This document shows, piece by piece, positions 1 to 52,215 of a stretch of DNA of 52,215 nt (positions are counted from its first letter, which is position 1; each line of letters opens with the position of its first letter). The stretch lies in assembly GCA_025359865.1 (NCBI GenBank), contig JANYDH010000106.1:1-52215 (forward strand), in the 5' to 3' direction. The position numbers and the translations under genes are program-made. Source of the DNA: Actinomycetes bacterium. Its GTDB lineage: Bacteria; Actinomycetota; Acidimicrobiia; Acidimicrobiales; Ilumatobacteraceae. The notes under the pieces were generated by a model. That model had not been told where the DNA came from. It did not search any database and saw nothing but the letters and a program-made list of their open reading frames with translations.

Positions 1-1
1 C

Positions 2-361
2 GCACACTGCCAAGCAGACCACCTGCTCCCATGGGGTCATCAAGGCCCAACCACATCCGGTAACGGCGGCCCAGCATGCGGGCATCACAACCGGTGGAAA
101 TCAACCGGGTACCGCACCTGGCACGACCCACAAGGCCACTGGCACCACTACCGGCCAGACGGAACCGAAATCGGCTCGCGCGCCGACCTCAACACCACCA
201 GCCCAATCACCCCCCAACACCCCAACGCGGACCCACAACCCCGCCGCCTGACGCCCGGCTGGCTCCGGAGCGGCCTGTCAACACGGGTTGATGTTGAACG
301 TAACGCGATCGACACCTTGGTGGGGACACACACCGGTGTCCATGCGTTGCGTGGGTTGTAG
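2..361 (+). CDS. HNH endonuclease, DUF222 (REP13E12-type) family, C-terminal part, 5' end outside window
   Basis: An open frame enters from the window edge and runs 119 codons to TAG at 359-361. It has no start codon inside the window. The first residues carry the HNH signature of the DUF222-HNH family: CQADHLLPWGHQGP followed by GNGGPACGHHNRWK, then a W-R/H-rich tail (YRTWHDPQGHWHHYRPDGTE). The His of ADH, the Asn of GNGG and the HH of GHHN would form the beta-beta-alpha metal site. These proteins are multicopy, repeat-like genes in actinomycetes and are thought to be nuclease or mobile-intron-like in origin; no specific role is established. The tail after the HNH motif (about 75 residues, ending HALRGL) is longer than usual and may have been altered by indels. 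Whether the whole gene is intact cannot be seen. Confidence 0.8.
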   Translation, partial: AHCQADHLLPWGHQGPTTSGNGGPACGHHNRWKSTGYRTWHDPQGHWHHYRPDGTEIGSRADLNTTSPITPQHPNADPQPRRLTPGWLRSGLSTRVDVERNAIDTLVGTHTGVHALRGL

Positions 362-452
362 GAGGAGCGCGTGGTTGCAGGCTTGCTGGTAGCCGCCTCT
401 CACCTTCGATTGCCAAATTGCTCGATGTGACATTTACGTCGTGACGCCGACT

Positions 453-480
453 TTGAAAGGTGCACCGCCCTTGGCACACT
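453..480 (+). promoter_or_regulatory. Possible promoter of the ABC exporter operon
   Basis: A TTGAAA box at 453-458 and a CACACT box at 475-480 are separated by 16 bp. The second box ends 7 nt before the ATG at 488, which would give a leaderless mRNA. No Shine-Dalgarno sequence is visible in front of that ATG. The -10 match is weak. Confidence 0.4.
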
Positions 481-487
481 AACGCCC

Positions 488-1426
488 ATGTCTGCCAGCA
501 TCGAGGCACAGGGACTCACCAAGCGTTTCGGTGAGGTGCATGCACTGGCCGGGCTCGACCTGTTTGCACCGGCCGGGAAAGTGACTGCCATCCTCGGTCC
601 CAATGGTGCAGGCAAGACCACGTTCGTCAAGGCGGTCGCCACGTTACTTCGACCCGACGCGGGCTCGCTCCACGTAGCTGGCATCGACGCCATTGCCCGT
701 CCCGACCTCGTTCGCCGTGTGATCGGGCTCGCCGGCCAGAACGCCGCAGTCGAGGCCGCGCTCACCGGGCGCGAGAACTTGGTGATGATCGCCCGGCTGT
801 TCGGTCACGACGGCAAGGCTGCGCGCGTTGCGGCCGCTGCGGTCCTTGACGAGATCAACCTCACTGCCGACGCTGATCGTCAGGTGAAGGGTTACTCGGG
901 TGGCATGCGCCGCCGGCTCGATCTCGGTGCCAGCCTGGTCGGTGCCCCGAAGATCCTGCTGCTCGACGAGCCCACCACCGGGCTCGATCCTCGGACTCGC
1001 ATGGACCTATGGGACTCGATCCGCAGCCTCGTGGCCAACGGCACCGATGTGCTGCTGACGACGCAGTACCTCGAGGAGGCCGATCAACTGGCCGACCACG
1101 TGGTCATCATCGATCACGGTCGGGTGATCGCCGACGGCACGTCGGCGGAACTGAAGAGCGGAGCCGGGCTCGACATGATCGAGGTGCGTGTCACCCATCT
1201 TGCCGACCTCGCTGCAGTCGCCGAGATCCTTGCCCCGCTCGGCACCGAGGTGCCGCACCTTGACGAACCTGCGCGTCGCGTCGCCGTGCCGGTCATCCAT
1301 GGCACCGCGCGCCTCAGCGATGCCGTGCAGATCATCGCCGAGCGAGGCATCGCCCTCGACGACATCGGTCTACGTCGCCCCACCCTCGACGAGGTCTTTC
1401 TCGCCCTCACCGGAGCTCACACATGA
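488..1426 (+). CDS. ABC transporter ATP-binding protein, DrrA type
   Basis: 312-residue nucleotide-binding subunit that would power export through the membrane partner encoded next. Walker A GPNGAGKTT lies at residues 37-45, the ABC signature is the SGGM motif followed by RRRLDLG, and Walker B is ILLLDEPTTGLDP. The roughly 90-residue C-terminal extension (HGTARLSDAVQII, then RRPTLDEVFLALTG) is typical of the DrrA/daunorubicin-resistance and ABC-2 family. The start at 488 is the first ATG in frame, and a possible promoter sits just upstream. The stop overlaps the permease start by four bases (ATGA), so translation is coupled. Substrate unknown: DrrAB-type pairs export drugs, lipids or polyketides, and no neighbour points to one of these. 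Confidence 0.92.
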   Translation: MSASIEAQGLTKRFGEVHALAGLDLFAPAGKVTAILGPNGAGKTTFVKAVATLLRPDAGSLHVAGIDAIARPDLVRRVIGLAGQNAAVEAALTGRENLVMIARLFGHDGKAARVAAAAVLDEINLTADADRQVKGYSGGMRRRLDLGASLVGAPKILLLDEPTTGLDPRTRMDLWDSIRSLVANGTDVLLTTQYLEEADQLADHVVIIDHGRVIADGTSAELKSGAGLDMIEVRVTHLADLAAVAEILAPLGTEVPHLDEPARRVAVPVIHGTARLSDAVQIIAERGIALDDIGLRRPTLDEVFLALTGAHT

Positions 1427-2247
1427 GCACGACCGTCACCTCGCCGACCCGTGCCCGAGTCGCGGCACCACTGCAGCCACCCACGGCGTGGGCAACGGCC
1501 ACCACGTACGCGGGGCGCACCATCAAGCAGTTCATCCGCACCCCGCAACTGCTGGTCGTCAACGCCGTCACGTCGGTGATGTTCCTGCTGATCTTCCGCT
1601 TCGTCTTCGGCGGCGCAATCCAGACCGGCCCCGTGCGCTACGTCGACTTCCTCATTCCTGCCCTCGCGGCAGTAAGCGGGTTGTTCGCCGGCGGCGCGGT
1701 CGGTGTGGCCGAAGATGCCGACAGCGGCCTGTTCGACCGGCTGCGATCACTGCCGGTGCCTCGCCCGGCGGTACTGCTCGGACGTTCGATGGCCGATACC
1801 GCACTCATCACGTGGGGCACGTTCATCACGCTGGTCGTCGGGTTCATCGTCGGCTTCCGCATTCACGGTGGCCTCCTTGGCGCACTTCTCGCACTCGGTC
1901 TGTGCGTGCTCTTTGCGGCGTCGTTCAGTTGGCTGCAGATCTTCCTCGGCCTCGTGTCGGGCACGGCGCAGGCAGCGCAGGGCATCTCGTTTTCGGTGTT
2001 CCCGCTGATCTTCGTGTCGAGCGCCTACGTGCCGGTCGAGTCGATGCCGGGGTGGCTGCAGCCCGTTGCCGAGAACCAACCGGTCACGGCGATGGTCGGT
2101 GCGGTACGAGCGCTCACCATCGGTGGCAACACCGAAGCACTGCTCGGCCACACGACCACGTGGTTCGTGATGCGAGCGCTGTTGTGGTCGGCGGTCCTGC
2201 TCGTGGTCTTCGCGACGCTGTCGACGCGCAAGTTCACCAGGCTCTGA
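1423..2247 (+). CDS. ABC-2 type transporter permease, DrrB type
   Basis: 274-residue integral membrane partner of the upstream ATPase. About six hydrophobic segments are visible after a roughly 40-residue cytoplasmic N-terminus, in the ABC-2 pattern: LLVVNAVTSVMFLLIFRFVF is the first, then a segment around FLIPALAAVSGLFAGG, and further segments to ALLWSAVLLVVFATL near the C-terminus. The motif SSAYVPVESMPGWLQPVAENQ before the last segment is the conserved ABC-2/DrrB loop where the NPVS/NP-type motif usually lies. It overlaps the ATPase stop by ATGA and converges on the hydrolase gene 29 bp downstream. Substrate unknown. Confidence 0.9.
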   Translation: MSTTVTSPTRARVAAPLQPPTAWATATTYAGRTIKQFIRTPQLLVVNAVTSVMFLLIFRFVFGGAIQTGPVRYVDFLIPALAAVSGLFAGGAVGVAEDADSGLFDRLRSLPVPRPAVLLGRSMADTALITWGTFITLVVGFIVGFRIHGGLLGALLALGLCVLFAASFSWLQIFLGLVSGTAQAAQGISFSVFPLIFVSSAYVPVESMPGWLQPVAENQPVTAMVGAVRALTIGGNTEALLGHTTTWFVMRALLWSAVLLVVFATLSTRKFTRL

Positions 2248-2276
2248 ATGCAGCAATCCGCTGGAGAGCCCGGCCG

Positions 2277-2987
2277 TCACGAGCGGCTGGTGATCCACTC
2301 CACCGAGTCGTCGAGCAGCCTCTGGAACAGGGCCGGACGTTCGAGGTTGACGTAGTGGCCGCATTCCTCAACGTTGTGGAATCGGCGATCGGGTCCGACT
2401 GTCAGAGCCTTGGTCGCCGCAGGCGGCGGTGTGAGATCCTGATCACCGCTGATCACGACCAACCGGCGACTCAACTTCGATGCGATGTCGGTGAGGTCGC
2501 GCCGGTTGTGGAATGCCCGTACCCCACGAACCACATCGGCCACGTCGTGCTCCAACGCCATCCGGCGGGCAGCGGCGACCACTTCGGCCGAGGCGCTCCT
2601 GCCGAACAACGGCTGCCAGTACTTCGTCCACGCAGCGTCCATCCCCTGGGTCTCGAGCATGCGGATCGCGGCGTCGCGAAACACAGGGTCTGCGCGCACC
2701 CCGGCTTTGGCACCGATCAGGACGATTCCAGCGACCTGATCGGGCGCTGCCACGGCAATCTCCAGCGCGCATGATCCGCCGATCGAGCAGCCAACCGCGA
2801 TGAACGGTTCCGTGCCGACCAGGTCGAGCACCCCCTTGGCCCACTCCTGCAGTGTCTCGCCAAACCCGTACAGCGTGGGCGCAAATGCCGGTTGCGTCTC
2901 GCGGTCGACCTCGGCGTGCCACATCTGGCCACCGAACGGCAGTGCGTGGAGGAAGACCAATCGCACCTCACCATGGTATGCGAACAC
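2277..2987 (-). CDS. Alpha/beta-fold hydrolase
   Basis: 236-residue soluble protein of the alpha/beta-hydrolase superfamily. The nucleophile elbow is GCSIGG with Ser68. The acid is in SGDQD (Asp182 or Asp184) and the catalytic His is His211 in ECGHYVNLERP, so the triad is complete. The oxyanion-side motif HALPFGG near residue 14 is normal. The size is near that of small esterases, lactonases and 3-oxoadipate enol-lactonase-like members. The gene has no obvious operon partner; a cupin gene lies upstream on the same strand, behind a strong hairpin. Substrate cannot be told. Confidence 0.85.
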   Translation of the reverse strand: MFAYHGEVRLVFLHALPFGGQMWHAEVDRETQPAFAPTLYGFGETLQEWAKGVLDLVGTEPFIAVGCSIGGSCALEIAVAAPDQVAGIVLIGAKAGVRADPVFRDAAIRMLETQGMDAAWTKYWQPLFGRSASAEVVAAARRMALEHDVADVVRGVRAFHNRRDLTDIASKLSRRLVVISGDQDLTPPPAATKALTVGPDRRFHNVEECGHYVNLERPALFQRLLDDSVEWITSRS

Positions 2988-3012
2988 GCATGATCGTTGG
3001 CCCCGGCGCTTC

Positions 3013-3051
3013 TTGGTCGTGAGATGTTGCTCAACAACATCTCACAACCAA
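3013..3051 (-). terminator. Strong hairpin between cupin and hydrolase genes
   Basis: An inverted repeat has two 11-bp perfect arms (GTGAGATGTTG / CAACATCTCAC) around a 5-nt loop, extended by a further 5-bp pair (TTGGT / ACCAA) after one mismatch. It lies 34 bp after the cupin stop and 25 bp before the hydrolase start, both on the minus strand. No T-run follows, so it may be a factor-dependent terminator, an mRNA processing site, or a palindromic operator for the hydrolase. Confidence 0.55.
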
Positions 3052-3085
3052 AGCTCCCGGTAGGGGCGTGGTAAGGGTGCGGTAC

Positions 3086-3469
3086 TCAAGCGACGCCGAG
3101 CTTGCGGGCCATGTGTTGCATGACCTCGAGGTGTTCGTGCTGCGGGCTGAAGAGGATGACCTCAGCGTCATTTTCGACGCGAACCGTGTGGCCGGCGGGC
3201 CAGTGGAAGACGTCGCCCCCCGCGCAGTGGTCAGCAGAGCCGTCTGCATACGTGACGACAAGGTCGCCGGAAATCATGTAGCCCCAGTGAGGAGCCTGGC
3301 AGCGGTCGCCCGGCAAACCCTCCAGCAGCGGGGTGATGTCGGTGCCGGCTCCGAGGCTGAAGTACTCGGCGCCGATGACGCCGGAGGCGGTCCCGAAGTC
3401 AGACAGTTGGCGCGCCTTTGCGCCCGGCACGTCGAGCTTCACGGGAATCTGGTCCTTGGGAATACGCAT
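3086..3469 (-). CDS. Cupin domain-containing protein
   Basis: 127-residue single-domain cupin. Cupin motif 1 is around HWGYMISGDLVVTYADG and motif 2 around GGDVFHWPAGHTVRVE, with His residues placed for metal binding. The N-terminus (PVKLDVPGAKARQLSDFG) and the C-terminal helix (HLEVMQHMARKLGV) are typical of small actinobacterial cupins of unknown role. The ATG at 3469 is the first in frame, and a 7-bp tandem repeat lies directly upstream of it. Ligand or reaction unknown. Confidence 0.8.
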   Translation of the reverse strand: MRIPKDQIPVKLDVPGAKARQLSDFGTASGVIGAEYFSLGAGTDITPLLEGLPGDRCQAPHWGYMISGDLVVTYADGSADHCAGGDVFHWPAGHTVRVENDAEVILFSPQHEHLEVMQHMARKLGVA

Positions 3470-3485
3470 GATGGATGTCCGTTTC

Positions 3486-3534
3486 TGATGGTTGATGGTT
3501 GATGGTTGATGGTTGATGGTTGATGGTTGATGGC
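3486..3534. repeat. Heptamer tandem repeat (TGATGGT)6 plus one variant unit
   Basis: Six perfect TGATGGT units followed by TGATGGC. The array begins 17 bp upstream of the cupin start (minus strand) and ends 26 bp from the stop of the TIGR03086-type gene, so it lies in the cupin 5' region. Copy-number change could alter cupin expression by spacing. It is far too short and unspaced for CRISPR. Confidence 0.9.
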
Positions 3535-3559
3535 TGGGTTCGTGAGGCGATCGAGAACT

Positions 3560-4117
3560 TCAGACGTTTCGGCCGCTGAAGGCCACGAGACGCTCGAGCA
3601 GCGTGGCTTCAGCGGGTGCCGTTGCGGCCTCCTTGAACGTCTCTCCGTCACGCATCTCGGGGGCAATGGCGACGCGTGCGAACGCGTCGACCGCCTCGAC
3701 CAGTTCGGCTGGCGGAGTCCATTCCTGCCCGGTGGCCTGAGCTAGGTCCCACCCATGGATCAGGCCGTCGAAGGCCACGAATCGAGCAAAGGTGTCGCCG
3801 GAGACTTCGCCGAACGGGCTGGGGATCACCCTGTCGAGGGCCCCGGGCGACTGTGCGGCGTTCAGGAGGTCATTCATTGCCGTACTGAACTCAGCGGCCG
3901 GGACCCAGCCGTAGACCGCTGGCGCCGCCACCGTGGGAGGGGTCTCGCCGCGAAACAGTGGAGCGAAGGACCCGCCGACGACGATCATGTGATCGATCAC
4001 GTCATGCACGCTGAACTTCGCGCAGGGCGTGGGCCCTTCCAATTGCGCGTACCAAATCCGGTCGACGACTTCGGTGAGTGCCGGGACGATGTACGAGAGT
4101 TGCTCGATAGGTGTCAT
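3560..4117 (-). CDS. TIGR03086-type / mycothiol-dependent maleylpyruvate isomerase-like metal-binding protein
   Basis: 185 residues. The N-terminus reads TPIEQLSYIVPALTEVVDRI, followed by CAKFSVHDVIDHMIVVG, which is the conserved WDVRDLxxHxxG-type helix of the DinB/MDMPI fold with a metal-ligand His. FVAFDGLIHGWDLAQATGQ carries the second and third metal-ligand positions. These proteins form a four-helix DinB-like domain; some use mycothiol, but most TIGR03086 members have no assigned reaction. I chose the ATG at 4117 because AAAGGAAC precedes it by a few bases; the open frame continues upstream but lies opposite the divergent gene. It is divergent from the large TPR-type gene. Confidence 0.75.
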   Translation of the reverse strand: MTPIEQLSYIVPALTEVVDRIWYAQLEGPTPCAKFSVHDVIDHMIVVGGSFAPLFRGETPPTVAAPAVYGWVPAAEFSTAMNDLLNAAQSPGALDRVIPSPFGEVSGDTFARFVAFDGLIHGWDLAQATGQEWTPPAELVEAVDAFARVAIAPEMRDGETFKEAATAPAEATLLERLVAFSGRNV

Positions 4118-4192
4118 GGTCGGTTCCTTTCGACGGCCAGGCCCGCATGGGCCCGTGTGCGGTGTGTCGTTGTCGACAGTCGTCCCGAAGGC

Positions 4193-4209
4193 GTGACAAT
4201 CGGTGTCAC
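4193..4209. promoter_or_regulatory. Palindromic operator-like site
   Basis: Perfect dyad GTGACA-N5-TGTCAC in the 180-bp divergent region between the TIGR03086-type gene (start 4117, minus) and the TPR gene (start 4298, plus). Position and symmetry suit a dimeric repressor or activator of one or both genes. A separate TGTCGACA palindrome lies at 4171-4178. The regulator is unknown. Confidence 0.5.
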
Positions 4210-4297
4210 AATGCAACAATGCAGTAATGCCAGTCCGGTTCCAACGAGTAAGCCGAACACGGACCCCACGGAGCCCACAGTCGACGGGGTTGGAGCG

Positions 4298-6388
4298 ATG
4301 AGCGATCCTGATCAACTCGGTGATGCTCGGGCTGCTGTCGACAGGGGTGAGTGGCGCCTGGCGCTCGACCTCCTGGCCGCGAGCGGGTTGGCGGCGTCGT
4401 CTGGAGCCGGGTTCGAGTTGCGCGCCCAGGCTGCCTACGGCAACGGGGACTACGAGGGTGCGGTATCTGCGTGGGAGGATCTCTACGGCCTTCGAGTCGG
4501 CGATGACGACAGGGTCGAGGCGGCGCGTGCCGCTGCCATGCTGGCCATGTTCTTGTTGATCGACACCGGGTTGATGGCACCAGTGCGTGGCTGGCTCCGG
4601 CGCGCCGAAGCGCTCCTGGTAGGGATGCCCGAGACGCCACCGCATGCGCTGATCGCGATGGTACGAACATACGAACGCTTCATCTCCGGCGACATGCACG
4701 CCGTTTCCGAGCAGGCGGCGAGGGCCATTGACCTCGGTGTGCGGTTCGGCGTGACCCCGGCGATGGTGCTCGGCCGGGTTGCTCTCGCTCGCCTCACGTT
4801 GCTGGATGGTCGCTTCGAGGAGGGACTCGGACAACTCGATGAGATCGCTGCGCTCCTCATGTCCGGCGAGGTCGACCCGTTGACGACAGGGATGATGTAC
4901 TGCGAGCTGATCTGTGCGGCGCAGGGGCTCGCGCTCCATGACCGGGCGGTCGAGTGGACCGACATGATGGAACGCTGGCGGCACGGCGCGGCATTCGGTG
5001 GAATCAACGGGCGTTGTCGGGTCCATCGCGCCGAACTCCTCAGGGTGTCGGGCCCGTGTGATCGCGCTGAAGAGGAGGCGCTGCTCGCTTGTGAGGAGCT
5101 CCGTCCATGGATGCGCCGCGAGTTTGGGTGGCCGCTGGTCGAACTCGGCAACATCCGTCTCCGTAAGGGCGACCTCGCAGGGGCGGAGGAGGCATACGTT
5201 GCCGCGCACGCGCGGGCCTGGTCGGCTCAACCCGGGTTGGCGTTGCTGCGGCTGGCTCAGGGCGATGTGCCAGCTGCCTCGGCGCTGATCGCTGATGCCA
5301 TCACCCACCCTGATGACCTGCCGTGGAAGCAACGCCCTCCGTTCGGAGACCTGCGTCTGGCACCACTGCTCGAGGCCCAGGCGGAGATCGCCGCTGCGGC
5401 CGGCGACGCGGTAACGGCGCGCCGATCAGCAGATGCGCTGGACCGCATCGCAGACCGCTACCCCAGCCCTTCGCTGCGTGCCGGAGCGCTGCTCGCCGAG
5501 GCCAGGGCCAGATTGCTTGCTCATGATCTGGTGGGCGCCAAGTCCTCGGCAATTGCGGCGATGGTGTCGTGGGTTGATCTTGGCGCGCCATTCGATGCCG
5601 CTGTTGCCCGCACGGTGTTGGCCGAGGTGCGGCGACGTGACGGGAACGTCGACGGCTCCAAATTGGAGTGGCAGGCGGCGCGCAGTGCGTTCGAATCCTT
5701 CGGGGCTAGGGGCTGGGTGGATCGCTGCGACGCGATCCTTGAAGGCGGTGATCTTCGAGTTGCGCTGCCAGCGCCGATCGCCTTCTCGGAGGGCGTCTTT
5801 CGTCGCGAGGGCGACACGCGAGTCGTTCGCCTCGGCGGCCATGCCACCGTCATCCACGACCTCAAGGGCCTGCGCTACATCGAGCGGCTGCTTGCCGAAC
5901 CTGGCCGTGAGTTTCACGTGCTCGATCTGGTCGCGGTAGAGAACGGATCACTTCCCACGATTTCCCGGTCCAGCGATGGCCGGGGTGACGATGGCCGGGG
6001 TGACGACGGGCGGTTGGCGGCCGGAGGCCTGCCCGTGCTCGATGAGCGTGCGCGTGAGGCGTACCGGCGGCGCCTGTCGGAGGTCGATGAAGACATCGAA
6101 GAGGCGACGGCAATGAATGACATCGCGCGACGCGAGTTGGCCGAACGGGACCGGGAGTATCTGATCGCTGAGTTGCGCGGTGCGGTGGGTCTTGGCGGCA
6201 GCCATCGGTCGACCGGTGGAAGCGGCGAACGGGCGCGCACGGCGGTGACACGCTCGCTGCGGTATGCACTCGCCCGGTTGGCCGAGCATCACCCGGTGGC
6301 CGCGTCGCACCTCGAACAGCGGGTGCAGACCGGGACCTACTGCAGCTATGCCCCGGACTCGCTCGCGCCGATCGATTGGCGCAGTTGA
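4298..6388 (+). CDS. Large tetratricopeptide-type protein with actinobacterial C-terminal module
   Basis: 696 residues. Most of the protein is Ala/Leu/Arg-rich helix pairs resembling degenerate TPR units (for example LDLLAASGLAAS, AGAEEAYVAAHARA). Near residue 530 comes a conserved module, LGGHATVIHDLKGLRYIERL followed by LLAEPGREFHVLDL. The end is an acidic coiled-coil segment and a tail SLRYALARLAEHHPVAASHL...GTYCSYAPD. The same C-terminal arrangement ends many actinobacterial AAA-ATPase/TPR signalling proteins; no DNA-binding or ATPase domain is seen here. A DGRGD tandem (15-bp repeat, 5970-6003) lies in the linker before the coiled coil. ATG 4298 follows GGAG by 2 nt; an ATG at 4211 is an alternative. 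The longer open frame upstream overlaps the divergent gene and was not used. Role unknown, perhaps a signalling scaffold. Confidence 0.7.
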   Translation: MSDPDQLGDARAAVDRGEWRLALDLLAASGLAASSGAGFELRAQAAYGNGDYEGAVSAWEDLYGLRVGDDDRVEAARAAAMLAMFLLIDTGLMAPVRGWLRRAEALLVGMPETPPHALIAMVRTYERFISGDMHAVSEQAARAIDLGVRFGVTPAMVLGRVALARLTLLDGRFEEGLGQLDEIAALLMSGEVDPLTTGMMYCELICAAQGLALHDRAVEWTDMMERWRHGAAFGGINGRCRVHRAELLRVSGPCDRAEEEALLACEELRPWMRREFGWPLVELGNIRLRKGDLAGAEEAYVAAHARAWSAQPGLALLRLAQGDVPAASALIADAITHPDDLPWKQRPPFGDLRLAPLLEAQAEIAAAAGDAVTARRSADALDRIADRYPSPSLRAGALLAEARARLLAHDLVGAKSSAIAAMVSWVDLGAPFDAAVARTVLAEVRRRDGNVDGSKLEWQAARSAFESFGARGWVDRCDAILEGGDLRVALPAPIAFSEGVFRREGDTRVVRLGGHATVIHDLKGLRYIERLLAEPGREFHVLDLVAVENGSLPTISRSSDGRGDDGRGDDGRLAAGGLPVLDERAREAYRRRLSEVDEDIEEATAMNDIARRELAERDREYLIAELRGAVGLGGSHRSTGGSGERARTAVTRSLRYALARLAEHHPVAASHLEQRVQTGTYCSYAPDSLAPIDWRS

Positions 6389-6466
6389 CTGCAACCCAGT
6401 GCGCGAATAAGTGTCATCCGACGTCGTATCTGAGATGCGGTAGCGGCCAGCGGGTACGGTCGTGGG

Positions 6467-7447
6467 ATGCGCGCTGTCGTCTGTAGGTCGTTCGGTCCAC
6501 CGGAGTCACTCGTTGTCGATGAGGTATCCGATCCGGTCGCCGGTGCGGGTCAGGTGCTGATCGACGTTGCGGCGTCATCGGTGACGTTTCCCGATGTGTT
6601 GATGATCCAAGACCTCTACCAATTCAAGCCGGGGCTGCCGTTCACCCCGGGCACTGAAGTATCCGGCACCATCGTCGCGCTCGGCGAGGGAGTCACCGGG
6701 CTCCGTATCGGCGACCGAGTTCTGGCTGGGGTCGGCTCAGGGGCGATGGCCGAGCAGGTGGTCGTCCCCGCTGGTGCAGTGGTCGTGCTGCCCGATGGAG
6801 TCGACATGCTCGACGCCCCCGGTTTCCTGTACGCGTACGGCACTTCGCATCACGCATTGAAGGATCGAGCGCTCCTGCGCGAGGGCGAAACGCTGGTGGT
6901 GCTCGGCGCTGCTGGCGGTGTCGGTCTGGCGGCAGTCGAGTTGGGTGCATTGGCAGGGGCCCGTGTCATTGCGGCTGCATCGAGCGACGAGCGGTTGGCG
7001 CTGTGCCAGGAGCACGGAGCCGCTGCGACCATCAACTATGCGACGCACGACCTGAAGACAGCGATCCGCGAGCTCACCGATGGCCGCGGAGCCGACGTCG
7101 TCTATGACGCGGTCGGAGGCACGTACTCGGAACCAGCGTTACGGTCCACCGCATGGAACGGACGTTTCTTGGTCATCGGCTTCGCCGCCGGTGACATCCC
7201 CAGGATCCCGCTGAACCTGCCGCTGTTGAAAGGATGCTCGGTGGTCGGCGTCTTCTACGGTGCATTCACGGCTCGCGAACCCGCTCGCCAACGTGAGAAC
7301 GTGACCGAGCTGTTGAACTGGTGGGGCGAGGGCAAGCTCCGCCCGCATGTGTCGGCGACCTATCCGCTCGAACGCGCCGGTGAGGCATTGCGGGCGCTCG
7401 CTGACCGCAAGGTCGTCGGCAAGGTCGTCGTCACGATCGACCGCTGA
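6467..7447 (+). CDS. NADPH:quinone oxidoreductase family (zinc-independent MDR)
   Basis: 326-residue medium-chain dehydrogenase/reductase. The N-terminal catalytic domain contains FTPGTEVSGTIVALGEGV; the nucleotide-binding Rossmann motif is VLGAAGGVGLAAVELG near residues 144-160. ATINY and GRGADVVYDAVGG are the usual quinone-reductase signatures. The Cys/His zinc ligands of alcohol dehydrogenases are missing, as expected for the QOR class. Likely reduces quinones or enones with NADPH. A TACGGT box at 6455-6460 lies 6 nt before the ATG, hinting at a leaderless transcript. Convergent with the photolyase gene. Confidence 0.88.
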   Translation: MRAVVCRSFGPPESLVVDEVSDPVAGAGQVLIDVAASSVTFPDVLMIQDLYQFKPGLPFTPGTEVSGTIVALGEGVTGLRIGDRVLAGVGSGAMAEQVVVPAGAVVVLPDGVDMLDAPGFLYAYGTSHHALKDRALLREGETLVVLGAAGGVGLAAVELGALAGARVIAAASSDERLALCQEHGAAATINYATHDLKTAIRELTDGRGADVVYDAVGGTYSEPALRSTAWNGRFLVIGFAAGDIPRIPLNLPLLKGCSVVGVFYGAFTAREPARQRENVTELLNWWGEGKLRPHVSATYPLERAGEALRALADRKVVGKVVVTIDR

Positions 7448-7551
7448 ACACTGCGGTCGTCTGTGGTCGTCCGCGGTCGGTGGGGTCCACGACTACTCGA
7501 CTCATCGCTCAGCACTGCACCATGACCCAACTTCATCGGACAGTCCTGCCG

Positions 7552-9066
7552 TCATAGTTCTCCGCTGTCGAGCAGACCGAGGACCTCGATGGCGCGGTTG
7601 CGCACGGCAGGCAGGTCGCTCAACCTGCGCAGTGCCGCCAATGGACGGGCCATGCGGTGATTCCCCGCAAGCACTTCGGCGTTGCGGGCGAGAAAGTCCC
7701 AGTAGAGCGTGGTGTATGGGCAGGCGTTGGGTCCGACGCGCAGCATCGGATCGAAGCGGCACGTTCGGCACGAGTCGCTCATCTTGTTGATGTACGCCCC
7801 GCCGGAGGCATACGGTTTGGTGGCCATCATGCCGCCGTCGGCGAACAGAGCCATCCCGATCACGTTCGGCAACATCACCCACTCGGCACCGTCGACAAAG
7901 CTCGCCCGCATCCACTCCGTCATCGCTGCTGGATCGACACCGGCCGTGAGAGCCAGGTTGCCGAGCACCATCAGCCGCTCGATGTGATGCGCATACCCGT
8001 GATCGTGGAGATGACCAATCACGCCGGCGACGCAGGCCATTTCGGTGGCAGCTTGGCCGGTGAACGCCGGTGGGACTGGCCGCATGGCGCTGAGTGCGTT
8101 GCTCGCCCGGTAGTCGGGCATCCACATCCAATAGACACCCCACACGTATTCGCGCCAGCCGATCACCTGTCGGATGAAGCCTTCGACCGAGCTCAGCGGA
8201 GCGGCACCCCGTCGATAAGCGGCCTCGGCGGCCTCCACGATCTCGGACGGATGCAGCAGACCGAGGTTCATTGACGATGAGAGCACCGAGTGAGCGAGCT
8301 TCCACTCTGCGGCGAGCATCGCGTCCTCATGCGGTCCGAACAACGCCAGACCATGATCGACGAACTCGCTCAGACGGATCAGTGCCTGCGTTCGTGTGAC
8401 CGGCCACGTCCCGTCAGGGTCGGCGCCGAAGGTTGTAGGCGGCAGCCGAGCGAGTACCGCTTGGTCGATGTCGTCGAGCTCAAACGCCTCGATCGCGGGC
8501 CAGGCACGACCATCTCGCGGTGGTGGTTCACGGTTGTCGTGGTCGAAGTTCCACTGGCCTCCGACGGGCTCGGGGCCACCAACGCCGTGGTCGATCAGCA
8601 CGCCGAGCCGTTGTCGCTGCCAACGGTAGAAATCTTCCATCGTGAGCCGCTTGCGCCCAGTTGCCCAGCTTGCGAAGTCGTCATAGTGGCAAAGGAACAG
8701 GTCGTTGCGTGTCAGTTCGAGTCCCAGCCGCTCGAGGAGGACGCGGCCGTCCCAGCTCGTCGGCTCCATCGCGATGACGCGTGTGGTACCGAACTCATCG
8801 CGATGCTCTCGTAGGCCTTGTCCGAGCGTGCCTGCCCGGCGGTAGTCGACCTCGAATCCTTCGACTCGCAGTTCTACTGCAAAGTGCATCATCGCCGACA
8901 ACACAAGATGCAACCGCTGACGATGCCATCGCCGGGAGGTGATCAGTGTCTCACTTTCGACGAGCAGCACGCGGCACTCCCCCGGCATCCAACCCGCAAG
9001 GGCTCCGCGGGCGCGATCCAACTGATCTCCAAACACCCAGACGGTCGGAATCGACGCCGAAGTCAT
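7552..9066 (-). CDS. phrB: Iron-sulfur bacterial cryptochrome/photolyase (PhrB class)
   Basis: 504 residues. The N-terminal antenna domain starts VWVFGDQLDRARGAL, the DQL motif of this class. The C-terminal FAD domain has the PhrB-type helix region (REYVWGVYWMWMPDYR). Four Cys at 345, 433, 436 and 449 (MACVAG, DSCRTC, NACPYT) match the spacing known for the [4Fe-4S] ligands of Agrobacterium PhrB (350, 438, 441, 454), so the cluster is very likely intact. PhrB repairs (6-4) photoproducts with light; relatives also act as photoreceptors. I took the ATG at 9066, where the DQL motif begins 14 residues in; the frame extends 52 codons further but would overlap the SDR gene. Runs in one direction with that gene, 37 bp apart. 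Confidence 0.92.
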   Translation of the reverse strand: MTSASIPTVWVFGDQLDRARGALAGWMPGECRVLLVESETLITSRRWHRQRLHLVLSAMMHFAVELRVEGFEVDYRRAGTLGQGLREHRDEFGTTRVIAMEPTSWDGRVLLERLGLELTRNDLFLCHYDDFASWATGRKRLTMEDFYRWQRQRLGVLIDHGVGGPEPVGGQWNFDHDNREPPPRDGRAWPAIEAFELDDIDQAVLARLPPTTFGADPDGTWPVTRTQALIRLSEFVDHGLALFGPHEDAMLAAEWKLAHSVLSSSMNLGLLHPSEIVEAAEAAYRRGAAPLSSVEGFIRQVIGWREYVWGVYWMWMPDYRASNALSAMRPVPPAFTGQAATEMACVAGVIGHLHDHGYAHHIERLMVLGNLALTAGVDPAAMTEWMRASFVDGAEWVMLPNVIGMALFADGGMMATKPYASGGAYINKMSDSCRTCRFDPMLRVGPNACPYTTLYWDFLARNAEVLAGNHRMARPLAALRRLSDLPAVRNRAIEVLGLLDSGEL

Positions 9067-9103
9067 TGCGTCAGCGTGACCCAGACGGCTGCCCATAGCA
9101 GCA

Positions 9104-9793
9104 TCAGGAAGCAAACGCAGTGCTGGGCAGGTCGCTGTCGCCTGCTTCGAGGGCGTCGCAGACCACCTTGGCAACGTGTTCCGGAGCGAGGCCGAGTGGC
9201 ATGCGCGGCGCCGTACCTGCAAGCGGATGCTCCGCTAGGCCGGTTTCAGTGTGCGGTGGGCGGGCATCGAGGACACGAACGTCGCGCCGGCGAGCTTCAC
9301 GCGCGAGTGCCTGGTCGAACGAGCGGACGGCTGCCTTTGAAGCGCCGTAGGCGGCCATCCCTGGGAGGTTCGTCTCGGCGATCACACCCGAGATGTTGAC
9401 GATCGCCCCACCTGGACGCAGTACCCGCAGCGCTGCCTGAGCGAGCATGATCGGCATGAACGTGTTGGTGAGGAACAGTTCCTCCATCGTGTCGATCGAC
9501 AGCTCGTCCACCAGTCCGAATGCCACCACTCCGACGGCGTTGACCACGATGTCGAGGTGGCCGCAGTAGTCGACGGCGGCAGCGACGGCTGCCGCACAGG
9601 CTTCAGGAGAGCGCAAGTCGAGTGCTGCATGTGCCCCCGGAAAGTCGAGCTCTTCGAGACGTTCGATGCTTCGAGACACGAGCGTGAGAGCAGCGCCCCG
9701 GTGTGCCATCTCGGTGCCGATCGCACGACCGAGCCCGCCTGTCGCCCCGGCAAGGAGAACAGACGCTCCACCGAGCAGATAGGTGCGGTTCAC
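9104..9793 (-). CDS. Short-chain dehydrogenase/reductase (SDR)
   Basis: 229 residues, classical SDR fold: cofactor motif GATGGLGRAIG near residue 16, NAVG for the central strand, ISG with the catalytic Ser, and YGASK with the Tyr and Lys. The Ser-Tyr-Lys set is complete. The protein is slightly short at its C-terminus compared with 250-residue members. The start is GTG at 9793. It is first in a likely two-gene unit with the photolyase; SDR enzymes are commonly found beside photolyase genes, but no joint pathway is proved. Substrate unknown. Confidence 0.88.
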   Translation of the reverse strand: MNRTYLLGGASVLLAGATGGLGRAIGTEMAHRGAALTLVSRSIERLEELDFPGAHAALDLRSPEACAAAVAAAVDYCGHLDIVVNAVGVVAFGLVDELSIDTMEELFLTNTFMPIMLAQAALRVLRPGGAIVNISGVIAETNLPGMAAYGASKAAVRSFDQALAREARRRDVRVLDARPPHTETGLAEHPLAGTAPRMPLGLAPEHVAKVVCDALEAGDSDLPSTAFAS

Positions 9794-9904
9794 GAGCGCT
9801 GGCCTCTACGCGGGTGGTTTGTCGCCCCGCGTCGCCGCGTACAATGGAATGATTCTTTCGCTTCATACGTTCGTTTCATTAGTGCTAAATATACCGGGTC
9901 CCCG

Positions 9905-10354
9905 ATGAATGTCGCTCAGTCAGCGATGTTGACGCTTCACCTTCTCGCCACTGCAGCCATGGTTGGACTGATCTGGTTTGTGCAACTGGTGCACTACCCG
10001 CTCTTCGCAGCTGTTGGCTCAGATGGTTTCGCAGAGTATGAGCAGATGCATCAACGCCGTACGTCGTTTGTTGTCGGTCCGCTGATGGCGGCCGAGGGAG
10101 CCACCGCTTTGTGGCTTGCGCTCGCCCCGCCGCACGGAGTCGCACGCCTTTGGCCAGTGCTCGGGTTGGCTGTCCTTGGTGTGGTCCATGCCAGCACCGT
10201 GTTGTTACAGGTGCCTCAGCACGCCGCCCTGGCCGATGGCTACGACCGGGTGCGCGTGAACCGTCTGGTACGAACGAACTGGGTCCGCACGCTCGGGTGG
10301 AGCATCAGAGGGCTCATCGCTGCGTTGATCGTCGTGCAGGTGTTGTCACCGTGA
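9905..10354 (+). CDS. Small integral membrane protein
   Basis: 149 residues with four predicted hydrophobic helices: LHLLATAAMVGLIWFVQLV, the MAAEGATALWLALA region, LWPVLGLAVLGVVHAST, and the C-terminal LIAALIVVQVL. A conserved-looking WFVQLVHYPLF at the end of helix 1 and a VPQHAALADGYD loop before helix 4 resemble a family of uncharacterised bacterial membrane proteins. I chose ATG 9905 because it opens the hydrophobic domain; the longer frame upstream crosses the divergent SDR gene. The 111-bp divergent spacer is AT-rich (TAAATATACC at about 9890) and probably holds both promoters. Function unknown. Confidence 0.75.
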   Translation: MNVAQSAMLTLHLLATAAMVGLIWFVQLVHYPLFAAVGSDGFAEYEQMHQRRTSFVVGPLMAAEGATALWLALAPPHGVARLWPVLGLAVLGVVHASTVLLQVPQHAALADGYDRVRVNRLVRTNWVRTLGWSIRGLIAALIVVQVLSP

Positions 10355-10454
10355 TGGGAACCGGGAGTGGATTCCGCCGATCCGTGACGCCCGCTAGTGG
10401 GCTGCGCAGAAGTTGGTTGAATGTCGGGGTCGACCGGGTTCCAAAGGACTCTCT

Positions 10455-10809
10455 CCGATGGGTTACAGGCAGAGTCTCGTGACGCTTGGCGTTTGGCTGT
10501 CTTCAGCAGGCTGCCGCAAATTGCGGGTGGGGTTGGCAGTACCCGGTCCCGATCCCGATCCCGGCCGTGCGGTCGCGCTGCAGCGTGAACGTTCGTTGCA
10601 CGACAAGCGGGGGTGGTGGAAGCCTGCATCAGCGACCACGACGGCTGTGCGGGCAGGATCGCGTCGACTTACATGTCGCCAGCGCCGATAACTCGACGCG
10701 ACTTCTCCCGGAAAGGCGTAGCGGGCAGGATCGCGTCGACTTTCATGTCGCCAGCGCCGATAACTCGACGCGACTCGGCACCGCAACAACGCGTAGGCCC
10801 GGCGGGTGG
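10455..10809 (+). repeat. Dispersed repeat, copy 1 (A plus B segments)
   Basis: Segment A (10455-10526, beginning CCGATGGGTTACAGGCAGA) and segment B (10527-10809, ending GGCCCGGCGGGTGG) recur near 37 kb. There A is present alone in the same orientation at 36780-36850, and B with part of A is present inverted at 36969-37220. Matching stretches of 20-50 bp are separated by scattered mismatches, so the copies are old. No credible reading frame is shared between copies. It lies beside IS630 debris here and beside other debris at 37 kb. Confidence 0.8.
10649..10775 (+). repeat. 55-bp tandem duplication inside dispersed repeat copy 1
   Basis: The sequences at 10649-10703 and 10721-10775 are identical except for one base in the middle (ACTTACATG against ACTTTCATG), with a 72-bp period. 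The second locus at 37 kb has only one copy of this unit, so the duplication is local and recent compared with the divergence between loci. Confidence 0.9.
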
Positions 10810-10828
10810 AGCACATTTCCGAGATTCG

Positions 10829-11345
10829 TCAACTCAACGTGCGAAACCGTTGGTGGACCTGTTGGCGGCTGTGACCTAGTGCCAGCGCCCAGAAGTTCGG
10901 TGAATGTGGGTCATGCGGCCCGGTTGCGTCGTAGACCCATTTGAACGGTGTTGCGGTGGTGTTGCGATGCTCGATGAACTTCATCAGCGATCAGCGATGC
11001 CGTCCCATGACGGACATAGTCGAACTCGCGCCGCTCCAGACGACCAGACCGCAGCAGCGGCGTCGGGTGTTTGCGTGACTTCGCTCGGATCCCGGTGTTT
11101 TCGTCGATCGACAACACCACCGCGTTCGTCGGTGGACCCAGATACAACCCGAACCTCGGAGTGCTCCCCGGTCACCTTGGCCATCAACACCAACCGATCC
11201 GTCAGCCCCTACACCAACAGCCGCCCCGACCGAGACAGGTCAACCAAACCGTCCAACCCCAGGTCACGGAACCGGAGACGCCACTTGCACTTCGTGGCGA
11301 GTTCGCATCGCTGATCGCGATGACACGTGTCGATGGCTTGTGGCG
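10829..11345 (-). pseudogene. IS630-family transposase, broken
   Basis: Read on the minus strand, pieces of an IS630 transposase follow one another in different frames. First is an N-terminal HTH piece (WRLRFRDLGLDGLVDLSRSG, near 11300). Next is the start of the DDE domain, GPPTNAVVLSIDENTGI, then RREFDYVRHGTASLI, ending near 10985. Last is the C-terminal piece KFIEHRNTTATPFKWVYDA, ending at a TGA at 10829-10831. The middle of the DDE domain between RHGTAS and KFIEH is deleted and at least two frameshifts are present, so it is dead. Terminal inverted repeats were not found. Confidence 0.75.
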
Positions 11346-11474
11346 ACGAACACCGGATCTTGCAAGATCTTTGGGCGAACGGTCGCGAATGCGCCGGACG
11401 CGATTCGAGCGTTCGATCTTCTCCACGCCTGTGAGTACCACGCTGTCGCGCAAATCCCAGTGGTGCAGGTCGAG

Positions 11475-12662
11475 TCACGACCCGCACGCCTCCTCTATCG
11501 CGGCCTGTACCCAACCGAACCGGATGCGTTCCTGCTCAAGCCGGAGGTTCGGTTGTAACCGGTTGTCGCGCAGGTCGTCGTAGAGGGTGAGCTCTGCGGC
11601 CGTGAGTCGATGCAGGTCGCGCCGTGTGGGCTTGTCGTCGACGCCCCAGTAGTCGCGGTGAGCCAACAGTGTCACGCTGTCCATCATCAGCGACGTGGCA
11701 TGCGCAACGACGGCCCGAAGCTGGTCGAGGATGGCTAGGCCGTGCGTGTCGATGTCGCCCCAGTAGTGCACGGGTACATTGGTGAGCCACGGCACATCAG
11801 CCAGGTGATCGAGCCCTGAGCCAGCACCGAACATCACCATCGCATCGGCTACATCGGGAAATGCGAGGAAGTTGATCTCGTTCTCGGTGATGAACAACCG
11901 GCGTGGCGGGTGATCGATCTGCCCGAAGTCGGCGGCGGTCAGCGTGTAGTCGTGATCGCCGTCGGTGGTCGCCAGGCCGCGTCGTGGGTTGAGCGAGCGG
12001 AAGCGCACCAACCGCGGCCGGGTGCGAAAGCCGTAGCGACGAACGAAGTCCGCCCAGCCAACCGTGTGGTCGATGGCTGTCTCCGGAAGCACGATGTCGA
12101 GCATCGCTGCGAGCAGCCGCTGGTGCTGCTCGATGAGTTTCGTGTGCACTCCGGGCACATCGACCTGACGCATGTAGATGCCTGGGAGTGGGTGGCGCTG
12201 AAGCCATTCGACTACTTCGAGGAGCCGGGGCCATGTGTCGGCGGCCGCAAGCGCATCGAACGGTCGCCTGGCGAGCAGCGAGACCAGTGCGGGCAGCTTC
12301 ACCGCCGTGAAGTCGACGAGACCGCGGAACCGGGCCAGCTCGCGCGCCTTGCCGATCGCTGCCGCGGCGGCGTCGACCGTGTCGAACCACACGGCCACGG
12401 GTATCGAGTTCGCCCCCAGCTGGCGATGATTGACCTCGCGTGCCTCCAGGCGGATGCGGCTGATGCCGGTGAGGGCGTTGACCCAGGCGCGCACTTCTTC
12501 GAAGCGGGTACCGAACTCGGCCGACGTGGGCCGCTTGATCACGATGCGCAGCGGGAACATGTCGGCCGGCTGAGCGACATCGGCTAGCAGCTGGCCCCGC
12601 TCCCACTTGCGAAGTACCACCGCACGAACATCGGCCGGCGTGCTCCAACCCGTCACGGTCAC
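11475..12662 (-). CDS. jetD: Wadjet anti-plasmid protein JetD (TOPRIM-type nuclease)
   Basis: 395 residues, last gene of the Wadjet operon. JetD is the nuclease that cleaves circular DNA captured and extruded by the JetABC condensin. The N-terminal half is DUF3322-like ([27 protein letters not shown]). The C-terminal DUF2220/TOPRIM domain has the acidic motif [11 protein letters not shown] (Glu260) and [14 protein letters not shown] with Asp303 and Asp305, the DxD pair of TOPRIM nucleases. All these acidic residues are present, so it should be active. The start is GTG at 12662, overlapping the jetC stop by GTGA; a second GTG lies two codons later. Downstream is IS630 debris. Confidence 0.93.
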
Positions 12663-15600
12663 GGTGTGCGCTCGGCCCGATGGCGCTGCTTCTCGTCGAG
12701 GTACTCCTCGATGGTCAGGTTGCGGAGCCGTGAGTCGCGCCCGCCGTCGTTGTGCACGTAACCGACGCTGCGCACGAACGGCTCGATCACACGGATCTTC
12801 TGCATCGGAGTGACCACCAGCAGTTGTAGGTTCAGGCGCGCGAACAGTTGCAGGCCGTAGCGGGCGGATTCGTCGGAGCCGCGACCGAACGCCTCGTCGA
12901 TGACTACGAAGCGGAACGACTTCGAACGCACCTCGCCCCACTCCAGCCCGAACTGGTAGGCGAGGCTCGCGGCCAGCACGGTGTAGGCCAGTTTCTCCTT
13001 CTGGCCGCCCGATTTGCCGGACGAATCGCTGTAGTGCTCGTGCTCGGCATTGTCCTCGCGATAGCGCTCGGATGCGGCGAAGACGAACCAGCTGCGCACG
13101 TCGGTGACCTTGGCCGTCCATCGCCGATCGATCTCGGTGACTCCGTCGCGCCCGCTGAAGCGGTCGATCAGTGCACGAACTTCGACGAACTTGGCTTCCG
13201 CGTAGTGGGGGTCGTCCGAACCCATCAGCGAACCCTCGGTGCATCGACGAAGGTCGTGCTGGAAGTCGCGCACCTCTGCATCGCCACTGGGCGAGAGTTC
13301 CAATGAGATGTAGCGCCCCGGGTTGTAGTCGATGTGCGTGAGCGAACTGTTGATGGCCTCGATGCGCTCACGAATGTCGGCTTGCTGGCGCAGCAGCTGT
13401 GCCTGGAAGTTGGCGATCTCATTGATCGTGTTCTCGTTGAGTAGCTGCTTGAACCGGGCCTCGTGACTGGGTAGATCATCGCTCGCCAGTTGCAGCAGCA
13501 TTGCCCGGTAGGCGGGGCCGGCATCGACGGAAGCGTCGATTTCGGTGGTCTCCGCCGGGAACTCGTGGCGGTAGCCCTGCATCGCCTTGATGATCCGCTC
13601 GGCGATGCGGGTGATGCGCGATGCAGTGGCGTCGATATCGCCCTGGAGGTGTTCGCGCAGCCTGCGTTCGTCGGCGTCGCAGGTGCGCAGGGTCGGCGGG
13701 AGCATCTGCAGCGTGGTTCGCGCAGCCTCGATGCCGGCGGTCATGACGAGGTGCTGTTCGGCGTCGGGCTGTTCTAGCTGTGCGGCCTGCTCCTGCAGGT
13801 GCTCCATCGCCTGTCGTTCGTTCGCACCGATATCGGCCAGCTGGGTACGGGTGCGTTCCAGCTTGGTGTCGGCCGCAGAGACGGCGAGGTCGTTGTTGGC
13901 GATCTCGTCGCGCAATAACCGCAGCTGATCCGACGATGCGGCAAGCCGCTCGCGTTCGGCCTCCAGCTCCGCGATGAGCAGTGCCGGCGTGTGCCAGTCG
14001 AGGTCGAGGTAGTCGTCGTACACCGCGAGCTGGGCAAGCTGTTGCGCAACCAGCTGCAGCTGTGCCTGTGCACCGGTGAGTGCACCGATGCGTTCGCCGA
14101 TCGGACCGAGCACTGCGGCGAGTTCGCGTTGCTGGTCCTCCAGCGCGGCGATCTTGTCGGCGTTCGACCAGCCGAGTACGAAGCGACTGCGGTCGTCGAT
14201 GCGGTAGCGGTCGTCCTTCTCGTGGCGATCGTCGCCACCTTTGGTCTGCCCGGCCAGTGTGAGTGCGCGCCGTTCGCGCCGGAACTGTTCGGGCGTGTCG
14301 CAGCAGATGTAGTCGAAGCGGCGGGCAAGCTCTTTGAGCAGCCACCGTCGCCACCGCGTGCCCGGTTGCGCCTCGATCTTGTGAGCCAGCCACTGTGGTT
14401 GCACATCCGTCGGAACACCGCGGTTGGAATCGTCGCGGACTCGGAAGTACACGAATCGGTTGCGGAGGTTGGTGGCGTCGACCCATGCCTGCACGTCGGC
14501 GTAGCGATCGTCGCTCACCAGCATCGCCAGCCCGAAGGAACGCAGTACGCGCTCGGCGCTGCCCTGCCAGGCCCGTTCGGAGTCGCGAACCTGCAGCAGT
14601 TCGCCCGCAAAAGGCAGGTCGTCCTCGTCGATGCCCAGCGCAGCGCACAGCTGCTCGCGCAGTTGCACCTGCTCGCGTGGGATGTTGTTCTTGCGGGTGC
14701 GCAGGCTGTTCAGCTCGTCGCCCAGTGCGTCGTGGGCCTGCTTGCCGCGCTGCAGTTCCACACCGGCTTCGTTCAGGTCGTTCTGTACGTTGGCGGCGCT
14801 GGCCAATGTGTCGGCCGTGCGTGCTTCCAGCGATCGCCGCGTGGCGTGGAAGCCGTCGGCATCGGCTGCGGCCGTGGCGTTGAGCTCGCGGCACAGTGTC
14901 GCGTAGCTGTCGGCTTTGCGCTTGCGCCGATCGCGCTCGGCGGCGCGTTGGGCGATCTCGGTCTCGATCGTCGTCAGCCGGTCTCCGCCATTGGCCGCAA
15001 GATCGAGGCGCAGCGCTTCGCGGCGGGCAAGCAGGCGGCGGTGCTCCTCGCTGTGCGCATCTCGTTGCGCTTCGGCCTTGCTGCGCTGTACCGCCAACTC
15101 GCCAAGGCGCTCGCGCAGCAGCTGAGATCGGAGGGCAGCGAAGTAGGTGCGTAGCGCATTGCGGCTCGCCTCGTGCGCGGTGCGTTGCGTTGCGAGGGTG
15201 TCGTGGCGGCCGCAGTCGTCGACGATCGGTGCGAGAAGTTCCATCTGGCGTTTGGCGCGCAGTACGGATTCGTGGGCGTGGTTGAGGTCGTCGAAGTGGC
15301 CGAGCAGCTTCGTGATGCGCTCATCGGCGCTGCCCGCATCGAGCATGTGGTGGCGCACGAACTCGGTGAGGTTGCCCACCGATTTCATCGAGATGGTCTG
15401 GTGGAACAGTTCCAGTGCCTGCTCGCTCATGTTGCCGAGCCGTCGCCGGAACCATGCGCCATACGGCGGGAAGGTGTCGTGCACCTCGGCGCCATGACCT
15501 TTGAGCCGCCTCTTCAAGGCGGTGATGTCGGCGCCGAACGAGGTGAAGTGCTCGGCGATGGACAGTTCGCGCTCGGCCCCGACGAACAGGCGGGCTGGCT

Positions 15601-16051
15601 GGCCGACCGCCTCTTTCATCCAGAACACTTGGGCGATGGTGACGGTCTGCCCGAAACCCTCGTTCTTGAACACGCCGAGGATGACGCTGAGGGTTGAGTC
15701 GTCGCGCAGCGCGACTGGCTTCGATGAGCCACCCACCTCGTTGCGTTCCGACTTGTAATGGCCCAGCACGTATGAGCGCAGCGAACGCTCTCGACTCTCC
15801 GCGCCAGCGGCCTTGTTGTAGGCGACCTTGTGAGCGGGGATCAGCAGGGTGGTGACCGCGTCGACAAGGGTGCTCTTGCCGGAGCCGATGTCACCGGTGA
15901 GCAAGGTGTTGTTGCCGTGGAGATCCAGGCTCCACACGTGCTGGTGGAAGGTGCCCCAGTTGAGCAGTTCCAGGCGGTGCAGGCGGAAGCCCGACACGGC
16001 GTCGTCGGTGCCGAACTCGAACGCCGATGGGGCCTCGTGGTTGTCAGTCAT
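12659..16051 (-). CDS. jetC: Wadjet anti-plasmid protein JetC (SMC-like ATPase)
   Basis: 1130 residues, the SMC/MukB-like motor of the Wadjet condensin. Walker A is GDIGSGKS (Lys59). Long alternating acidic/basic coiled coils surround a hinge region in the middle ([20 protein letters not shown] is the hinge-like MksB/JetC motif). The C-terminal head has the ABC signature SGGQKEK near residue 1014 and Walker [16 protein letters not shown] with Asp1052-Glu1053. Both ATP sites look functional. ATG 16051 was chosen because it overlaps the jetB stop by eight bases and begins just before the head domain; the open frame upstream is only jetB read in another frame. Confidence 0.95.
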
Positions 16052-16748
16052 CGCCGGTGCCGCCGAGGGTCTTGAGGTCACGGTCGAGCGACTCCCGATA
16101 CTCGCTGAGACGGGCGTCGAACTCGGCGAGCCACTGCGCATCGACGAACGCCTTGATGATCCGACGCACCTCGTAGGTGGGCGGGCCGGCGGAGTTGGCG
16201 CCGCCGAGCCGCTTGAGGAAGCCGAGATCGACGACCTTGCCGATGTGGGCGTCGATACTGCTGAACAGCTTCGTCTCGTCGGCACGGTCCGGCAGGAAGA
16301 CGCGGAACAGGTCGACGATGTCGTCGCGGCCGAGCACCAGCCGGCTCTCGCCACCGCGTGCGTCGAACTCGGCGAGCTTGCGTCGCAGCAGCGCGAGCAG
16401 CAGGCTGATGGGGAACGACAGCGGGCGGCGCGCCACCAAGCGCGGTACGGGGGTGGTGCCGTCGTCGGCTGCTTCCTCGTCGGCGTCGGTGGCGTGGCTC
16501 TTCACGAATGCGTAGCCCTCGGCCTCGTCGATCAACAGATCGAGGCCGAGCACAGCCAAGTAGTCGCGTGCTCGTGCCTGTAGCGAGACCAGTCGTGCCC
16601 AGCTGGTGGCGTCGGTGTCGCGATACACGACGCCCTTCAGTAGCAGCACCAGCAGGCGGGAGAGGTCGTCGCCGGTAAGCACCGGCGGGCGCGGGACGTC
16701 GGCCAACTGCTGCTCGTTGTTGCCTTGGTGCGTTTCGGTATCACTCAT
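16044..16748 (-). CDS. jetB: Wadjet anti-plasmid protein JetB (DUF4194, kleisin-associated KITE-like)
   Basis: 234 residues, DUF4194. The conserved start of the domain is [18 protein letters not shown], then [20 protein letters not shown] and a winged-helix-like region with YAFV and [18 protein letters not shown]. JetB binds JetA and the JetC heads in the same way as MukE/KITE proteins in condensins. Its ATG overlaps the jetA stop (ATGA) and its end overlaps jetC by eight bases, so the four subunits are translationally coupled. Confidence 0.93.
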
Positions 16749-18184
16749 CCGACGAACACCACACGGGGCATTGTGGCCGAGCGGTTGACTCCGTCGGACG
16801 ACCAGCTGATCACTTCCGTGACCGTGGTGTCGACCGTGGTGTCGAATCGCTCGCTCGCCAGTTGCAGGTAGGCAACCACTTCGGCGAGGCCGTGCTCGGG
16901 CGGCTGCCGGCGGCAGAGCTCGCCCAACGTGATCTGGCCGGCAAGGTGCAGGCTGCGCTCGATGTGCAGCGCAAGCCGCTCGACGTCGACCACGTCATGT
17001 GCGAACAGGTCGTCAATGCCGACCTCGTCACCGGCCGTCGCCTCCAACAGGTCTGCAATGACAACCCGTTGCTTAGGGGTGAACATCGGGCGCTCGAACG
17101 GCAGCGCAATCTCCGTGGCAGGAAGGGCGATGACGTGCATGTTCCCCTGCGGCGCCCGGTCGCGAACGGCCAACGCGTTGCCTTCGATGGCCCGCAGCAG
17201 TTCGACGATGCGCCGGTCTTCTAGCCACGCGGTGTCGTCGAGGAAACGCCGCAGCTGGGTGGAGAGCAGCGCCACTGTGCGCTGGGTGTGTTCGCCAGCT
17301 TCCAGCCAGTCGTAGTGCACGCGGCGTAACCGGCGGTCGGGGCGCAGTTCGCTGATTGCTGGCTGGGCGAGAACACGGTCGAGATTGCTGCTCATCTGTT
17401 CCTGGCGGGCCTGCGACATCAGGAACTCCCAGAACGCACGGAAGCTCTGCCCCTCGTCGGACTCGGCGATGGCATCGCGCTCGCCGAGGATCTCACCGAC
17501 GAGCGCACCTTTCGCCCCGTCCCAACCGGCGATCTGCTCGCGCACGCGCCGGTCGAGCGAACGAAAGTTGTGCTCCACCTGGCGGAAGTCGCTGAGCAGT
17601 TCGCGGGCGAGCACGACGAACTGCTGGAACCGTTCCTTCAGCGCACGGTCATCGATGGTGGCCAACGTACCGCCGCGCACCTGCTCGATCTCCGTGTCGA
17701 TCTCTGCTCGGCGACGCTCCAGGTCTGCCAGGCGAACCTCGGGATCGGTCTCAGTGCTCACCGCCATCTGCTCCAGCAGGTCGAACAGGCTGCGCAGCCG
17801 GGACTCGGTGCCCACGAACGGCCGGTCAGCGAGCCGTGCTACCCAGGTGACGGCTTGCTCCGCCGCGGGGGTCATGTCGAACGACGGCTGGTCGGAGTTC
17901 GGCGGATAGAACCGCCGCAGCCAGCCGCGCTCATTCGTGGACCACTCGACCAAGTAGTCGAGCGCAGGTCGCGGCGCCGCCTGTTCGCCACGCACGCTAC
18001 GCAGCGCATGAAGGTCGTCCTCAAGGGCCTCGATCAGGTCGGGCTGAGAGATGGAGCGCACGTTCGGGGCAACGAACACCCGATGCAGGAAGGCTGCAAG
18101 GAGTGGTGCATGGTCGTACCGCAGCAACCCCCATGCCGCATGCCGTTCGCGCAGCGCGCCAAGGCCGTCCGTATCGAGGGTCAC
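16745..18184 (-). CDS. jetA: Wadjet anti-plasmid protein JetA (DUF3375, kleisin-like)
   Basis: 479 residues, DUF3375, the usual length for JetA, which acts as the kleisin bridging the JetC heads. The family N-terminus is visible (WGLLRYDHAPLLAAFLHRVF), followed by the helical DLERRRAEIDTEIEQVRGG segment and the C-terminal winged-helix region. The start is GTG 18184. A TAGGCT box at 18192-18197 lies 7 nt upstream, so the mRNA would be leaderless. First gene of jetABCD, transcribed away from the tRNA-Leu island whose left edge is only 76 bp upstream. Confidence 0.93.
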   Translation of the reverse strand: MTLDTDGLGALRERHAAWGLLRYDHAPLLAAFLHRVFVAPNVRSISQPDLIEALEDDLHALRSVRGEQAAPRPALDYLVEWSTNERGWLRRFYPPNSDQPSFDMTPAAEQAVTWVARLADRPFVGTESRLRSLFDLLEQMAVSTETDPEVRLADLERRRAEIDTEIEQVRGGTLATIDDRALKERFQQFVVLARELLSDFRQVEHNFRSLDRRVREQIAGWDGAKGALVGEILGERDAIAESDEGQSFRAFWEFLMSQARQEQMSSNLDRVLAQPAISELRPDRRLRRVHYDWLEAGEHTQRTVALLSTQLRRFLDDTAWLEDRRIVELLRAIEGNALAVRDRAPQGNMHVIALPATEIALPFERPMFTPKQRVVIADLLEATAGDEVGIDDLFAHDVVDVERLALHIERSLHLAGQITLGELCRRQPPEHGLAEVVAYLQLASERFDTTVDTTVTEVISWSSDGVNRSATMPRVVFVG

Positions 18185-18191
18185 GACGCTG

Positions 18192-18197
18192 AGCCTA
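18192..18197 (-). promoter_or_regulatory. Putative -10 box of the Wadjet operon
   Basis: TAGGCT on the minus strand, 7 nt before the jetA GTG. No convincing -35 box at 16-18 bp. There is no Shine-Dalgarno in front of the GTG, which fits leaderless initiation. Confidence 0.4.
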
Positions 18198-18259
18198 CGA
18201 GGCTTGCCCGTTCGAGTGCCGCCACGTGTTGTGCGGCAACGGCTACTCGCAGCTTTACA

Positions 18260-18283
18260 GTGGGCAAGGGGGGACTTGAACTC
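18260..18283. other. Putative attachment-site duplicate of the tRNA-Leu 3' end (attL)
   Basis: GTGGGC-A-AGGGGGGACTTGAAC matches the 3' end of tRNA-Leu at 22656-22677 in 21 of 22 positions, in the same orientation. It covers the T arm and 3' acceptor strand. The tRNA is on the minus strand, so DNA integrated at its 3' end would lie to its left and end in such a copy. This is the expected geometry of a tRNA-borne att pair, 4.4 kb apart. Confidence 0.65.
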
Positions 18284-18387
18284 TCGTTGAAGGGGTGTTG
18301 GGTGGTGTTGTTGAGTCCATCGCATGCCGTTTGATCTGGTCTTTCGCGATTCGTCATGCTGAAGCATGCTGAGGATAACCAGACCGT

Positions 18388-18419
18388 TTCTACCCGTCCG
18401 GTAGAAGATCCGGTAGAAG
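18388..18419. repeat. GGTAGAAG repeats near the left island edge
   Basis: TTCTACC (18388-18394), GGTAGAAG (18400-18407) and GGTAGAAG (18412-18419) form an inverted plus a direct repeat with about 12-bp spacing. Two more GGTAGAAG copies with 11-bp period occur at the right edge of the island (22589-22607). About one helical turn per unit suggests protein binding, for example integrase or excisionase arm sites. Confidence 0.6.
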
Positions 18420-18494
18420 CCGTCAGACTTCATCACCGGCGCTTCGCATCGTCCGATACGTGCTTTTTGGTTTCATTTCTGGTATCACTGTCTA

Positions 18495-19298
18495 GTGAGC
18501 ACTAGTGAGGTCTACCCAAATGCCCCACTCGCCCTCGTTGCCGTGGAAGTCCGGTTTCCCGACAGCGCCAGCGCTCCGCTCGGCGCGGCCGTCCACCGGG
18601 CAGTGCGCGATCGACTCGGCCGCGACTGGGTGATCGAAGGTGGCAAGCAACAGACCATGGAGGTTGCGTTCGGCCCGAGTGGAATGTCGGCGCCGAACCT
18701 ACGGCAGGAGAACCTGTCGCGAATCACCGTGCGGGATCGGACCCAAGTAGTGACGTTGCGGCCGGACAGTCTCACCATCGAAGCGACGAGATACGGCGGC
18801 TACGACATCTTCCGGGAACTGCTTCACCGAGCGTTTGCCGCCGTCGAGGAGTTGCTCGAACCGGACGGTATCTCGCGGCTCGGTCTCCGATACATCGACG
18901 AGATCTCGGTCCCAACCGGGGACGGACCGACAAACTGGGTCGACTGGGTCCACGGCTCGTTGCTCCCACCTTCCACCGAGTCGCTCGCCCCTGCAACATG
19001 GACAGGTGCGGTCCAGTACGACATCGGGCCACAACGGCGCTTGGTTCTCCGGTACGGCCCGGCCGACCAGCCAGTAGTTGCACCATCAGGGCCGTTGCGC
19101 CGCCTGCGTGCGCCTACCGGGCCGATCTTCATGTTGGACTTCGATAGTTTCTGGCAACCCGAGGAGATTCCTGCGTTCTCAGCCGATGGTCTGGTTCAGT
19201 CATGCGACGACCTACGTGCGCCGGTCCGCACTCTCTTCACCGAACTGGTCAACGATCGCCTTGTCGACGAAGTGTTTCGAATGGAGCCACCGAAATGA
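18495..19298 (+). CDS. TIGR04255 family protein
   Basis: 267 residues. The family N-terminus is visible (YPNAPLALVAVEVRFP), followed by a beta-rich body with SRLGLRYIDEI and a C-terminal helix VRTLFTELVNDRLVDEVF. TIGR04255 proteins are widespread, of unknown function, and often sit beside other small unknown genes in accessory regions. GTG 18495 is the start; a TATCAC box lies 6 nt upstream and no Shine-Dalgarno is seen. Its stop overlaps the next gene's ATG (ATGA), so it is the first of a three-gene coupled operon inside the tRNA-Leu island. Confidence 0.8.
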   Translation: MSTSEVYPNAPLALVAVEVRFPDSASAPLGAAVHRAVRDRLGRDWVIEGGKQQTMEVAFGPSGMSAPNLRQENLSRITVRDRTQVVTLRPDSLTIEATRYGGYDIFRELLHRAFAAVEELLEPDGISRLGLRYIDEISVPTGDGPTNWVDWVHGSLLPPSTESLAPATWTGAVQYDIGPQRRLVLRYGPADQPVVAPSGPLRRLRAPTGPIFMLDFDSFWQPEEIPAFSADGLVQSCDDLRAPVRTLFTELVNDRLVDEVFRMEPPK

Positions 19299-19945
19299 CG
19301 AACACCGAACTGCTTACCGGAGACCGCACCCGAGCCGAGTCGGTCGTCTCGCCAGCGCTCGACCGTCCGACTCGCACCTCGCAGGATGAACTCGCGGACC
19401 GTGCCGGCTTCCTTCATTCCGTGACCCGGATGCTCTCCGATGGCGCTGCTGGTCTTCATCACCGAACCATTGAGATGCAACTTCGGTCTCGCTCGGAGGA
19501 AGCGGCGAAGCGCTCCGCTCCTGACCTTCTCGACGAGCTGGCCGATCTCGGAATCGCATGGCGTGATATCGCACGAATGATCGGTGTCACCGTCCCCGCG
19601 GTGAGGAAGTGGCGTCAAGGTGAGCCGCCTACCGGTGTCCATCGAAAGGCAATCGCCGGGCTGCTCGCGTTCATTGACGTCTTGCGCTCGGAGCACCACA
19701 TCATGGACGTTCCTTCGTGGCTGGAGATGCCGCTCGGTGCTTCGTCTGTGACTGGCCTCGATGTCTATGCCCGCGGACTCATCGAGCCACTCGTGATGCA
19801 CGCTGCCGGACACACGAGCGCTGAGCAACTGCTGGACCACTACGACCCTGCCTGGAGCCGCACAACAGAGAGCCGGTTCGAGATCATCACGGCTGCCGAC
19901 GGGCAGGCGGCCATCAGGATGCGCGATGGGGAGACGCTTGAGTGA
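19295..19945 (+). CDS. Helix-turn-helix protein, second gene of the island operon
   Basis: 216 residues. A helix-turn-helix stands out at residues 88-107: AWRDIARMIGVTVPAVRKW, followed by RQGEPPTGVHRKAIAGLLAF. This is like the Xre/sigma-70 region 4 type, and resembles Xre-like antitoxins with a C-terminal partner-binding helical domain. The first 45 residues look disordered and the last 80 are a mixed domain (ARGLIEPLVMHAAGHTSAE). The start ATG overlaps the TIGR04255 stop, and its own stop overlaps the third gene's GTG by GTGA. It could repress the operon or recognise a DNA or protein partner. I do not recognise the full-length family. Confidence 0.7.
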   Translation: MTNTELLTGDRTRAESVVSPALDRPTRTSQDELADRAGFLHSVTRMLSDGAAGLHHRTIEMQLRSRSEEAAKRSAPDLLDELADLGIAWRDIARMIGVTVPAVRKWRQGEPPTGVHRKAIAGLLAFIDVLRSEHHIMDVPSWLEMPLGASSVTGLDVYARGLIEPLVMHAAGHTSAEQLLDHYDPAWSRTTESRFEIITAADGQAAIRMRDGETLE

Positions 19946-20619
19946 GTCTCTCCGCTTGGGAGACCACGCAGTCGCTCTACTTGGCGCGCGCCGACGAGGT
20001 CTCGGAGCACCGGCCGCTCTTCACAGGAGATGTCGTCCGTGGACCCTCGATCGGTGGTGCACCGGGTACGGACCTCGTGATGATCATCGCCCACCCGTGC
20101 GCGATGCGGTCGGGGCCACATCTCAGTCCGAACGTGCTCGCAGCTGCCGTTCGACCTCACGCGGCGGAGGCACCCGCCCGTTGGACTGACGGCTTCTTCA
20201 ACCGCATGCCGTTGCCCGACCTTGAAGGCGACGGTGGCGCGTTTCACGTCGCCTGGTTGGAGCAGATTGGCCTCGTTCCTACTGAGGACCTGCAGAACGG
20301 CGAGCGGATCGCGTGTCTGTCGACGATCGGGGTCAACATCCTGCAGCAGAGACTCGTGTTCTACCTCACACGCTTGGAGGTCGAAACCTCCGTCTTGTGG
20401 GAGGCCTTCTCGCATACGTACGAGGAATCCGATCTCCTCGAGGAGTGGGTGGAGGCATTGCACGACGTCGAGCCAACACCGACCGAGAGCTTCGAGTCGT
20501 GGATACATGAAGGCTCGCCGACGCGCCAGGACCGGCTGAGAGACGCCCAGTACCGCTCGCAGATACGCGGCGAACTCCGTGCCGAGATACACCAACGGAC
20601 AGCCGCGCAGAACCAATAG
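19942..20619 (+). CDS. Unknown protein, third gene of the island operon
   Basis: 225 residues, not recognised. The N-terminal half has a compact beta-type motif, LFTGDVVRGPSIGG followed by DLVMIIAHPCAMRSG. This resembles the GDV...(T)QxCD arrangement of small uncharacterised proteins in which a Cys or Asp follows a hydrophobic strand; here the residues are His51-Pro-Cys53. The C-terminal half is helical and acidic with an EEWVEALHDVEPTPTE segment and an Arg-rich tail. No membrane segment or signal peptide. GTG 19942 overlaps the previous stop. Fixed coupling with its two neighbours implies a shared job. Confidence 0.65.
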   Translation: MSLSAWETTQSLYLARADEVSEHRPLFTGDVVRGPSIGGAPGTDLVMIIAHPCAMRSGPHLSPNVLAAAVRPHAAEAPARWTDGFFNRMPLPDLEGDGGAFHVAWLEQIGLVPTEDLQNGERIACLSTIGVNILQQRLVFYLTRLEVETSVLWEAFSHTYEESDLLEEWVEALHDVEPTPTESFESWIHEGSPTRQDRLRDAQYRSQIRGELRAEIHQRTAAQNQ

Positions 20620-20632
20620 TCACTCTGGCTCC

Positions 20633-21022
20633 TTACCGGTATTCGCGCGCCAGCGACACCTCGTACAGGGCCGACACCTGGGCGCCGTCGAACTCCATCA
20701 CTTCGGCGCGCACGCCAGGGTCGTGGAGGTCGTGCACCCGGAGCTGGTCGCCAACCTTCACGAGCGACTCGATGCGGACGTAGTGGTCGCCGTAGAGCTC
20801 GGCGTAACGCGCGAGCGCCTGCAGCTTCGGGCGGGTGTCGGCGAGGTAGTCGCCGTGAGGGTCGATGATCGACACCCCGAGCGTGCCATCGCTCCGGCGT
20901 GACACGACGAGGAAGTCGACCTGCAGGGAGCCCCATCCGTCGTTGTCGTCTTGGTAGGCGATACGCAATGAGGCGGGAGTCGGACGTGCGGGGTTTCTAT
21001 ACCAGGCGACGAAGGTCTCCAG
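20633..21022 (-). pseudogene. C-terminal fragment of a DEAD/DEAH restriction-type helicase
   Basis: Reading right to left, the frame is open from 21022 to a stop at 20633. It translates as ETFVAWYRNPARPTPASLRI, then QVDFLVVSR, IIDPHGDYLADTRPKL and ALARYAELYGDHYVRIES. This matches the C-terminal tail of type III restriction/DEAD-box helicase (Res-like) proteins, where the VDPHG, LADA and WYRNP motifs are conserved. A TGA at 21023-21025 interrupts it upstream and the helicase body is absent, so only about 130 codons remain. It is probably debris from an earlier restriction locus in the island. The short ORF from TTG 20968 could still be translated. Confidence 0.65.
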
Positions 21023-21386
21023 TCACCCTGCGATTCAACTCTTTGCACCGCTCACTCGAAGCCTGGCGCTCTTCGCCCATCACGTCGACTCGCACGCACC
21101 CGACTCCATTCTTGCCTCTGATGTCAATCGAGCCATGGCGACCGCCGCGACGGGCTGGATCGCGGGCGCGTCCGAAGCGGTCGTGCGAAGAGCGCTTCGG
21201 CTGCGTCCTGCATAACGCCACGCGACTGCTGCACGGTCAGGTGGCTACGCGCTCCTTGCTGCCCACGATGCTGCGGCAGAATCTGTGGACGGCAGAGGGA
21301 CAACCGTGTGGACAGAACAGGGGACAAGTGTGTGGACAAATCTCAGCAATGTAGTTTGACTCTCCCCAGGTAACGCGCGCGGGTGA
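21023..21386. other. Intergenic stretch without a recognised gene
   Basis: Between the helicase fragment and the Fic gene. A 74-codon minus-strand frame (20997-21221) with fairly normal codon use is present (RVDVMGEERQASSERCKELN); I do not recognise it, and it may be more of the degraded locus. GTGTGGACA-type repeats occur at 21285-21340. No terminator or strong promoter was found. Confidence 0.4.
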
Positions 21387-21416
21387 GTGGACAAGTCATT
21401 AGACAGAGTACGGTCC

Positions 21417-22604
21417 ATGGCTATGGACACCCCATGGATCACCTTCGAGGTTGACCTCGCGAAGATGAGTCCAGCGTTCTGGATGGTTCTCGGTGAGGCT
21501 CGATCGAAGTGCGACCATCTCGCCAGGGTGCCAATGCCTCCTGCGTACGCCCGCGAGCTTCACGAGATCAACCTCTCGAAGGGAGTACACGCGACGACGG
21601 CCATCGAAGGCAACACTTTGAGCGAGGAGGAGGTAGCCGCCATCCTCCGCCGACAGAGCAGGTCGACCGAAACCGACTATCAGGTTCGCGAGGTGGAGAA
21701 CGTCGTCACGGCCTACAACGGTGTACTCGAGCTCCTGCGCACAGGCGACGCCCCCCGGTTGACGCCGGCACTCGTTGATCAGTTCAACCGCCAAGTACTC
21801 GATGGTCTGGACCTTCCCCCAGGGGTGCTGCCCGGTGAGGTTCGTCATCACTCAGTGACCGTCGGCCCGTACCGCGGGCCAGACTGGGAACGCTGTGAGG
21901 AGCTGATCCAGCAGATGTGCGACTGGCTCAACGGTCCGTCGTTCTCCGGGGACGGCAGCATGCGTATCCCCGTTGCGATCATCAAGGCCTCGTTGGCTCA
22001 TCTCTATCTTGCGTGGGTCCATCCGTTCGGAGACGGGAACGGCCGAACTGCTCGCCTGTGCGAGTTCCTCGTTCTCGTGACGTGTGGTGTGCCGACGAGC
22101 GCCGCCCATCTGATCTCGAACCACTGCAACAAGACTCGGGACCAGTACTACCGAGAGCTGCAGTACGCGAGCGAGAGCGGTGGTGACGTCACCCGGTTCC
22201 TCTCCTACTGTGCCTCGGGCTTCGTCGAAGGGCTCGGGGAACAGCTGAGGTGGATCTACGACAGGCAGTTCCGTCTGACGTGGCACGAGTACGTTGGGTC
22301 GCAAGTCACCGGTCGCGATCCAGACATGCGGGAGCGCCGCGCGCGGATCGCAGAGGTGCTGTTGTTCCACGAACCGGTAGCGAAGAAGGACATCCCGCGA
22401 CTCACCCCCGAACTGGCCGAGACGTACGCCGCCAGCGGACCGAAGACCCTCACCCGCGACCTAAACGAGCTCGTCTCGATCGGACTGTTGCGAGCAGCCG
22501 ATGGCCGGTATCAAGCGGACAGCGACGCGCTGATGTCTCTGCTTCCGTTGACGGTGTTTCCCGACGGAACACCGTCAACAAACCCTCCGGTAGAAGTCCG
22601 GTAG
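21417..22604 (+). CDS. Fic family protein with N-terminal inhibitory motif
   Basis: 395 residues. Fic proteins transfer AMP or other phosphate-linked groups to target hydroxyls. The catalytic motif HPFGDGNGRTAR is complete at residues 202-213. An auto-inhibitory (S/T)xxxE(G/N) motif, TTAIEG with Glu64, lies N-terminal as in class II Fic proteins, so activity is probably self-restrained and no separate antitoxin is needed. A C-terminal winged-helix-like segment (RIAEVLLFHEPVAKKDI...TLTRDLNELVSIGLL) is typical of the Fic/DUF4172-like subclass. ATG 21417 is my choice; GTG 21387 and ATG 21423 are alternatives, and none has a clear Shine-Dalgarno. The last codons and stop lie inside the GGTAGAAG repeat at the island edge, so the C-terminus may have been set by integration. 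Confidence 0.88.
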   Translation: MAMDTPWITFEVDLAKMSPAFWMVLGEARSKCDHLARVPMPPAYARELHEINLSKGVHATTAIEGNTLSEEEVAAILRRQSRSTETDYQVREVENVVTAYNGVLELLRTGDAPRLTPALVDQFNRQVLDGLDLPPGVLPGEVRHHSVTVGPYRGPDWERCEELIQQMCDWLNGPSFSGDGSMRIPVAIIKASLAHLYLAWVHPFGDGNGRTARLCEFLVLVTCGVPTSAAHLISNHCNKTRDQYYRELQYASESGGDVTRFLSYCASGFVEGLGEQLRWIYDRQFRLTWHEYVGSQVTGRDPDMRERRARIAEVLLFHEPVAKKDIPRLTPELAETYAASGPKTLTRDLNELVSIGLLRAADGRYQADSDALMSLLPLTVFPDGTPSTNPPVEVR

Positions 22605-22607
22605 AAG
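22589..22607. repeat. GGTAGAAG repeats near the right island edge
   Basis: GGTAGAAG at 22589-22596 and 22600-22607, 11-bp period, overlapping the Fic stop codon. Same unit and orientation as the pair at 18400-18419. They lie 49-67 bp inside the tRNA-Leu end of the island. Confidence 0.6.
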
Positions 22608-22629
22608 TCGGGGTCCCGACACGCGAAAG

Positions 22630-22650
22630 GACCCCAGCTGAGCTGGGGTC
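22630..22650 (-). terminator. Terminator of tRNA-Leu
   Basis: GACCCCAGC-N3-GCTGGGGTC hairpin, with 9-bp perfect arms, 6 bp past the tRNA 3' end on the minus strand. CCTTT follows the hairpin. Its right arm touches the att region, so the terminator belongs to the island side. Confidence 0.75.
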
Positions 22651-22655
22651 TTGCG

Positions 22656-22679
22656 GTGGGCGAGGGGGGACTTGAACCC
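22656..22679. other. Putative attachment site in tRNA-Leu 3' end (attR)
   Basis: The T arm and 3' acceptor strand of tRNA-Leu. Near-identical to 18260-18281 with one substitution in the 22-bp core. The intact tRNA copy is on this side, as expected when an element regenerates the tRNA on integration. Confidence 0.65.
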
Positions 22680-22739
22680 CCACATCCTTTCGAATACTAG
22701 CACCTGAAGCTAGCGCGTCTGCCATTTCGCCACTCGCCC
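22657..22739 (-). tRNA. tRNA-Leu (anticodon CAG)
   Basis: 83-nt cloverleaf: acceptor GGGCGAG/CTCGCCC with discriminator A, D arm containing GAAATGGCAGAC, and an anticodon arm CTAGC-TTCAGGT-GCTAG whose loop gives CAG. A long variable arm (TATTCGAAAGGATGT) typical of tRNA-Leu follows, and then T arm GGGGG-TTCAAGT-CCCCC. The 3' CCA is not encoded. A tRNA-Leu at this position, just before the fhaA cluster, also occurs in mycobacteria (leuT). Its 3' end is the probable integration site of the 18.3-22.7-kb island. Confidence 0.96.
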
Positions 22740-22753
22740 GAGTAGACACACCA

Positions 22754-22782
22754 ACGCTAGCAACCGGGCGACCGTCGCCCAA
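22754..22782 (-). promoter_or_regulatory. Promoter of tRNA-Leu
   Basis: On the minus strand TTGGGC (22782-22777) and TAGCGT (22759-22754) are spaced by 17 bp. The -10 box ends 14 bp before the mature tRNA 5' end, a normal distance for a tRNA leader. Confidence 0.6.
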
Positions 22783-22840
22783 CCCCGGGCTTGGGGCGCG
22801 TCATGTTCCTCCGGATGTGACCAGTACCCTGGAGGCCGTC

Positions 22841-23503
22841 ATGGGTCTGCAATCATTCGAGCATGGAGTAGAGCGTATGGTCGAGGGCGTGTTCTCTCGT
22901 TCATCTCGCAGCACCATCCGTCCAGTCGAGTTAGGTCGTCGGCTCCTGCGCGAAATGGACGACCATCGCAGTGTCGACGTGAAGGGGCGCCGCATCGTTC
23001 CGAATGCGTTCGAGTTTCATCTCAGCGCTCGAGATCACGCTGGGTTTGCCGACATCGAGCATGCGTTGCAGGTGGAGCTGTGCGAGGCGGCGCGTGAGTA
23101 CGCACGTGACGAGGGGTACCACTTCCTTGGGCCGGTACTGGTCGGGTTGGTGGTCGACAACAACTTGAAGGCCGGGCGGTTCGGCATTTTGTCGCAGCTG
23201 AAGGAAGCTGGTGGTGGTCGCGGTGCCGGTGCCGTGGTGTTGCCAACGGGCGAGCGGGTGACGATCGGCGATCGCACTGTCACCATCGGCCGCCTGCCGG
23301 ACTGTCATGTCGCAGTGAACGACACCAATGTGAGCCGCCGTCACGCCGAGATTCGACCCGCTGGCAGCGGATACGTCGCGGTTGATCTTGGCAGCACCAA
23401 TGGCACCAAGGTCAACGGCGAACGCATCGTGGGTGAGCGGGTACTGAATGACGGCGACACGGTCACCGTCGGCGGTACACACCTGCGATTCGAGGCGTCG
23501 TAG
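22841..23503 (+). CDS. fhaA: FhaA-type protein (DUF3662 plus FHA domain)
   Basis: 220 residues. The N-terminal DUF3662 (about 1-120, GLQSFEHGVERMVEGVF...RPVELGRRLLREMDDH) is followed by a short linker and a C-terminal FHA domain (about 141-220) with the phosphothreonine-binding set Gly150-Arg151, SRRH (165-168) and NGT (187-189). In mycobacteria FhaA binds phosphorylated MviN/MurJ and links PknB signalling to lipid II flipping. The mycobacterial protein has a linker of several hundred residues; here it is almost absent. ATG 22841 was chosen because GGAGG ends 5 nt before it. First gene of the cluster, 7 bp before fhaB. Confidence 0.92.
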   Translation: MGLQSFEHGVERMVEGVFSRSSRSTIRPVELGRRLLREMDDHRSVDVKGRRIVPNAFEFHLSARDHAGFADIEHALQVELCEAAREYARDEGYHFLGPVLVGLVVDNNLKAGRFGILSQLKEAGGGRGAGAVVLPTGERVTIGDRTVTIGRLPDCHVAVNDTNVSRRHAEIRPAGSGYVAVDLGSTNGTKVNGERIVGERVLNDGDTVTVGGTHLRFEAS

Positions 23504-23510
23504 CTGTCGT

Positions 23511-24029
23511 ATGACCGACCAACTGCTCGGGATCTTGAAGATTGCGCTTCTTGCGCTGCTCTACTTGTTCTTTGCTCGCGTGCTCTGGGCCGTGTGGAGC
23601 GAGGTCCGCGGTCCGCGCCCTGGTCGGACCATCGCCTCACCGCCGCCATCGGTGATCGGCTCGTCCAGCGCAGCCGATCAGACCATGGCAGCACCGGTGC
23701 CGGTCGCCCCCAACCGGGCCCGCCGCAGTCGTCGCGATGCCGCACAGAAGTTGGTGGTCCTGCTGCCGAAGGAACGCAAGGGGGCGTCGTTCGCCGTGGC
23801 CGCTGAAATCACCATCGGGCGCGCGCCGCACTGCACGATCTCGATCCCCGACGACACGTTCGTCTCGCAGCTACATGTTCGGCTATTTCGCAATGCCGAT
23901 CGCACGTGGGTCGAGGATCTCGGTTCCACCAACGGCAGCTATCTCAACGGGGCCCGACTCGATTCGATCCGACCGCTCGATAAGGGCGACCGGTTACAAA
24001 TCGGTTCGACGGTGTTGGAGGGACAATGA
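23511..24029 (+). CDS. fhaB: FhaB/FipA-type membrane-anchored FHA protein
   Basis: 172 residues. One N-terminal membrane helix (ILKIALLALLYLFFARVLWAV), a Pro/Ala/Arg-rich linker (about 30-80), then an FHA domain with TIGRAPHC, a serine-containing FVSQLHVRLF and GSTNGSYLNG. The usual SxxH is SQLH, so the phosphothreonine pocket is intact. The mycobacterial homologue (FipA) bridges FtsZ and FtsQ under oxidative stress after phosphorylation. Overlaps pstP by ATGA. Confidence 0.9.
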   Translation: MTDQLLGILKIALLALLYLFFARVLWAVWSEVRGPRPGRTIASPPPSVIGSSSAADQTMAAPVPVAPNRARRSRRDAAQKLVVLLPKERKGASFAVAAEITIGRAPHCTISIPDDTFVSQLHVRLFRNADRTWVEDLGSTNGSYLNGARLDSIRPLDKGDRLQIGSTVLEGQ

Positions 24030-25249
24030 CGGCGCTGCAGTGGGGAGCCGCCACCGATGTCGGCCGCATCCGCAATGAGAACGAGGACGCGCACAGCGCT
24101 GAGCCGATGCTGTTCGTCGTGGCCGACGGGATGGGTGGCCACCAGGCGGGCGAGGTGGCCAGCGCGCTTGCCGTACAGACACTGCACGGACGTCTGGCTC
24201 AAGGCGCCCAGTCCGTCGACGTGGTGATCGCGGCAGTGGTTGAGGCCAACGCGGCCATCTTTCATGCAGCCCACCAGAACGCCGGGCAGCAGGGCATGGG
24301 CACCACGCTCACTGCGATTGCGGTTCTGCCTGCCGATGGTGAGCATCACTCCACGCTGGCGTTGGTGAACGTTGGCGACAGTCGCACCTACCGCATGCGC
24401 GGCGGCGTGCTGCAGCGAGTCACGATCGATCACAGCTATGTGCAGGAACTGGTGGCCACGGGGCACATCAGCGAACTCGAGGCGCGAACACATCCCCGGC
24501 GCAACATCGTTACGCGAGCACTGGGTATCGAGCCGACGGTCAGGGTGGATTCGTGGTTGCTGTCAATGGTGCGCGGCGACCGGTTCGTGTTGTGCAGCGA
24601 TGGTCTGGTCGACGAGGTGCCCGACCACGAGATCGCCATGATCGCAGGCGGTGTTGCTGCTCCGCAGGCAGTCGCCGACGAGCTGGTGGCGATGGCTAAC
24701 CGCCACGGTGGACGCGACAACGTCACCGTTGTCGTGGTCGACGTGCTCGAGGGATTGGAACTGGCTGCCGACGAGGCGGCGATGGTGGTGATGGAGGATG
24801 CATCGGCTGCCGTGGCTGAACTGGCGGTCGGCGGGAGCGAGAACGACACGCCCGGACTGTATGGGGGTCGTGACGCCGACGCGGCATCACTCACCGCACC
24901 GATGGGTGTTGTTGCAGACCCCAATGTCACGTTGGTGATGGCACCCGTGGATGGCAGTGTGCGCCGACGTCGGCTCACCCCAGGACTGTTTCTTTTCCTG
25001 TTGATTCTTGGGCTCGTCGTCACCGTCACTGTCACGATGGTCGCCGTGGTGTTGCGAAATGACGACACCACACCGGCAGACACGACCGTGCCGGTGACGC
25101 CGGCCCCGGCCACGCTGGCGCCGGTGACGCTGGCGCCGGTCACGACGTCGGCTACGTCGGCTACGTCGGCTGCACCCACTACCACTCGCACCGCCCCCAC
25201 GAACGCGAGCCCGATCCCCGGTAGCGCGGCGGGTACCACCGCACCATGA
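24026..25249 (+). CDS. pstP: PP2C-family Ser/Thr phosphatase (PstP)
   Basis: 407 residues. Manganese-binding phosphatase that reverses PknB-type phosphorylation. Catalytic PP2C motifs: NENEDA (Asp21), DGMGGH (34-39), GTTLTAI, VGDSRTYR, LCSDGLVDEV and GGRDNVTVVVV. One membrane helix at about 321-343 and a Thr/Pro-rich extracellular tail of about 60 residues. The tail contains short repeats (APVTLAPVT, ATSATSA) and no known fold. Both neighbours overlap by ATGA. Confidence 0.95.
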   Translation: MTALQWGAATDVGRIRNENEDAHSAEPMLFVVADGMGGHQAGEVASALAVQTLHGRLAQGAQSVDVVIAAVVEANAAIFHAAHQNAGQQGMGTTLTAIAVLPADGEHHSTLALVNVGDSRTYRMRGGVLQRVTIDHSYVQELVATGHISELEARTHPRRNIVTRALGIEPTVRVDSWLLSMVRGDRFVLCSDGLVDEVPDHEIAMIAGGVAAPQAVADELVAMANRHGGRDNVTVVVVDVLEGLELAADEAAMVVMEDASAAVAELAVGGSENDTPGLYGGRDADAASLTAPMGVVADPNVTLVMAPVDGSVRRRRLTPGLFLFLLILGLVVTVTVTMVAVVLRNDDTTPADTTVPVTPAPATLAPVTLAPVTTSATSATSAAPTTTRTAPTNASPIPGSAAGTTAP

Positions 25250-26649
25250 GCACGGCGTCGCCGATCGCGAGCACGCGCCGCAGCACTGAACTCGGGCTCG
25301 TGATCATGGCGGGCTCCATCACGGGTGCTGCGTACACGCTCGCGTCGCTCGGCAAGAACGCAGAGATCCCACCGATCATCGTTCCGTTTCTGATCGCGCT
25401 GCTCGGGGTGTTGTTGCTCGCCCATATCGCCACGCGCCTGTTGGCCAGCGGTGCCGATGCCACGCTGTTGCCGCTGGTTGCCCTGCTGAACGGCCTCGGT
25501 TACGTGATGATCGCCCGGCTCAACGATCGCCTGGCTCGCCTGCAGACCACCTGGACGATCGTTGCAGTCGTCGCGTACGTCGTCACGTTGTTGGTCGTGC
25601 AGCGCGCCGCTGATCTCGCCCGGTACAAGTGGACGTTGTTCGCTGTTGGAGCCGGACTGTTGCTCCTGCCGTTGGTGCCCGGCGTAGGCCGCACGTTCGG
25701 TGGAGCCCGCATTTGGGTCAGGATCGGCCCGGTCAACTTCCAGCCAGGCGAGTTCTCCAAAATCGCACTCGCCGTGTTCTTCGCCGGCTATCTCGCCGAA
25801 CGGCGTGAATTGATCGCCACCGGCACCTGGCACATCGGTCCGCTACGACTGCCCGAACCCCGTCACTTTCTGCCGATTCTGTTGGCATGGGGCTTCTCTG
25901 TCGTTGCGATGGTCGGGCTCAAGGACCTCGGCGCGTCGCTGCTGTTCTTTTCGCTGTTCGTCGTGATGTTGTGGGTGGCCACCGAGCGCACCACCTACTT
26001 GGTGATGGGTGTCGTCCTGTTTGCCGGAGCGGCCTACACGGCGTGGCGGCTGTTCGCCAACGTGCAGACCCGCGTGGCGATCTGGCACGACCCCTGGTCG
26101 CAGTACGAAGGCAAGGGCTATCAGATCGTCCAGGCGATGTTCGCGCTCGCGAACGGTGGCGCCGCCGGCACCGGGCTCGGGCTCGGAAGCCCCAACAAGA
26201 TCCCGGAGGTGAAGAACGACTTCATCTTTGCCGCGTTTGGCGAAGAGCTCGGACTGTTCGGCGCAACGGCCATCCTGATCGCGTTCTTGTTGATCATCGG
26301 CGCTGGGTTCCGCGTGGCCATTCGCAGCGAACGCCCCTTCGAAAAGATCCTTGCCGTTGGTCTCACGACCATCCTCGGATTGCAGGCATTCATCATCATC
26401 GGCGGCGTGATTCGGGTTGTCCCGCTGACCGGCATCACGTTGCCGTTCGTCAGCTATGGCGGCTCCAGCCTGGTTGCCAACTACGTGCTGTTGGCGTTGC
26501 TGATGAGGATCAGCGACTCCACGGCCCGCCGCGCCGGCGAGGTGCCTGACGCTCTCACGGTAGGAGAACGGTTCGAGGCGCGTGGCGCAGTGCGTCAGGT
26601 GAAGCGTGATGTGAAACGTGGTGCGAACGCGGACCGGGAACCGCGATGA
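25246..26649 (+). CDS. rodA: RodA/FtsW-family peptidoglycan glycosyltransferase (SEDS)
   Basis: 467 residues with about ten to twelve membrane helices. SEDS proteins polymerise lipid II into glycan strands together with a class B PBP, here the next gene. The signature loop is visible in GRTFGGARIWVRIGPVNFQPGE (conserved Trp/Gln-Pro-Glu) and near the end in LTGITLPFVSYGGSSLVANYV, the SYGG(S/T) motif. The conserved Asp in KNDFIFAAFGEELG is present. The C-terminal tail is basic and cytoplasmic. Overlaps pbpA by ATGA; the cluster position matches mycobacterial rodA rather than division ftsW. Confidence 0.93.
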   Translation: MSTASPIASTRRSTELGLVIMAGSITGAAYTLASLGKNAEIPPIIVPFLIALLGVLLLAHIATRLLASGADATLLPLVALLNGLGYVMIARLNDRLARLQTTWTIVAVVAYVVTLLVVQRAADLARYKWTLFAVGAGLLLLPLVPGVGRTFGGARIWVRIGPVNFQPGEFSKIALAVFFAGYLAERRELIATGTWHIGPLRLPEPRHFLPILLAWGFSVVAMVGLKDLGASLLFFSLFVVMLWVATERTTYLVMGVVLFAGAAYTAWRLFANVQTRVAIWHDPWSQYEGKGYQIVQAMFALANGGAAGTGLGLGSPNKIPEVKNDFIFAAFGEELGLFGATAILIAFLLIIGAGFRVAIRSERPFEKILAVGLTTILGLQAFIIIGGVIRVVPLTGITLPFVSYGGSSLVANYVLLALLMRISDSTARRAGEVPDALTVGERFEARGAVRQVKRDVKRGANADREPR

Positions 26650-28196
26650 ACAAGAAGATCCGCCGTCTCGCAGTTGGGCTGCTCGTGTGCTACCTCGTGC
26701 TGTTCATCCAACTGAACATTCTGCAGGTGGCTAAGCAGCAGGAACTGAGCGCCGACCTGCGCAACGATCGCCAAACCATCCGTGACTTCAACCGCACCCG
26801 CGGGCCGATCATCGCTGCCGATGGCACGGTGCTGGCCCGCAGTGTGCCGGTGGTGAACCCGGATGACAGTGCGAAGTATCAGCGTGAGTACCCGCTCGGA
26901 GATCTTTTCGGCAACATCACCGGCTACTACACGTTCAACTTCGGCAGTACCCAACTCGAACGTACGCACGGCGCCGAGTTGTCGGGCACCACGTCGCGCC
27001 AGCAGGTCCGCGCTCTCACCAATCTGCTCGGCGAGGGCGATATCAGCGGTACGGTCGTCACGACCCTGCGGCCCGATGTACAGCAGTTGGCGAAGGATCT
27101 ACTCGCTGGGCGTGAGGGCTCCGTCGTGGTGATGGTGCCGTCGACTGGGGCGGTTATCGCGATGTACAGCTTTCCCAGCTTCGACCCGAATCTCGTGGCC
27201 AATCACGACACCGAAGAAGCCGCCAATGTGCTCAAGTTCCTCACCGCATTACCTGGTAAGCCGCTGCTCGCAAATGCCTATCAAGAGCGCTACATGCCCG
27301 GTTCCAGCTTCAAGGTGATCACTACGGCAACGGCGCTGCAGTACGGCGTCACCTCGCTCGAGCGAGCGTTCCCTAACGAGACCGAGTTCACCCCACCGCA
27401 GACGAATGATCCGATCCGAAACTACGGCGGAAAGGCGTGCGGAGGCACGATGGCCGAAGTCTTCTACCGGAGTTGCAACATCCCGTTCGCCCAGATGGCA
27501 ATCGAGTTGGGGCCTGAGCGAATGGTCGGCGGAACGAAAGCCTGGGGCATCGGTGAAGCCATTCCCATCGACCTTCCCGGTGCGGCCGCCAGCGCGTTCG
27601 GCGAGGTGAGTGACTTCACCGATCGACTGCCGCTGCTCGCCATTGGCGGGTTCGGTCAAGGTAGTGATGTGATGGTGCCGCTGCACATGGCAATGCTGGC
27701 GAGCACCATTGCGAATGGGGGCGAGATGATGAAACCGTACGTCGTCGATGCGACGCTGTACCACGACGGGTCTGTGCTCGAGCGCACCGATCCAGAGGTG
27801 TGGAAGACCCCGATCGATCCAGGGACTGCGTCCACGTTGACGCAGTTGATGATCGGCGTGGTGAACCTGGGCACCGGTCGATCGATGCAGTTGGCGAACG
27901 GCGTTCAGGCCGCAGCCAAGACGGGCACAGCGCAACTCAACGCAGCAGGGGAGCCGCAACGATCACATGCCTGGATCATCGGTTTCGCACCTGCCGAGGC
28001 ACCGCAGTACGCAGTGTCGGTGGTGTTGAAAGGCACGACCGATGAGATCAGCGCCAGCACCGGCGGCAAGCTTGCCGGACCCGTCGCCAAGCAGATCTTC
28101 GACTACTTGTTCGCCCACCCTGATCCCGTACCAGTGGCGCAAAGCGTGTCGGCAGCGACGCCTGCTCCACCTCCGGTAGGGAGTGCCCAGCCATGA
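26646..28196 (+). CDS. pbpA: Class B penicillin-binding protein PbpA (transpeptidase)
   Basis: 516 residues. One N-terminal membrane anchor (RLAVGLLVCYLVLFIQLNIL), a short pedestal domain starting TRGPIIAADGTVLA, then the transpeptidase domain with SSFK (Ser220, Lys223), SCN (276-278) and KTGTA (from Lys425), all in order. It cross-links peptidoglycan with the SEDS partner. The Pro-rich 20-residue tail lacks PASTA repeats. The start overlaps the rodA stop. The gap of 62 bp to pknB contains no clear terminator. Confidence 0.95.
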   Translation: MNKKIRRLAVGLLVCYLVLFIQLNILQVAKQQELSADLRNDRQTIRDFNRTRGPIIAADGTVLARSVPVVNPDDSAKYQREYPLGDLFGNITGYYTFNFGSTQLERTHGAELSGTTSRQQVRALTNLLGEGDISGTVVTTLRPDVQQLAKDLLAGREGSVVVMVPSTGAVIAMYSFPSFDPNLVANHDTEEAANVLKFLTALPGKPLLANAYQERYMPGSSFKVITTATALQYGVTSLERAFPNETEFTPPQTNDPIRNYGGKACGGTMAEVFYRSCNIPFAQMAIELGPERMVGGTKAWGIGEAIPIDLPGAAASAFGEVSDFTDRLPLLAIGGFGQGSDVMVPLHMAMLASTIANGGEMMKPYVVDATLYHDGSVLERTDPEVWKTPIDPGTASTLTQLMIGVVNLGTGRSMQLANGVQAAAKTGTAQLNAAGEPQRSHAWIIGFAPAEAPQYAVSVVLKGTTDEISASTGGKLAGPVAKQIFDYLFAHPDPVPVAQSVSAATPAPPPVGSAQP

Positions 28197-28258
28197 GGAC
28201 GCCGGTATCTGTATCGTTGCGCAGCATCCTTGCCAAACAGGCGCGGGCGAAGTAGGTC

Positions 28259-30379
28259 GTGGTGACAGACAACAGTGAGCGGATCGTGCTCAATGATCGA
28301 TACCAGATTCAGCAGCGGATCGGGCGCGGCGGTATGGCCGACGTGTTCTTGGCGCGCGATCTTCTGCTCGACCGCAACGTCGCGATCAAAGTGCTGTTCC
28401 CTGAGTTTGCCACCGACCCCAACTTCGTCGAACGGTTCCGCCGTGAGGCGCAATCGGCCGCAAACCTGAATCATCCCAACATTGTCAGCGTCTACGACTG
28501 GGGCAAGTATTCGAACACGTACTTCATGGCCATGGAGTACGTCGAAGGGCGCACCCTTGCCGACATCTTGCGCGCCAACGGCCATGTGAGTTCGATACAG
28601 GCCGCAGAGATCGCCAGCGAAGTGTCGGCCGCCCTCGGCTTCGCCCACCGTAACGGTGTGGTCCATCGCGATATCAAGCCCGCAAACATCCTCATCGGGT
28701 CGAGTGGCCAGGTGAAAGTGGCCGATTTCGGCATCGCTCGGGCAATGAACGCGCCGACCGAGAGCAACCTCACCCAGGTTGGCTCGGTGATGGGTACCGC
28801 CACGTATTTCTCGCCCGAACAGGCACAGGGCGGACAGCCCGATCCGCGTAGCGATCTGTATTCGCTCGGCATTGTGCTGTACGAGATGGTTGGTGGTAGG
28901 CCGCCGTTCACCGGCGACAATCCGGTTGGCATTGCCTACAAGCAGGTGCACAATGCCCCGCAGCCACTCAATCAACTGGTTGCTGACGTGCCCCGGCCAT
29001 TTGAGGCGATCGTCGCCAAATTGCTGGCGAAGAAGCCTGAACAGCGTTACGCCGATGCCGACGACCTGCGCGACGACCTGCGCCGATTCCGTTCCGGTGA
29101 GCATGTGCACGCGCTCGGGCCGGCTGTGGTGCCGCCGCCGGTCGTGCCGCTCCCGGTGGCCCCGGTTGTCACCGCAAGCCTTCCCCGTACGCAGGCTGCT
29201 TATGCGGCGGCGGCAACCACTGCCGTGCCACGAACGACGGCCATGCCGACAACACCGCGCCCTGCGGCCGGCCCGGTCGCGTATGTCGACCCGCCCAATC
29301 GCAATGGGCTGTACGCCGTGCTCGGGTTCCTCGCTGTCATCGCCTTGGTGATCGGCGGGATCGTGCTCTTCAAATCGCTCACCAAGGAAAAGGGAGCCGC
29401 GGTCCCGGTCGAGTCCACGACCACTGCGGCTGCGGTCACCACACTCGCCGTCGTGAATGTCGCGAATGTCATCGGCCAGACGTTCGACGAGGCCAGCCGG
29501 ATCCTCACGTTGCAGGGCCTCACGGTCACCCCAGTCGCCCAGGACAACCCTGCTGTTGCTGAGAATCAGGTGTTCAAGACCGATCCGCCCGCCGATACCG
29601 CCGTCACATCGGGTTCGCCGGTACAGGTGTTCTTCAACCCGACCAAACTGCCGCAACCGGTCCCCGACGTGACAGGCAAGAGCGTGGAGGAAGCCAAGCG
29701 CCTGCTCACCGCAGGCGGGTTCGTCGTTGGCGCGATCACATCGGAGAACTCCGACCTCACCTCCGACACCGTCATTCGTACCGACCCGGCAGCGACGACA
29801 TCGCTCAAGGTCGGCTCGACGGTCGGGATCGTGCTGTCGGCGGGCCCGAACACCCAACCGGTGCCCGATGTTGTCGGTCAAACCGAACAGGTCGCCAAGG
29901 ATTTCCTGGTCGCTCCACCGCGAACGTTCGTCGTCACATCCATTCAAGAGGCCAGTGACACTGTGGCTGTGGGCATCGTCATTCGAAGTGAGCCGGTTGG
30001 CGGCGGTCAATTGGCGCCTGGCGGGGCGATCACCATTGTGGTGTCGTCGGGCCTGAAGCAGGTGCAAGTACCGCCGCTGATCGGTCTCACTGAGGCTCAG
30101 GCGAGAACGTCGCTCACGTCGCTCACACTCGTTGCCGAAGTCGTGTACCAGGCAGTGCCATCAGGCGATGTGAACGATGGACGGGTGATCGCGCAGAACG
30201 TCACATCGGGTACATCGGTGAACCCGAACTCGACGGTAAAGCTCAAAGTTGGTAAGGCCGTCGCTCCTGCCACCACCACGACATCGACGACGTTGCCGCC
30301 GACGACCACCAGCACGTCTACCCTTCCACCGACCACCACGACCACCGAAGCGCCCATCACGGCGCCGCCCGGGCCCTGA
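28259..30379 (+). CDS. pknB: PASTA-domain Ser/Thr kinase PknB
   Basis: 706 residues. Kinase domain about 15-275: GRGGMADV glycine loop, VAIK (Lys44), HRDIKPAN (Asp138), DFG (Asp156) and SPEQAQGG. Then a Pro/Ala-rich juxtamembrane stretch, a membrane helix at about 351-372, four extracellular PASTA repeats from about 398 (NVIGQTFDEAS, DVTGKSVEEAK, DVVGQTEQVAK, PLIGLTEAQAR) and a Thr-rich tail. PASTA domains sense muropeptides or lipid II. There is only one kinase here; mycobacteria carry pknA as well between pbpA and pknB, and it is missing. The GTG at 28259 or the next codon GTG 28262 is the start. Confidence 0.95.
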   Translation: MVTDNSERIVLNDRYQIQQRIGRGGMADVFLARDLLLDRNVAIKVLFPEFATDPNFVERFRREAQSAANLNHPNIVSVYDWGKYSNTYFMAMEYVEGRTLADILRANGHVSSIQAAEIASEVSAALGFAHRNGVVHRDIKPANILIGSSGQVKVADFGIARAMNAPTESNLTQVGSVMGTATYFSPEQAQGGQPDPRSDLYSLGIVLYEMVGGRPPFTGDNPVGIAYKQVHNAPQPLNQLVADVPRPFEAIVAKLLAKKPEQRYADADDLRDDLRRFRSGEHVHALGPAVVPPPVVPLPVAPVVTASLPRTQAAYAAAATTAVPRTTAMPTTPRPAAGPVAYVDPPNRNGLYAVLGFLAVIALVIGGIVLFKSLTKEKGAAVPVESTTTAAAVTTLAVVNVANVIGQTFDEASRILTLQGLTVTPVAQDNPAVAENQVFKTDPPADTAVTSGSPVQVFFNPTKLPQPVPDVTGKSVEEAKRLLTAGGFVVGAITSENSDLTSDTVIRTDPAATTSLKVGSTVGIVLSAGPNTQPVPDVVGQTEQVAKDFLVAPPRTFVVTSIQEASDTVAVGIVIRSEPVGGGQLAPGGAITIVVSSGLKQVQVPPLIGLTEAQARTSLTSLTLVAEVVYQAVPSGDVNDGRVIAQNVTSGTSVNPNSTVKLKVGKAVAPATTTTSTTLPPTTTSTSTLPPTTTTTEAPITAPPGP

Positions 30380-30386
30380 CGACCTC

Positions 30387-30438
30387 TCGCCACCTACTCG
30401 CGCCCTACTCGCGCCCTGGCTCGCGCCCTAGGTGGCGA
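30387..30438. terminator. Bidirectional terminator-like inverted repeat, pknB/trpG convergence
   Basis: Perfect 10-bp arms TCGCCACCTA (30387-30396) and TAGGTGGCGA (30429-30438) around a 32-nt loop. The loop is mostly tandem copies of CTCGCGCCCT-type units (about three). It spans the 48 bp between the pknB stop and the trpG stop, and the right arm is inside the trpG end. The large loop is unusual for an intrinsic terminator. Confidence 0.5.
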
Positions 30439-31033
30439 TGGCCGCCGCCGTCTCGACGGTGCGGACGAAGTTGTGCAGCAGGTCGTGCCCAGCGACGGTC
30501 AGGATGCTCTCGGGGTGGAACTGCACTCCCTCGATCGGCAAGGACGTATGGCGTACCGCCATAACGATGCCGTCGCTCGTCCAAGCCGTTGCGGCCAACT
30601 CTGTGGGCAAGGTGGCTGCAGCGATCACGAGGCTGTGGTAGCGGGTGGCGGTGATCGGTGAGGGCAACCCATCGAACACGCCTTCACCGTTGTGTTCGAT
30701 CAGCGACGTCTTGCCGTGCATCAGTACCGGTGCCCGCTCAATGGTGGCACCGAAGGTATGACCGATGGCTTGATGACCGAGGCAAACGCCGAACACCGGG
30801 ATGCCCCGGCCTGCAAATGCTCTGATCGAAGCACAGATGATGCCAGCGTCTTCGGGACGCCCGGGGCCGGGGGAGAGCAGGACGCCATCAGGTTCGAGCG
30901 CGAGCGCTTCGTCCAAGGTGCACTCGTCGTTGCGGATCACCTGCGGTTGTGCACCGAGCTCGCCGAGGTACTGCACCAGGTTGTACACGAAGCTGTCGTA
31001 ACTGTCGATCACCAAGACATGAGGGCCGGCCAT
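30428..31033 (-). CDS. pabA: Glutamine amidotransferase, TrpG/PabA type
   Basis: 201 residues, class I glutamine amidotransferase that feeds ammonia to anthranilate or aminodeoxychorismate synthase. Motifs: IDSYDSFVYNLVQYLG at the N-terminus, LLSPGPGRP, the nucleophile in GVCLGHQAIG (Cys84), and the His-Glu pair in VQFHPES (His173, Glu175). All catalytic residues are intact. The ATG at 31033 is chosen because the family N-terminus begins there; the longer frame upstream overlaps crgA. No trpE/pabB is in the window, so the synthase partner is elsewhere. Placement beside crgA and pknB is the actinobacterial pattern. Confidence 0.93.
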   Translation of the reverse strand: MAGPHVLVIDSYDSFVYNLVQYLGELGAQPQVIRNDECTLDEALALEPDGVLLSPGPGRPEDAGIICASIRAFAGRGIPVFGVCLGHQAIGHTFGATIERAPVLMHGKTSLIEHNGEGVFDGLPSPITATRYHSLVIAAATLPTELAATAWTSDGIVMAVRHTSLPIEGVQFHPESILTVAGHDLLHNFVRTVETAAAIAT

Positions 31034-31039
31034 CTCAAG

Positions 31040-31049
31040 AGCGTAGACT
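31040..31049. promoter_or_regulatory. Overlapping divergent -10 boxes for trpG/pabA and crgA
   Basis: TAGACT (31044-31049, plus) lies 8 nt before the crgA GTG at 31058, and TACGCT (31045-31040, minus) lies 6 nt before the amidotransferase ATG at 31033. The boxes share two bases, so RNA polymerase cannot occupy both. The 24-bp gap between the start codons leaves no room for Shine-Dalgarno leaders, implying two leaderless mRNAs. Confidence 0.55.
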
Positions 31050-31057
31050 CGTAGCCC

Positions 31058-31366
31058 GTGGCACCACCCAAGAGAAAGACCACCGGTCGTGTGACCCCAA
31101 AGGGCACCAGGCCCGGCGAGGTTACCCATTCGGCACCAGCAGCGTCGTCGGCCGGTGTGGCAGCGTCTTCGCGCTACACGCCCCCCATCACCAAAGAGAT
31201 GAAGGAAAGTCCACGGTGGCTTCCGATCCTCATGGCGATCCTCCTCGGATTGGGTGCGTTGACGATTCTGCTGCGCTACCTCGTGTGGCCCGACACCAAT
31301 CTCCCGGTGCTGTTCGGCCTTGGCTTCCTGCTCGGCGGGTTGTGGCTCGCCACCAAGTGGCATTGA
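31058..31366 (+). CDS. crgA: Cell division protein CrgA
   Basis: 102 residues. A basic, Pro/Thr-rich cytoplasmic N-terminus (KRKTTGRVTPKGTRPGE), the conserved KESPRW before the first helix, then two membrane helices (LPILMAILLGLGALTILLRY and LPVLFGLGFLLGGLWLATKW). CrgA is an actinobacterial division protein that binds FtsZ, FtsI and others at the septum. The start is GTG 31058. It faces convergently the small zinc-ribbon protein gene, with a 137-bp spacer between. Confidence 0.92.
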   Translation: MAPPKRKTTGRVTPKGTRPGEVTHSAPAASSAGVAASSRYTPPITKEMKESPRWLPILMAILLGLGALTILLRYLVWPDTNLPVLFGLGFLLGGLWLATKWH

Positions 31367-31483
31367 CCCCCACCGGGTGACGGTCGGGTGATAATCGGGT
31401 GAGCTCGCCGGTGAGGTGGCAGTGAATGAAGGCGTTGCGCCCGGTATCCCACAAGTTACATCACTGTGAGTTGACCCACAGAC

Positions 31484-31504
31484 TTATCCACACCCTGTGG
31501 ATGT
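31484..31504. promoter_or_regulatory. DnaA-box pair / dyad
   Basis: TTATCCACA (31484-31492) is a perfect DnaA box. It is followed after 3 bp by TGTGGATGT (31496-31504), the reverse complement of ACATCCACA (7 of 9). The two share a perfect inverted ATCCACA-CCC-TGTGGAT dyad. Located at the 3' end of crgA/zinc-ribbon protein convergence. Could be a DnaA titration or regulation site, or a weak terminator. Confidence 0.5.
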
Positions 31505-31770
31505 CACTCGAAGAGTGGCGCGACCACATCCATGTCTTCAAGACAGTGTTTCGGCGGTGGTGGATCCTCATCAGGGGCCAGTAACAGCTTGATCTCTAGC
31601 CCGCAAACGCTACACCGGTACCTAACGTTCACTTTTCGCATCTCACCGGTGGGTGGAGGTGGAGGAAGCAGGCTGGTCATGCTGCGCAGCATGCCGATGC
31701 CACTTTTCCACAGGACCACACCGATCAGGACCGCACTGAGCACCCAGACGACGGTGGAAAACGCTGGCAT
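31504..31770 (-). CDS. Small membrane protein with zinc-ribbon-like Cys motif
   Basis: 88 residues. An N-terminal membrane helix (VVWVLSAVLIGVVLWKSGIG), a Pro-rich linker (LLPPPPPTGEMRK), then a short ribbon YRCSVCGLEIKLLLAP with a third Cys in PKHCLEDM. The C-x-x-C...C pattern gives only three Cys; the fourth ligand is probably the His of KHC. This arrangement recurs in actinobacterial genomes without known function. Convergent with crgA. Confidence 0.7.
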   Translation of the reverse strand: MPAFSTVVWVLSAVLIGVVLWKSGIGMLRSMTSLLPPPPPTGEMRKVNVRYRCSVCGLEIKLLLAPDEDPPPPKHCLEDMDVVAPLFE

Positions 31771-31854
31771 GTGGACAGACTACCGGCGCTCACCTGGGTG
31801 ACCTTGGCTCGAGCGGTGCCGGTGCGCCGGGTTCTGCAACCCTGTTGTACAGAT

Positions 31855-33024
31855 TCAGCCCAGTCGTTCGATGATGGTGGCATTGGCCATACCGCCACCT
31901 TCACACATGGTTTGCAGCCCATACCGCCCGCCGGTGCGCTCCAACTCGTTCAGCAACGTGGTCATCAACCGTGCGCCGGAGCAACCGAGCGGGTGCCCCA
32001 GCGCAATCGCACCGCCATTGACATTGACCTTGGCCATATCGGGGTGGAGTTCCTTCTCCCACGCCAACACCACCGACGCGAACGCTTCGTTGATCTCGAC
32101 TAGATCGATGTCGTCGATGGTCAGTCCAGCCCGCTCGAGCACTTTGCGGGTCGCGGGGATCGGTGCAGTGAGCATCAGCCGCGGATCCTCACCGGCGAGC
32201 GAGAAGTTGACGAACCGTGCCCGTGGCGTGAGACCGAGCTGCTTGGCACGCTCCTCGCTCATGATCAGGATCGCCGCAGCACCGTCGGTGATCTGCGACG
32301 AGTTACCGGCTGTGACTCGCCCGCCATCTTCTTCCGGGCGGAACACCGGCTTGAGCTTGCCGAGCGATTCCATCGTGGTGTCACGCAGGCCTTCGTCGGT
32401 GCCCATCATGTTTCCCTCGGCATCGAGCACCGGCATGATCTCGCGTGCGAAGCGACCCTCGTCGGTCGCGCGACGGGCAAACATCTGGCTGCGGACACCG
32501 AACTGATCCATGTCGTCACGTGACACGTTCCACTTGTCGGCGATCATCTCGGCGGAGATGCCCTGCGGCACGAGGCCGCCGACCGACGCGTAACGGGCAC
32601 CGATTGCGGGACCGAACGGGAAGCCGAACTTGCCGTCTGCCATCGACGAGCCCATCGGCACCCGGGTCATCACCTCGACACCGGCAGCGATCACCACGTC
32701 GTAAGCCCCGGCGATGACGCCCTGGGCCGCGAAGTGGGCCGACTGCTGGCTAGAGCCGCACTGCCGATCGATGGTGGTGCCAGGAACGGTCTCTGGCCAG
32801 CCGGCGGCCAGCACTGCGTTGCGACCAATGTTCACACCTTGTTCGCCGACCTGCATCACGCAGCCCATGATTACGTCCTCAACCAGGCCTGGGTCGATAC
32901 CGGTACGGGCAACAACTGCTTTCAGCGTCTCGGCTGCGAGATCGACGGGGTGCCAATCCTTCAACTTGCCGTTGCGGCGACCGAGTGGCGTGCGGATTGC
33001 GTCGACGATCACGGCGGTGGTCAT
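31855..33024 (-). CDS. Acetyl-CoA acyltransferase (thiolase)
   Basis: 389 residues, thiolase superfamily. Catalytic Cys89 in DRQCGSSQQ, GGAIALGHPLGCSGAR with His344, and Cys374 in MCEGGGMANA. Typical acetyl-CoA acetyltransferase length; it either condenses two acyl-CoAs or cleaves 3-ketoacyl-CoA in beta-oxidation. GAGGAG precedes the ATG at 33024, which also opens the family N-terminus (TTAVIVDAIRTPLGRRNG); the longer frame upstream was rejected. Divergent from an acyl-CoA synthetase, which fits fatty-acid metabolism. Confidence 0.93.
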   Translation of the reverse strand: MTTAVIVDAIRTPLGRRNGKLKDWHPVDLAAETLKAVVARTGIDPGLVEDVIMGCVMQVGEQGVNIGRNAVLAAGWPETVPGTTIDRQCGSSQQSAHFAAQGVIAGAYDVVIAAGVEVMTRVPMGSSMADGKFGFPFGPAIGARYASVGGLVPQGISAEMIADKWNVSRDDMDQFGVRSQMFARRATDEGRFAREIMPVLDAEGNMMGTDEGLRDTTMESLGKLKPVFRPEEDGGRVTAGNSSQITDGAAAILIMSEERAKQLGLTPRARFVNFSLAGEDPRLMLTAPIPATRKVLERAGLTIDDIDLVEINEAFASVVLAWEKELHPDMAKVNVNGGAIALGHPLGCSGARLMTTLLNELERTGGRYGLQTMCEGGGMANATIIERLG

Positions 33025-33166
33025 GGGGTTGCTCCTCGAGAAGTTGATCCTGATAGATCGGAATTGCCGGAACGCTTGCCGGCTGCAGCATCGTCGTCCC
33101 AAAACACGACGACGAGTTGCGGATATTCGGCCCATGGACGACAGTACTGTTACATGGGAGAATGAG

Positions 33167-33190
33167 ACGCAGCGGGGGGGGCCGCTGCGT
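33167..33190 (+). promoter_or_regulatory. GC hairpin in the leader of the acyl-CoA synthetase gene
   Basis: ACGCAGCGG (33167-33175) and CCGCTGCGT (33182-33190) form a perfect 9-bp stem around a six-G loop. The structure ends 4 bp before the GAGGAG ribosome-binding site (33195-33200) of the gene at 33207. It could block ribosome access or be a regulator site. Confidence 0.5.
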
Positions 33191-33206
33191 GCCTGAGGAG
33201 ATCGCC

Positions 33207-35030
33207 ATGTCGAGCACCAGTATTCACGAGATCGATGCAATCGTTGCCGGAGCTACCGCCCCGAAATGCTTTGTCGAACTGCTCGACGCGAATCCAGAAG
33301 CCCCGGCCTTGAGTTCGATGCGCGACGACGTTCCAGATTCTTGGAACACGTGGACGGTCACACAGTTCGCAGAGCGCGCCGCCATGGCAGCTGCCGGGCT
33401 GCAGAGCTGCGGCGTTCACCCCGGCGAACGAGTACTGCTGATGATGCGTAACCGACCGGATTTCCACTGGTTCGACCTCGCCACGCAACTCTTGCGGGCA
33501 ACGCCGGTGAGCATCTACAACTCCTCGTCCGCCGAGGAGATCGAGTATCTCGCGGGCGATGCCGGAGCCGAAATCGCGATCGTCGAAGATGTTGGATTCA
33601 TGGACCGAATCCTGCAGGTCCGTCACAATCTCCCAGCGCTTCGGCATCTGTTCGTGATCGATGCTCCTGCCGGGGGTTTGCCCGACGGCGTGCGCGCCGC
33701 GTCGGAACTGTTCCAACACGGCACAGCCGATCTACGAGCATTGGCAGCTGCTACCGAGCCATCCGATATGGCGACACTCATCTATACCAGCGGCACCACC
33801 GGCCCGCCCAAGGGCGTGATGATCAGCCAGCACAACGTGGTGTACACCATCGAGCAGTTGCGACGCTGCATCGACTTCGACACGTTCGTGGGCAAGCGTG
33901 CCGTCAGCTATCTGCCAATGGCCCACATCGCCGAGCGGATGTTGAGCCACTACCAAGCGATCATCTTGGGATACGACGTGTACTGCTGCCCAGACTTGAG
34001 CCAGCTGTCTTCCTACCTGAAGGCGGTGCGCCCGGAGATCCTGTTCGGGGTGCCCCGGGTGTGGGAGAAGATCTACAACGGTGTCAATGGTGCCTTGTCG
34101 CTGGACCCCGAGAACAAAGCGAGGTTCGATGACGGGCTGGTAACTGCACTGGCGATCAAGGAAGCCGAACGCCGAGGCACGGCGACCAAAGAACAACTCG
34201 ACACGTGGGCGTTTCTCGATGCAGTTGCGTTTGCGCCGGTACGAGCCCTCGTCGGCCTCGATGCCGTGCAGGTCGGCGTCACCGGCGCAGCACCGATTCC
34301 GCGTCCGGTCCTCGAGTGGTTCAACGCTATTGGCATACCGCTGAGCGAGATCTATGGGATGAGCGAATCCAGCGGACCGATGACGTGGAGCCCCAATTCC
34401 AATCGCCCCGGTACCGTCGGACGGTCGATCCCGGGCAGCGAATTGGCCCTCGCCCCCGACGGAGAGGTCATTTTTAGCGGTGGCAACGTTTTTCAGGGGT
34501 ACCTCGGTCAGCCCGACAAGACAGCCGAGACGGTGATCAACGGGTGGCTGCACAGCGGCGACATCGGCAAACTCGACGACGAGGGGTACCTGACGATCAT
34601 CGACCGCAAGAAGGAACTGATCATCACCTCCGGCGGCAAGAACATCAGCCCGGCAAACCTCGAAGCTGCCCTAAAAGGGATCGCGTTGATCGGTCAGGCA
34701 GCGGCGATCGGAGACAACCGCAGGTTCTGCTCGGCGATCCTGGTGCTCGATCCAGAGGCTGCCTCCGTGTGGGCACTCGTTCACGGACGTGCTGGCGCAA
34801 CCCCGACCGAATTGGCCACCGACCCGACTGTGCTGGCCGAGGTACAAGACGGCGTGGACAAGGTCAACCAACAGTTTGCGAAGGTGGAGCAGATCAAGAA
34901 GTTCACACTCATCGGCCAGGAGTGGCTACCGGACAGTGACGTGCTGACGCCCACCTCGAAGCTCAAGCGGCGCGGCGTCAATGCGCGTTACGCGGTCGAG
35001 ATCGAAGCGATGTACAAGGGACTCGACTGA
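33207..35030 (+). CDS. Long-chain acyl-CoA synthetase / AMP-dependent ligase (FadD-like)
   Basis: 607 residues. Activates fatty acids through an acyl-adenylate. Core motifs: LIYTSGTTGPPKGVMISQHN (A3), YLPMAHIAERM, a substrate-pocket motif ITGAAPI-like (VGVTGAAPIPRP), EIYGMSESSGP (A5), GWLHSGDIGKLDDEGYL (A7) and DRKKELIITSGGKNISPANL (A8, with the hinge), followed by the C-terminal Lys region. ATG 33207 follows GAGGAG by 6 nt; the longer frame upstream overlaps the divergent leader. Divergent from the thiolase gene. Confidence 0.94.
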   Translation: MSSTSIHEIDAIVAGATAPKCFVELLDANPEAPALSSMRDDVPDSWNTWTVTQFAERAAMAAAGLQSCGVHPGERVLLMMRNRPDFHWFDLATQLLRATPVSIYNSSSAEEIEYLAGDAGAEIAIVEDVGFMDRILQVRHNLPALRHLFVIDAPAGGLPDGVRAASELFQHGTADLRALAAATEPSDMATLIYTSGTTGPPKGVMISQHNVVYTIEQLRRCIDFDTFVGKRAVSYLPMAHIAERMLSHYQAIILGYDVYCCPDLSQLSSYLKAVRPEILFGVPRVWEKIYNGVNGALSLDPENKARFDDGLVTALAIKEAERRGTATKEQLDTWAFLDAVAFAPVRALVGLDAVQVGVTGAAPIPRPVLEWFNAIGIPLSEIYGMSESSGPMTWSPNSNRPGTVGRSIPGSELALAPDGEVIFSGGNVFQGYLGQPDKTAETVINGWLHSGDIGKLDDEGYLTIIDRKKELIITSGGKNISPANLEAALKGIALIGQAAAIGDNRRFCSAILVLDPEAASVWALVHGRAGATPTELATDPTVLAEVQDGVDKVNQQFAKVEQIKKFTLIGQEWLPDSDVLTPTSKLKRRGVNARYAVEIEAMYKGLD

Positions 35031-35056
35031 CGGTTGCGGGTGACTCCTTGCCCCCG

Positions 35057-35488
35057 TCACCACTTGCCGAGCACGCGTTGTAACGCACCGATGTCGGTGG
35101 TGCTGAGGTGCATCGCAAAGTGATGCTGCACGCCACGCCGGTAGACCACGTTGGCATCGCGCCACAGCAGGCGCCCACGTTTGGTGAGGGTCACGGTGAC
35201 GGCGCGACGGTCGTCACCGGAGGGTGTCGGCTTTCGCGTCACCCAGCCAGCTTCCTCGATCCGGTCGAGTCGGCGCGACAGACTGGACGGAATCTCATCA
35301 AGTACCGCACGTAGTTCATTCACGCGCAATGACCCGCCGCCACGCTGGAGCGCGGTCATCACATCGAACCAGGTAAGGGGGAGGTCGAACTGTTCGACGA
35401 GTTCGATGTCGATCGTGCGGTCGATGGAGGCGACTGCAATGCCGAGCGACCGAAACAGCGCGACTCGCTCGGCGTCGAGGCGCGGCAT
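35057..35488 (-). CDS. MarR family transcriptional regulator
   Basis: 143 residues, a full-length MarR dimeric repressor. The winged helix is clear: FDVMTALQRGGGSLRVNELR for the first helices, DEIPSSLSRRLDRIEEAGWVTRKPTPSGDDRRAV for the recognition helix and wing (Arg-rich DDRR). Likely controls neighbouring fatty-acid or aminotransferase genes. The gene is 9 bp downstream of the aminotransferase stop and probably co-transcribed with it. Ligand unknown. Confidence 0.9.
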   Translation of the reverse strand: MPRLDAERVALFRSLGIAVASIDRTIDIELVEQFDLPLTWFDVMTALQRGGGSLRVNELRAVLDEIPSSLSRRLDRIEEAGWVTRKPTPSGDDRRAVTVTLTKRGRLLWRDANVVYRRGVQHHFAMHLSTTDIGALQRVLGKW

Positions 35489-35497
35489 GCCGTACGC

Positions 35498-36733
35498 CTA
35501 GGCCGTGGCCTTGAGCGCGGCCGAGAATGCCGCGAGCGCCAGGTCGATCTCGCCTTCGGTGACCACGAGCGGCGGCATCCAGCGCAGCGTCGTGCCATAC
35601 GTGCCAGCGTTCATGAGGATCATCCGACCCTCATGAAGACAGTGCTGCTGTACAGCCGACACCCGGGCAGCATCGTGGAACTCGGTACCGATCATCAGGC
35701 CTAGGCCGCGCACCTGAGCGATCACATCGTGCTCTCGCTGAAGCTCGCGGATGCCGGCTTGCAGTTGCTCGCCTCGGGCCACCACGTTGGGCAGGAAGGA
35801 GGGTTCGCTCATGATGTCGATGGTGGCAAGTGCAGCCGCACAACCCATGGCGTTGCCGCCGTAGGTACCCCCATGGCTGCCCGTCGGCCACTTGTCGTCG
35901 AGCGCACGCGTCGTGCCGAGAGCCGCAAACGGAAAGCCGCTGGCGATGCCTTTGGCCATACAGATCACATCAGGCTCAATGTCATAGTGGTCGACTGCGA
36001 ACCATTTGCCGGTCCGTCCGAAGCCGCTTTGAACTTCATCCGCGATGAACACAATCCCATGTTGGCGACAGCGCTCGACGATGCCGCGGATGAACGCCGG
36101 CGGCGCAGGGATGTAGCCGCCCTCGCCGAGAACCGGCTCCAAGATCACGGCGGCAGTTTCGTCGGGGGCGGTAAGCGCCTTGAGCACGTGGTCGAAACCG
36201 CGGAGCGCGGCCGCCACCTCGGCGTCTTGATCGGCCGCTAGCGGGTCGGGGTATGGCGCGACGAAGACCCCTGACGGCAGTGGGGCATGGCCAGCGCGGT
36301 AGCCGGTCTTCGACGTGGTCATCGCCATCGCCAAGTGGGTGCGGCCGTGGAAGCTGCCGCTGAACACGATCGTGTGCGGGCGCTTGGTGGCCTGCTTGGC
36401 CAGCTTGATCGCCCCCTCGGTGATCTCAGCGCCGGAGTTGGCATAGAAAAACGTGTCGATGCCGTTTGGGGTGATGTCGGCTAGTTTGGCCGCCAGCGGC
36501 TCGAGTAGATCGTGCTGGTACACATTCACCTGGGCATGGATGAATCGTTGGGCCTGATCGCCGATCGCCTTCGCCACCGCTGGATGAGCGTGTCCGGTTG
36601 AGTTGACGGCAATGCCGGCCGCAAAGTCGAGGTACTCCTCGCCGTCGACGGTGGTAACCCAACTACCGTGACCGCTGGCCACTTTCAGGGGCGTGACCGA
36701 GAACCAGACGTTGGAAAGATGCGAGCCAGACAT
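35498..36733 (-). CDS. Class III aminotransferase (aspartate aminotransferase family; 4-aminobutyrate-type)
   Basis: 411 residues, PLP-dependent transaminase of class III. FYANSGAEITEGAIKLAKQ binds the phosphate, FSGSFHGRT follows, IFIADEVQ-type motif (VFIADEVQSGFGRTG) holds the Asp that contacts the PLP nitrogen, and MAKGIASGFPFAA carries the Schiff-base Lys261. Among class III enzymes it could use 4-aminobutyrate, ornithine or another omega-amine; the sequence does not choose. It starts at ATG 36733 and is upstream of the marR gene. Confidence 0.9.
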   Translation of the reverse strand: MSGSHLSNVWFSVTPLKVASGHGSWVTTVDGEEYLDFAAGIAVNSTGHAHPAVAKAIGDQAQRFIHAQVNVYQHDLLEPLAAKLADITPNGIDTFFYANSGAEITEGAIKLAKQATKRPHTIVFSGSFHGRTHLAMAMTTSKTGYRAGHAPLPSGVFVAPYPDPLAADQDAEVAAALRGFDHVLKALTAPDETAAVILEPVLGEGGYIPAPPAFIRGIVERCRQHGIVFIADEVQSGFGRTGKWFAVDHYDIEPDVICMAKGIASGFPFAALGTTRALDDKWPTGSHGGTYGGNAMGCAAALATIDIMSEPSFLPNVVARGEQLQAGIRELQREHDVIAQVRGLGLMIGTEFHDAARVSAVQQHCLHEGRMILMNAGTYGTTLRWMPPLVVTEGEIDLALAAFSAALKATA

Positions 36734-36779
36734 GGCCCCCAGCGTAGTCCGGCGTGCTGCTGCGTCTGTTCCGCCGTCC

Positions 36780-36850
36780 CCGATGGGTTACAGGCAGAAT
36801 GTCGTGACGTTTGGCGTTTGGCTGTCATTGGCAGGCTGTCGCAGAATGCT
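36780..36850 (+). repeat. Dispersed repeat, segment A alone (copy 2)
   Basis: Matches 10455-10526 in the same orientation, with about ten mismatches in 70 bp. Next to it is 118 bp without likeness, then the inverted B segment. Confidence 0.75.
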
Positions 36851-36968
36851 GTTTGGTGGTGTGGCGGGTGAGGTTGGCCGTCTGGTCGTGTTGTCGGCAA
36901 CGATGTCATGGTTGTTGCTGAACTCGTGGTTGTGCCGCACAAGTCGGCTCAACATCGGCGACTGACAG

Positions 36969-37220
36969 CCCACCCGCCGGGCCTACCCGTTGTTGCGGTG
37001 CCAAGTCGCGTCGAGTTATCGGCGCTGACGACATGTAAGTCGACGCGATCCCGCCCGCACAGCCGTCGTGGTCGCTGATCCAGACTTCCACCACGCCCGC
37101 CTGGCATGCAACGAACGTTCACGCTGCAGCGCGACCGCACGCCGGGATCGGGACCGGGTACCGCCAACCCCACCCGCATTTTGCGACAGCCTGCTGGTAA
37201 CAACCCAACGCCAAAGATCA
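36969..37220 (-). repeat. Dispersed repeat, inverted B segment with part of A (copy 2)
   Basis: Reverse complement of 10527-10809 without the 72-bp tandem unit, plus about 30 bp of segment A. Together with 36780-36850 it makes an inverted repeat of the A segment about 350 bp apart. Flanked on the right by PIN-domain debris. Confidence 0.75.
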
Positions 37221-37505
37221 GCCCTGAAGCAGGAGTGCCGGGCATGTGAGGGGTGTGGCGGTGCTCGACGAATTTGATCGTCTTGGCCACGAGTTCGTCG
37301 CCACGTGTCGGGTGTCTGCTGTGGCGATCGCTTCGGCCATCTCGAAGGCGGTGGCGAGTGCGATGCAATCCACCATGCTGACTGGGCAGGTCACCGGGTG
37401 GTACTGCTCGGAGCGCAGTTGAGCCGCAGGTGTGAGAGTGGTCGGCGGCTTCCGGACGACGCAGGTCCAGTGACTCGAACGTGTGTTCGTCCAGCTGTGT
37501 GGCAC
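37218..37505 (-). pseudogene. Remnant of a PIN-domain (VapC-like) protein, possibly with transposase tail debris
   Basis: A minus-strand frame includes PVTCPVSMVDCIALATAFEM and EAIATADTRHVA, the C-terminal half of a PIN domain: the PVSxxDC(I/V)ALATA helix with its Asp, and the (I/L)ATADxR strand with the final Asp. The N-terminal strand with the first catalytic Asp is missing. In another frame just downstream DELVAKTIKFVEHRH resembles the IS630 tail at 10.9 kb, but weakly. The pieces are in different frames and no antitoxin gene is near, so the locus is dead. Confidence 0.4.
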
Positions 37506-37525
37506 CCCTTTGCGATGATGGTCGC

Positions 37526-37702
37526 ATGAGTTCGTTTGTTGTGCCTGATGTTGAGGAGATCGGCGGGATGTCTCCGGCCGATCTTGAGGCGTGTCTACGC
37601 GTGTTCGATGGTGAGCGCCGCCGTTTGGACGCGAAGATCGCGACGTTCGTGAACCGGGTCGAGGTGACGGGCGCGTTTGTGGGTGATCATCACGGCGTCT
37701 GA
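37526..37702 (+). pseudogene. DUF222/HNH-family N-terminal fragment
   Basis: 58 codons from ATG 37526 to TGA 37700. Residues MSPADLEACLRVFDGERRRL followed by DAKIATFVNRVEVTGAF and DHH resemble the first helices of DUF222 proteins, whose next residues would be a conserved Arg-rich stretch. It then stops, and no HNH domain follows. The gene is probably a truncated copy of the family whose C-terminus is at 2-361. Confidence 0.6.
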
Positions 37703-37885
37703 GTCTTCGCGATCGTCACCCCCACCACCCCCATGGAAACGGTCGAAGAGCCTGAAGGGATCGGACGACATCCAGGTCAAGGGCGGCCACGGTCGCGACG
37801 ACGTCGACCGGGTCGTCGGATGTGCAACGGGTTGGCACAACGATCTCGGCACGATGTGGACTTGGGCGAATCCCGTGTGCCGTAG
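37703..37885. other. Spacer between DUF222 fragment and the large helicase
   Basis: 183 bp. I see no gene, terminator or clear repeat. It follows the helicase stop on the minus strand. Confidence 0.5.
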
Positions 37886-40800
37886 TTATGGCAACGTGAC
37901 GACGGAGCCGATTCGAGTCAGCGCATCGCAATCGACGGCCCTGTCGAGCACGGCAAGCAACTGGTCGTGGACGCTGACTGAAACACGGGTAGCGCCAAAG
38001 ATCCCAGCGATGTGCTTCAACAGATCAGCGGTTTCGAACTCGTGTCCCATTCGCACCACGTCGACCATCGCGTTGGCGATCTCCTCAGGCGCGACCTGGT
38101 CGATCTTACGATCGCTCCCGGGTGGTGTGCGGCGGTAGGCAGTCCATTCGTCGGGGTGGCGTTGCTCGCTCCATACGAACGTCCCAAATGGTGATGTCAC
38201 CTGCTGTGCCAACGGTACGAGCTGGGCGATCTTGTCGAGCCGTGCCCGGCGGACGGCACCGAGGCCGAACCGGGTGGCGACGATCTTGCCCAATCGGTCG
38301 ATGTGAATCGGCGCCTCGGCGATGATCGTTTCGTGGATGACCGCGATGACCGCGATGACCGCGATGACCGCACGATCCGTGGTGTCCTCTCCGAGAGCAT
38401 CGAGCACCTCTCGCTCACCGGCGAGCAGCAGCGATGCGGGGACGAAAATCGACTCCAGGCCGGCAGCAGGCGGCCGGGCGAACACCGTTGCCGACGCCCG
38501 GCCGAACACCGGCACCGGCAACGACGCCGGGGATGGCGCCGGGGATGGCGACGGGGATGGCGACGGCGGTGCGATGGTGGACGGTGATGCAGCGAATGAC
38601 GCAGCAAGCGGCGTCACATCGGGTTTGCTTACATCTGGTTCGCTTGCTGCTGGTTCGATCCCCTCTGGTTCACTTGCCGTTGGTTCGGTCGCAGCGGCGA
38701 AGACGGCTGCCTCGATATCGCCCAGCACACGTGCGGGCTCGTGCAGCCATGACGGCAACCACACCCGCAGTACGTGCTTCCAGCCCATCATCGCCAGCAC
38801 ACTCGGCGGCAACGCATCACGGTCGTAGACGGTGCTGCGTGTGGCCCACGCGGTGCCGTCGAGGAGTACCGCCACGGGCCAGTCGGCGGCACCGGCGGCA
38901 CCGACGCTGAGGTCGACGCGAAAGCTCGATAGGCCGACATTCTCTCTCACCCGGAGCCCACGGTCACGTAAGGCCTGAGCAATCTGATCACGGTGTTGAT
39001 CGCGAGGTGTAGGTGCCCGCAGCGCGAGGTCGCCTGTCTGCTTGGTGCCATCGCGGGCGATCACGAGGTATTGCTTCAACAGTTCCAGACCCCGTGAAGG
39101 CTCTGCGGCAAGGCGCATTTCCTCGGGCTGGAACGAGCAAAAGACCATGACCTCGACGCGGGCACGAGTGATGGCTACGTTGAGTCGCCGCTCGCCGCCC
39201 TGCTTGTTGAGCGGACCGAAGTTGAGTGACAGACGTCCTCGGTCGACGGTTCCGTCATCGGCATGCCCGGTGACGGGCGCAGCGAAGCCGGTGGAGAAGA
39301 TCACCACGTCGCGCTCGTCTCCCTGCACGCTTTCGAGGTTGCGCACGATCAGGCTGTTGTCGCCGTCGTCTTCGAGCAGTTCACGAATTCGCTCGCTACC
39401 GGTCTCGTCGAGTAGCCGCGTGATCAGATCGGCCTGCGGCAGGTTGAGGGTGACTACACACATGCTCAGCGAACTGGTGACAGGGTCAGCGAGTCGCCGT
39501 GAAATCTCTTGCACCACCGCCTGAGCCTCGATCAAGTTGGTCCGGATCAACTCGCGGGCCACACCGCTGCGCGCGAACTCGCCCTCGACGTGACGCCATG
39601 TGATCGGTGACGTTGCATCGTCGTGGGGAGACGGGAACGTGGTGAGCCGACCTTCGTAGAACGCGTTGTTGCTGAACGCAATCAGGCCCTCGTGGCGGCT
39701 TCGGTAATGGCACTGCAGCCATACTCGCGGCAGGTTCGACTCGACGCATTCGCTCAGGATGCTCTCGAGGTCGACGAACTCGGCCTCGTCAACGATGTCG
39801 ATGGTCTCGTCGTGCTCGCCAGAAAGGGCGGTGCCACCGAACTTGCTGGGGGGCATCTGGCGGCTGTCGCCGACAACGATCACCGACGTGGCGCGACCCA
39901 TTGCGCCGATGGCTTCCGCAACCTCGATCTGCGACGCTTCATCGAACACGACCATGTCGAAGTGAGCGGTGCCCGGTGGTAGGAACCGGGCAACGGAGTC
40001 AGGACTCATCAGAAAGCACGGCGTGAGCGTGGGCAAGATCTCGCCGTACCGCTCCATCAAGTTGCGGATGCTGAGTCGGCGGGTGGTCTTGCTCAGTTCA
40101 CGGTCCAGTTCCCCGTACTTGCCGATCCGGGCTCCAGGACGAAATGGGCGGGTCGCCACCAATCGCTGGGGGATGATCTTGCGCATCAGCGCGCGGCGCT
40201 GCGTGTCGAGACCGATGAACGAAGCGAGCCGCCGGTCGTGGGCAAGCCCGTCGAACTGGTTCAGTCGGCCCACTTCCATGCGCTCGGCAAGCGCAGCGCG
40301 CACGACACCGCGGCGGAAGCGTTCATAGCTGTGACTGACAGGGATGTCTCCCCGCAAGATGTCGTCGGCTGCAGTCAGCAGCCCGGCGTCGCGTAGTGGC
40401 TCGATCGCCTCGACGGTCTCACACCAACGGTGCAGCTTCAGATAGTTCGGGGCGTCGACGGACCAGGTTGGGGCGCTGGCGAACCAGGCCTGTACGAAGC
40501 TGCGGCCGTGCATCCATCTGGTGGCCGATCCGTTCGATGTGCCGAGCAGTTCGGCGGCCTTGGTCCACAGCGCGCTGGTGCGGTTGAACAGTTCGACCGC
40601 AACGGGAGTTGGTTGCCAGCCCATACGAACCGACGTGGCAACCGCGATGCCTTCGCGGGTCGTACTCCATGCAGCGAGTTCAGGAAGCCGTGCCATCTGT
40701 TGTCGAACGACTGCGAGATCGTCGCCTCGAAAGACGTCGAAACCGGATGGCAGTCGAATTCCGGCGAGTGCCGACAACATCGTGTGTACGTCATGTCGTG

Positions 40801-43800
40801 CGGCGCGAGCGATGGTCGCACGTTGCAGTAAACCCACGAGTTGGGCGGTCGATTGGTTGGCCGTGTTGTGGCGTAGCGGCGCGGTCAGCATCGTGAACGC
40901 TCGCTCCTTCTTGCCGCGCCCGAACAACCCGGCCATGGCGGCCTCGGACCCGGCGACCATGGTGGGGCCGAGGTCGATCGCGTAGACAGTGTCGACAAAC
41001 ACGGAGCGCACGTCTGCCTGTTCGGCAAGCAAGATCTCGATCTGCTGCGTGACGCGGTCACGCTGTGCTAGCCAACCGGAGGCGCGAACGGCAGCAACAT
41101 CACTTCCGGTCAGCGGCCCAAGCTCGATTGCCGCAGACACGCCCTGTGCGAGAGCAACGAAACTCGGCGGACCCGCGGCAATGGCGAGCATCTGTTGCGC
41201 TTCGGCACCCTGCGCCTCGAGTTCGGCTTGTACGGCGTTGAGTTGTTGCATGGTCGAGGTCAGTGCCGGCAGGTCGATCTGATCAAAGTCGCCGCGGTCA
41301 GCCAAGCTCCACGGTCCGCCGGGGATGACCCCGCCAGGGCCGACCACATCGGCCAGACCAAGCAACGCTTCTCGAACGCGAGGTAGATGCACACGCGCGA
41401 CATCGAGAAACAGGGGATCGATTCGAGTCGCCTCACCCGGGCCGACTTCGATGAGTTCCTGACGACTGCTCCACACGCTGTACCCGGCAGCGTTTTCGTT
41501 GTGCAGCAACTGCCGGTAGCGGTCAAGTGCCGTTTCGTCGGCGGAGTGTCGCGCACACAGTTCGTCCCATTCAGCCTCGTTGTCTTCGCCCGCAAAATCG
41601 AGAGCGGCGCGAAGCTGCTTGCGAATCTGATCTGGCTTGCTGCCTTTGTCGTGCAGATCGAGACAGAACGGCGACAACCCGATGCGGTCGAGGCGCTTCT
41701 TCACCACACTGAGTGCGGCCTGCTTCTCGGCGACGAACAACACGCGCTTCTTGGCGGCGATCGCAGCAGCGAGCAGGTTGGAAATGGTCTGCGATTTCCC
41801 TGTGCCGGGCGGACCTTCGATGACGAACGAGCGGCCGGCAACCGCCCACCGAATCGCTTCGAGCTGTGACTCATCGGCCTCGATCGGGAGCAGGAGTTGG
41901 TTGGCATCCGGTACGGCGAGGTCACCATTCGGCTCGACGAAATCCTGGAACGGGGTCTCGATCAGGTGTCTCACGACAGCGTTGTTGCGAAACTCCTGCC
42001 AGTGATCGCGAAGGTCCTTCCACAGCCGGAACGTAGAGAAGTTGAGCACGGCAAGGTAGGCCGTCTCCTCGACAAGTGCATCAGTGATACGTGCCTGAGC
42101 GAGTGACTGTCGAAGGTTGCTGAGCATACGGTCGACGTCGATGCCGGCATCGTCGAGGTCTGGCTCCTCCAACTCCGCCAGCGTGACCCCGAACGTCTGC
42201 TTGAATTTCTCGAGTAGGCAGTAGTTGGGAACCACATCGGCTGACGCATCGACAGTGATTCGGTAGGCGGTCTGGGCCGAACCGGTAATGCGCACGGGGA
42301 TCAGAAACAGCGGTGCGACCAGTTTGGTCGGGCCGTCACCCGAGGTTGCGGGGTCATCCCAGGAGAGCGTGCCGATCGTGAGGAACAAGTTGTTGCTGCC
42401 GACCTGCGTTTCGATCTCCCTGGCGCGCCGGCGGAGACTGCCAACGGTGCGCTCGAGGTCGGCCGCGAACGCCGCCGCCACCATCGCCTCCGCGGTTGCG
42501 GTCACGTTCTTGGGCGCCTCTTCCGGCCGATCCTTCAGCACCGCCTTGCGGGCCGCATCGACCATGGGGGCCAGCCGGCTCGGATGCGGGGCGTAGAGCC
42601 GATGCTGTTGATGAAAATCCTCCAGCATCGAACGGGCGATGTCGTCTGCTTCGGCAACGTAGTGCGACGCGCGCGACGCCGTCATCAGTTCGATTCCCTG
42701 ATCGGATGACATCAACCGGTTCTCGACATGCGCGAGCATCCCGGTCGGCAACTCGAACCGCAACACGCCTCGGCGGTCGTTCTGGGTGCCGTCGTGGGTG
42801 CCGTCGTTGCGGGTGGCCCGCAAACTGAGCAGAGGGTTCGATCGAGAGAGGTCGAGCAGCGCGGTCAACCAGGCTCGTACGCGAGTCGGAGCAACGAAGT
42901 TGTCCATTCGCTGACGTTGCGTCTCGGACGTATCGGCAGATGCCGGTTCGGTGACGCTGGCGGCGGCTTGATCGTGGAAGCCGGCCGCGCGATCGGCGAG
43001 CACGACTTCGACCACATCACCGACCCGCCGCCGGCTGGGAAGTGGAGCGACGCCGGCCCCACGAGCGCGCTGCACATTGACCATCGCCTCCATCTTGTCC
43101 ATGTCGTGTTGGACATATCGGGCGGTCGACGCAATGGCATGCTCGAACGTCGCCTTCATCGGACCGTCAGCCAGTGTCGTGGTCTCGACAGCGACGATCA
43201 CGTTGGCTGACACGAGCGCGGCGATCTCGTTCGGCTCATCGAGCACGGCGCGCTTCAGTAGGTCCGAGGCCCAACCTTTGTCGACCGTGGCCTTGACCTG
43301 GCCGCTGATGTATCCAGCGAAGGCGTGGCCCTCCAAGATGAACAGCACTGGGTCGAGGCCTGCGGCTGCGAGACACGAGGCGTAGAACACCGATGAATCG
43401 AGGCAGGTGAAGCACCGCTGCGCGATGACCAGGTCGGGTGTACGGATGCGTTGCCCATACCCCTCGAACTCGGCCGGCGGAGCAGAGTACGCGAATCGCT
43501 GTTCTTGGATGGCGTCGTACACGGCGTGAGCGATGGCATCGATACGGCCTGGATCACCGTTGCCGACCCCTTGGTAGCCATCGGTGGCGGGGTTGCCGGT
43601 CCGCTCGGCAAGCAGTTCGCGGGCTCGGGTGAGTAGTGGATAGAGCGACTCGTGGTTGGGTAAGACGAACGCTGCGTACGAGTCGAATCCGTCTCGGCGG
43701 AACAGCCACTGGTTGTAGGCCAGCACGCGCACCGGTACACGGTGCTGTGCGATCAGTGTTTCGGCGACGTGCACGGTGACGGTGAGATGCGTGTCGACCG

Positions 43801-44170
43801 GTTCATCGAGGCAGGCGAGTGCTCGCTGGTTCGGATCGAGCCGGAGCGTACGAAGCGTGACCGACTCGTTGCGCTCCGGTATCGGGATGGCGACTGATAC
43901 CGGATACAACAGCGGGTCGTCGGTGGGCGAGACGACCGACATCGTGATCACCATCTCGGTTGCCTCCGAGGTGACGGCGCGGTTGGTGATCGTGATCGAG
44001 CGCACCACCCGCCGATGTGACATCGCCGAGCAGAACACGTCGAGTGCATCGACTTCGATCGCGAGCAACCCGACCATCGGTGGTGCGGGCGGCACGGGTG
44101 GTGGGGCCATCGGGGGTGGTGGGGGCATCGGTGATGGTGGGGGCGGTGGGTTCTGATTGGTCACGTCCAC
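37886..44170 (-). CDS. Giant DUF4011-type SF1 helicase with transglutaminase-like and Vsr-like endonuclease domains
   Basis: 2094 residues. Order: Pro-rich N-terminus (8-32); a transglutaminase-like region with Cys256 (TCLDSSVFYA) and His282 (LEGHAFAGY); DUF4011 start around 430 (RVRAWLTALLDLSRSNPLL); helicase motor with Walker A GPPGTGKS (Lys792) and VVFDEASQIE (Asp1410-Glu1411), an insertion between them, and motif VI NVAITRAR near 1665. A Vsr/MTES_1575-like nuclease (about 1723-1825, RDQIAQALRDRGLRVRENVG then VLLDGTAW) and a DUF3320-like C-terminus (1915-2090) follow a low-complexity Pro/Ser linker. These large helicase-nuclease proteins are candidates for anti-phage or DNA-surveillance roles. 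Start is GTG 44170 with GAAGG upstream; 110 bp after the YhaN-like gene. Confidence 0.85.
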   Translation of the reverse strand: MDVTNQNPPPPPSPMPPPPPMAPPPVPPAPPMVGLLAIEVDALDVFCSAMSHRRVVRSITITNRAVTSEATEMVITMSVVSPTDDPLLYPVSVAIPIPERNESVTLRTLRLDPNQRALACLDEPVDTHLTVTVHVAETLIAQHRVPVRVLAYNQWLFRRDGFDSYAAFVLPNHESLYPLLTRARELLAERTGNPATDGYQGVGNGDPGRIDAIAHAVYDAIQEQRFAYSAPPAEFEGYGQRIRTPDLVIAQRCFTCLDSSVFYASCLAAAGLDPVLFILEGHAFAGYISGQVKATVDKGWASDLLKRAVLDEPNEIAALVSANVIVAVETTTLADGPMKATFEHAIASTARYVQHDMDKMEAMVNVQRARGAGVAPLPSRRRVGDVVEVVLADRAAGFHDQAAASVTEPASADTSETQRQRMDNFVAPTRVRAWLTALLDLSRSNPLLSLRATRNDGTHDGTQNDRRGVLRFELPTGMLAHVENRLMSSDQGIELMTASRASHYVAEADDIARSMLEDFHQQHRLYAPHPSRLAPMVDAARKAVLKDRPEEAPKNVTATAEAMVAAAFAADLERTVGSLRRRAREIETQVGSNNLFLTIGTLSWDDPATSGDGPTKLVAPLFLIPVRITGSAQTAYRITVDASADVVPNYCLLEKFKQTFGVTLAELEEPDLDDAGIDVDRMLSNLRQSLAQARITDALVEETAYLAVLNFSTFRLWKDLRDHWQEFRNNAVVRHLIETPFQDFVEPNGDLAVPDANQLLLPIEADESQLEAIRWAVAGRSFVIEGPPGTGKSQTISNLLAAAIAAKKRVLFVAEKQAALSVVKKRLDRIGLSPFCLDLHDKGSKPDQIRKQLRAALDFAGEDNEAEWDELCARHSADETALDRYRQLLHNENAAGYSVWSSRQELIEVGPGEATRIDPLFLDVARVHLPRVREALLGLADVVGPGGVIPGGPWSLADRGDFDQIDLPALTSTMQQLNAVQAELEAQGAEAQQMLAIAAGPPSFVALAQGVSAAIELGPLTGSDVAAVRASGWLAQRDRVTQQIEILLAEQADVRSVFVDTVYAIDLGPTMVAGSEAAMAGLFGRGKKERAFTMLTAPLRHNTANQSTAQLVGLLQRATIARAARHDVHTMLSALAGIRLPSGFDVFRGDDLAVVRQQMARLPELAAWSTTREGIAVATSVRMGWQPTPVAVELFNRTSALWTKAAELLGTSNGSATRWMHGRSFVQAWFASAPTWSVDAPNYLKLHRWCETVEAIEPLRDAGLLTAADDILRGDIPVSHSYERFRRGVVRAALAERMEVGRLNQFDGLAHDRRLASFIGLDTQRRALMRKIIPQRLVATRPFRPGARIGKYGELDRELSKTTRRLSIRNLMERYGEILPTLTPCFLMSPDSVARFLPPGTAHFDMVVFDEASQIEVAEAIGAMGRATSVIVVGDSRQMPPSKFGGTALSGEHDETIDIVDEAEFVDLESILSECVESNLPRVWLQCHYRSRHEGLIAFSNNAFYEGRLTTFPSPHDDATSPITWRHVEGEFARSGVARELIRTNLIEAQAVVQEISRRLADPVTSSLSMCVVTLNLPQADLITRLLDETGSERIRELLEDDGDNSLIVRNLESVQGDERDVVIFSTGFAAPVTGHADDGTVDRGRLSLNFGPLNKQGGERRLNVAITRARVEVMVFCSFQPEEMRLAAEPSRGLELLKQYLVIARDGTKQTGDLALRAPTPRDQHRDQIAQALRDRGLRVRENVGLSSFRVDLSVGAAGAADWPVAVLLDGTAWATRSTVYDRDALPPSVLAMMGWKHVLRVWLPSWLHEPARVLGDIEAAVFAAATEPTASEPEGIEPAASEPDVSKPDVTPLAASFAASPSTIAPPSPSPSPSPAPSPASLPVPVFGRASATVFARPPAAGLESIFVPASLLLAGEREVLDALGEDTTDRAVIAVIAVIAVIHETIIAEAPIHIDRLGKIVATRFGLGAVRRARLDKIAQLVPLAQQVTSPFGTFVWSEQRHPDEWTAYRRTPPGSDRKIDQVAPEEIANAMVDVVRMGHEFETADLLKHIAGIFGATRVSVSVHDQLLAVLDRAVDCDALTRIGSVVTLP
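38336..38371. repeat. 9-bp tandem repeat inside the helicase gene
   Basis: Four perfect GATGACCGC units, encoding the peptide run VIAVIAVIAVI in the minus-strand frame. The 9-bp unit keeps the frame, so copy number can change without loss of the protein. GGGATGGCG-type repeats also occur at about 38527-38575 (the Ser/Pro linker). Confidence 0.9.
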
Positions 44171-44280
44171 CGGTCGCCTTCGTTCGCATCGGTTTGCTCG
44201 GTGTCATCCTTGACGAGCGCCAAGCCATTGTCGATAATGCCACGAATGCGGTGCAATCTGTAGCCGCGTGCGAATCGTGG

Positions 44281-47223
44281 TCAGATCTGTACCGACAGTG
44301 CTCCCATCGCGCTGGCGGCTTCGAGCGTTCTTCGGTGGCAGGTCAGTAGCAGCACCTGTCGATGAGTAGCAGCTGCAGCGAGGATCGAGGCGGCTTGTAA
44401 CGCCCGATCATCGTCGAGGTGGACGAGTGGGTCATCGCAGATGAGCGGGAATGCGATATCTCGGCTTCGGCCGTCCTGGTCAGCCATCGCAACCCGTAGC
44501 GACAGATACAACAGCGCTTGCGCACCCGTGGAGAGTCGCTGTGCGGCGACCTCGCGCCCATCGGCGTAACGGACGAACACAAGCGCCTCGCGTTTGTCCG
44601 GGTCAGAACGGACGATCACGTCGGCCCATTCGACCGCTGCAGTGCGGGCGATGACAGTGGTGCGCGCGATCAGGGCCGGCTGGTTTTCCCGTTCGTATCG
44701 TTCGGCGACGGTTCGCAACAACCCCGCTGCTGCACGCAGAGAGAACGCTTGTATCGCGAGCGCTTCGCGCCGTTCGATCAGACCGCCTTGGTCCTCGATC
44801 CGGACAGCTATCTGGTCAATGCCAACGAGTTCGGCCTGTTGTGCGCGTAACCGTCCAGCGTGTTCGGACAGCTCTTGATGGATGGCGTTCGCGTCGAGTT
44901 CGGTGGCGTTCGTCTCGATACGTAGACGTTCGAGATCAGCAACGCAGGGTTGCTCTGCGAGCAAAGCTGCGACCGCTTCGCCATCGCCTGATGCGACGCG
45001 GTAGCCGGCTTCGGCTACCTCGACCTCGGCGCGTAGAGCCTGGCCCTGCGCCGCGTCTGCGGCCGCTTGTCGTGCTGCATCGACGATCCGCGCGTCTGAC
45101 CACCCGACGATCTCGTCGGAGACTGGAGCCAGCATGTTGTCGGCGCGGCAGCGTGCCGCAGTTGCTGCTGTAGTCGCATGTTGCGCTTCTTGATGCAACA
45201 GCACCGCGTGACGGTATTGAGCGGTGAGCGCCTCAGCGAGGCGCAGATCGCTTGGCTCCGGAACCCGGAGTTTGACGAGGAACTGGCACACTCGATGTGC
45301 AGCAGCCCGGCGCTCGGTGTCGACGGTGACGACGTTCGTTCGAGCGGCAGCGCCAGCGTCTCGCTGCATCGTCTCGCGCTCGATCAACTGGTTGGCTTGT
45401 GCCCATGCGGCTAGTACCGGGCTGACGAGTTCTGGTCGCGACAGTCGGGGGTGGCCCAGCTTTGCCGATGTGTCGCGGTAGTTGTTCTCCGCCGCAGCGA
45501 GTTGGTGACGCGCTGCATCGCGTGCTGCCGTCGCGGTGTCGAGATCCCGCTGTGCGTCGCCGTGCCGTGCCGTAGCCATGATGACGGCGGCGCTCGCCGC
45601 GTCAAGTTCAGCGTGTGAAGCGTGTGAAGCGTGTGAAGCGTGTGGGACCCGTGGCGACGGGGCAGCGTGCTCGGTGGAATGGGCGATGAATGCCAGGACT
45701 GCGGCGGCCACAGCGGCCGCGGCCGCCAGCGCGGGTCGGCCGACGACGATTGCCAGAATCGCGATGATGACGACCACGCCAACAGGCAGCCATCGTTGCC
45801 AGGCCGGAGTGGCGGCTACCGGTGCGTTGCGCGATGCAGTACCAAGCCGCCACGTGTGCGCATCGGAACCGGTCCCCCACGCTGCCCAGGCAGCTTCCTG
45901 GGCGGTCCGATCAGCCAACGCATCGGTCAGCGAGCGTTCGGCCTCGGCCAGCCGACGATCGCAGTCTGTGATGGTGCTGCGCTGGTGAGCCCACTCGGCC
46001 ACCGCCGTCTGAATCGTAGAGTGCGAAGCCGGATCGTGGTTCGCGAATTGAACGGCGGCACGCTCGACCGGCGCACGCTCATCGGCCGGCGCGAGCCGGG
46101 CGACCTGATCGAGTGCTCTGTCGACATCTGCTGACATGGCAGCAGCGAGTTGGTCGGCATGGACGACTGCTGCCTGAGCGGCACGTGACGTGTCTTCGAC
46201 GGCACTCAACTCGCTGACGGCGCGCGTGATTGATTGCAGGTCGGCGTCGGTGATCACCACGGCATCGAGAATGCCGCTCTGCGCGCCAAGTGCCTCGGCG
46301 GCGCGCTTCGCTGCCTGGTCTGCGACGTCTGCTGCTGTGGCCGTTGACGCTGCAACCGCTTGAGCATTTTCGAGGCCGGGGATATCGGCGGCGACGGCGA
46401 TCCATCCTGTGTGGGGGTCGCGGAACGCCTCCAGTGATGCCTGGGCGGCGCGCAAGACGGCCCGCTTACCCAACGCCTCGAGTGCCCGTTGCGCAACCGC
46501 GGCGGTGCGCACCGCCGCGATGCTTCGGTGTCGCGCCGCGTCTCGTTCGACACCGACTCTGGCGAGCTCATCGCGGCACAGTGCTGCCAGGTCGGCGTTG
46601 CGGTCGGCCTCGCGGATGAGGAGATTGAGCGCGTCGATCTGGCCGGTGAGTATTCGTACGGACTCTGCGTCTTTGGCCCGCCCAGTGGCGAGTTGTGCGC
46701 TCTGGTCGACCAGCTTCTGCGCGATGACTCTCGCGTCGATGCGCGACCCGAACTCACCTAGTGCCAGTCGTGAAAGCTGACTGGCAAGCCCATCACCGGT
46801 GTGGAGATCCGTGCCCCACAACCGGTAGACCCCACGAACCACGCTCAGGTCGATCCCACCAAGATGTGCACGCCACGCAACCGCATCGAGTGAGCCGCCA
46901 CACACGACGCGCAAGTCGGTGTCTTTGACCATGCTGTTCCTCGGGATGCGGAACGAGCCCGTCGATTCGAAACGGTGACCATCGAACGTGCCGACCAATG
47001 ACCCCTTGACGTTGGTGTCTGGATCGCCGTATCGGTCGGGGTCTTTCGTTGCCGTGTTCGCTGTGCCGACGAGCAGCCACGTCAACAGTTCGGCAATCGT
47101 GGACTTACCTGTTTCGTTGGCGCCGAAGCACACGATGAACGGCGCATCGGGCAACGTCAGGCTTTTGTTGCGCCACGCGCCGAACTGGGCGGCATGCAAC
47201 TGTTGAATCTGCAGGTGTCTCAT
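44281..47223 (-). CDS. YhaN-like SMC-type ATPase with membrane segment
   Basis: 980 residues. Walker A GANETGKS (Lys40) in an AAA-type head, long coiled coils, two adjacent membrane helices at about 480-515 (VGVVVIIAILAIVVG and AAAAVAAAVLAFIA), more coiled coil, then the C-terminal head with SAQRLSTGAQ-type signature (QRLSTGAQALLYLSLRVAM) and Walker B LICDDPLVHLDD. YhaN proteins pair with YhaO phosphoesterases as a membrane-tethered relative of SbcC/Rad50. An ASHASHASHA stretch is encoded by a 9-bp repeat. The ATG overlaps the phosphoesterase stop (ATGA), so the two are coupled. Confidence 0.85.
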   Translation of the reverse strand: MRHLQIQQLHAAQFGAWRNKSLTLPDAPFIVCFGANETGKSTIAELLTWLLVGTANTATKDPDRYGDPDTNVKGSLVGTFDGHRFESTGSFRIPRNSMVKDTDLRVVCGGSLDAVAWRAHLGGIDLSVVRGVYRLWGTDLHTGDGLASQLSRLALGEFGSRIDARVIAQKLVDQSAQLATGRAKDAESVRILTGQIDALNLLIREADRNADLAALCRDELARVGVERDAARHRSIAAVRTAAVAQRALEALGKRAVLRAAQASLEAFRDPHTGWIAVAADIPGLENAQAVAASTATAADVADQAAKRAAEALGAQSGILDAVVITDADLQSITRAVSELSAVEDTSRAAQAAVVHADQLAAAMSADVDRALDQVARLAPADERAPVERAAVQFANHDPASHSTIQTAVAEWAHQRSTITDCDRRLAEAERSLTDALADRTAQEAAWAAWGTGSDAHTWRLGTASRNAPVAATPAWQRWLPVGVVVIIAILAIVVGRPALAAAAAVAAAVLAFIAHSTEHAAPSPRVPHASHASHASHAELDAASAAVIMATARHGDAQRDLDTATAARDAARHQLAAAENNYRDTSAKLGHPRLSRPELVSPVLAAWAQANQLIERETMQRDAGAAARTNVVTVDTERRAAAHRVCQFLVKLRVPEPSDLRLAEALTAQYRHAVLLHQEAQHATTAATAARCRADNMLAPVSDEIVGWSDARIVDAARQAAADAAQGQALRAEVEVAEAGYRVASGDGEAVAALLAEQPCVADLERLRIETNATELDANAIHQELSEHAGRLRAQQAELVGIDQIAVRIEDQGGLIERREALAIQAFSLRAAAGLLRTVAERYERENQPALIARTTVIARTAAVEWADVIVRSDPDKREALVFVRYADGREVAAQRLSTGAQALLYLSLRVAMADQDGRSRDIAFPLICDDPLVHLDDDRALQAASILAAAATHRQVLLLTCHRRTLEAASAMGALSVQI
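45611..45646. repeat. 9-bp tandem repeat inside the YhaN-like gene
   Basis: GCGTGTGAA three times plus GCGTGTGGG, encoding the ASH tripeptide run just after the membrane segment. In-frame copy-number change is possible. Confidence 0.85.
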
Positions 47224-48521
47224 CCGGCACCCCCTTCGAGCACGTCGAGCAGCGTGCGTTCGATGTGTTCCGTCAGGCGAATCGCGAGTTCCGGATCGAG
47301 AGAAAATCCATCACGGATGAGTCGCAACGTCGACTGGTCGAGGCCGCCAGCGAGGCCATCGAGTGATGCGATCAAGTCGTCGACCGATTGGTTGCGAAGA
47401 TCGTCCAGTTCCGTCAGCACGGCAGCGGTGATGTCGCGTCGCGTCAGCAACTCGGCCCGGTTGAGCGGTAATCGAGTTGCAACCTCGATCTGAAGGAATG
47501 CTCCGTCGCCGATGGACGATCCGACTTCATCTCGCACTAGCCCGAGCAATTGGTCGCGTTGGGCCGTCAGCGTCGTGTGTACCTCGGCGGACCCGGTCAG
47601 ACGGACTCTCGCCATGACGGGTCGATTCGCAGCGCTATCCGGTCGAGCAGTGGTCTCCCGACCGATCGCGTCGAGTACATCGCCGATGTGTACGAAGCCG
47701 GTTACGTCGACGTCGATCCGTTCGAATCGCACGGTATCGCACGGTACGAACTGCGGCGGCCTGATCTGGCCGTGCTCGATCGGCACGATCAGCGCCCCCT
47801 TCGGGCCGCACTCAGCGGGCTTTGTACTGCGGCCCTGAAGGTTGCCCGGGTAGGCCCACCACCGCCCGGGGCTAATCACGTTGACCGAACGGGCGTGGAT
47901 GTGGCCGAGCGCCCAGTAGTCCACGGGGGCTGCCAACAGGTCGGCGACGGTACACGGAGCGTACGGGTCGTGTGCGGTATTGCCGGCCACATTGGCGTGC
48001 AGCACGGCGATAGTCGGACCGTCGTGATGCTTGAGACTGAGGAACCTGGCGGCAAGGTTGTCGCGTTCGTGCGGCTTCGCGAAGCTGACCCCCGCGATGC
48101 GGATCGCGATGCCGTCACCGATGCCGTCACCGTCACCGCATTCGACGATGTGCGACGTGACGTCACCGGGTGAGTACACGACGACATTCGGCGGAAGTGG
48201 TCGCGCCGGTCGGTAACTGGTCACCACCGGATCGTGGTTGCCATGGGTGATGAAGACCGGGATCGCTGCCGCGTGCAGTCGTTCGAGGCAACGCTGAAAG
48301 CGCAGTTGTGCGCCCACCTCACGGTCTGCGTGGTCGTAGACATCGCCAGCGATGACGACGAACGCCACCCGCTCGGCGATGGCCGTGTCGACCAGATCGT
48401 CAAAGGCGAGGCGCGCAAGTTGGCGGACTCTCTGAGCCGTGTCGGCGTCGACTCGGGCACCCAAGGATTCGAGTGGTGCGCCGAGATGTAGGTCTGCTGC
48501 ATGCAGGAACTTGATGGTCAT
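47220..48521 (-). CDS. YhaO/SbcD-like metallophosphoesterase
   Basis: 433 residues, calcineurin-type nuclease subunit. Metal-binding motifs in order: ADLHLG (Asp10, His12), GDVYDH (Asp60), GNHDP (94-97), a conserved VLHAN and GHIHAR. A C-terminal capping domain of about 200 residues follows, as in Mre11/SbcD/YhaO. Together with the YhaN-like ATPase it should make a DNA-end-processing complex. First of the coupled pair. A TAGACG box lies upstream of the ATG, so it may have its own promoter although it lies in line with the BNR gene (64 bp upstream). Confidence 0.9.
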   Translation of the reverse strand: MTIKFLHAADLHLGAPLESLGARVDADTAQRVRQLARLAFDDLVDTAIAERVAFVVIAGDVYDHADREVGAQLRFQRCLERLHAAAIPVFITHGNHDPVVTSYRPARPLPPNVVVYSPGDVTSHIVECGDGDGIGDGIAIRIAGVSFAKPHERDNLAARFLSLKHHDGPTIAVLHANVAGNTAHDPYAPCTVADLLAAPVDYWALGHIHARSVNVISPGRWWAYPGNLQGRSTKPAECGPKGALIVPIEHGQIRPPQFVPCDTVRFERIDVDVTGFVHIGDVLDAIGRETTARPDSAANRPVMARVRLTGSAEVHTTLTAQRDQLLGLVRDEVGSSIGDGAFLQIEVATRLPLNRAELLTRRDITAAVLTELDDLRNQSVDDLIASLDGLAGGLDQSTLRLIRDGFSLDPELAIRLTEHIERTLLDVLEGGAG

Positions 48522-48585
48522 CGTCGGTTCTCATCGTCTACGCTGTGGCGAGTTAGCTGCACGTCCATCGATGACCGCCGCGACA

Positions 48586-49722
48586 TCAGCAAAAGCGGAC
48601 GGAGTGGATCGGCGGCAGGTTGGCCGAGACCAGCGTCCATGTGTCGCCACCGTTTCCACTCCACCACAGTGAACCGGTGGTTGAACCCATCAACAGTTGA
48701 TCACCGGTGTGATCGATGTCGAGACCGTGGCGATGGACAAGGTCGTATGCCGGTCCCTGAGGGAGACCTGCCGTCAGCACGTCGAACGTGGTACCGCCGT
48801 CGCGGGTACGGGTAACGACGAACCGCCCCTCGACCGGAATGCGGACCTCGTCGCTGATCGCTGGTACGAACCATGCGGTGTCAGGATCGTGTGGGTGGAC
48901 CACCACGGCGAACCCAAACGTGGATGGGCCGGCATGGTCGATCTCGGACCACGATCCACCGTTGTCGATCGACCGGAAGATCCCGCAGTGGTGCTGTGTC
49001 CAGAGCGAGTCGGGCGACGCAGGGCAACGAACGATGCGATGCGGATCTTGGGTGTCGGGGTCGAAGGCCAGTTCATCCGGCACGAAGTTCGACCGCATCC
49101 CGCGAGCGGCGACGTCCCACGTGGCGCCGCCGTCGTCGCTGCGCCATGCACCGCCGCACGAGACACCGACAACGAGTCGGCCCGGCCCCCGAGGATCGAC
49201 GCAGATCGAGTGGACGCCGGCGTCGTCGAATCCGCCTCCGAACCATTTCTGTCGGGCGGGCAGGTTCCATAGCGACTGGACGAGCTGCCAGGAATCACCT
49301 CGGTCGCCGGAACGGAACAGTCCGCCAGGAATTGTGCCGCACCACAGCACACCAGGTTCATCGACATGGCCGGGTTCGATGACCCAACCGAGCTGAGTCG
49401 CCCACACAAGTTCCTTCTGCGACATTGGATTGCGCTCCACCATGCCGACGGGTTTGGCCGGATACTCCGGTGCGGCGATCTCGGTCCAGGTTGCGCCGCC
49501 GTTGTCGCTGCGGTGGAGGTGCACACCGAAATGGCCATGGTCGAGCGACACGTACACTGCACCGTCACGTGGGTCGCGGACGGCATTCGTCGCTGGTACT
49601 CCGGGGAACCCGATTGCGGACGTGATGGCAACGCCATCGTCGATCATCACGGTGAACAGACCTTTACGAGTACCGATCAGCGCTGTCGTAGAAGTTGTCG
49701 TGGAAGTTGTGTTCGTGGGCAT
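48586..49722 (-). CDS. BNR/Asp-box repeat protein (sialidase-like beta-propeller)
   Basis: 378 residues, no signal peptide. Asp boxes SxDxGxTW recur: SDNGGATW, SGDRGDSW, SDDGGATW, SIDNGGSW, TRDGGTTF and SGNGGDTW, about every 50-60 residues, giving a six-bladed propeller. The N-terminus ALIGTRKGLF is typical of this intracellular family, which sits beside a MoaD/ThiS-like gene in many actinomycetes. The catalytic Arg triad of true sialidases is not obvious, so an exo-sialidase activity is not supported. The start ATG is 2 nt after the ThiS-like stop. Confidence 0.8.
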   Translation of the reverse strand: MPTNTTSTTTSTTALIGTRKGLFTVMIDDGVAITSAIGFPGVPATNAVRDPRDGAVYVSLDHGHFGVHLHRSDNGGATWTEIAAPEYPAKPVGMVERNPMSQKELVWATQLGWVIEPGHVDEPGVLWCGTIPGGLFRSGDRGDSWQLVQSLWNLPARQKWFGGGFDDAGVHSICVDPRGPGRLVVGVSCGGAWRSDDGGATWDVAARGMRSNFVPDELAFDPDTQDPHRIVRCPASPDSLWTQHHCGIFRSIDNGGSWSEIDHAGPSTFGFAVVVHPHDPDTAWFVPAISDEVRIPVEGRFVVTRTRDGGTTFDVLTAGLPQGPAYDLVHRHGLDIDHTGDQLLMGSTTGSLWWSGNGGDTWTLVSANLPPIHSVRFC

Positions 49723-49724
49723 GG

Positions 49725-49994
49725 TCAGCCTCCGGAAAGTGCCTGGAAAAGATGGAGCCGGTCGCCACTCGCGACCGCATCGGCGAGTGTGGATCGGTCG
49801 GTGATCAGGTTGTCGTTGTGGAACACGGCAATGTGCTTGCGCACTGCACCCGAGTCGTCCAGGACGTAGCCACGCACCATTGGATGTGTTGCAAAGTACT
49901 CCTCGAGCACCGCCCTGACCGTCGATCCGGCGACGGTGGCGTCAGGGCAGTCAACGTGTCTTCGGAAGGCCCTGGCGAAGGTCACGTCGACCAC
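49725..49994 (-). CDS. MoaD/ThiS-like ubiquitin-fold protein
   Basis: 89 residues with a beta-grasp fold pattern and a free C-terminal Gly-Gly (FQALSGG), the site of adenylation and thiocarboxylation in MoaD/ThiS. VTFARAFRRHV opens the fold and VRAVLEEYFATHPMVRGYVL is the central helix. The conserved partner is the BNR propeller directly downstream. No MoeB/ThiF-type activating enzyme is in the window, so its sulfur or conjugation role is unknown. Confidence 0.85.
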   Translation of the reverse strand: MVDVTFARAFRRHVDCPDATVAGSTVRAVLEEYFATHPMVRGYVLDDSGAVRKHIAVFHNDNLITDRSTLADAVASGDRLHLFQALSGG

Positions 49995-50016
49995 TTGGTC
50001 AGCGTACTACGACTCG

Positions 50017-51909
50017 CTAGCCGGTGACTATGGGGTACCACTCACCGAAGTCGGCCGGTTTGAGCAGGCGGCCGGCCTTGCGCAACTCCTGCGCGACCCC
50101 GCGCACCAGCGGCTCCATCGCGATCGCCGTGCCCGCATCGGCTGCGGTGAACGCGGCGTGAACGGCTGCATTGCGGATCTGACCACCGGAGAGTTCGAAC
50201 TTGCCGGCCAACCAGTCGAGGTCGACATCGTGCAAGGGTGCACCTTCTGGTAAGTGCCGTTTCCAGATGTCCACCCGCTCGGCGCGCTCGGGGAGCACGA
50301 ACTCGATCCTGCTGTGGATCCGTCGCAGGAACGCGTCGTCAATGCTCTTTTCGAAGTTTGTGGCCAAGACCACTACCCCGTCGAATGCTTCAACGCGCTG
50401 CAACAGGTATGAGACCTCGATGTTGGCATACCGGTCGCGGGCGTCTTTCACCTCGGACCGCTTCCCGAACAACGAGTCCGCCTCGTCGAAGAACAGCACC
50501 ACGTTGCCCACTCCGGCAGCATCGAACACCTGATCCAAGTTCTTCTCGGTTTCGCCGATGTACTTGCTCACTACCGAGGAGAGTTCGAGTTTGAACATAT
50601 CGAGGCCGAGTTCGCTTGCGAGTACCTCAGCGGCGAGGGTCTTGCCCGTCCCCGACGGACCCGAGAACAACGCCACCAAGCCGCGCGACGGCGTCGAGGA
50701 GAAACCCCATTCGTCGTACACCTGACCCGAATGTCGGTACCGCGCGATGATCGAACGCAGCTGCTCGAGCCGTCCCCGAGTGAGCACCAGATCGTTCCAA
50801 GAATGGCGCGGGCGGATGCGCTGCGCCAACGACTCGAGCGGGCCAGCCAGCAATCGACGGACAGCAGAATCGATGTCGTGGTCGCGGGCACCGAACACCT
50901 TGGTGACTTGTTCGACTTGCTGTGGCGTCAAACGGTGCGTGTGCGGGGTCTCGGGGCCGAAGGCGAGGGACCATTCGTCGGCGCGCAACTCCGCACGAGA
51001 TGCCTCGACTTCCGTTAGTGGACGGTCGGGTAGCTCGGCGATCGGCAGCTCCGAGGGGGAGGTCACCGCCCACGCGAGATGGTCGGCGCGCTCGATCCAC
51101 CGTCTGCCCTCGGGCGGAAGCGGACCATCGAGTTCGAGCACGATGCTGCGGCCGGTCATCGTGGCCTCGCGCACCACTGCTGCCCAACTGGCCGGGCTGG
51201 TGGGAACCGGCACGATGAGGAACGCATCGCCAGCGGTCGCTGCAATGGCGGCCTCGCGGCGACGCACCCGGTCGGGTCCGGAGACGATGACCAGATCAGC
51301 ACCCTCGTCATCCTCGGTATCGATCAGCCGTGTGCCGTGGGGCAGATCCGGGTCGGGGGCGCGGTCGCCGAGGAACGCCCAAACGAGAGACGCGGGCACC
51401 TCAATGGTCTGCTGTGCCCATGGCCCGTCGCCGCTGACGTCGAGCAGCGCCGCACGGCGAACCCGTGAATCCGGTCCGATCGCTTGTGGGCAACGTTCGA
51501 GTCCGCCCAACAACCGGCCAGCGGTCTGCAGCATGAGCCGTCCCCTGGACTGATCGTCTTGGAGCAAGCCAACCAACCGCTGGCGACGGATGTCGATCTC
51601 ACAGGCCACGGCGAAGGCGATCAGCTCGCACTCGACCTCGCTCAGGCAGGCGTTACTCGCCATGCCCCCGAAACCCGAGCCCTCGACCAGCAGCGACGCG
51701 AAGAACCGCTCGCGCGCCGCTGTACGTTCGAGTGCGAATCGCGACATCAACTCGTCGACGTCGACGTCGACATCGGGGCTGAGGTCGGAATCGGCGTGGG
51801 AAGACGGACCCGGTTCGCGGCGGGCGATCGCATGAAGTGCAACCTGCTGGCGGAGCGCTAGATCGGTGTAGTCGAGCCAGGCGAGCTCGTCTGATTCCTG
51901 CTCTGACAC
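50017..51909 (-). CDS. AAA+ ATPase of the contractile-injection-system type (Afp15/Pvc15-like)
   Basis: 630 residues. The N-terminal half (about 1-360) has a degenerate P-loop-like helical region; the C-terminal half is a single AAA+ module with Walker A GPSGTGKT (417-424), Walker B VVLFFDEADSLFGKR (Asp475-Glu476), sensor VVVLATNFEKSIDDAF and the arginine finger RRIHSRIEF. HSWNDLVLTRGRLEQLRSII then VYDEWGF before Walker A is typical for the ATPase of extracellular contractile injection systems. No sheath, tube or baseplate gene lies in the window, so it may be an orphan or have moved to another process. GTG 51909; TAGGTT lies 7 nt upstream (leaderless). First gene of the minus-strand block, 22 bp before the ThiS-like gene. 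Confidence 0.85.
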   Translation of the reverse strand: MSEQESDELAWLDYTDLALRQQVALHAIARREPGPSSHADSDLSPDVDVDVDELMSRFALERTAARERFFASLLVEGSGFGGMASNACLSEVECELIAFAVACEIDIRRQRLVGLLQDDQSRGRLMLQTAGRLLGGLERCPQAIGPDSRVRRAALLDVSGDGPWAQQTIEVPASLVWAFLGDRAPDPDLPHGTRLIDTEDDEGADLVIVSGPDRVRRREAAIAATAGDAFLIVPVPTSPASWAAVVREATMTGRSIVLELDGPLPPEGRRWIERADHLAWAVTSPSELPIAELPDRPLTEVEASRAELRADEWSLAFGPETPHTHRLTPQQVEQVTKVFGARDHDIDSAVRRLLAGPLESLAQRIRPRHSWNDLVLTRGRLEQLRSIIARYRHSGQVYDEWGFSSTPSRGLVALFSGPSGTGKTLAAEVLASELGLDMFKLELSSVVSKYIGETEKNLDQVFDAAGVGNVVLFFDEADSLFGKRSEVKDARDRYANIEVSYLLQRVEAFDGVVVLATNFEKSIDDAFLRRIHSRIEFVLPERAERVDIWKRHLPEGAPLHDVDLDWLAGKFELSGGQIRNAAVHAAFTAADAGTAIAMEPLVRGVAQELRKAGRLLKPADFGEWYPIVTG

Positions 51910-52080
51910 GCGCGGGAACCTATCAGGCGGCCTCGTGCAGGGCTGTTGCCGGACAGGTCGGGGATCGCGAATCGGTGCTCGTCGAGCACGACGACGAACC
52001 CGCCCGGCGCCAACTTGATGAATGTGCGTCCGTACCGATCGAGCGAGGAACAGATGCGGTCGCTTCGCCGGCCGAGCGAG

Positions 52081-52086
52081 TACACT
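52081..52086 (+). promoter_or_regulatory. Putative -10 box of tRNA-Arg
   Basis: TACACT 15 bp before the tRNA 5' end. No clear -35 box. Confidence 0.4.
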
Positions 52087-52101
52087 CGCGGACCGTTACC
52101 T

Positions 52102-52174
52102 GCACTGGTAGCTCAATGGATAGAGCATCTGACTACGGATCAGAAGGTTCGGGGTTCGAGTCCCTGCCAGTGCG
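52102..52174 (+). tRNA. tRNA-Arg (anticodon ACG)
   Basis: 73-nt cloverleaf: acceptor GCACTGG/CCAGTGC with discriminator G, D arm TAGCTCAATGGATAGAGCA, anticodon arm CTGA-CTACGGA-TCAG reading ACG, and T arm CGGGG-TTCGAGT-CCCTG. The 3' CCA is encoded at 52175-52177. Confidence 0.96.
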
Positions 52175-52180
52175 CCACAA

Positions 52181-52207
52181 GGTGGGCGGCCAAGATGGCC
52201 GCTCACC
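52181..52207 (+). terminator. Terminator of tRNA-Arg
   Basis: GGTGGGCGGCC and GGCCGCTCACC form an 11-bp stem with one G-T pair around a 5-nt loop, 3 bp after the encoded CCA. TGCCGTTT follows. Confidence 0.75.
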
Positions 52208-52215
52208 TGCCGTTT

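Follow-up and report, generated by a model that had tools for sequence, protein, structure and literature searches.

A toxin-antitoxin-like putative conflict module of three overlapping genes, encoding a TIGR04255 protein, an Xre-type protein and a predicted MazF/CcdB-fold protein

Three overlapping genes, here termed A, B and C, probably constitute a compact, mobile three-part conflict module resembling toxin-antitoxin (TA) systems, which would serve phage defence or the maintenance of mobile elements. We assign this reading a probability of roughly 0.6, and the activity itself is inferred. In the proposed mechanism, C would be the toxin, comprising a domain of MazF/CcdB fold, whose active-site region (HPCxMR) is rewired, and a tail of helices, while B would act as the antitoxin and probably also represses the operon at repeats spaced by about 12 bp that overlap the promoter. 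The protein A, which is common to other gene pairs, probably senses the trigger or keeps B and C inactive. By inference, infection or loss of the element would upset A-B, upon which C would be freed and the cell arrested. The genes and the repeats preceding them are located as follows in the window, i.e. the whole stretch of 52,215 nucleotides that was analysed:

18469..18492, + strand: two 12-bp direct repeats, GGTTTCATTTCT and GGTATCACTGTC, the second of which stops 2 bp short of the A start codon; putative operator, overlapping the promoter
18495..19298, + strand: gene A, TIGR04255 family protein (GTG start, 267 aa)
19295..19945, + strand: gene B, helix-turn-helix (HTH) protein (ATG start, 216 aa)
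19942..20619, + strand: gene C, MazF/CcdB-fold protein, putative toxin (GTG start, 225 aa)

The preliminary description had reported three coupled genes at 18495-20619, and the coordinates proved exact, with overlaps of ATGA at the A/B junction and of GTGA at the B/C junction. Small overlapping genes that are inherited as a unit are a criterion of type II TA operons, which A-B-C meets. Complete and in the same order, the three genes were found in 36 of the 38 loci retrieved with C alone; hence, their joint occurrence is not due to chance. Moreover, when the distance matrices of the three genes were compared over 33 loci, each pair of genes gave a correlation of r 0.97, the largest value among 999 permutations being 0.40. 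The partners are thus conserved together; had they not been, the preliminary description would have been refuted.

The repeat pattern ahead of A has no other match in the window. Among 38 sequences, namely the window and 37 loci with A (L036, being without A, was left out), GGT repeats 10-13 bp apart occur upstream of A in 29, compared to 4.7% of control windows, and their spacing is exactly 12 in 50/54. They are missing in 9 of the 38 sequences, including the near-duplicate groups L011/L012/L014 and L022/L024/L028/L045. These repeats likely represent an operator.

The contexts of the trio comprise plasmids, viral contigs and restriction-modification (RM) loci. It resides on two Rhodococcus plasmids, and plasmid-borne copies lie beside a MobF relaxase gene. 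Plasmid pRaL13e retains A and B, next to a C gene that is disrupted and flanks IS elements. Two viral contigs carry the trio as well. In profile scans of viral contigs, A retrieved six loci and C one, and scans with B or with a single sequence of C gave no match. No phage GenBank record matched A or C of the window; the distant TIGR04255 protein of L138 matched three. In four organisms (L029, L034, L035 and L044), the trio is the first part of an operon A-B-C-hsdM-hsdS-hsdR, in which the hsd junctions overlap and which is preceded by a serine recombinase gene. These similar operons, two of them from binned genomes, may go back to one recent acquisition. The type strains of Kocuria subflava and Galactobacter valiniphilus are natural hosts of the RM-linked form. 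In addition, type I RM genes lie near the trio in L133/L043, a type I methylase gene in L038 and a type III methylase gene in L129/L010. PADLOC gave no match for five of ten hand-picked neighbours of the trio. Genes in the neighbourhoods were called by a simple custom script, and the starts of small genes are rough. A predominance of core metabolic loci was the other outcome that would have refuted a conflict system. Mobile and defence genes are among the neighbours, and one locus (L130) adjoins a metabolic gene, that of a succinate dehydrogenase-type flavoprotein, though not every neighbourhood was classified.

In the window, A-B-C forms part of a 4.4-kb unit bounded by repeats of a tRNA-Leu 3' end, with the following surroundings:

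11475 to about 18190: Wadjet jetABCD, outside the left repeat
18255..18281, + strand: tRNA-Leu 3' end, left copy; direct repeat resembling an att site (24/27 identical to 22651-22677; blastn E 1.3e-4)
18398..18419, + strand: pair of CCGGTAGAAG sites by the left repeat (starts 18398/18410), possible integrase arm sites
20633..20968, - strand: helicase remnant of 111 aa, the C terminus of a protein of the DEAD/DEAH-box helicase family (tblastn)
21387..22604, + strand: SoFic-type Fic family protein (Pfam Fic E 1.4e-12; PADLOC SoFic E 1.1e-53)
22587..22607, + strand: pair of CCGGTAGAAG sites by the right repeat (starts 22587/22598), possible integrase arm sites
22651..22677, + strand: right copy, the 3' end of tRNA-Leu(CAG), direct repeat (ARAGORN)
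22655-22739, - strand: tRNA-Leu(CAG) (ARAGORN)

The trio had been thought to sit alone in an integrated island between Wadjet and Fic. It is not alone: the helicase remnant and Fic share the repeat-bounded unit, and Wadjet lies just beyond the left repeat. The remnant, without a Pfam match, aligned by tblastn to 34 plasmid records with 41-44% identity and E-values down to 4e-18, and the eight listed are annotated as DEAD/DEAH box helicases. Other cargo occupies tRNA-Leu(CAG) in three congeners, two of which carry a 445-aa integrase-like protein, confirmed by Pfam in the congener L211. The decamer CCGGTAGAAG has five exact matches in the window against 0.06 expected, the fifth lying at 27461 outside the unit; it was chosen only after being seen, which limits this comparison. 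Wadjet and Fic are neighbours of the trio here, without a fixed partnership among the neighbourhoods read, for which no systematic search was made. Fic shares the unit, and we do not count it as a member of the trio. A Fic gene also occurs near one cassette of Sphingomonas.

According to its AlphaFold2 model (pLDDT 94.6), C is composed of a MazF/CcdB-fold domain (residues 22-146) and a helical C-terminal extension (149-224). The fold is confidently predicted: the Foldseek search proposed by the preliminary description ranked S. aureus MazF first (E 9.8e-6), VIA fold comparison yielded Z 12.3 at an rmsd of 2.4 over 109 aligned residues, and the matches listed by both tools are MazF and CcdB chains. 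At the profile level, hhalign relates C to PemK/MazF with 65% and E 6e-5, unrelated pairs remaining below 1%; all hhalign E-values given here stem from single pairwise comparisons. On the other hand, no family is listed for C up to E 1 in Pfam, NCBIfam or PADLOC, so that PF02452 is not matched over the Pfam cut-off either, and PHROG gave a single match at E 0.13. Sequence searches against solved structures produced nothing usable or credible. The GDV...HPC motif pointed out in the preliminary description is real and partly invariant, with G29, D30, H51, P52, C53, M55 and R56 identical in all 34 aligned C proteins, including the motif HPCxMR. The HPC motif had raised the idea of a deaminase, against which the MazF/CcdB fold speaks; the deaminase-like genes recognised by eye beside TIGR04255 in L096, L098 and L099 encode separate proteins. 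C is termed a putative toxin, the toxicity, ribonuclease activity and target of which, RNA or gyrase, are inferred only. That C poisons gyrase like CcdB instead of cleaving RNA like MazF is unlikely, although CcdB scores nearly as high in VIA (1x75_C, Z 11.3) and the C proteins do not keep the catalytic Arg of MazF. Judged by its position in B. subtilis MazF, this Arg would stand ahead of the second core strand; 18 of the 34 proteins carry an Arg at 5-9 residues from HPC on the N-terminal side. The profile match to PemK/MazF and the Foldseek ranking favour MazF, and the invariant H, C and R suggest, as far as conservation can tell, a chemical site.

The HTH that had been attributed to B is present yet weak, remaining under the Pfam cut-offs (HTH_23 E 1.3e-3, HTH_3 E 2.4e-3), and PF09722 is absent among the Pfam matches up to E 1. 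In comparison by hhalign with seven PF09722 antitoxins, B matched over 94 columns with a probability of 96.9 and E 1.3e-10, and with two RES-type partners added the values were 97.8 and E 9e-13. B thus fulfils the criterion of Xre/MbcA/ParS proteins, namely homology to PF09722 proteins over an HTH and a C-terminal domain for toxin binding, and is a relative of these antitoxins at the profile level. The companion criterion of RES-Xre systems, an adjacent RES toxin, is not met, C having no RES match in Pfam; matches of the B profile do precede RES genes in L115 (by Pfam) and L116 (by eye). B is therefore regarded as a putative antitoxin and autoregulator, its neutralisation of C being inferred. 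The fold of C and the relation of B to Xre antitoxins lend independent support to the TA half of the earlier proposal of a TA or anti-phage module, the anti-phage half of which remains inference.

The assignment of A to TIGR04255 is confirmed by NCBIfam (128.6 bits, cut-off 30). Its predicted model (pLDDT 88.9) bears a borderline resemblance to the catalytic domains of guanido kinases: each of the 21 best VIA rows is a guanido kinase, among them McsB, which phosphorylates protein arginines, and Z reaches 8.2. AdoMet decarboxylases appear in the Foldseek and VIA lists as well, and 9hnh (E 0.0079) was discarded as a structural match, comprising two short pieces of a repetitive chain. Together with the invariant charged residues E18, R128, R132, E136, D215 and D217, this resemblance would be compatible with A being an active enzyme that modifies B or C, e.g. 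by phosphorylation, and so controls the toxin. We consider this improbable, since VIA itself warns that Z near 8 may reflect only a common arrangement, no Foldseek E-value falls below 1e-3 and no active-site comparison stands behind the match. By inference, A is a putative shared third component, a sensor or adaptor, and its role is a guess. TIGR04255 is not named in any paper found by the literature searches made, and the PADLOC 2.0.0 models match neither A nor C, and B only at E 0.03-0.06.

Beyond the trio, TIGR04255 is found with other partners. C or a divergent relative follows it in 33 of 72 places in two phyla and HEPN-like genes in 10 of 71 loci, and it stands alone in 4 of 36 places of the first phylum, in one case (L106) next to an apparent proA gene. 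The divergent relative, C', was defined by a custom profile of 14 sequences, 13 of which were recovered by leave-one-out (L137 was missed). C and C' are related by hhalign with 85.5% and 90.9%, and C' itself does not match PemK/MazF (0.1 and 0.4%), so that any link of C' to MazF would run via C alone. The labels HEPN-like and HicA-like are weak, resting on Pfam E-values of 0.048 and 0.045, under the cut-offs, and on reading by eye. A wider proposal, which we advance tentatively and to which we give somewhat less than even odds, is that three-part immune cassettes marked by a TIGR04255 subunit form a large and so far unrecognised family, spanning several phyla, plasmids and phages. In these, A would control exchangeable putative effectors. 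Such effectors would include HEPN-like proteins as well as proteins of MazF fold in which a site with a cysteine is conserved (HPCxMR in C, QTCDI-like in relatives), besides other types. Some cassettes would be built into type I RM operons as a safeguard, set off once restriction has been overcome.

The same contexts bear on two further readings of the trio. It might act mainly as an addiction module, through which plasmids, prophages and islands are stably maintained, phage protection being incidental. The relaxase-associated plasmids, the viral contigs, the tRNA-bounded unit described here and the serine-recombinase elements all fit this reading, which we nevertheless find doubtful, as the placement of the trio inside a type I RM operon and next to Wadjet points rather to defence, although one role need not rule out the other. 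Rather unlikely, in turn, is that C is a non-toxic relative of the MazF fold and A-B-C a regulatory or sensor cassette, in which B would shut off the operon and, where RM genes are linked, set the timing of the restriction genes in the manner of RptR. The HTH of B together with the promoter repeats and the leading position of the trio in the RM operon would suit such a cassette, and a precedent is the repressor described in the accessible part of PMC12255303, which acts on a type I RM island that has TA genes embedded in it. Against it, the fold of C is that of a toxin, and C is retained together with B. Moreover, tblastn detected HsdM/HsdS-like genes in just 6 of the 38 trio loci, and the replacement of C by HEPN-like genes fits effectors better than regulators.

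Read as a TA-like module, A-B-C resembles several known systems and coincides with none of them. With MazEF/PemIK it shares the fold and weak profile match of C as well as a small antitoxin-toxin operon with probable autoregulation. It differs in that C is about twice as long, carries the invariant HPCxMR without a conserved MazF catalytic Arg, is partnered by an Xre-type instead of an AbrB, RHH or PHD protein, and is accompanied by a third gene; Xre is absent as a MazF partner from the table in the part of PMC2701414 available to us. With RES-Xre, MbcTA and ParST the relation lies in B, over both HTH and C-terminal domain, whereas the adjacent gene is of MazF fold and not RES, and B possesses an extra N-terminal region. 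The RptR-DarTG2 type I RM island of E. coli likewise combines TA genes and a small regulator with type I RM, as far as the accessible part of PMC12255303 indicates. Its toxin is DarT, which is unrelated to C, whereas in the present operons three TA-like genes precede hsdM, hsdS and hsdR.

Three-component TA systems include TAC with its SecB-like chaperone, HipBST, paaR-paaA-parE and tripartite retrons. The common plan is a single operon that combines a toxin-antitoxin pair with a third element of regulatory function; to our knowledge, A belongs to none of these families, and it differs from them in going with several unrelated partner sets.

If the present reading is true, TIGR04255, so far labelled only 'sporadic, unknown', could be tested as the subunit that controls toxin cassettes in several bacterial phyla, and a divergent MazF/CcdB-fold branch with a new putative active site would gain a function to test. 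Moreover, few suicide-type modules are known to be hard-wired to restriction. The A-B-C-hsdMSR operons would enlarge their number, and in these operons it could be tested directly whether modules of this type protect restriction.

The preliminary description gave the positions of the three genes and their ATGA and GTGA overlaps exactly, as a check on the sequence confirmed. The trio and its surroundings are arranged as follows:

11475-18190, minus strand, complete Wadjet type I operon jetA-jetB-jetC-jetD
18255-18281, copy of the tRNA-Leu(CAG) 3' end, 27 nt
18495-19298, plus strand, gene A, TIGR04255 protein
19295-19945, plus strand, gene B, helix-turn-helix (HTH) protein, putative antitoxin
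19942-20619, plus strand, gene C, putative toxin
20633-20968, helicase remnant (DEAD/DEAH-box family protein, C-terminal end)
22651-22739, tRNA-Leu(CAG)

A is a clear match to its family, and C, described as unknown, indeed finds no family match up to E 1 in Pfam, NCBIfam or PADLOC. B does show an HTH signal, but it is weak and not clear as had been claimed. The source genome comprises 4.99 Mb in 219 contigs, one of which is represented in full by the window.

The three genes are inherited together. C is present in 9 of 149 relatives, the window's own genome counted, and the genome collection holds 38 loci (L numbers denote loci or contigs from the searched collections) with C, 36 of which display the same order of A, B and C; the two exceptions are L036, where genes are broken and A is absent, and L045, which ends inside C. 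Over 33 loci the protein distances of A, B and C correlate with r 0.97, a value not approached by any permutation (none above 0.40) and partly due to shared host descent. In a phylum sample of 396 genomes, including the window's own, C was found in 6, matches to the B-type profile in 9 and TIGR04255 in 31, and all six C genes have a TIGR04255 gene upstream within about 3 kb.

The AlphaFold2 model of C (mean pLDDT 94.6) resembles the toxins MazF and CcdB across residues 22-146 (Foldseek best E 9.8e-6), and the comparison by VIA yielded Z 12.3 with rmsd 2.4 across 109 residues, and Z 11.3 for CcdB; the remaining third is predicted to be helical. Profile-profile comparison of 34 C proteins with 19 PemK/MazF proteins gave 65% at E 6e-5, with six unrelated control pairs all below 1%. 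Identical in all 34 C proteins are M1, R24, G29, D30, H51, P52, C53, M55 and R56, as well as W81, R122, G130, Q136, R137, R144, E162, W169 and L199. Because the catalytic arginine of MazF is not conserved among the C proteins, C cannot be counted as a typical MazF; its action may be on RNA via a new site, or may be CcdB-like. On the plasmid pRaL13e, A and B are intact and the first 63 residues of C are left beside IS elements, with the later part about 20 kb away, a single case that fits C as the costly gene. Two genomes, the window's own and G094, hold very many PemK/MazF matches, 17 and 22 respectively.

The B profile aligns with seven antitoxins of PF09722, the family of the Xre/MbcA/ParS antitoxins, at 96.9% (E 1.3e-10) over 94 columns, a stretch that covers the HTH as well as the toxin-binding C-terminal part. 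With two further proteins added, which precede genes for RES, a toxin partner of such antitoxins, or RES-like genes and were themselves found with the B profile, the values rise to 97.8% and E 9e-13. In addition, GGT[TAG] repeats 10-13 bp apart lie 5' of A: at least two copies in 29 and at least three in 18 of 38 sequences (the window plus 37 loci), the spacing being exactly 12 in 50 of 54 cases. Of 6,200 random 90-nt windows from the same loci, those with at least two copies make up 4.7% and those with at least three 0.5%. The pattern is missing 5' of A in nine of the 38, seven of which come from two near-duplicate groups. By eye, the 12-bp spacing likewise recurs in the plasmid trio locus L174 and the viral-contig trio locus L134. 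It is plausible that these repeats constitute the operator of B.

The model of A (pLDDT 88.9) bears only borderline likeness to guanido-kinase catalytic domains, and genomic context is more informative about this protein than its fold. Downstream genes were surveyed at 72 TIGR04255 places, 36 of 36 in each of two phyla, namely the window's own and a second one reached via L046, which is titled Chloroflexi; both centre genomes were picked for carrying C and are included in the counts. At eight places a gene matching the C profile follows, and at 25 a divergent relative, C', which bears a QTCDI-like motif at the position of the HPCxMR of C (E limits 0.01 in the first and 1e-3 in the second phylum). 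The C' profile was compiled from the first phylum, Pseudomonadota plasmids and one viral locus, using 10 of the first phylum's 12 C' loci and none of the second phylum's 13; compared by hhalign, C and C' gave 85.5% and 90.9%. Of ten middle genes of C' cassettes tested, eight match an HTH with an E of at most 0.05, two of them over the Pfam cut-off. Plasmids of Vibrio furnissii and Sinorhizobium also have the order A-HTH-C', and A with C' lies adjacent to phage genes on a Sphingomonas plasmid.

Other partners follow TIGR04255 elsewhere: a HEPN-like gene in 10 of 71 loci searched, a common middle gene in L109 and L180, succeeded in one of them by a weak HicA match, and another pair type of unknown genes at fifteen places (13 recognised via the middle gene, one via the third gene, and L123 by eye). 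Four first-phylum places stand alone. Therefore, A looks like a common component serving exchangeable partners. The fifteen-locus type (L094, L123-L128, L247, L253, L256, L257, L262, L267, L270 and L276) has a middle protein of roughly 170 aa with W.G...PT..GG...EW, after which some loci encode a functionally unknown protein of roughly 150 aa. On a phage contig, a cassette of TIGR04255 and two other partner genes (L138:4986-6731) lies, by eye, between large terminase-like and portal-like genes. Four genomes of a single, seemingly mycobacterial genus (L096, L098, L099, L106) have TIGR04255 copies without B or C; three adjoin methyltransferase-like and deaminase-like genes, one a gene reading as proA.

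Defence and mobile genes surround the trio in several genomes. A serine recombinase, A, B, C, hsdM, hsdS and hsdR follow one another in a Micrococcales bin (L029), Kocuria subflava (L034), a Propionicimonas bin (L035) and Galactobacter valiniphilus (L044), each gene from C to hsdS overlapping the one after it. Pfam confirmed HsdM, HsdS, HsdR and the recombinase of L029 and HsdR of L035, the rest being assigned by similarity, order and size. Identity to the L029 proteins is 82-94% for HsdM but only 34-63% for HsdS, which, judged from sequence, is as would be expected of a spreading type I system with changing specificity. These four actinobacterial organisms harbour similar mobile elements, the one in L029 spanning 3405-14831, with hsdS divergent. 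Type I RM genes (L133/L043), a type III methylase (L129/L010) and a type I methylase (L038) also lie near the trio, which moreover occurs on two viral contigs, one with surrounding phage-like genes, and on two Rhodococcus plasmids. PADLOC at 1e-20 matched 131 families to the nearest genes of 32 loci (38 minus 6 near-duplicates or repeats), type I RM leading the 25 listed; 140 control genes of 20 arbitrary regions matched 23, of which 18 were PD-T4-6. These figures count models, not genes, the RM share stems largely from the four related loci, and the neighbour set (157 genes, 150 of them 110-899 aa) is missing large genes.

In the window itself, the tRNA-Leu 3'-end copy is identical in 24 of 27 positions to the genuine end at 22651-22677, and the 4.4 kb between these repeats hold the trio, the helicase remnant and the Fic gene. 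The decamer CCGGTAGAAG occurs in pairs just inside both ends, accounting for four of its five copies (0.06 expected across the window; it was noticed first and counted afterwards). The Wadjet operon (jetA, jetB and jetC called by PADLOC, jetD by Pfam) lies directly left of this unit, and the helicase gene between trio and Fic is decayed. Four congeners were searched, and in the three whose sequence past tRNA-Leu was examined, no gene called in the window, from its left end to Fic, was found beyond this tRNA at E 1e-8. A 445-aa integrase-like protein lies near tRNA-Leu in two of the three, confirmed by Pfam in one (L211). The tRNA, next to an FHA-domain-like gene, seems to be a hotspot for integration in the genus, with cargo differing in the three congeners.

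The best account of A-B-C is a three-part toxin-antitoxin-like module in which C would be the toxic component, B antitoxin and repressor, and A a control subunit, with release by infection or by loss of the element. Anatomy, co-inheritance, predicted folds, operator-like repeats and contexts have been established; every activity is inferred. A literature search retrieved no paper on TIGR04255 by name. A precedent is RptR-DarTG2 (PMC12255303), in which a type I RM island is combined with toxin-antitoxin genes and a regulator of its own. Comparison supports the earlier proposal of a toxin-antitoxin or anti-phage module: the trio is best grouped with the toxin-antitoxin-like conflict modules, and it is plausible, as a bolder view, that TIGR04255 proteins act generally as control subunits.
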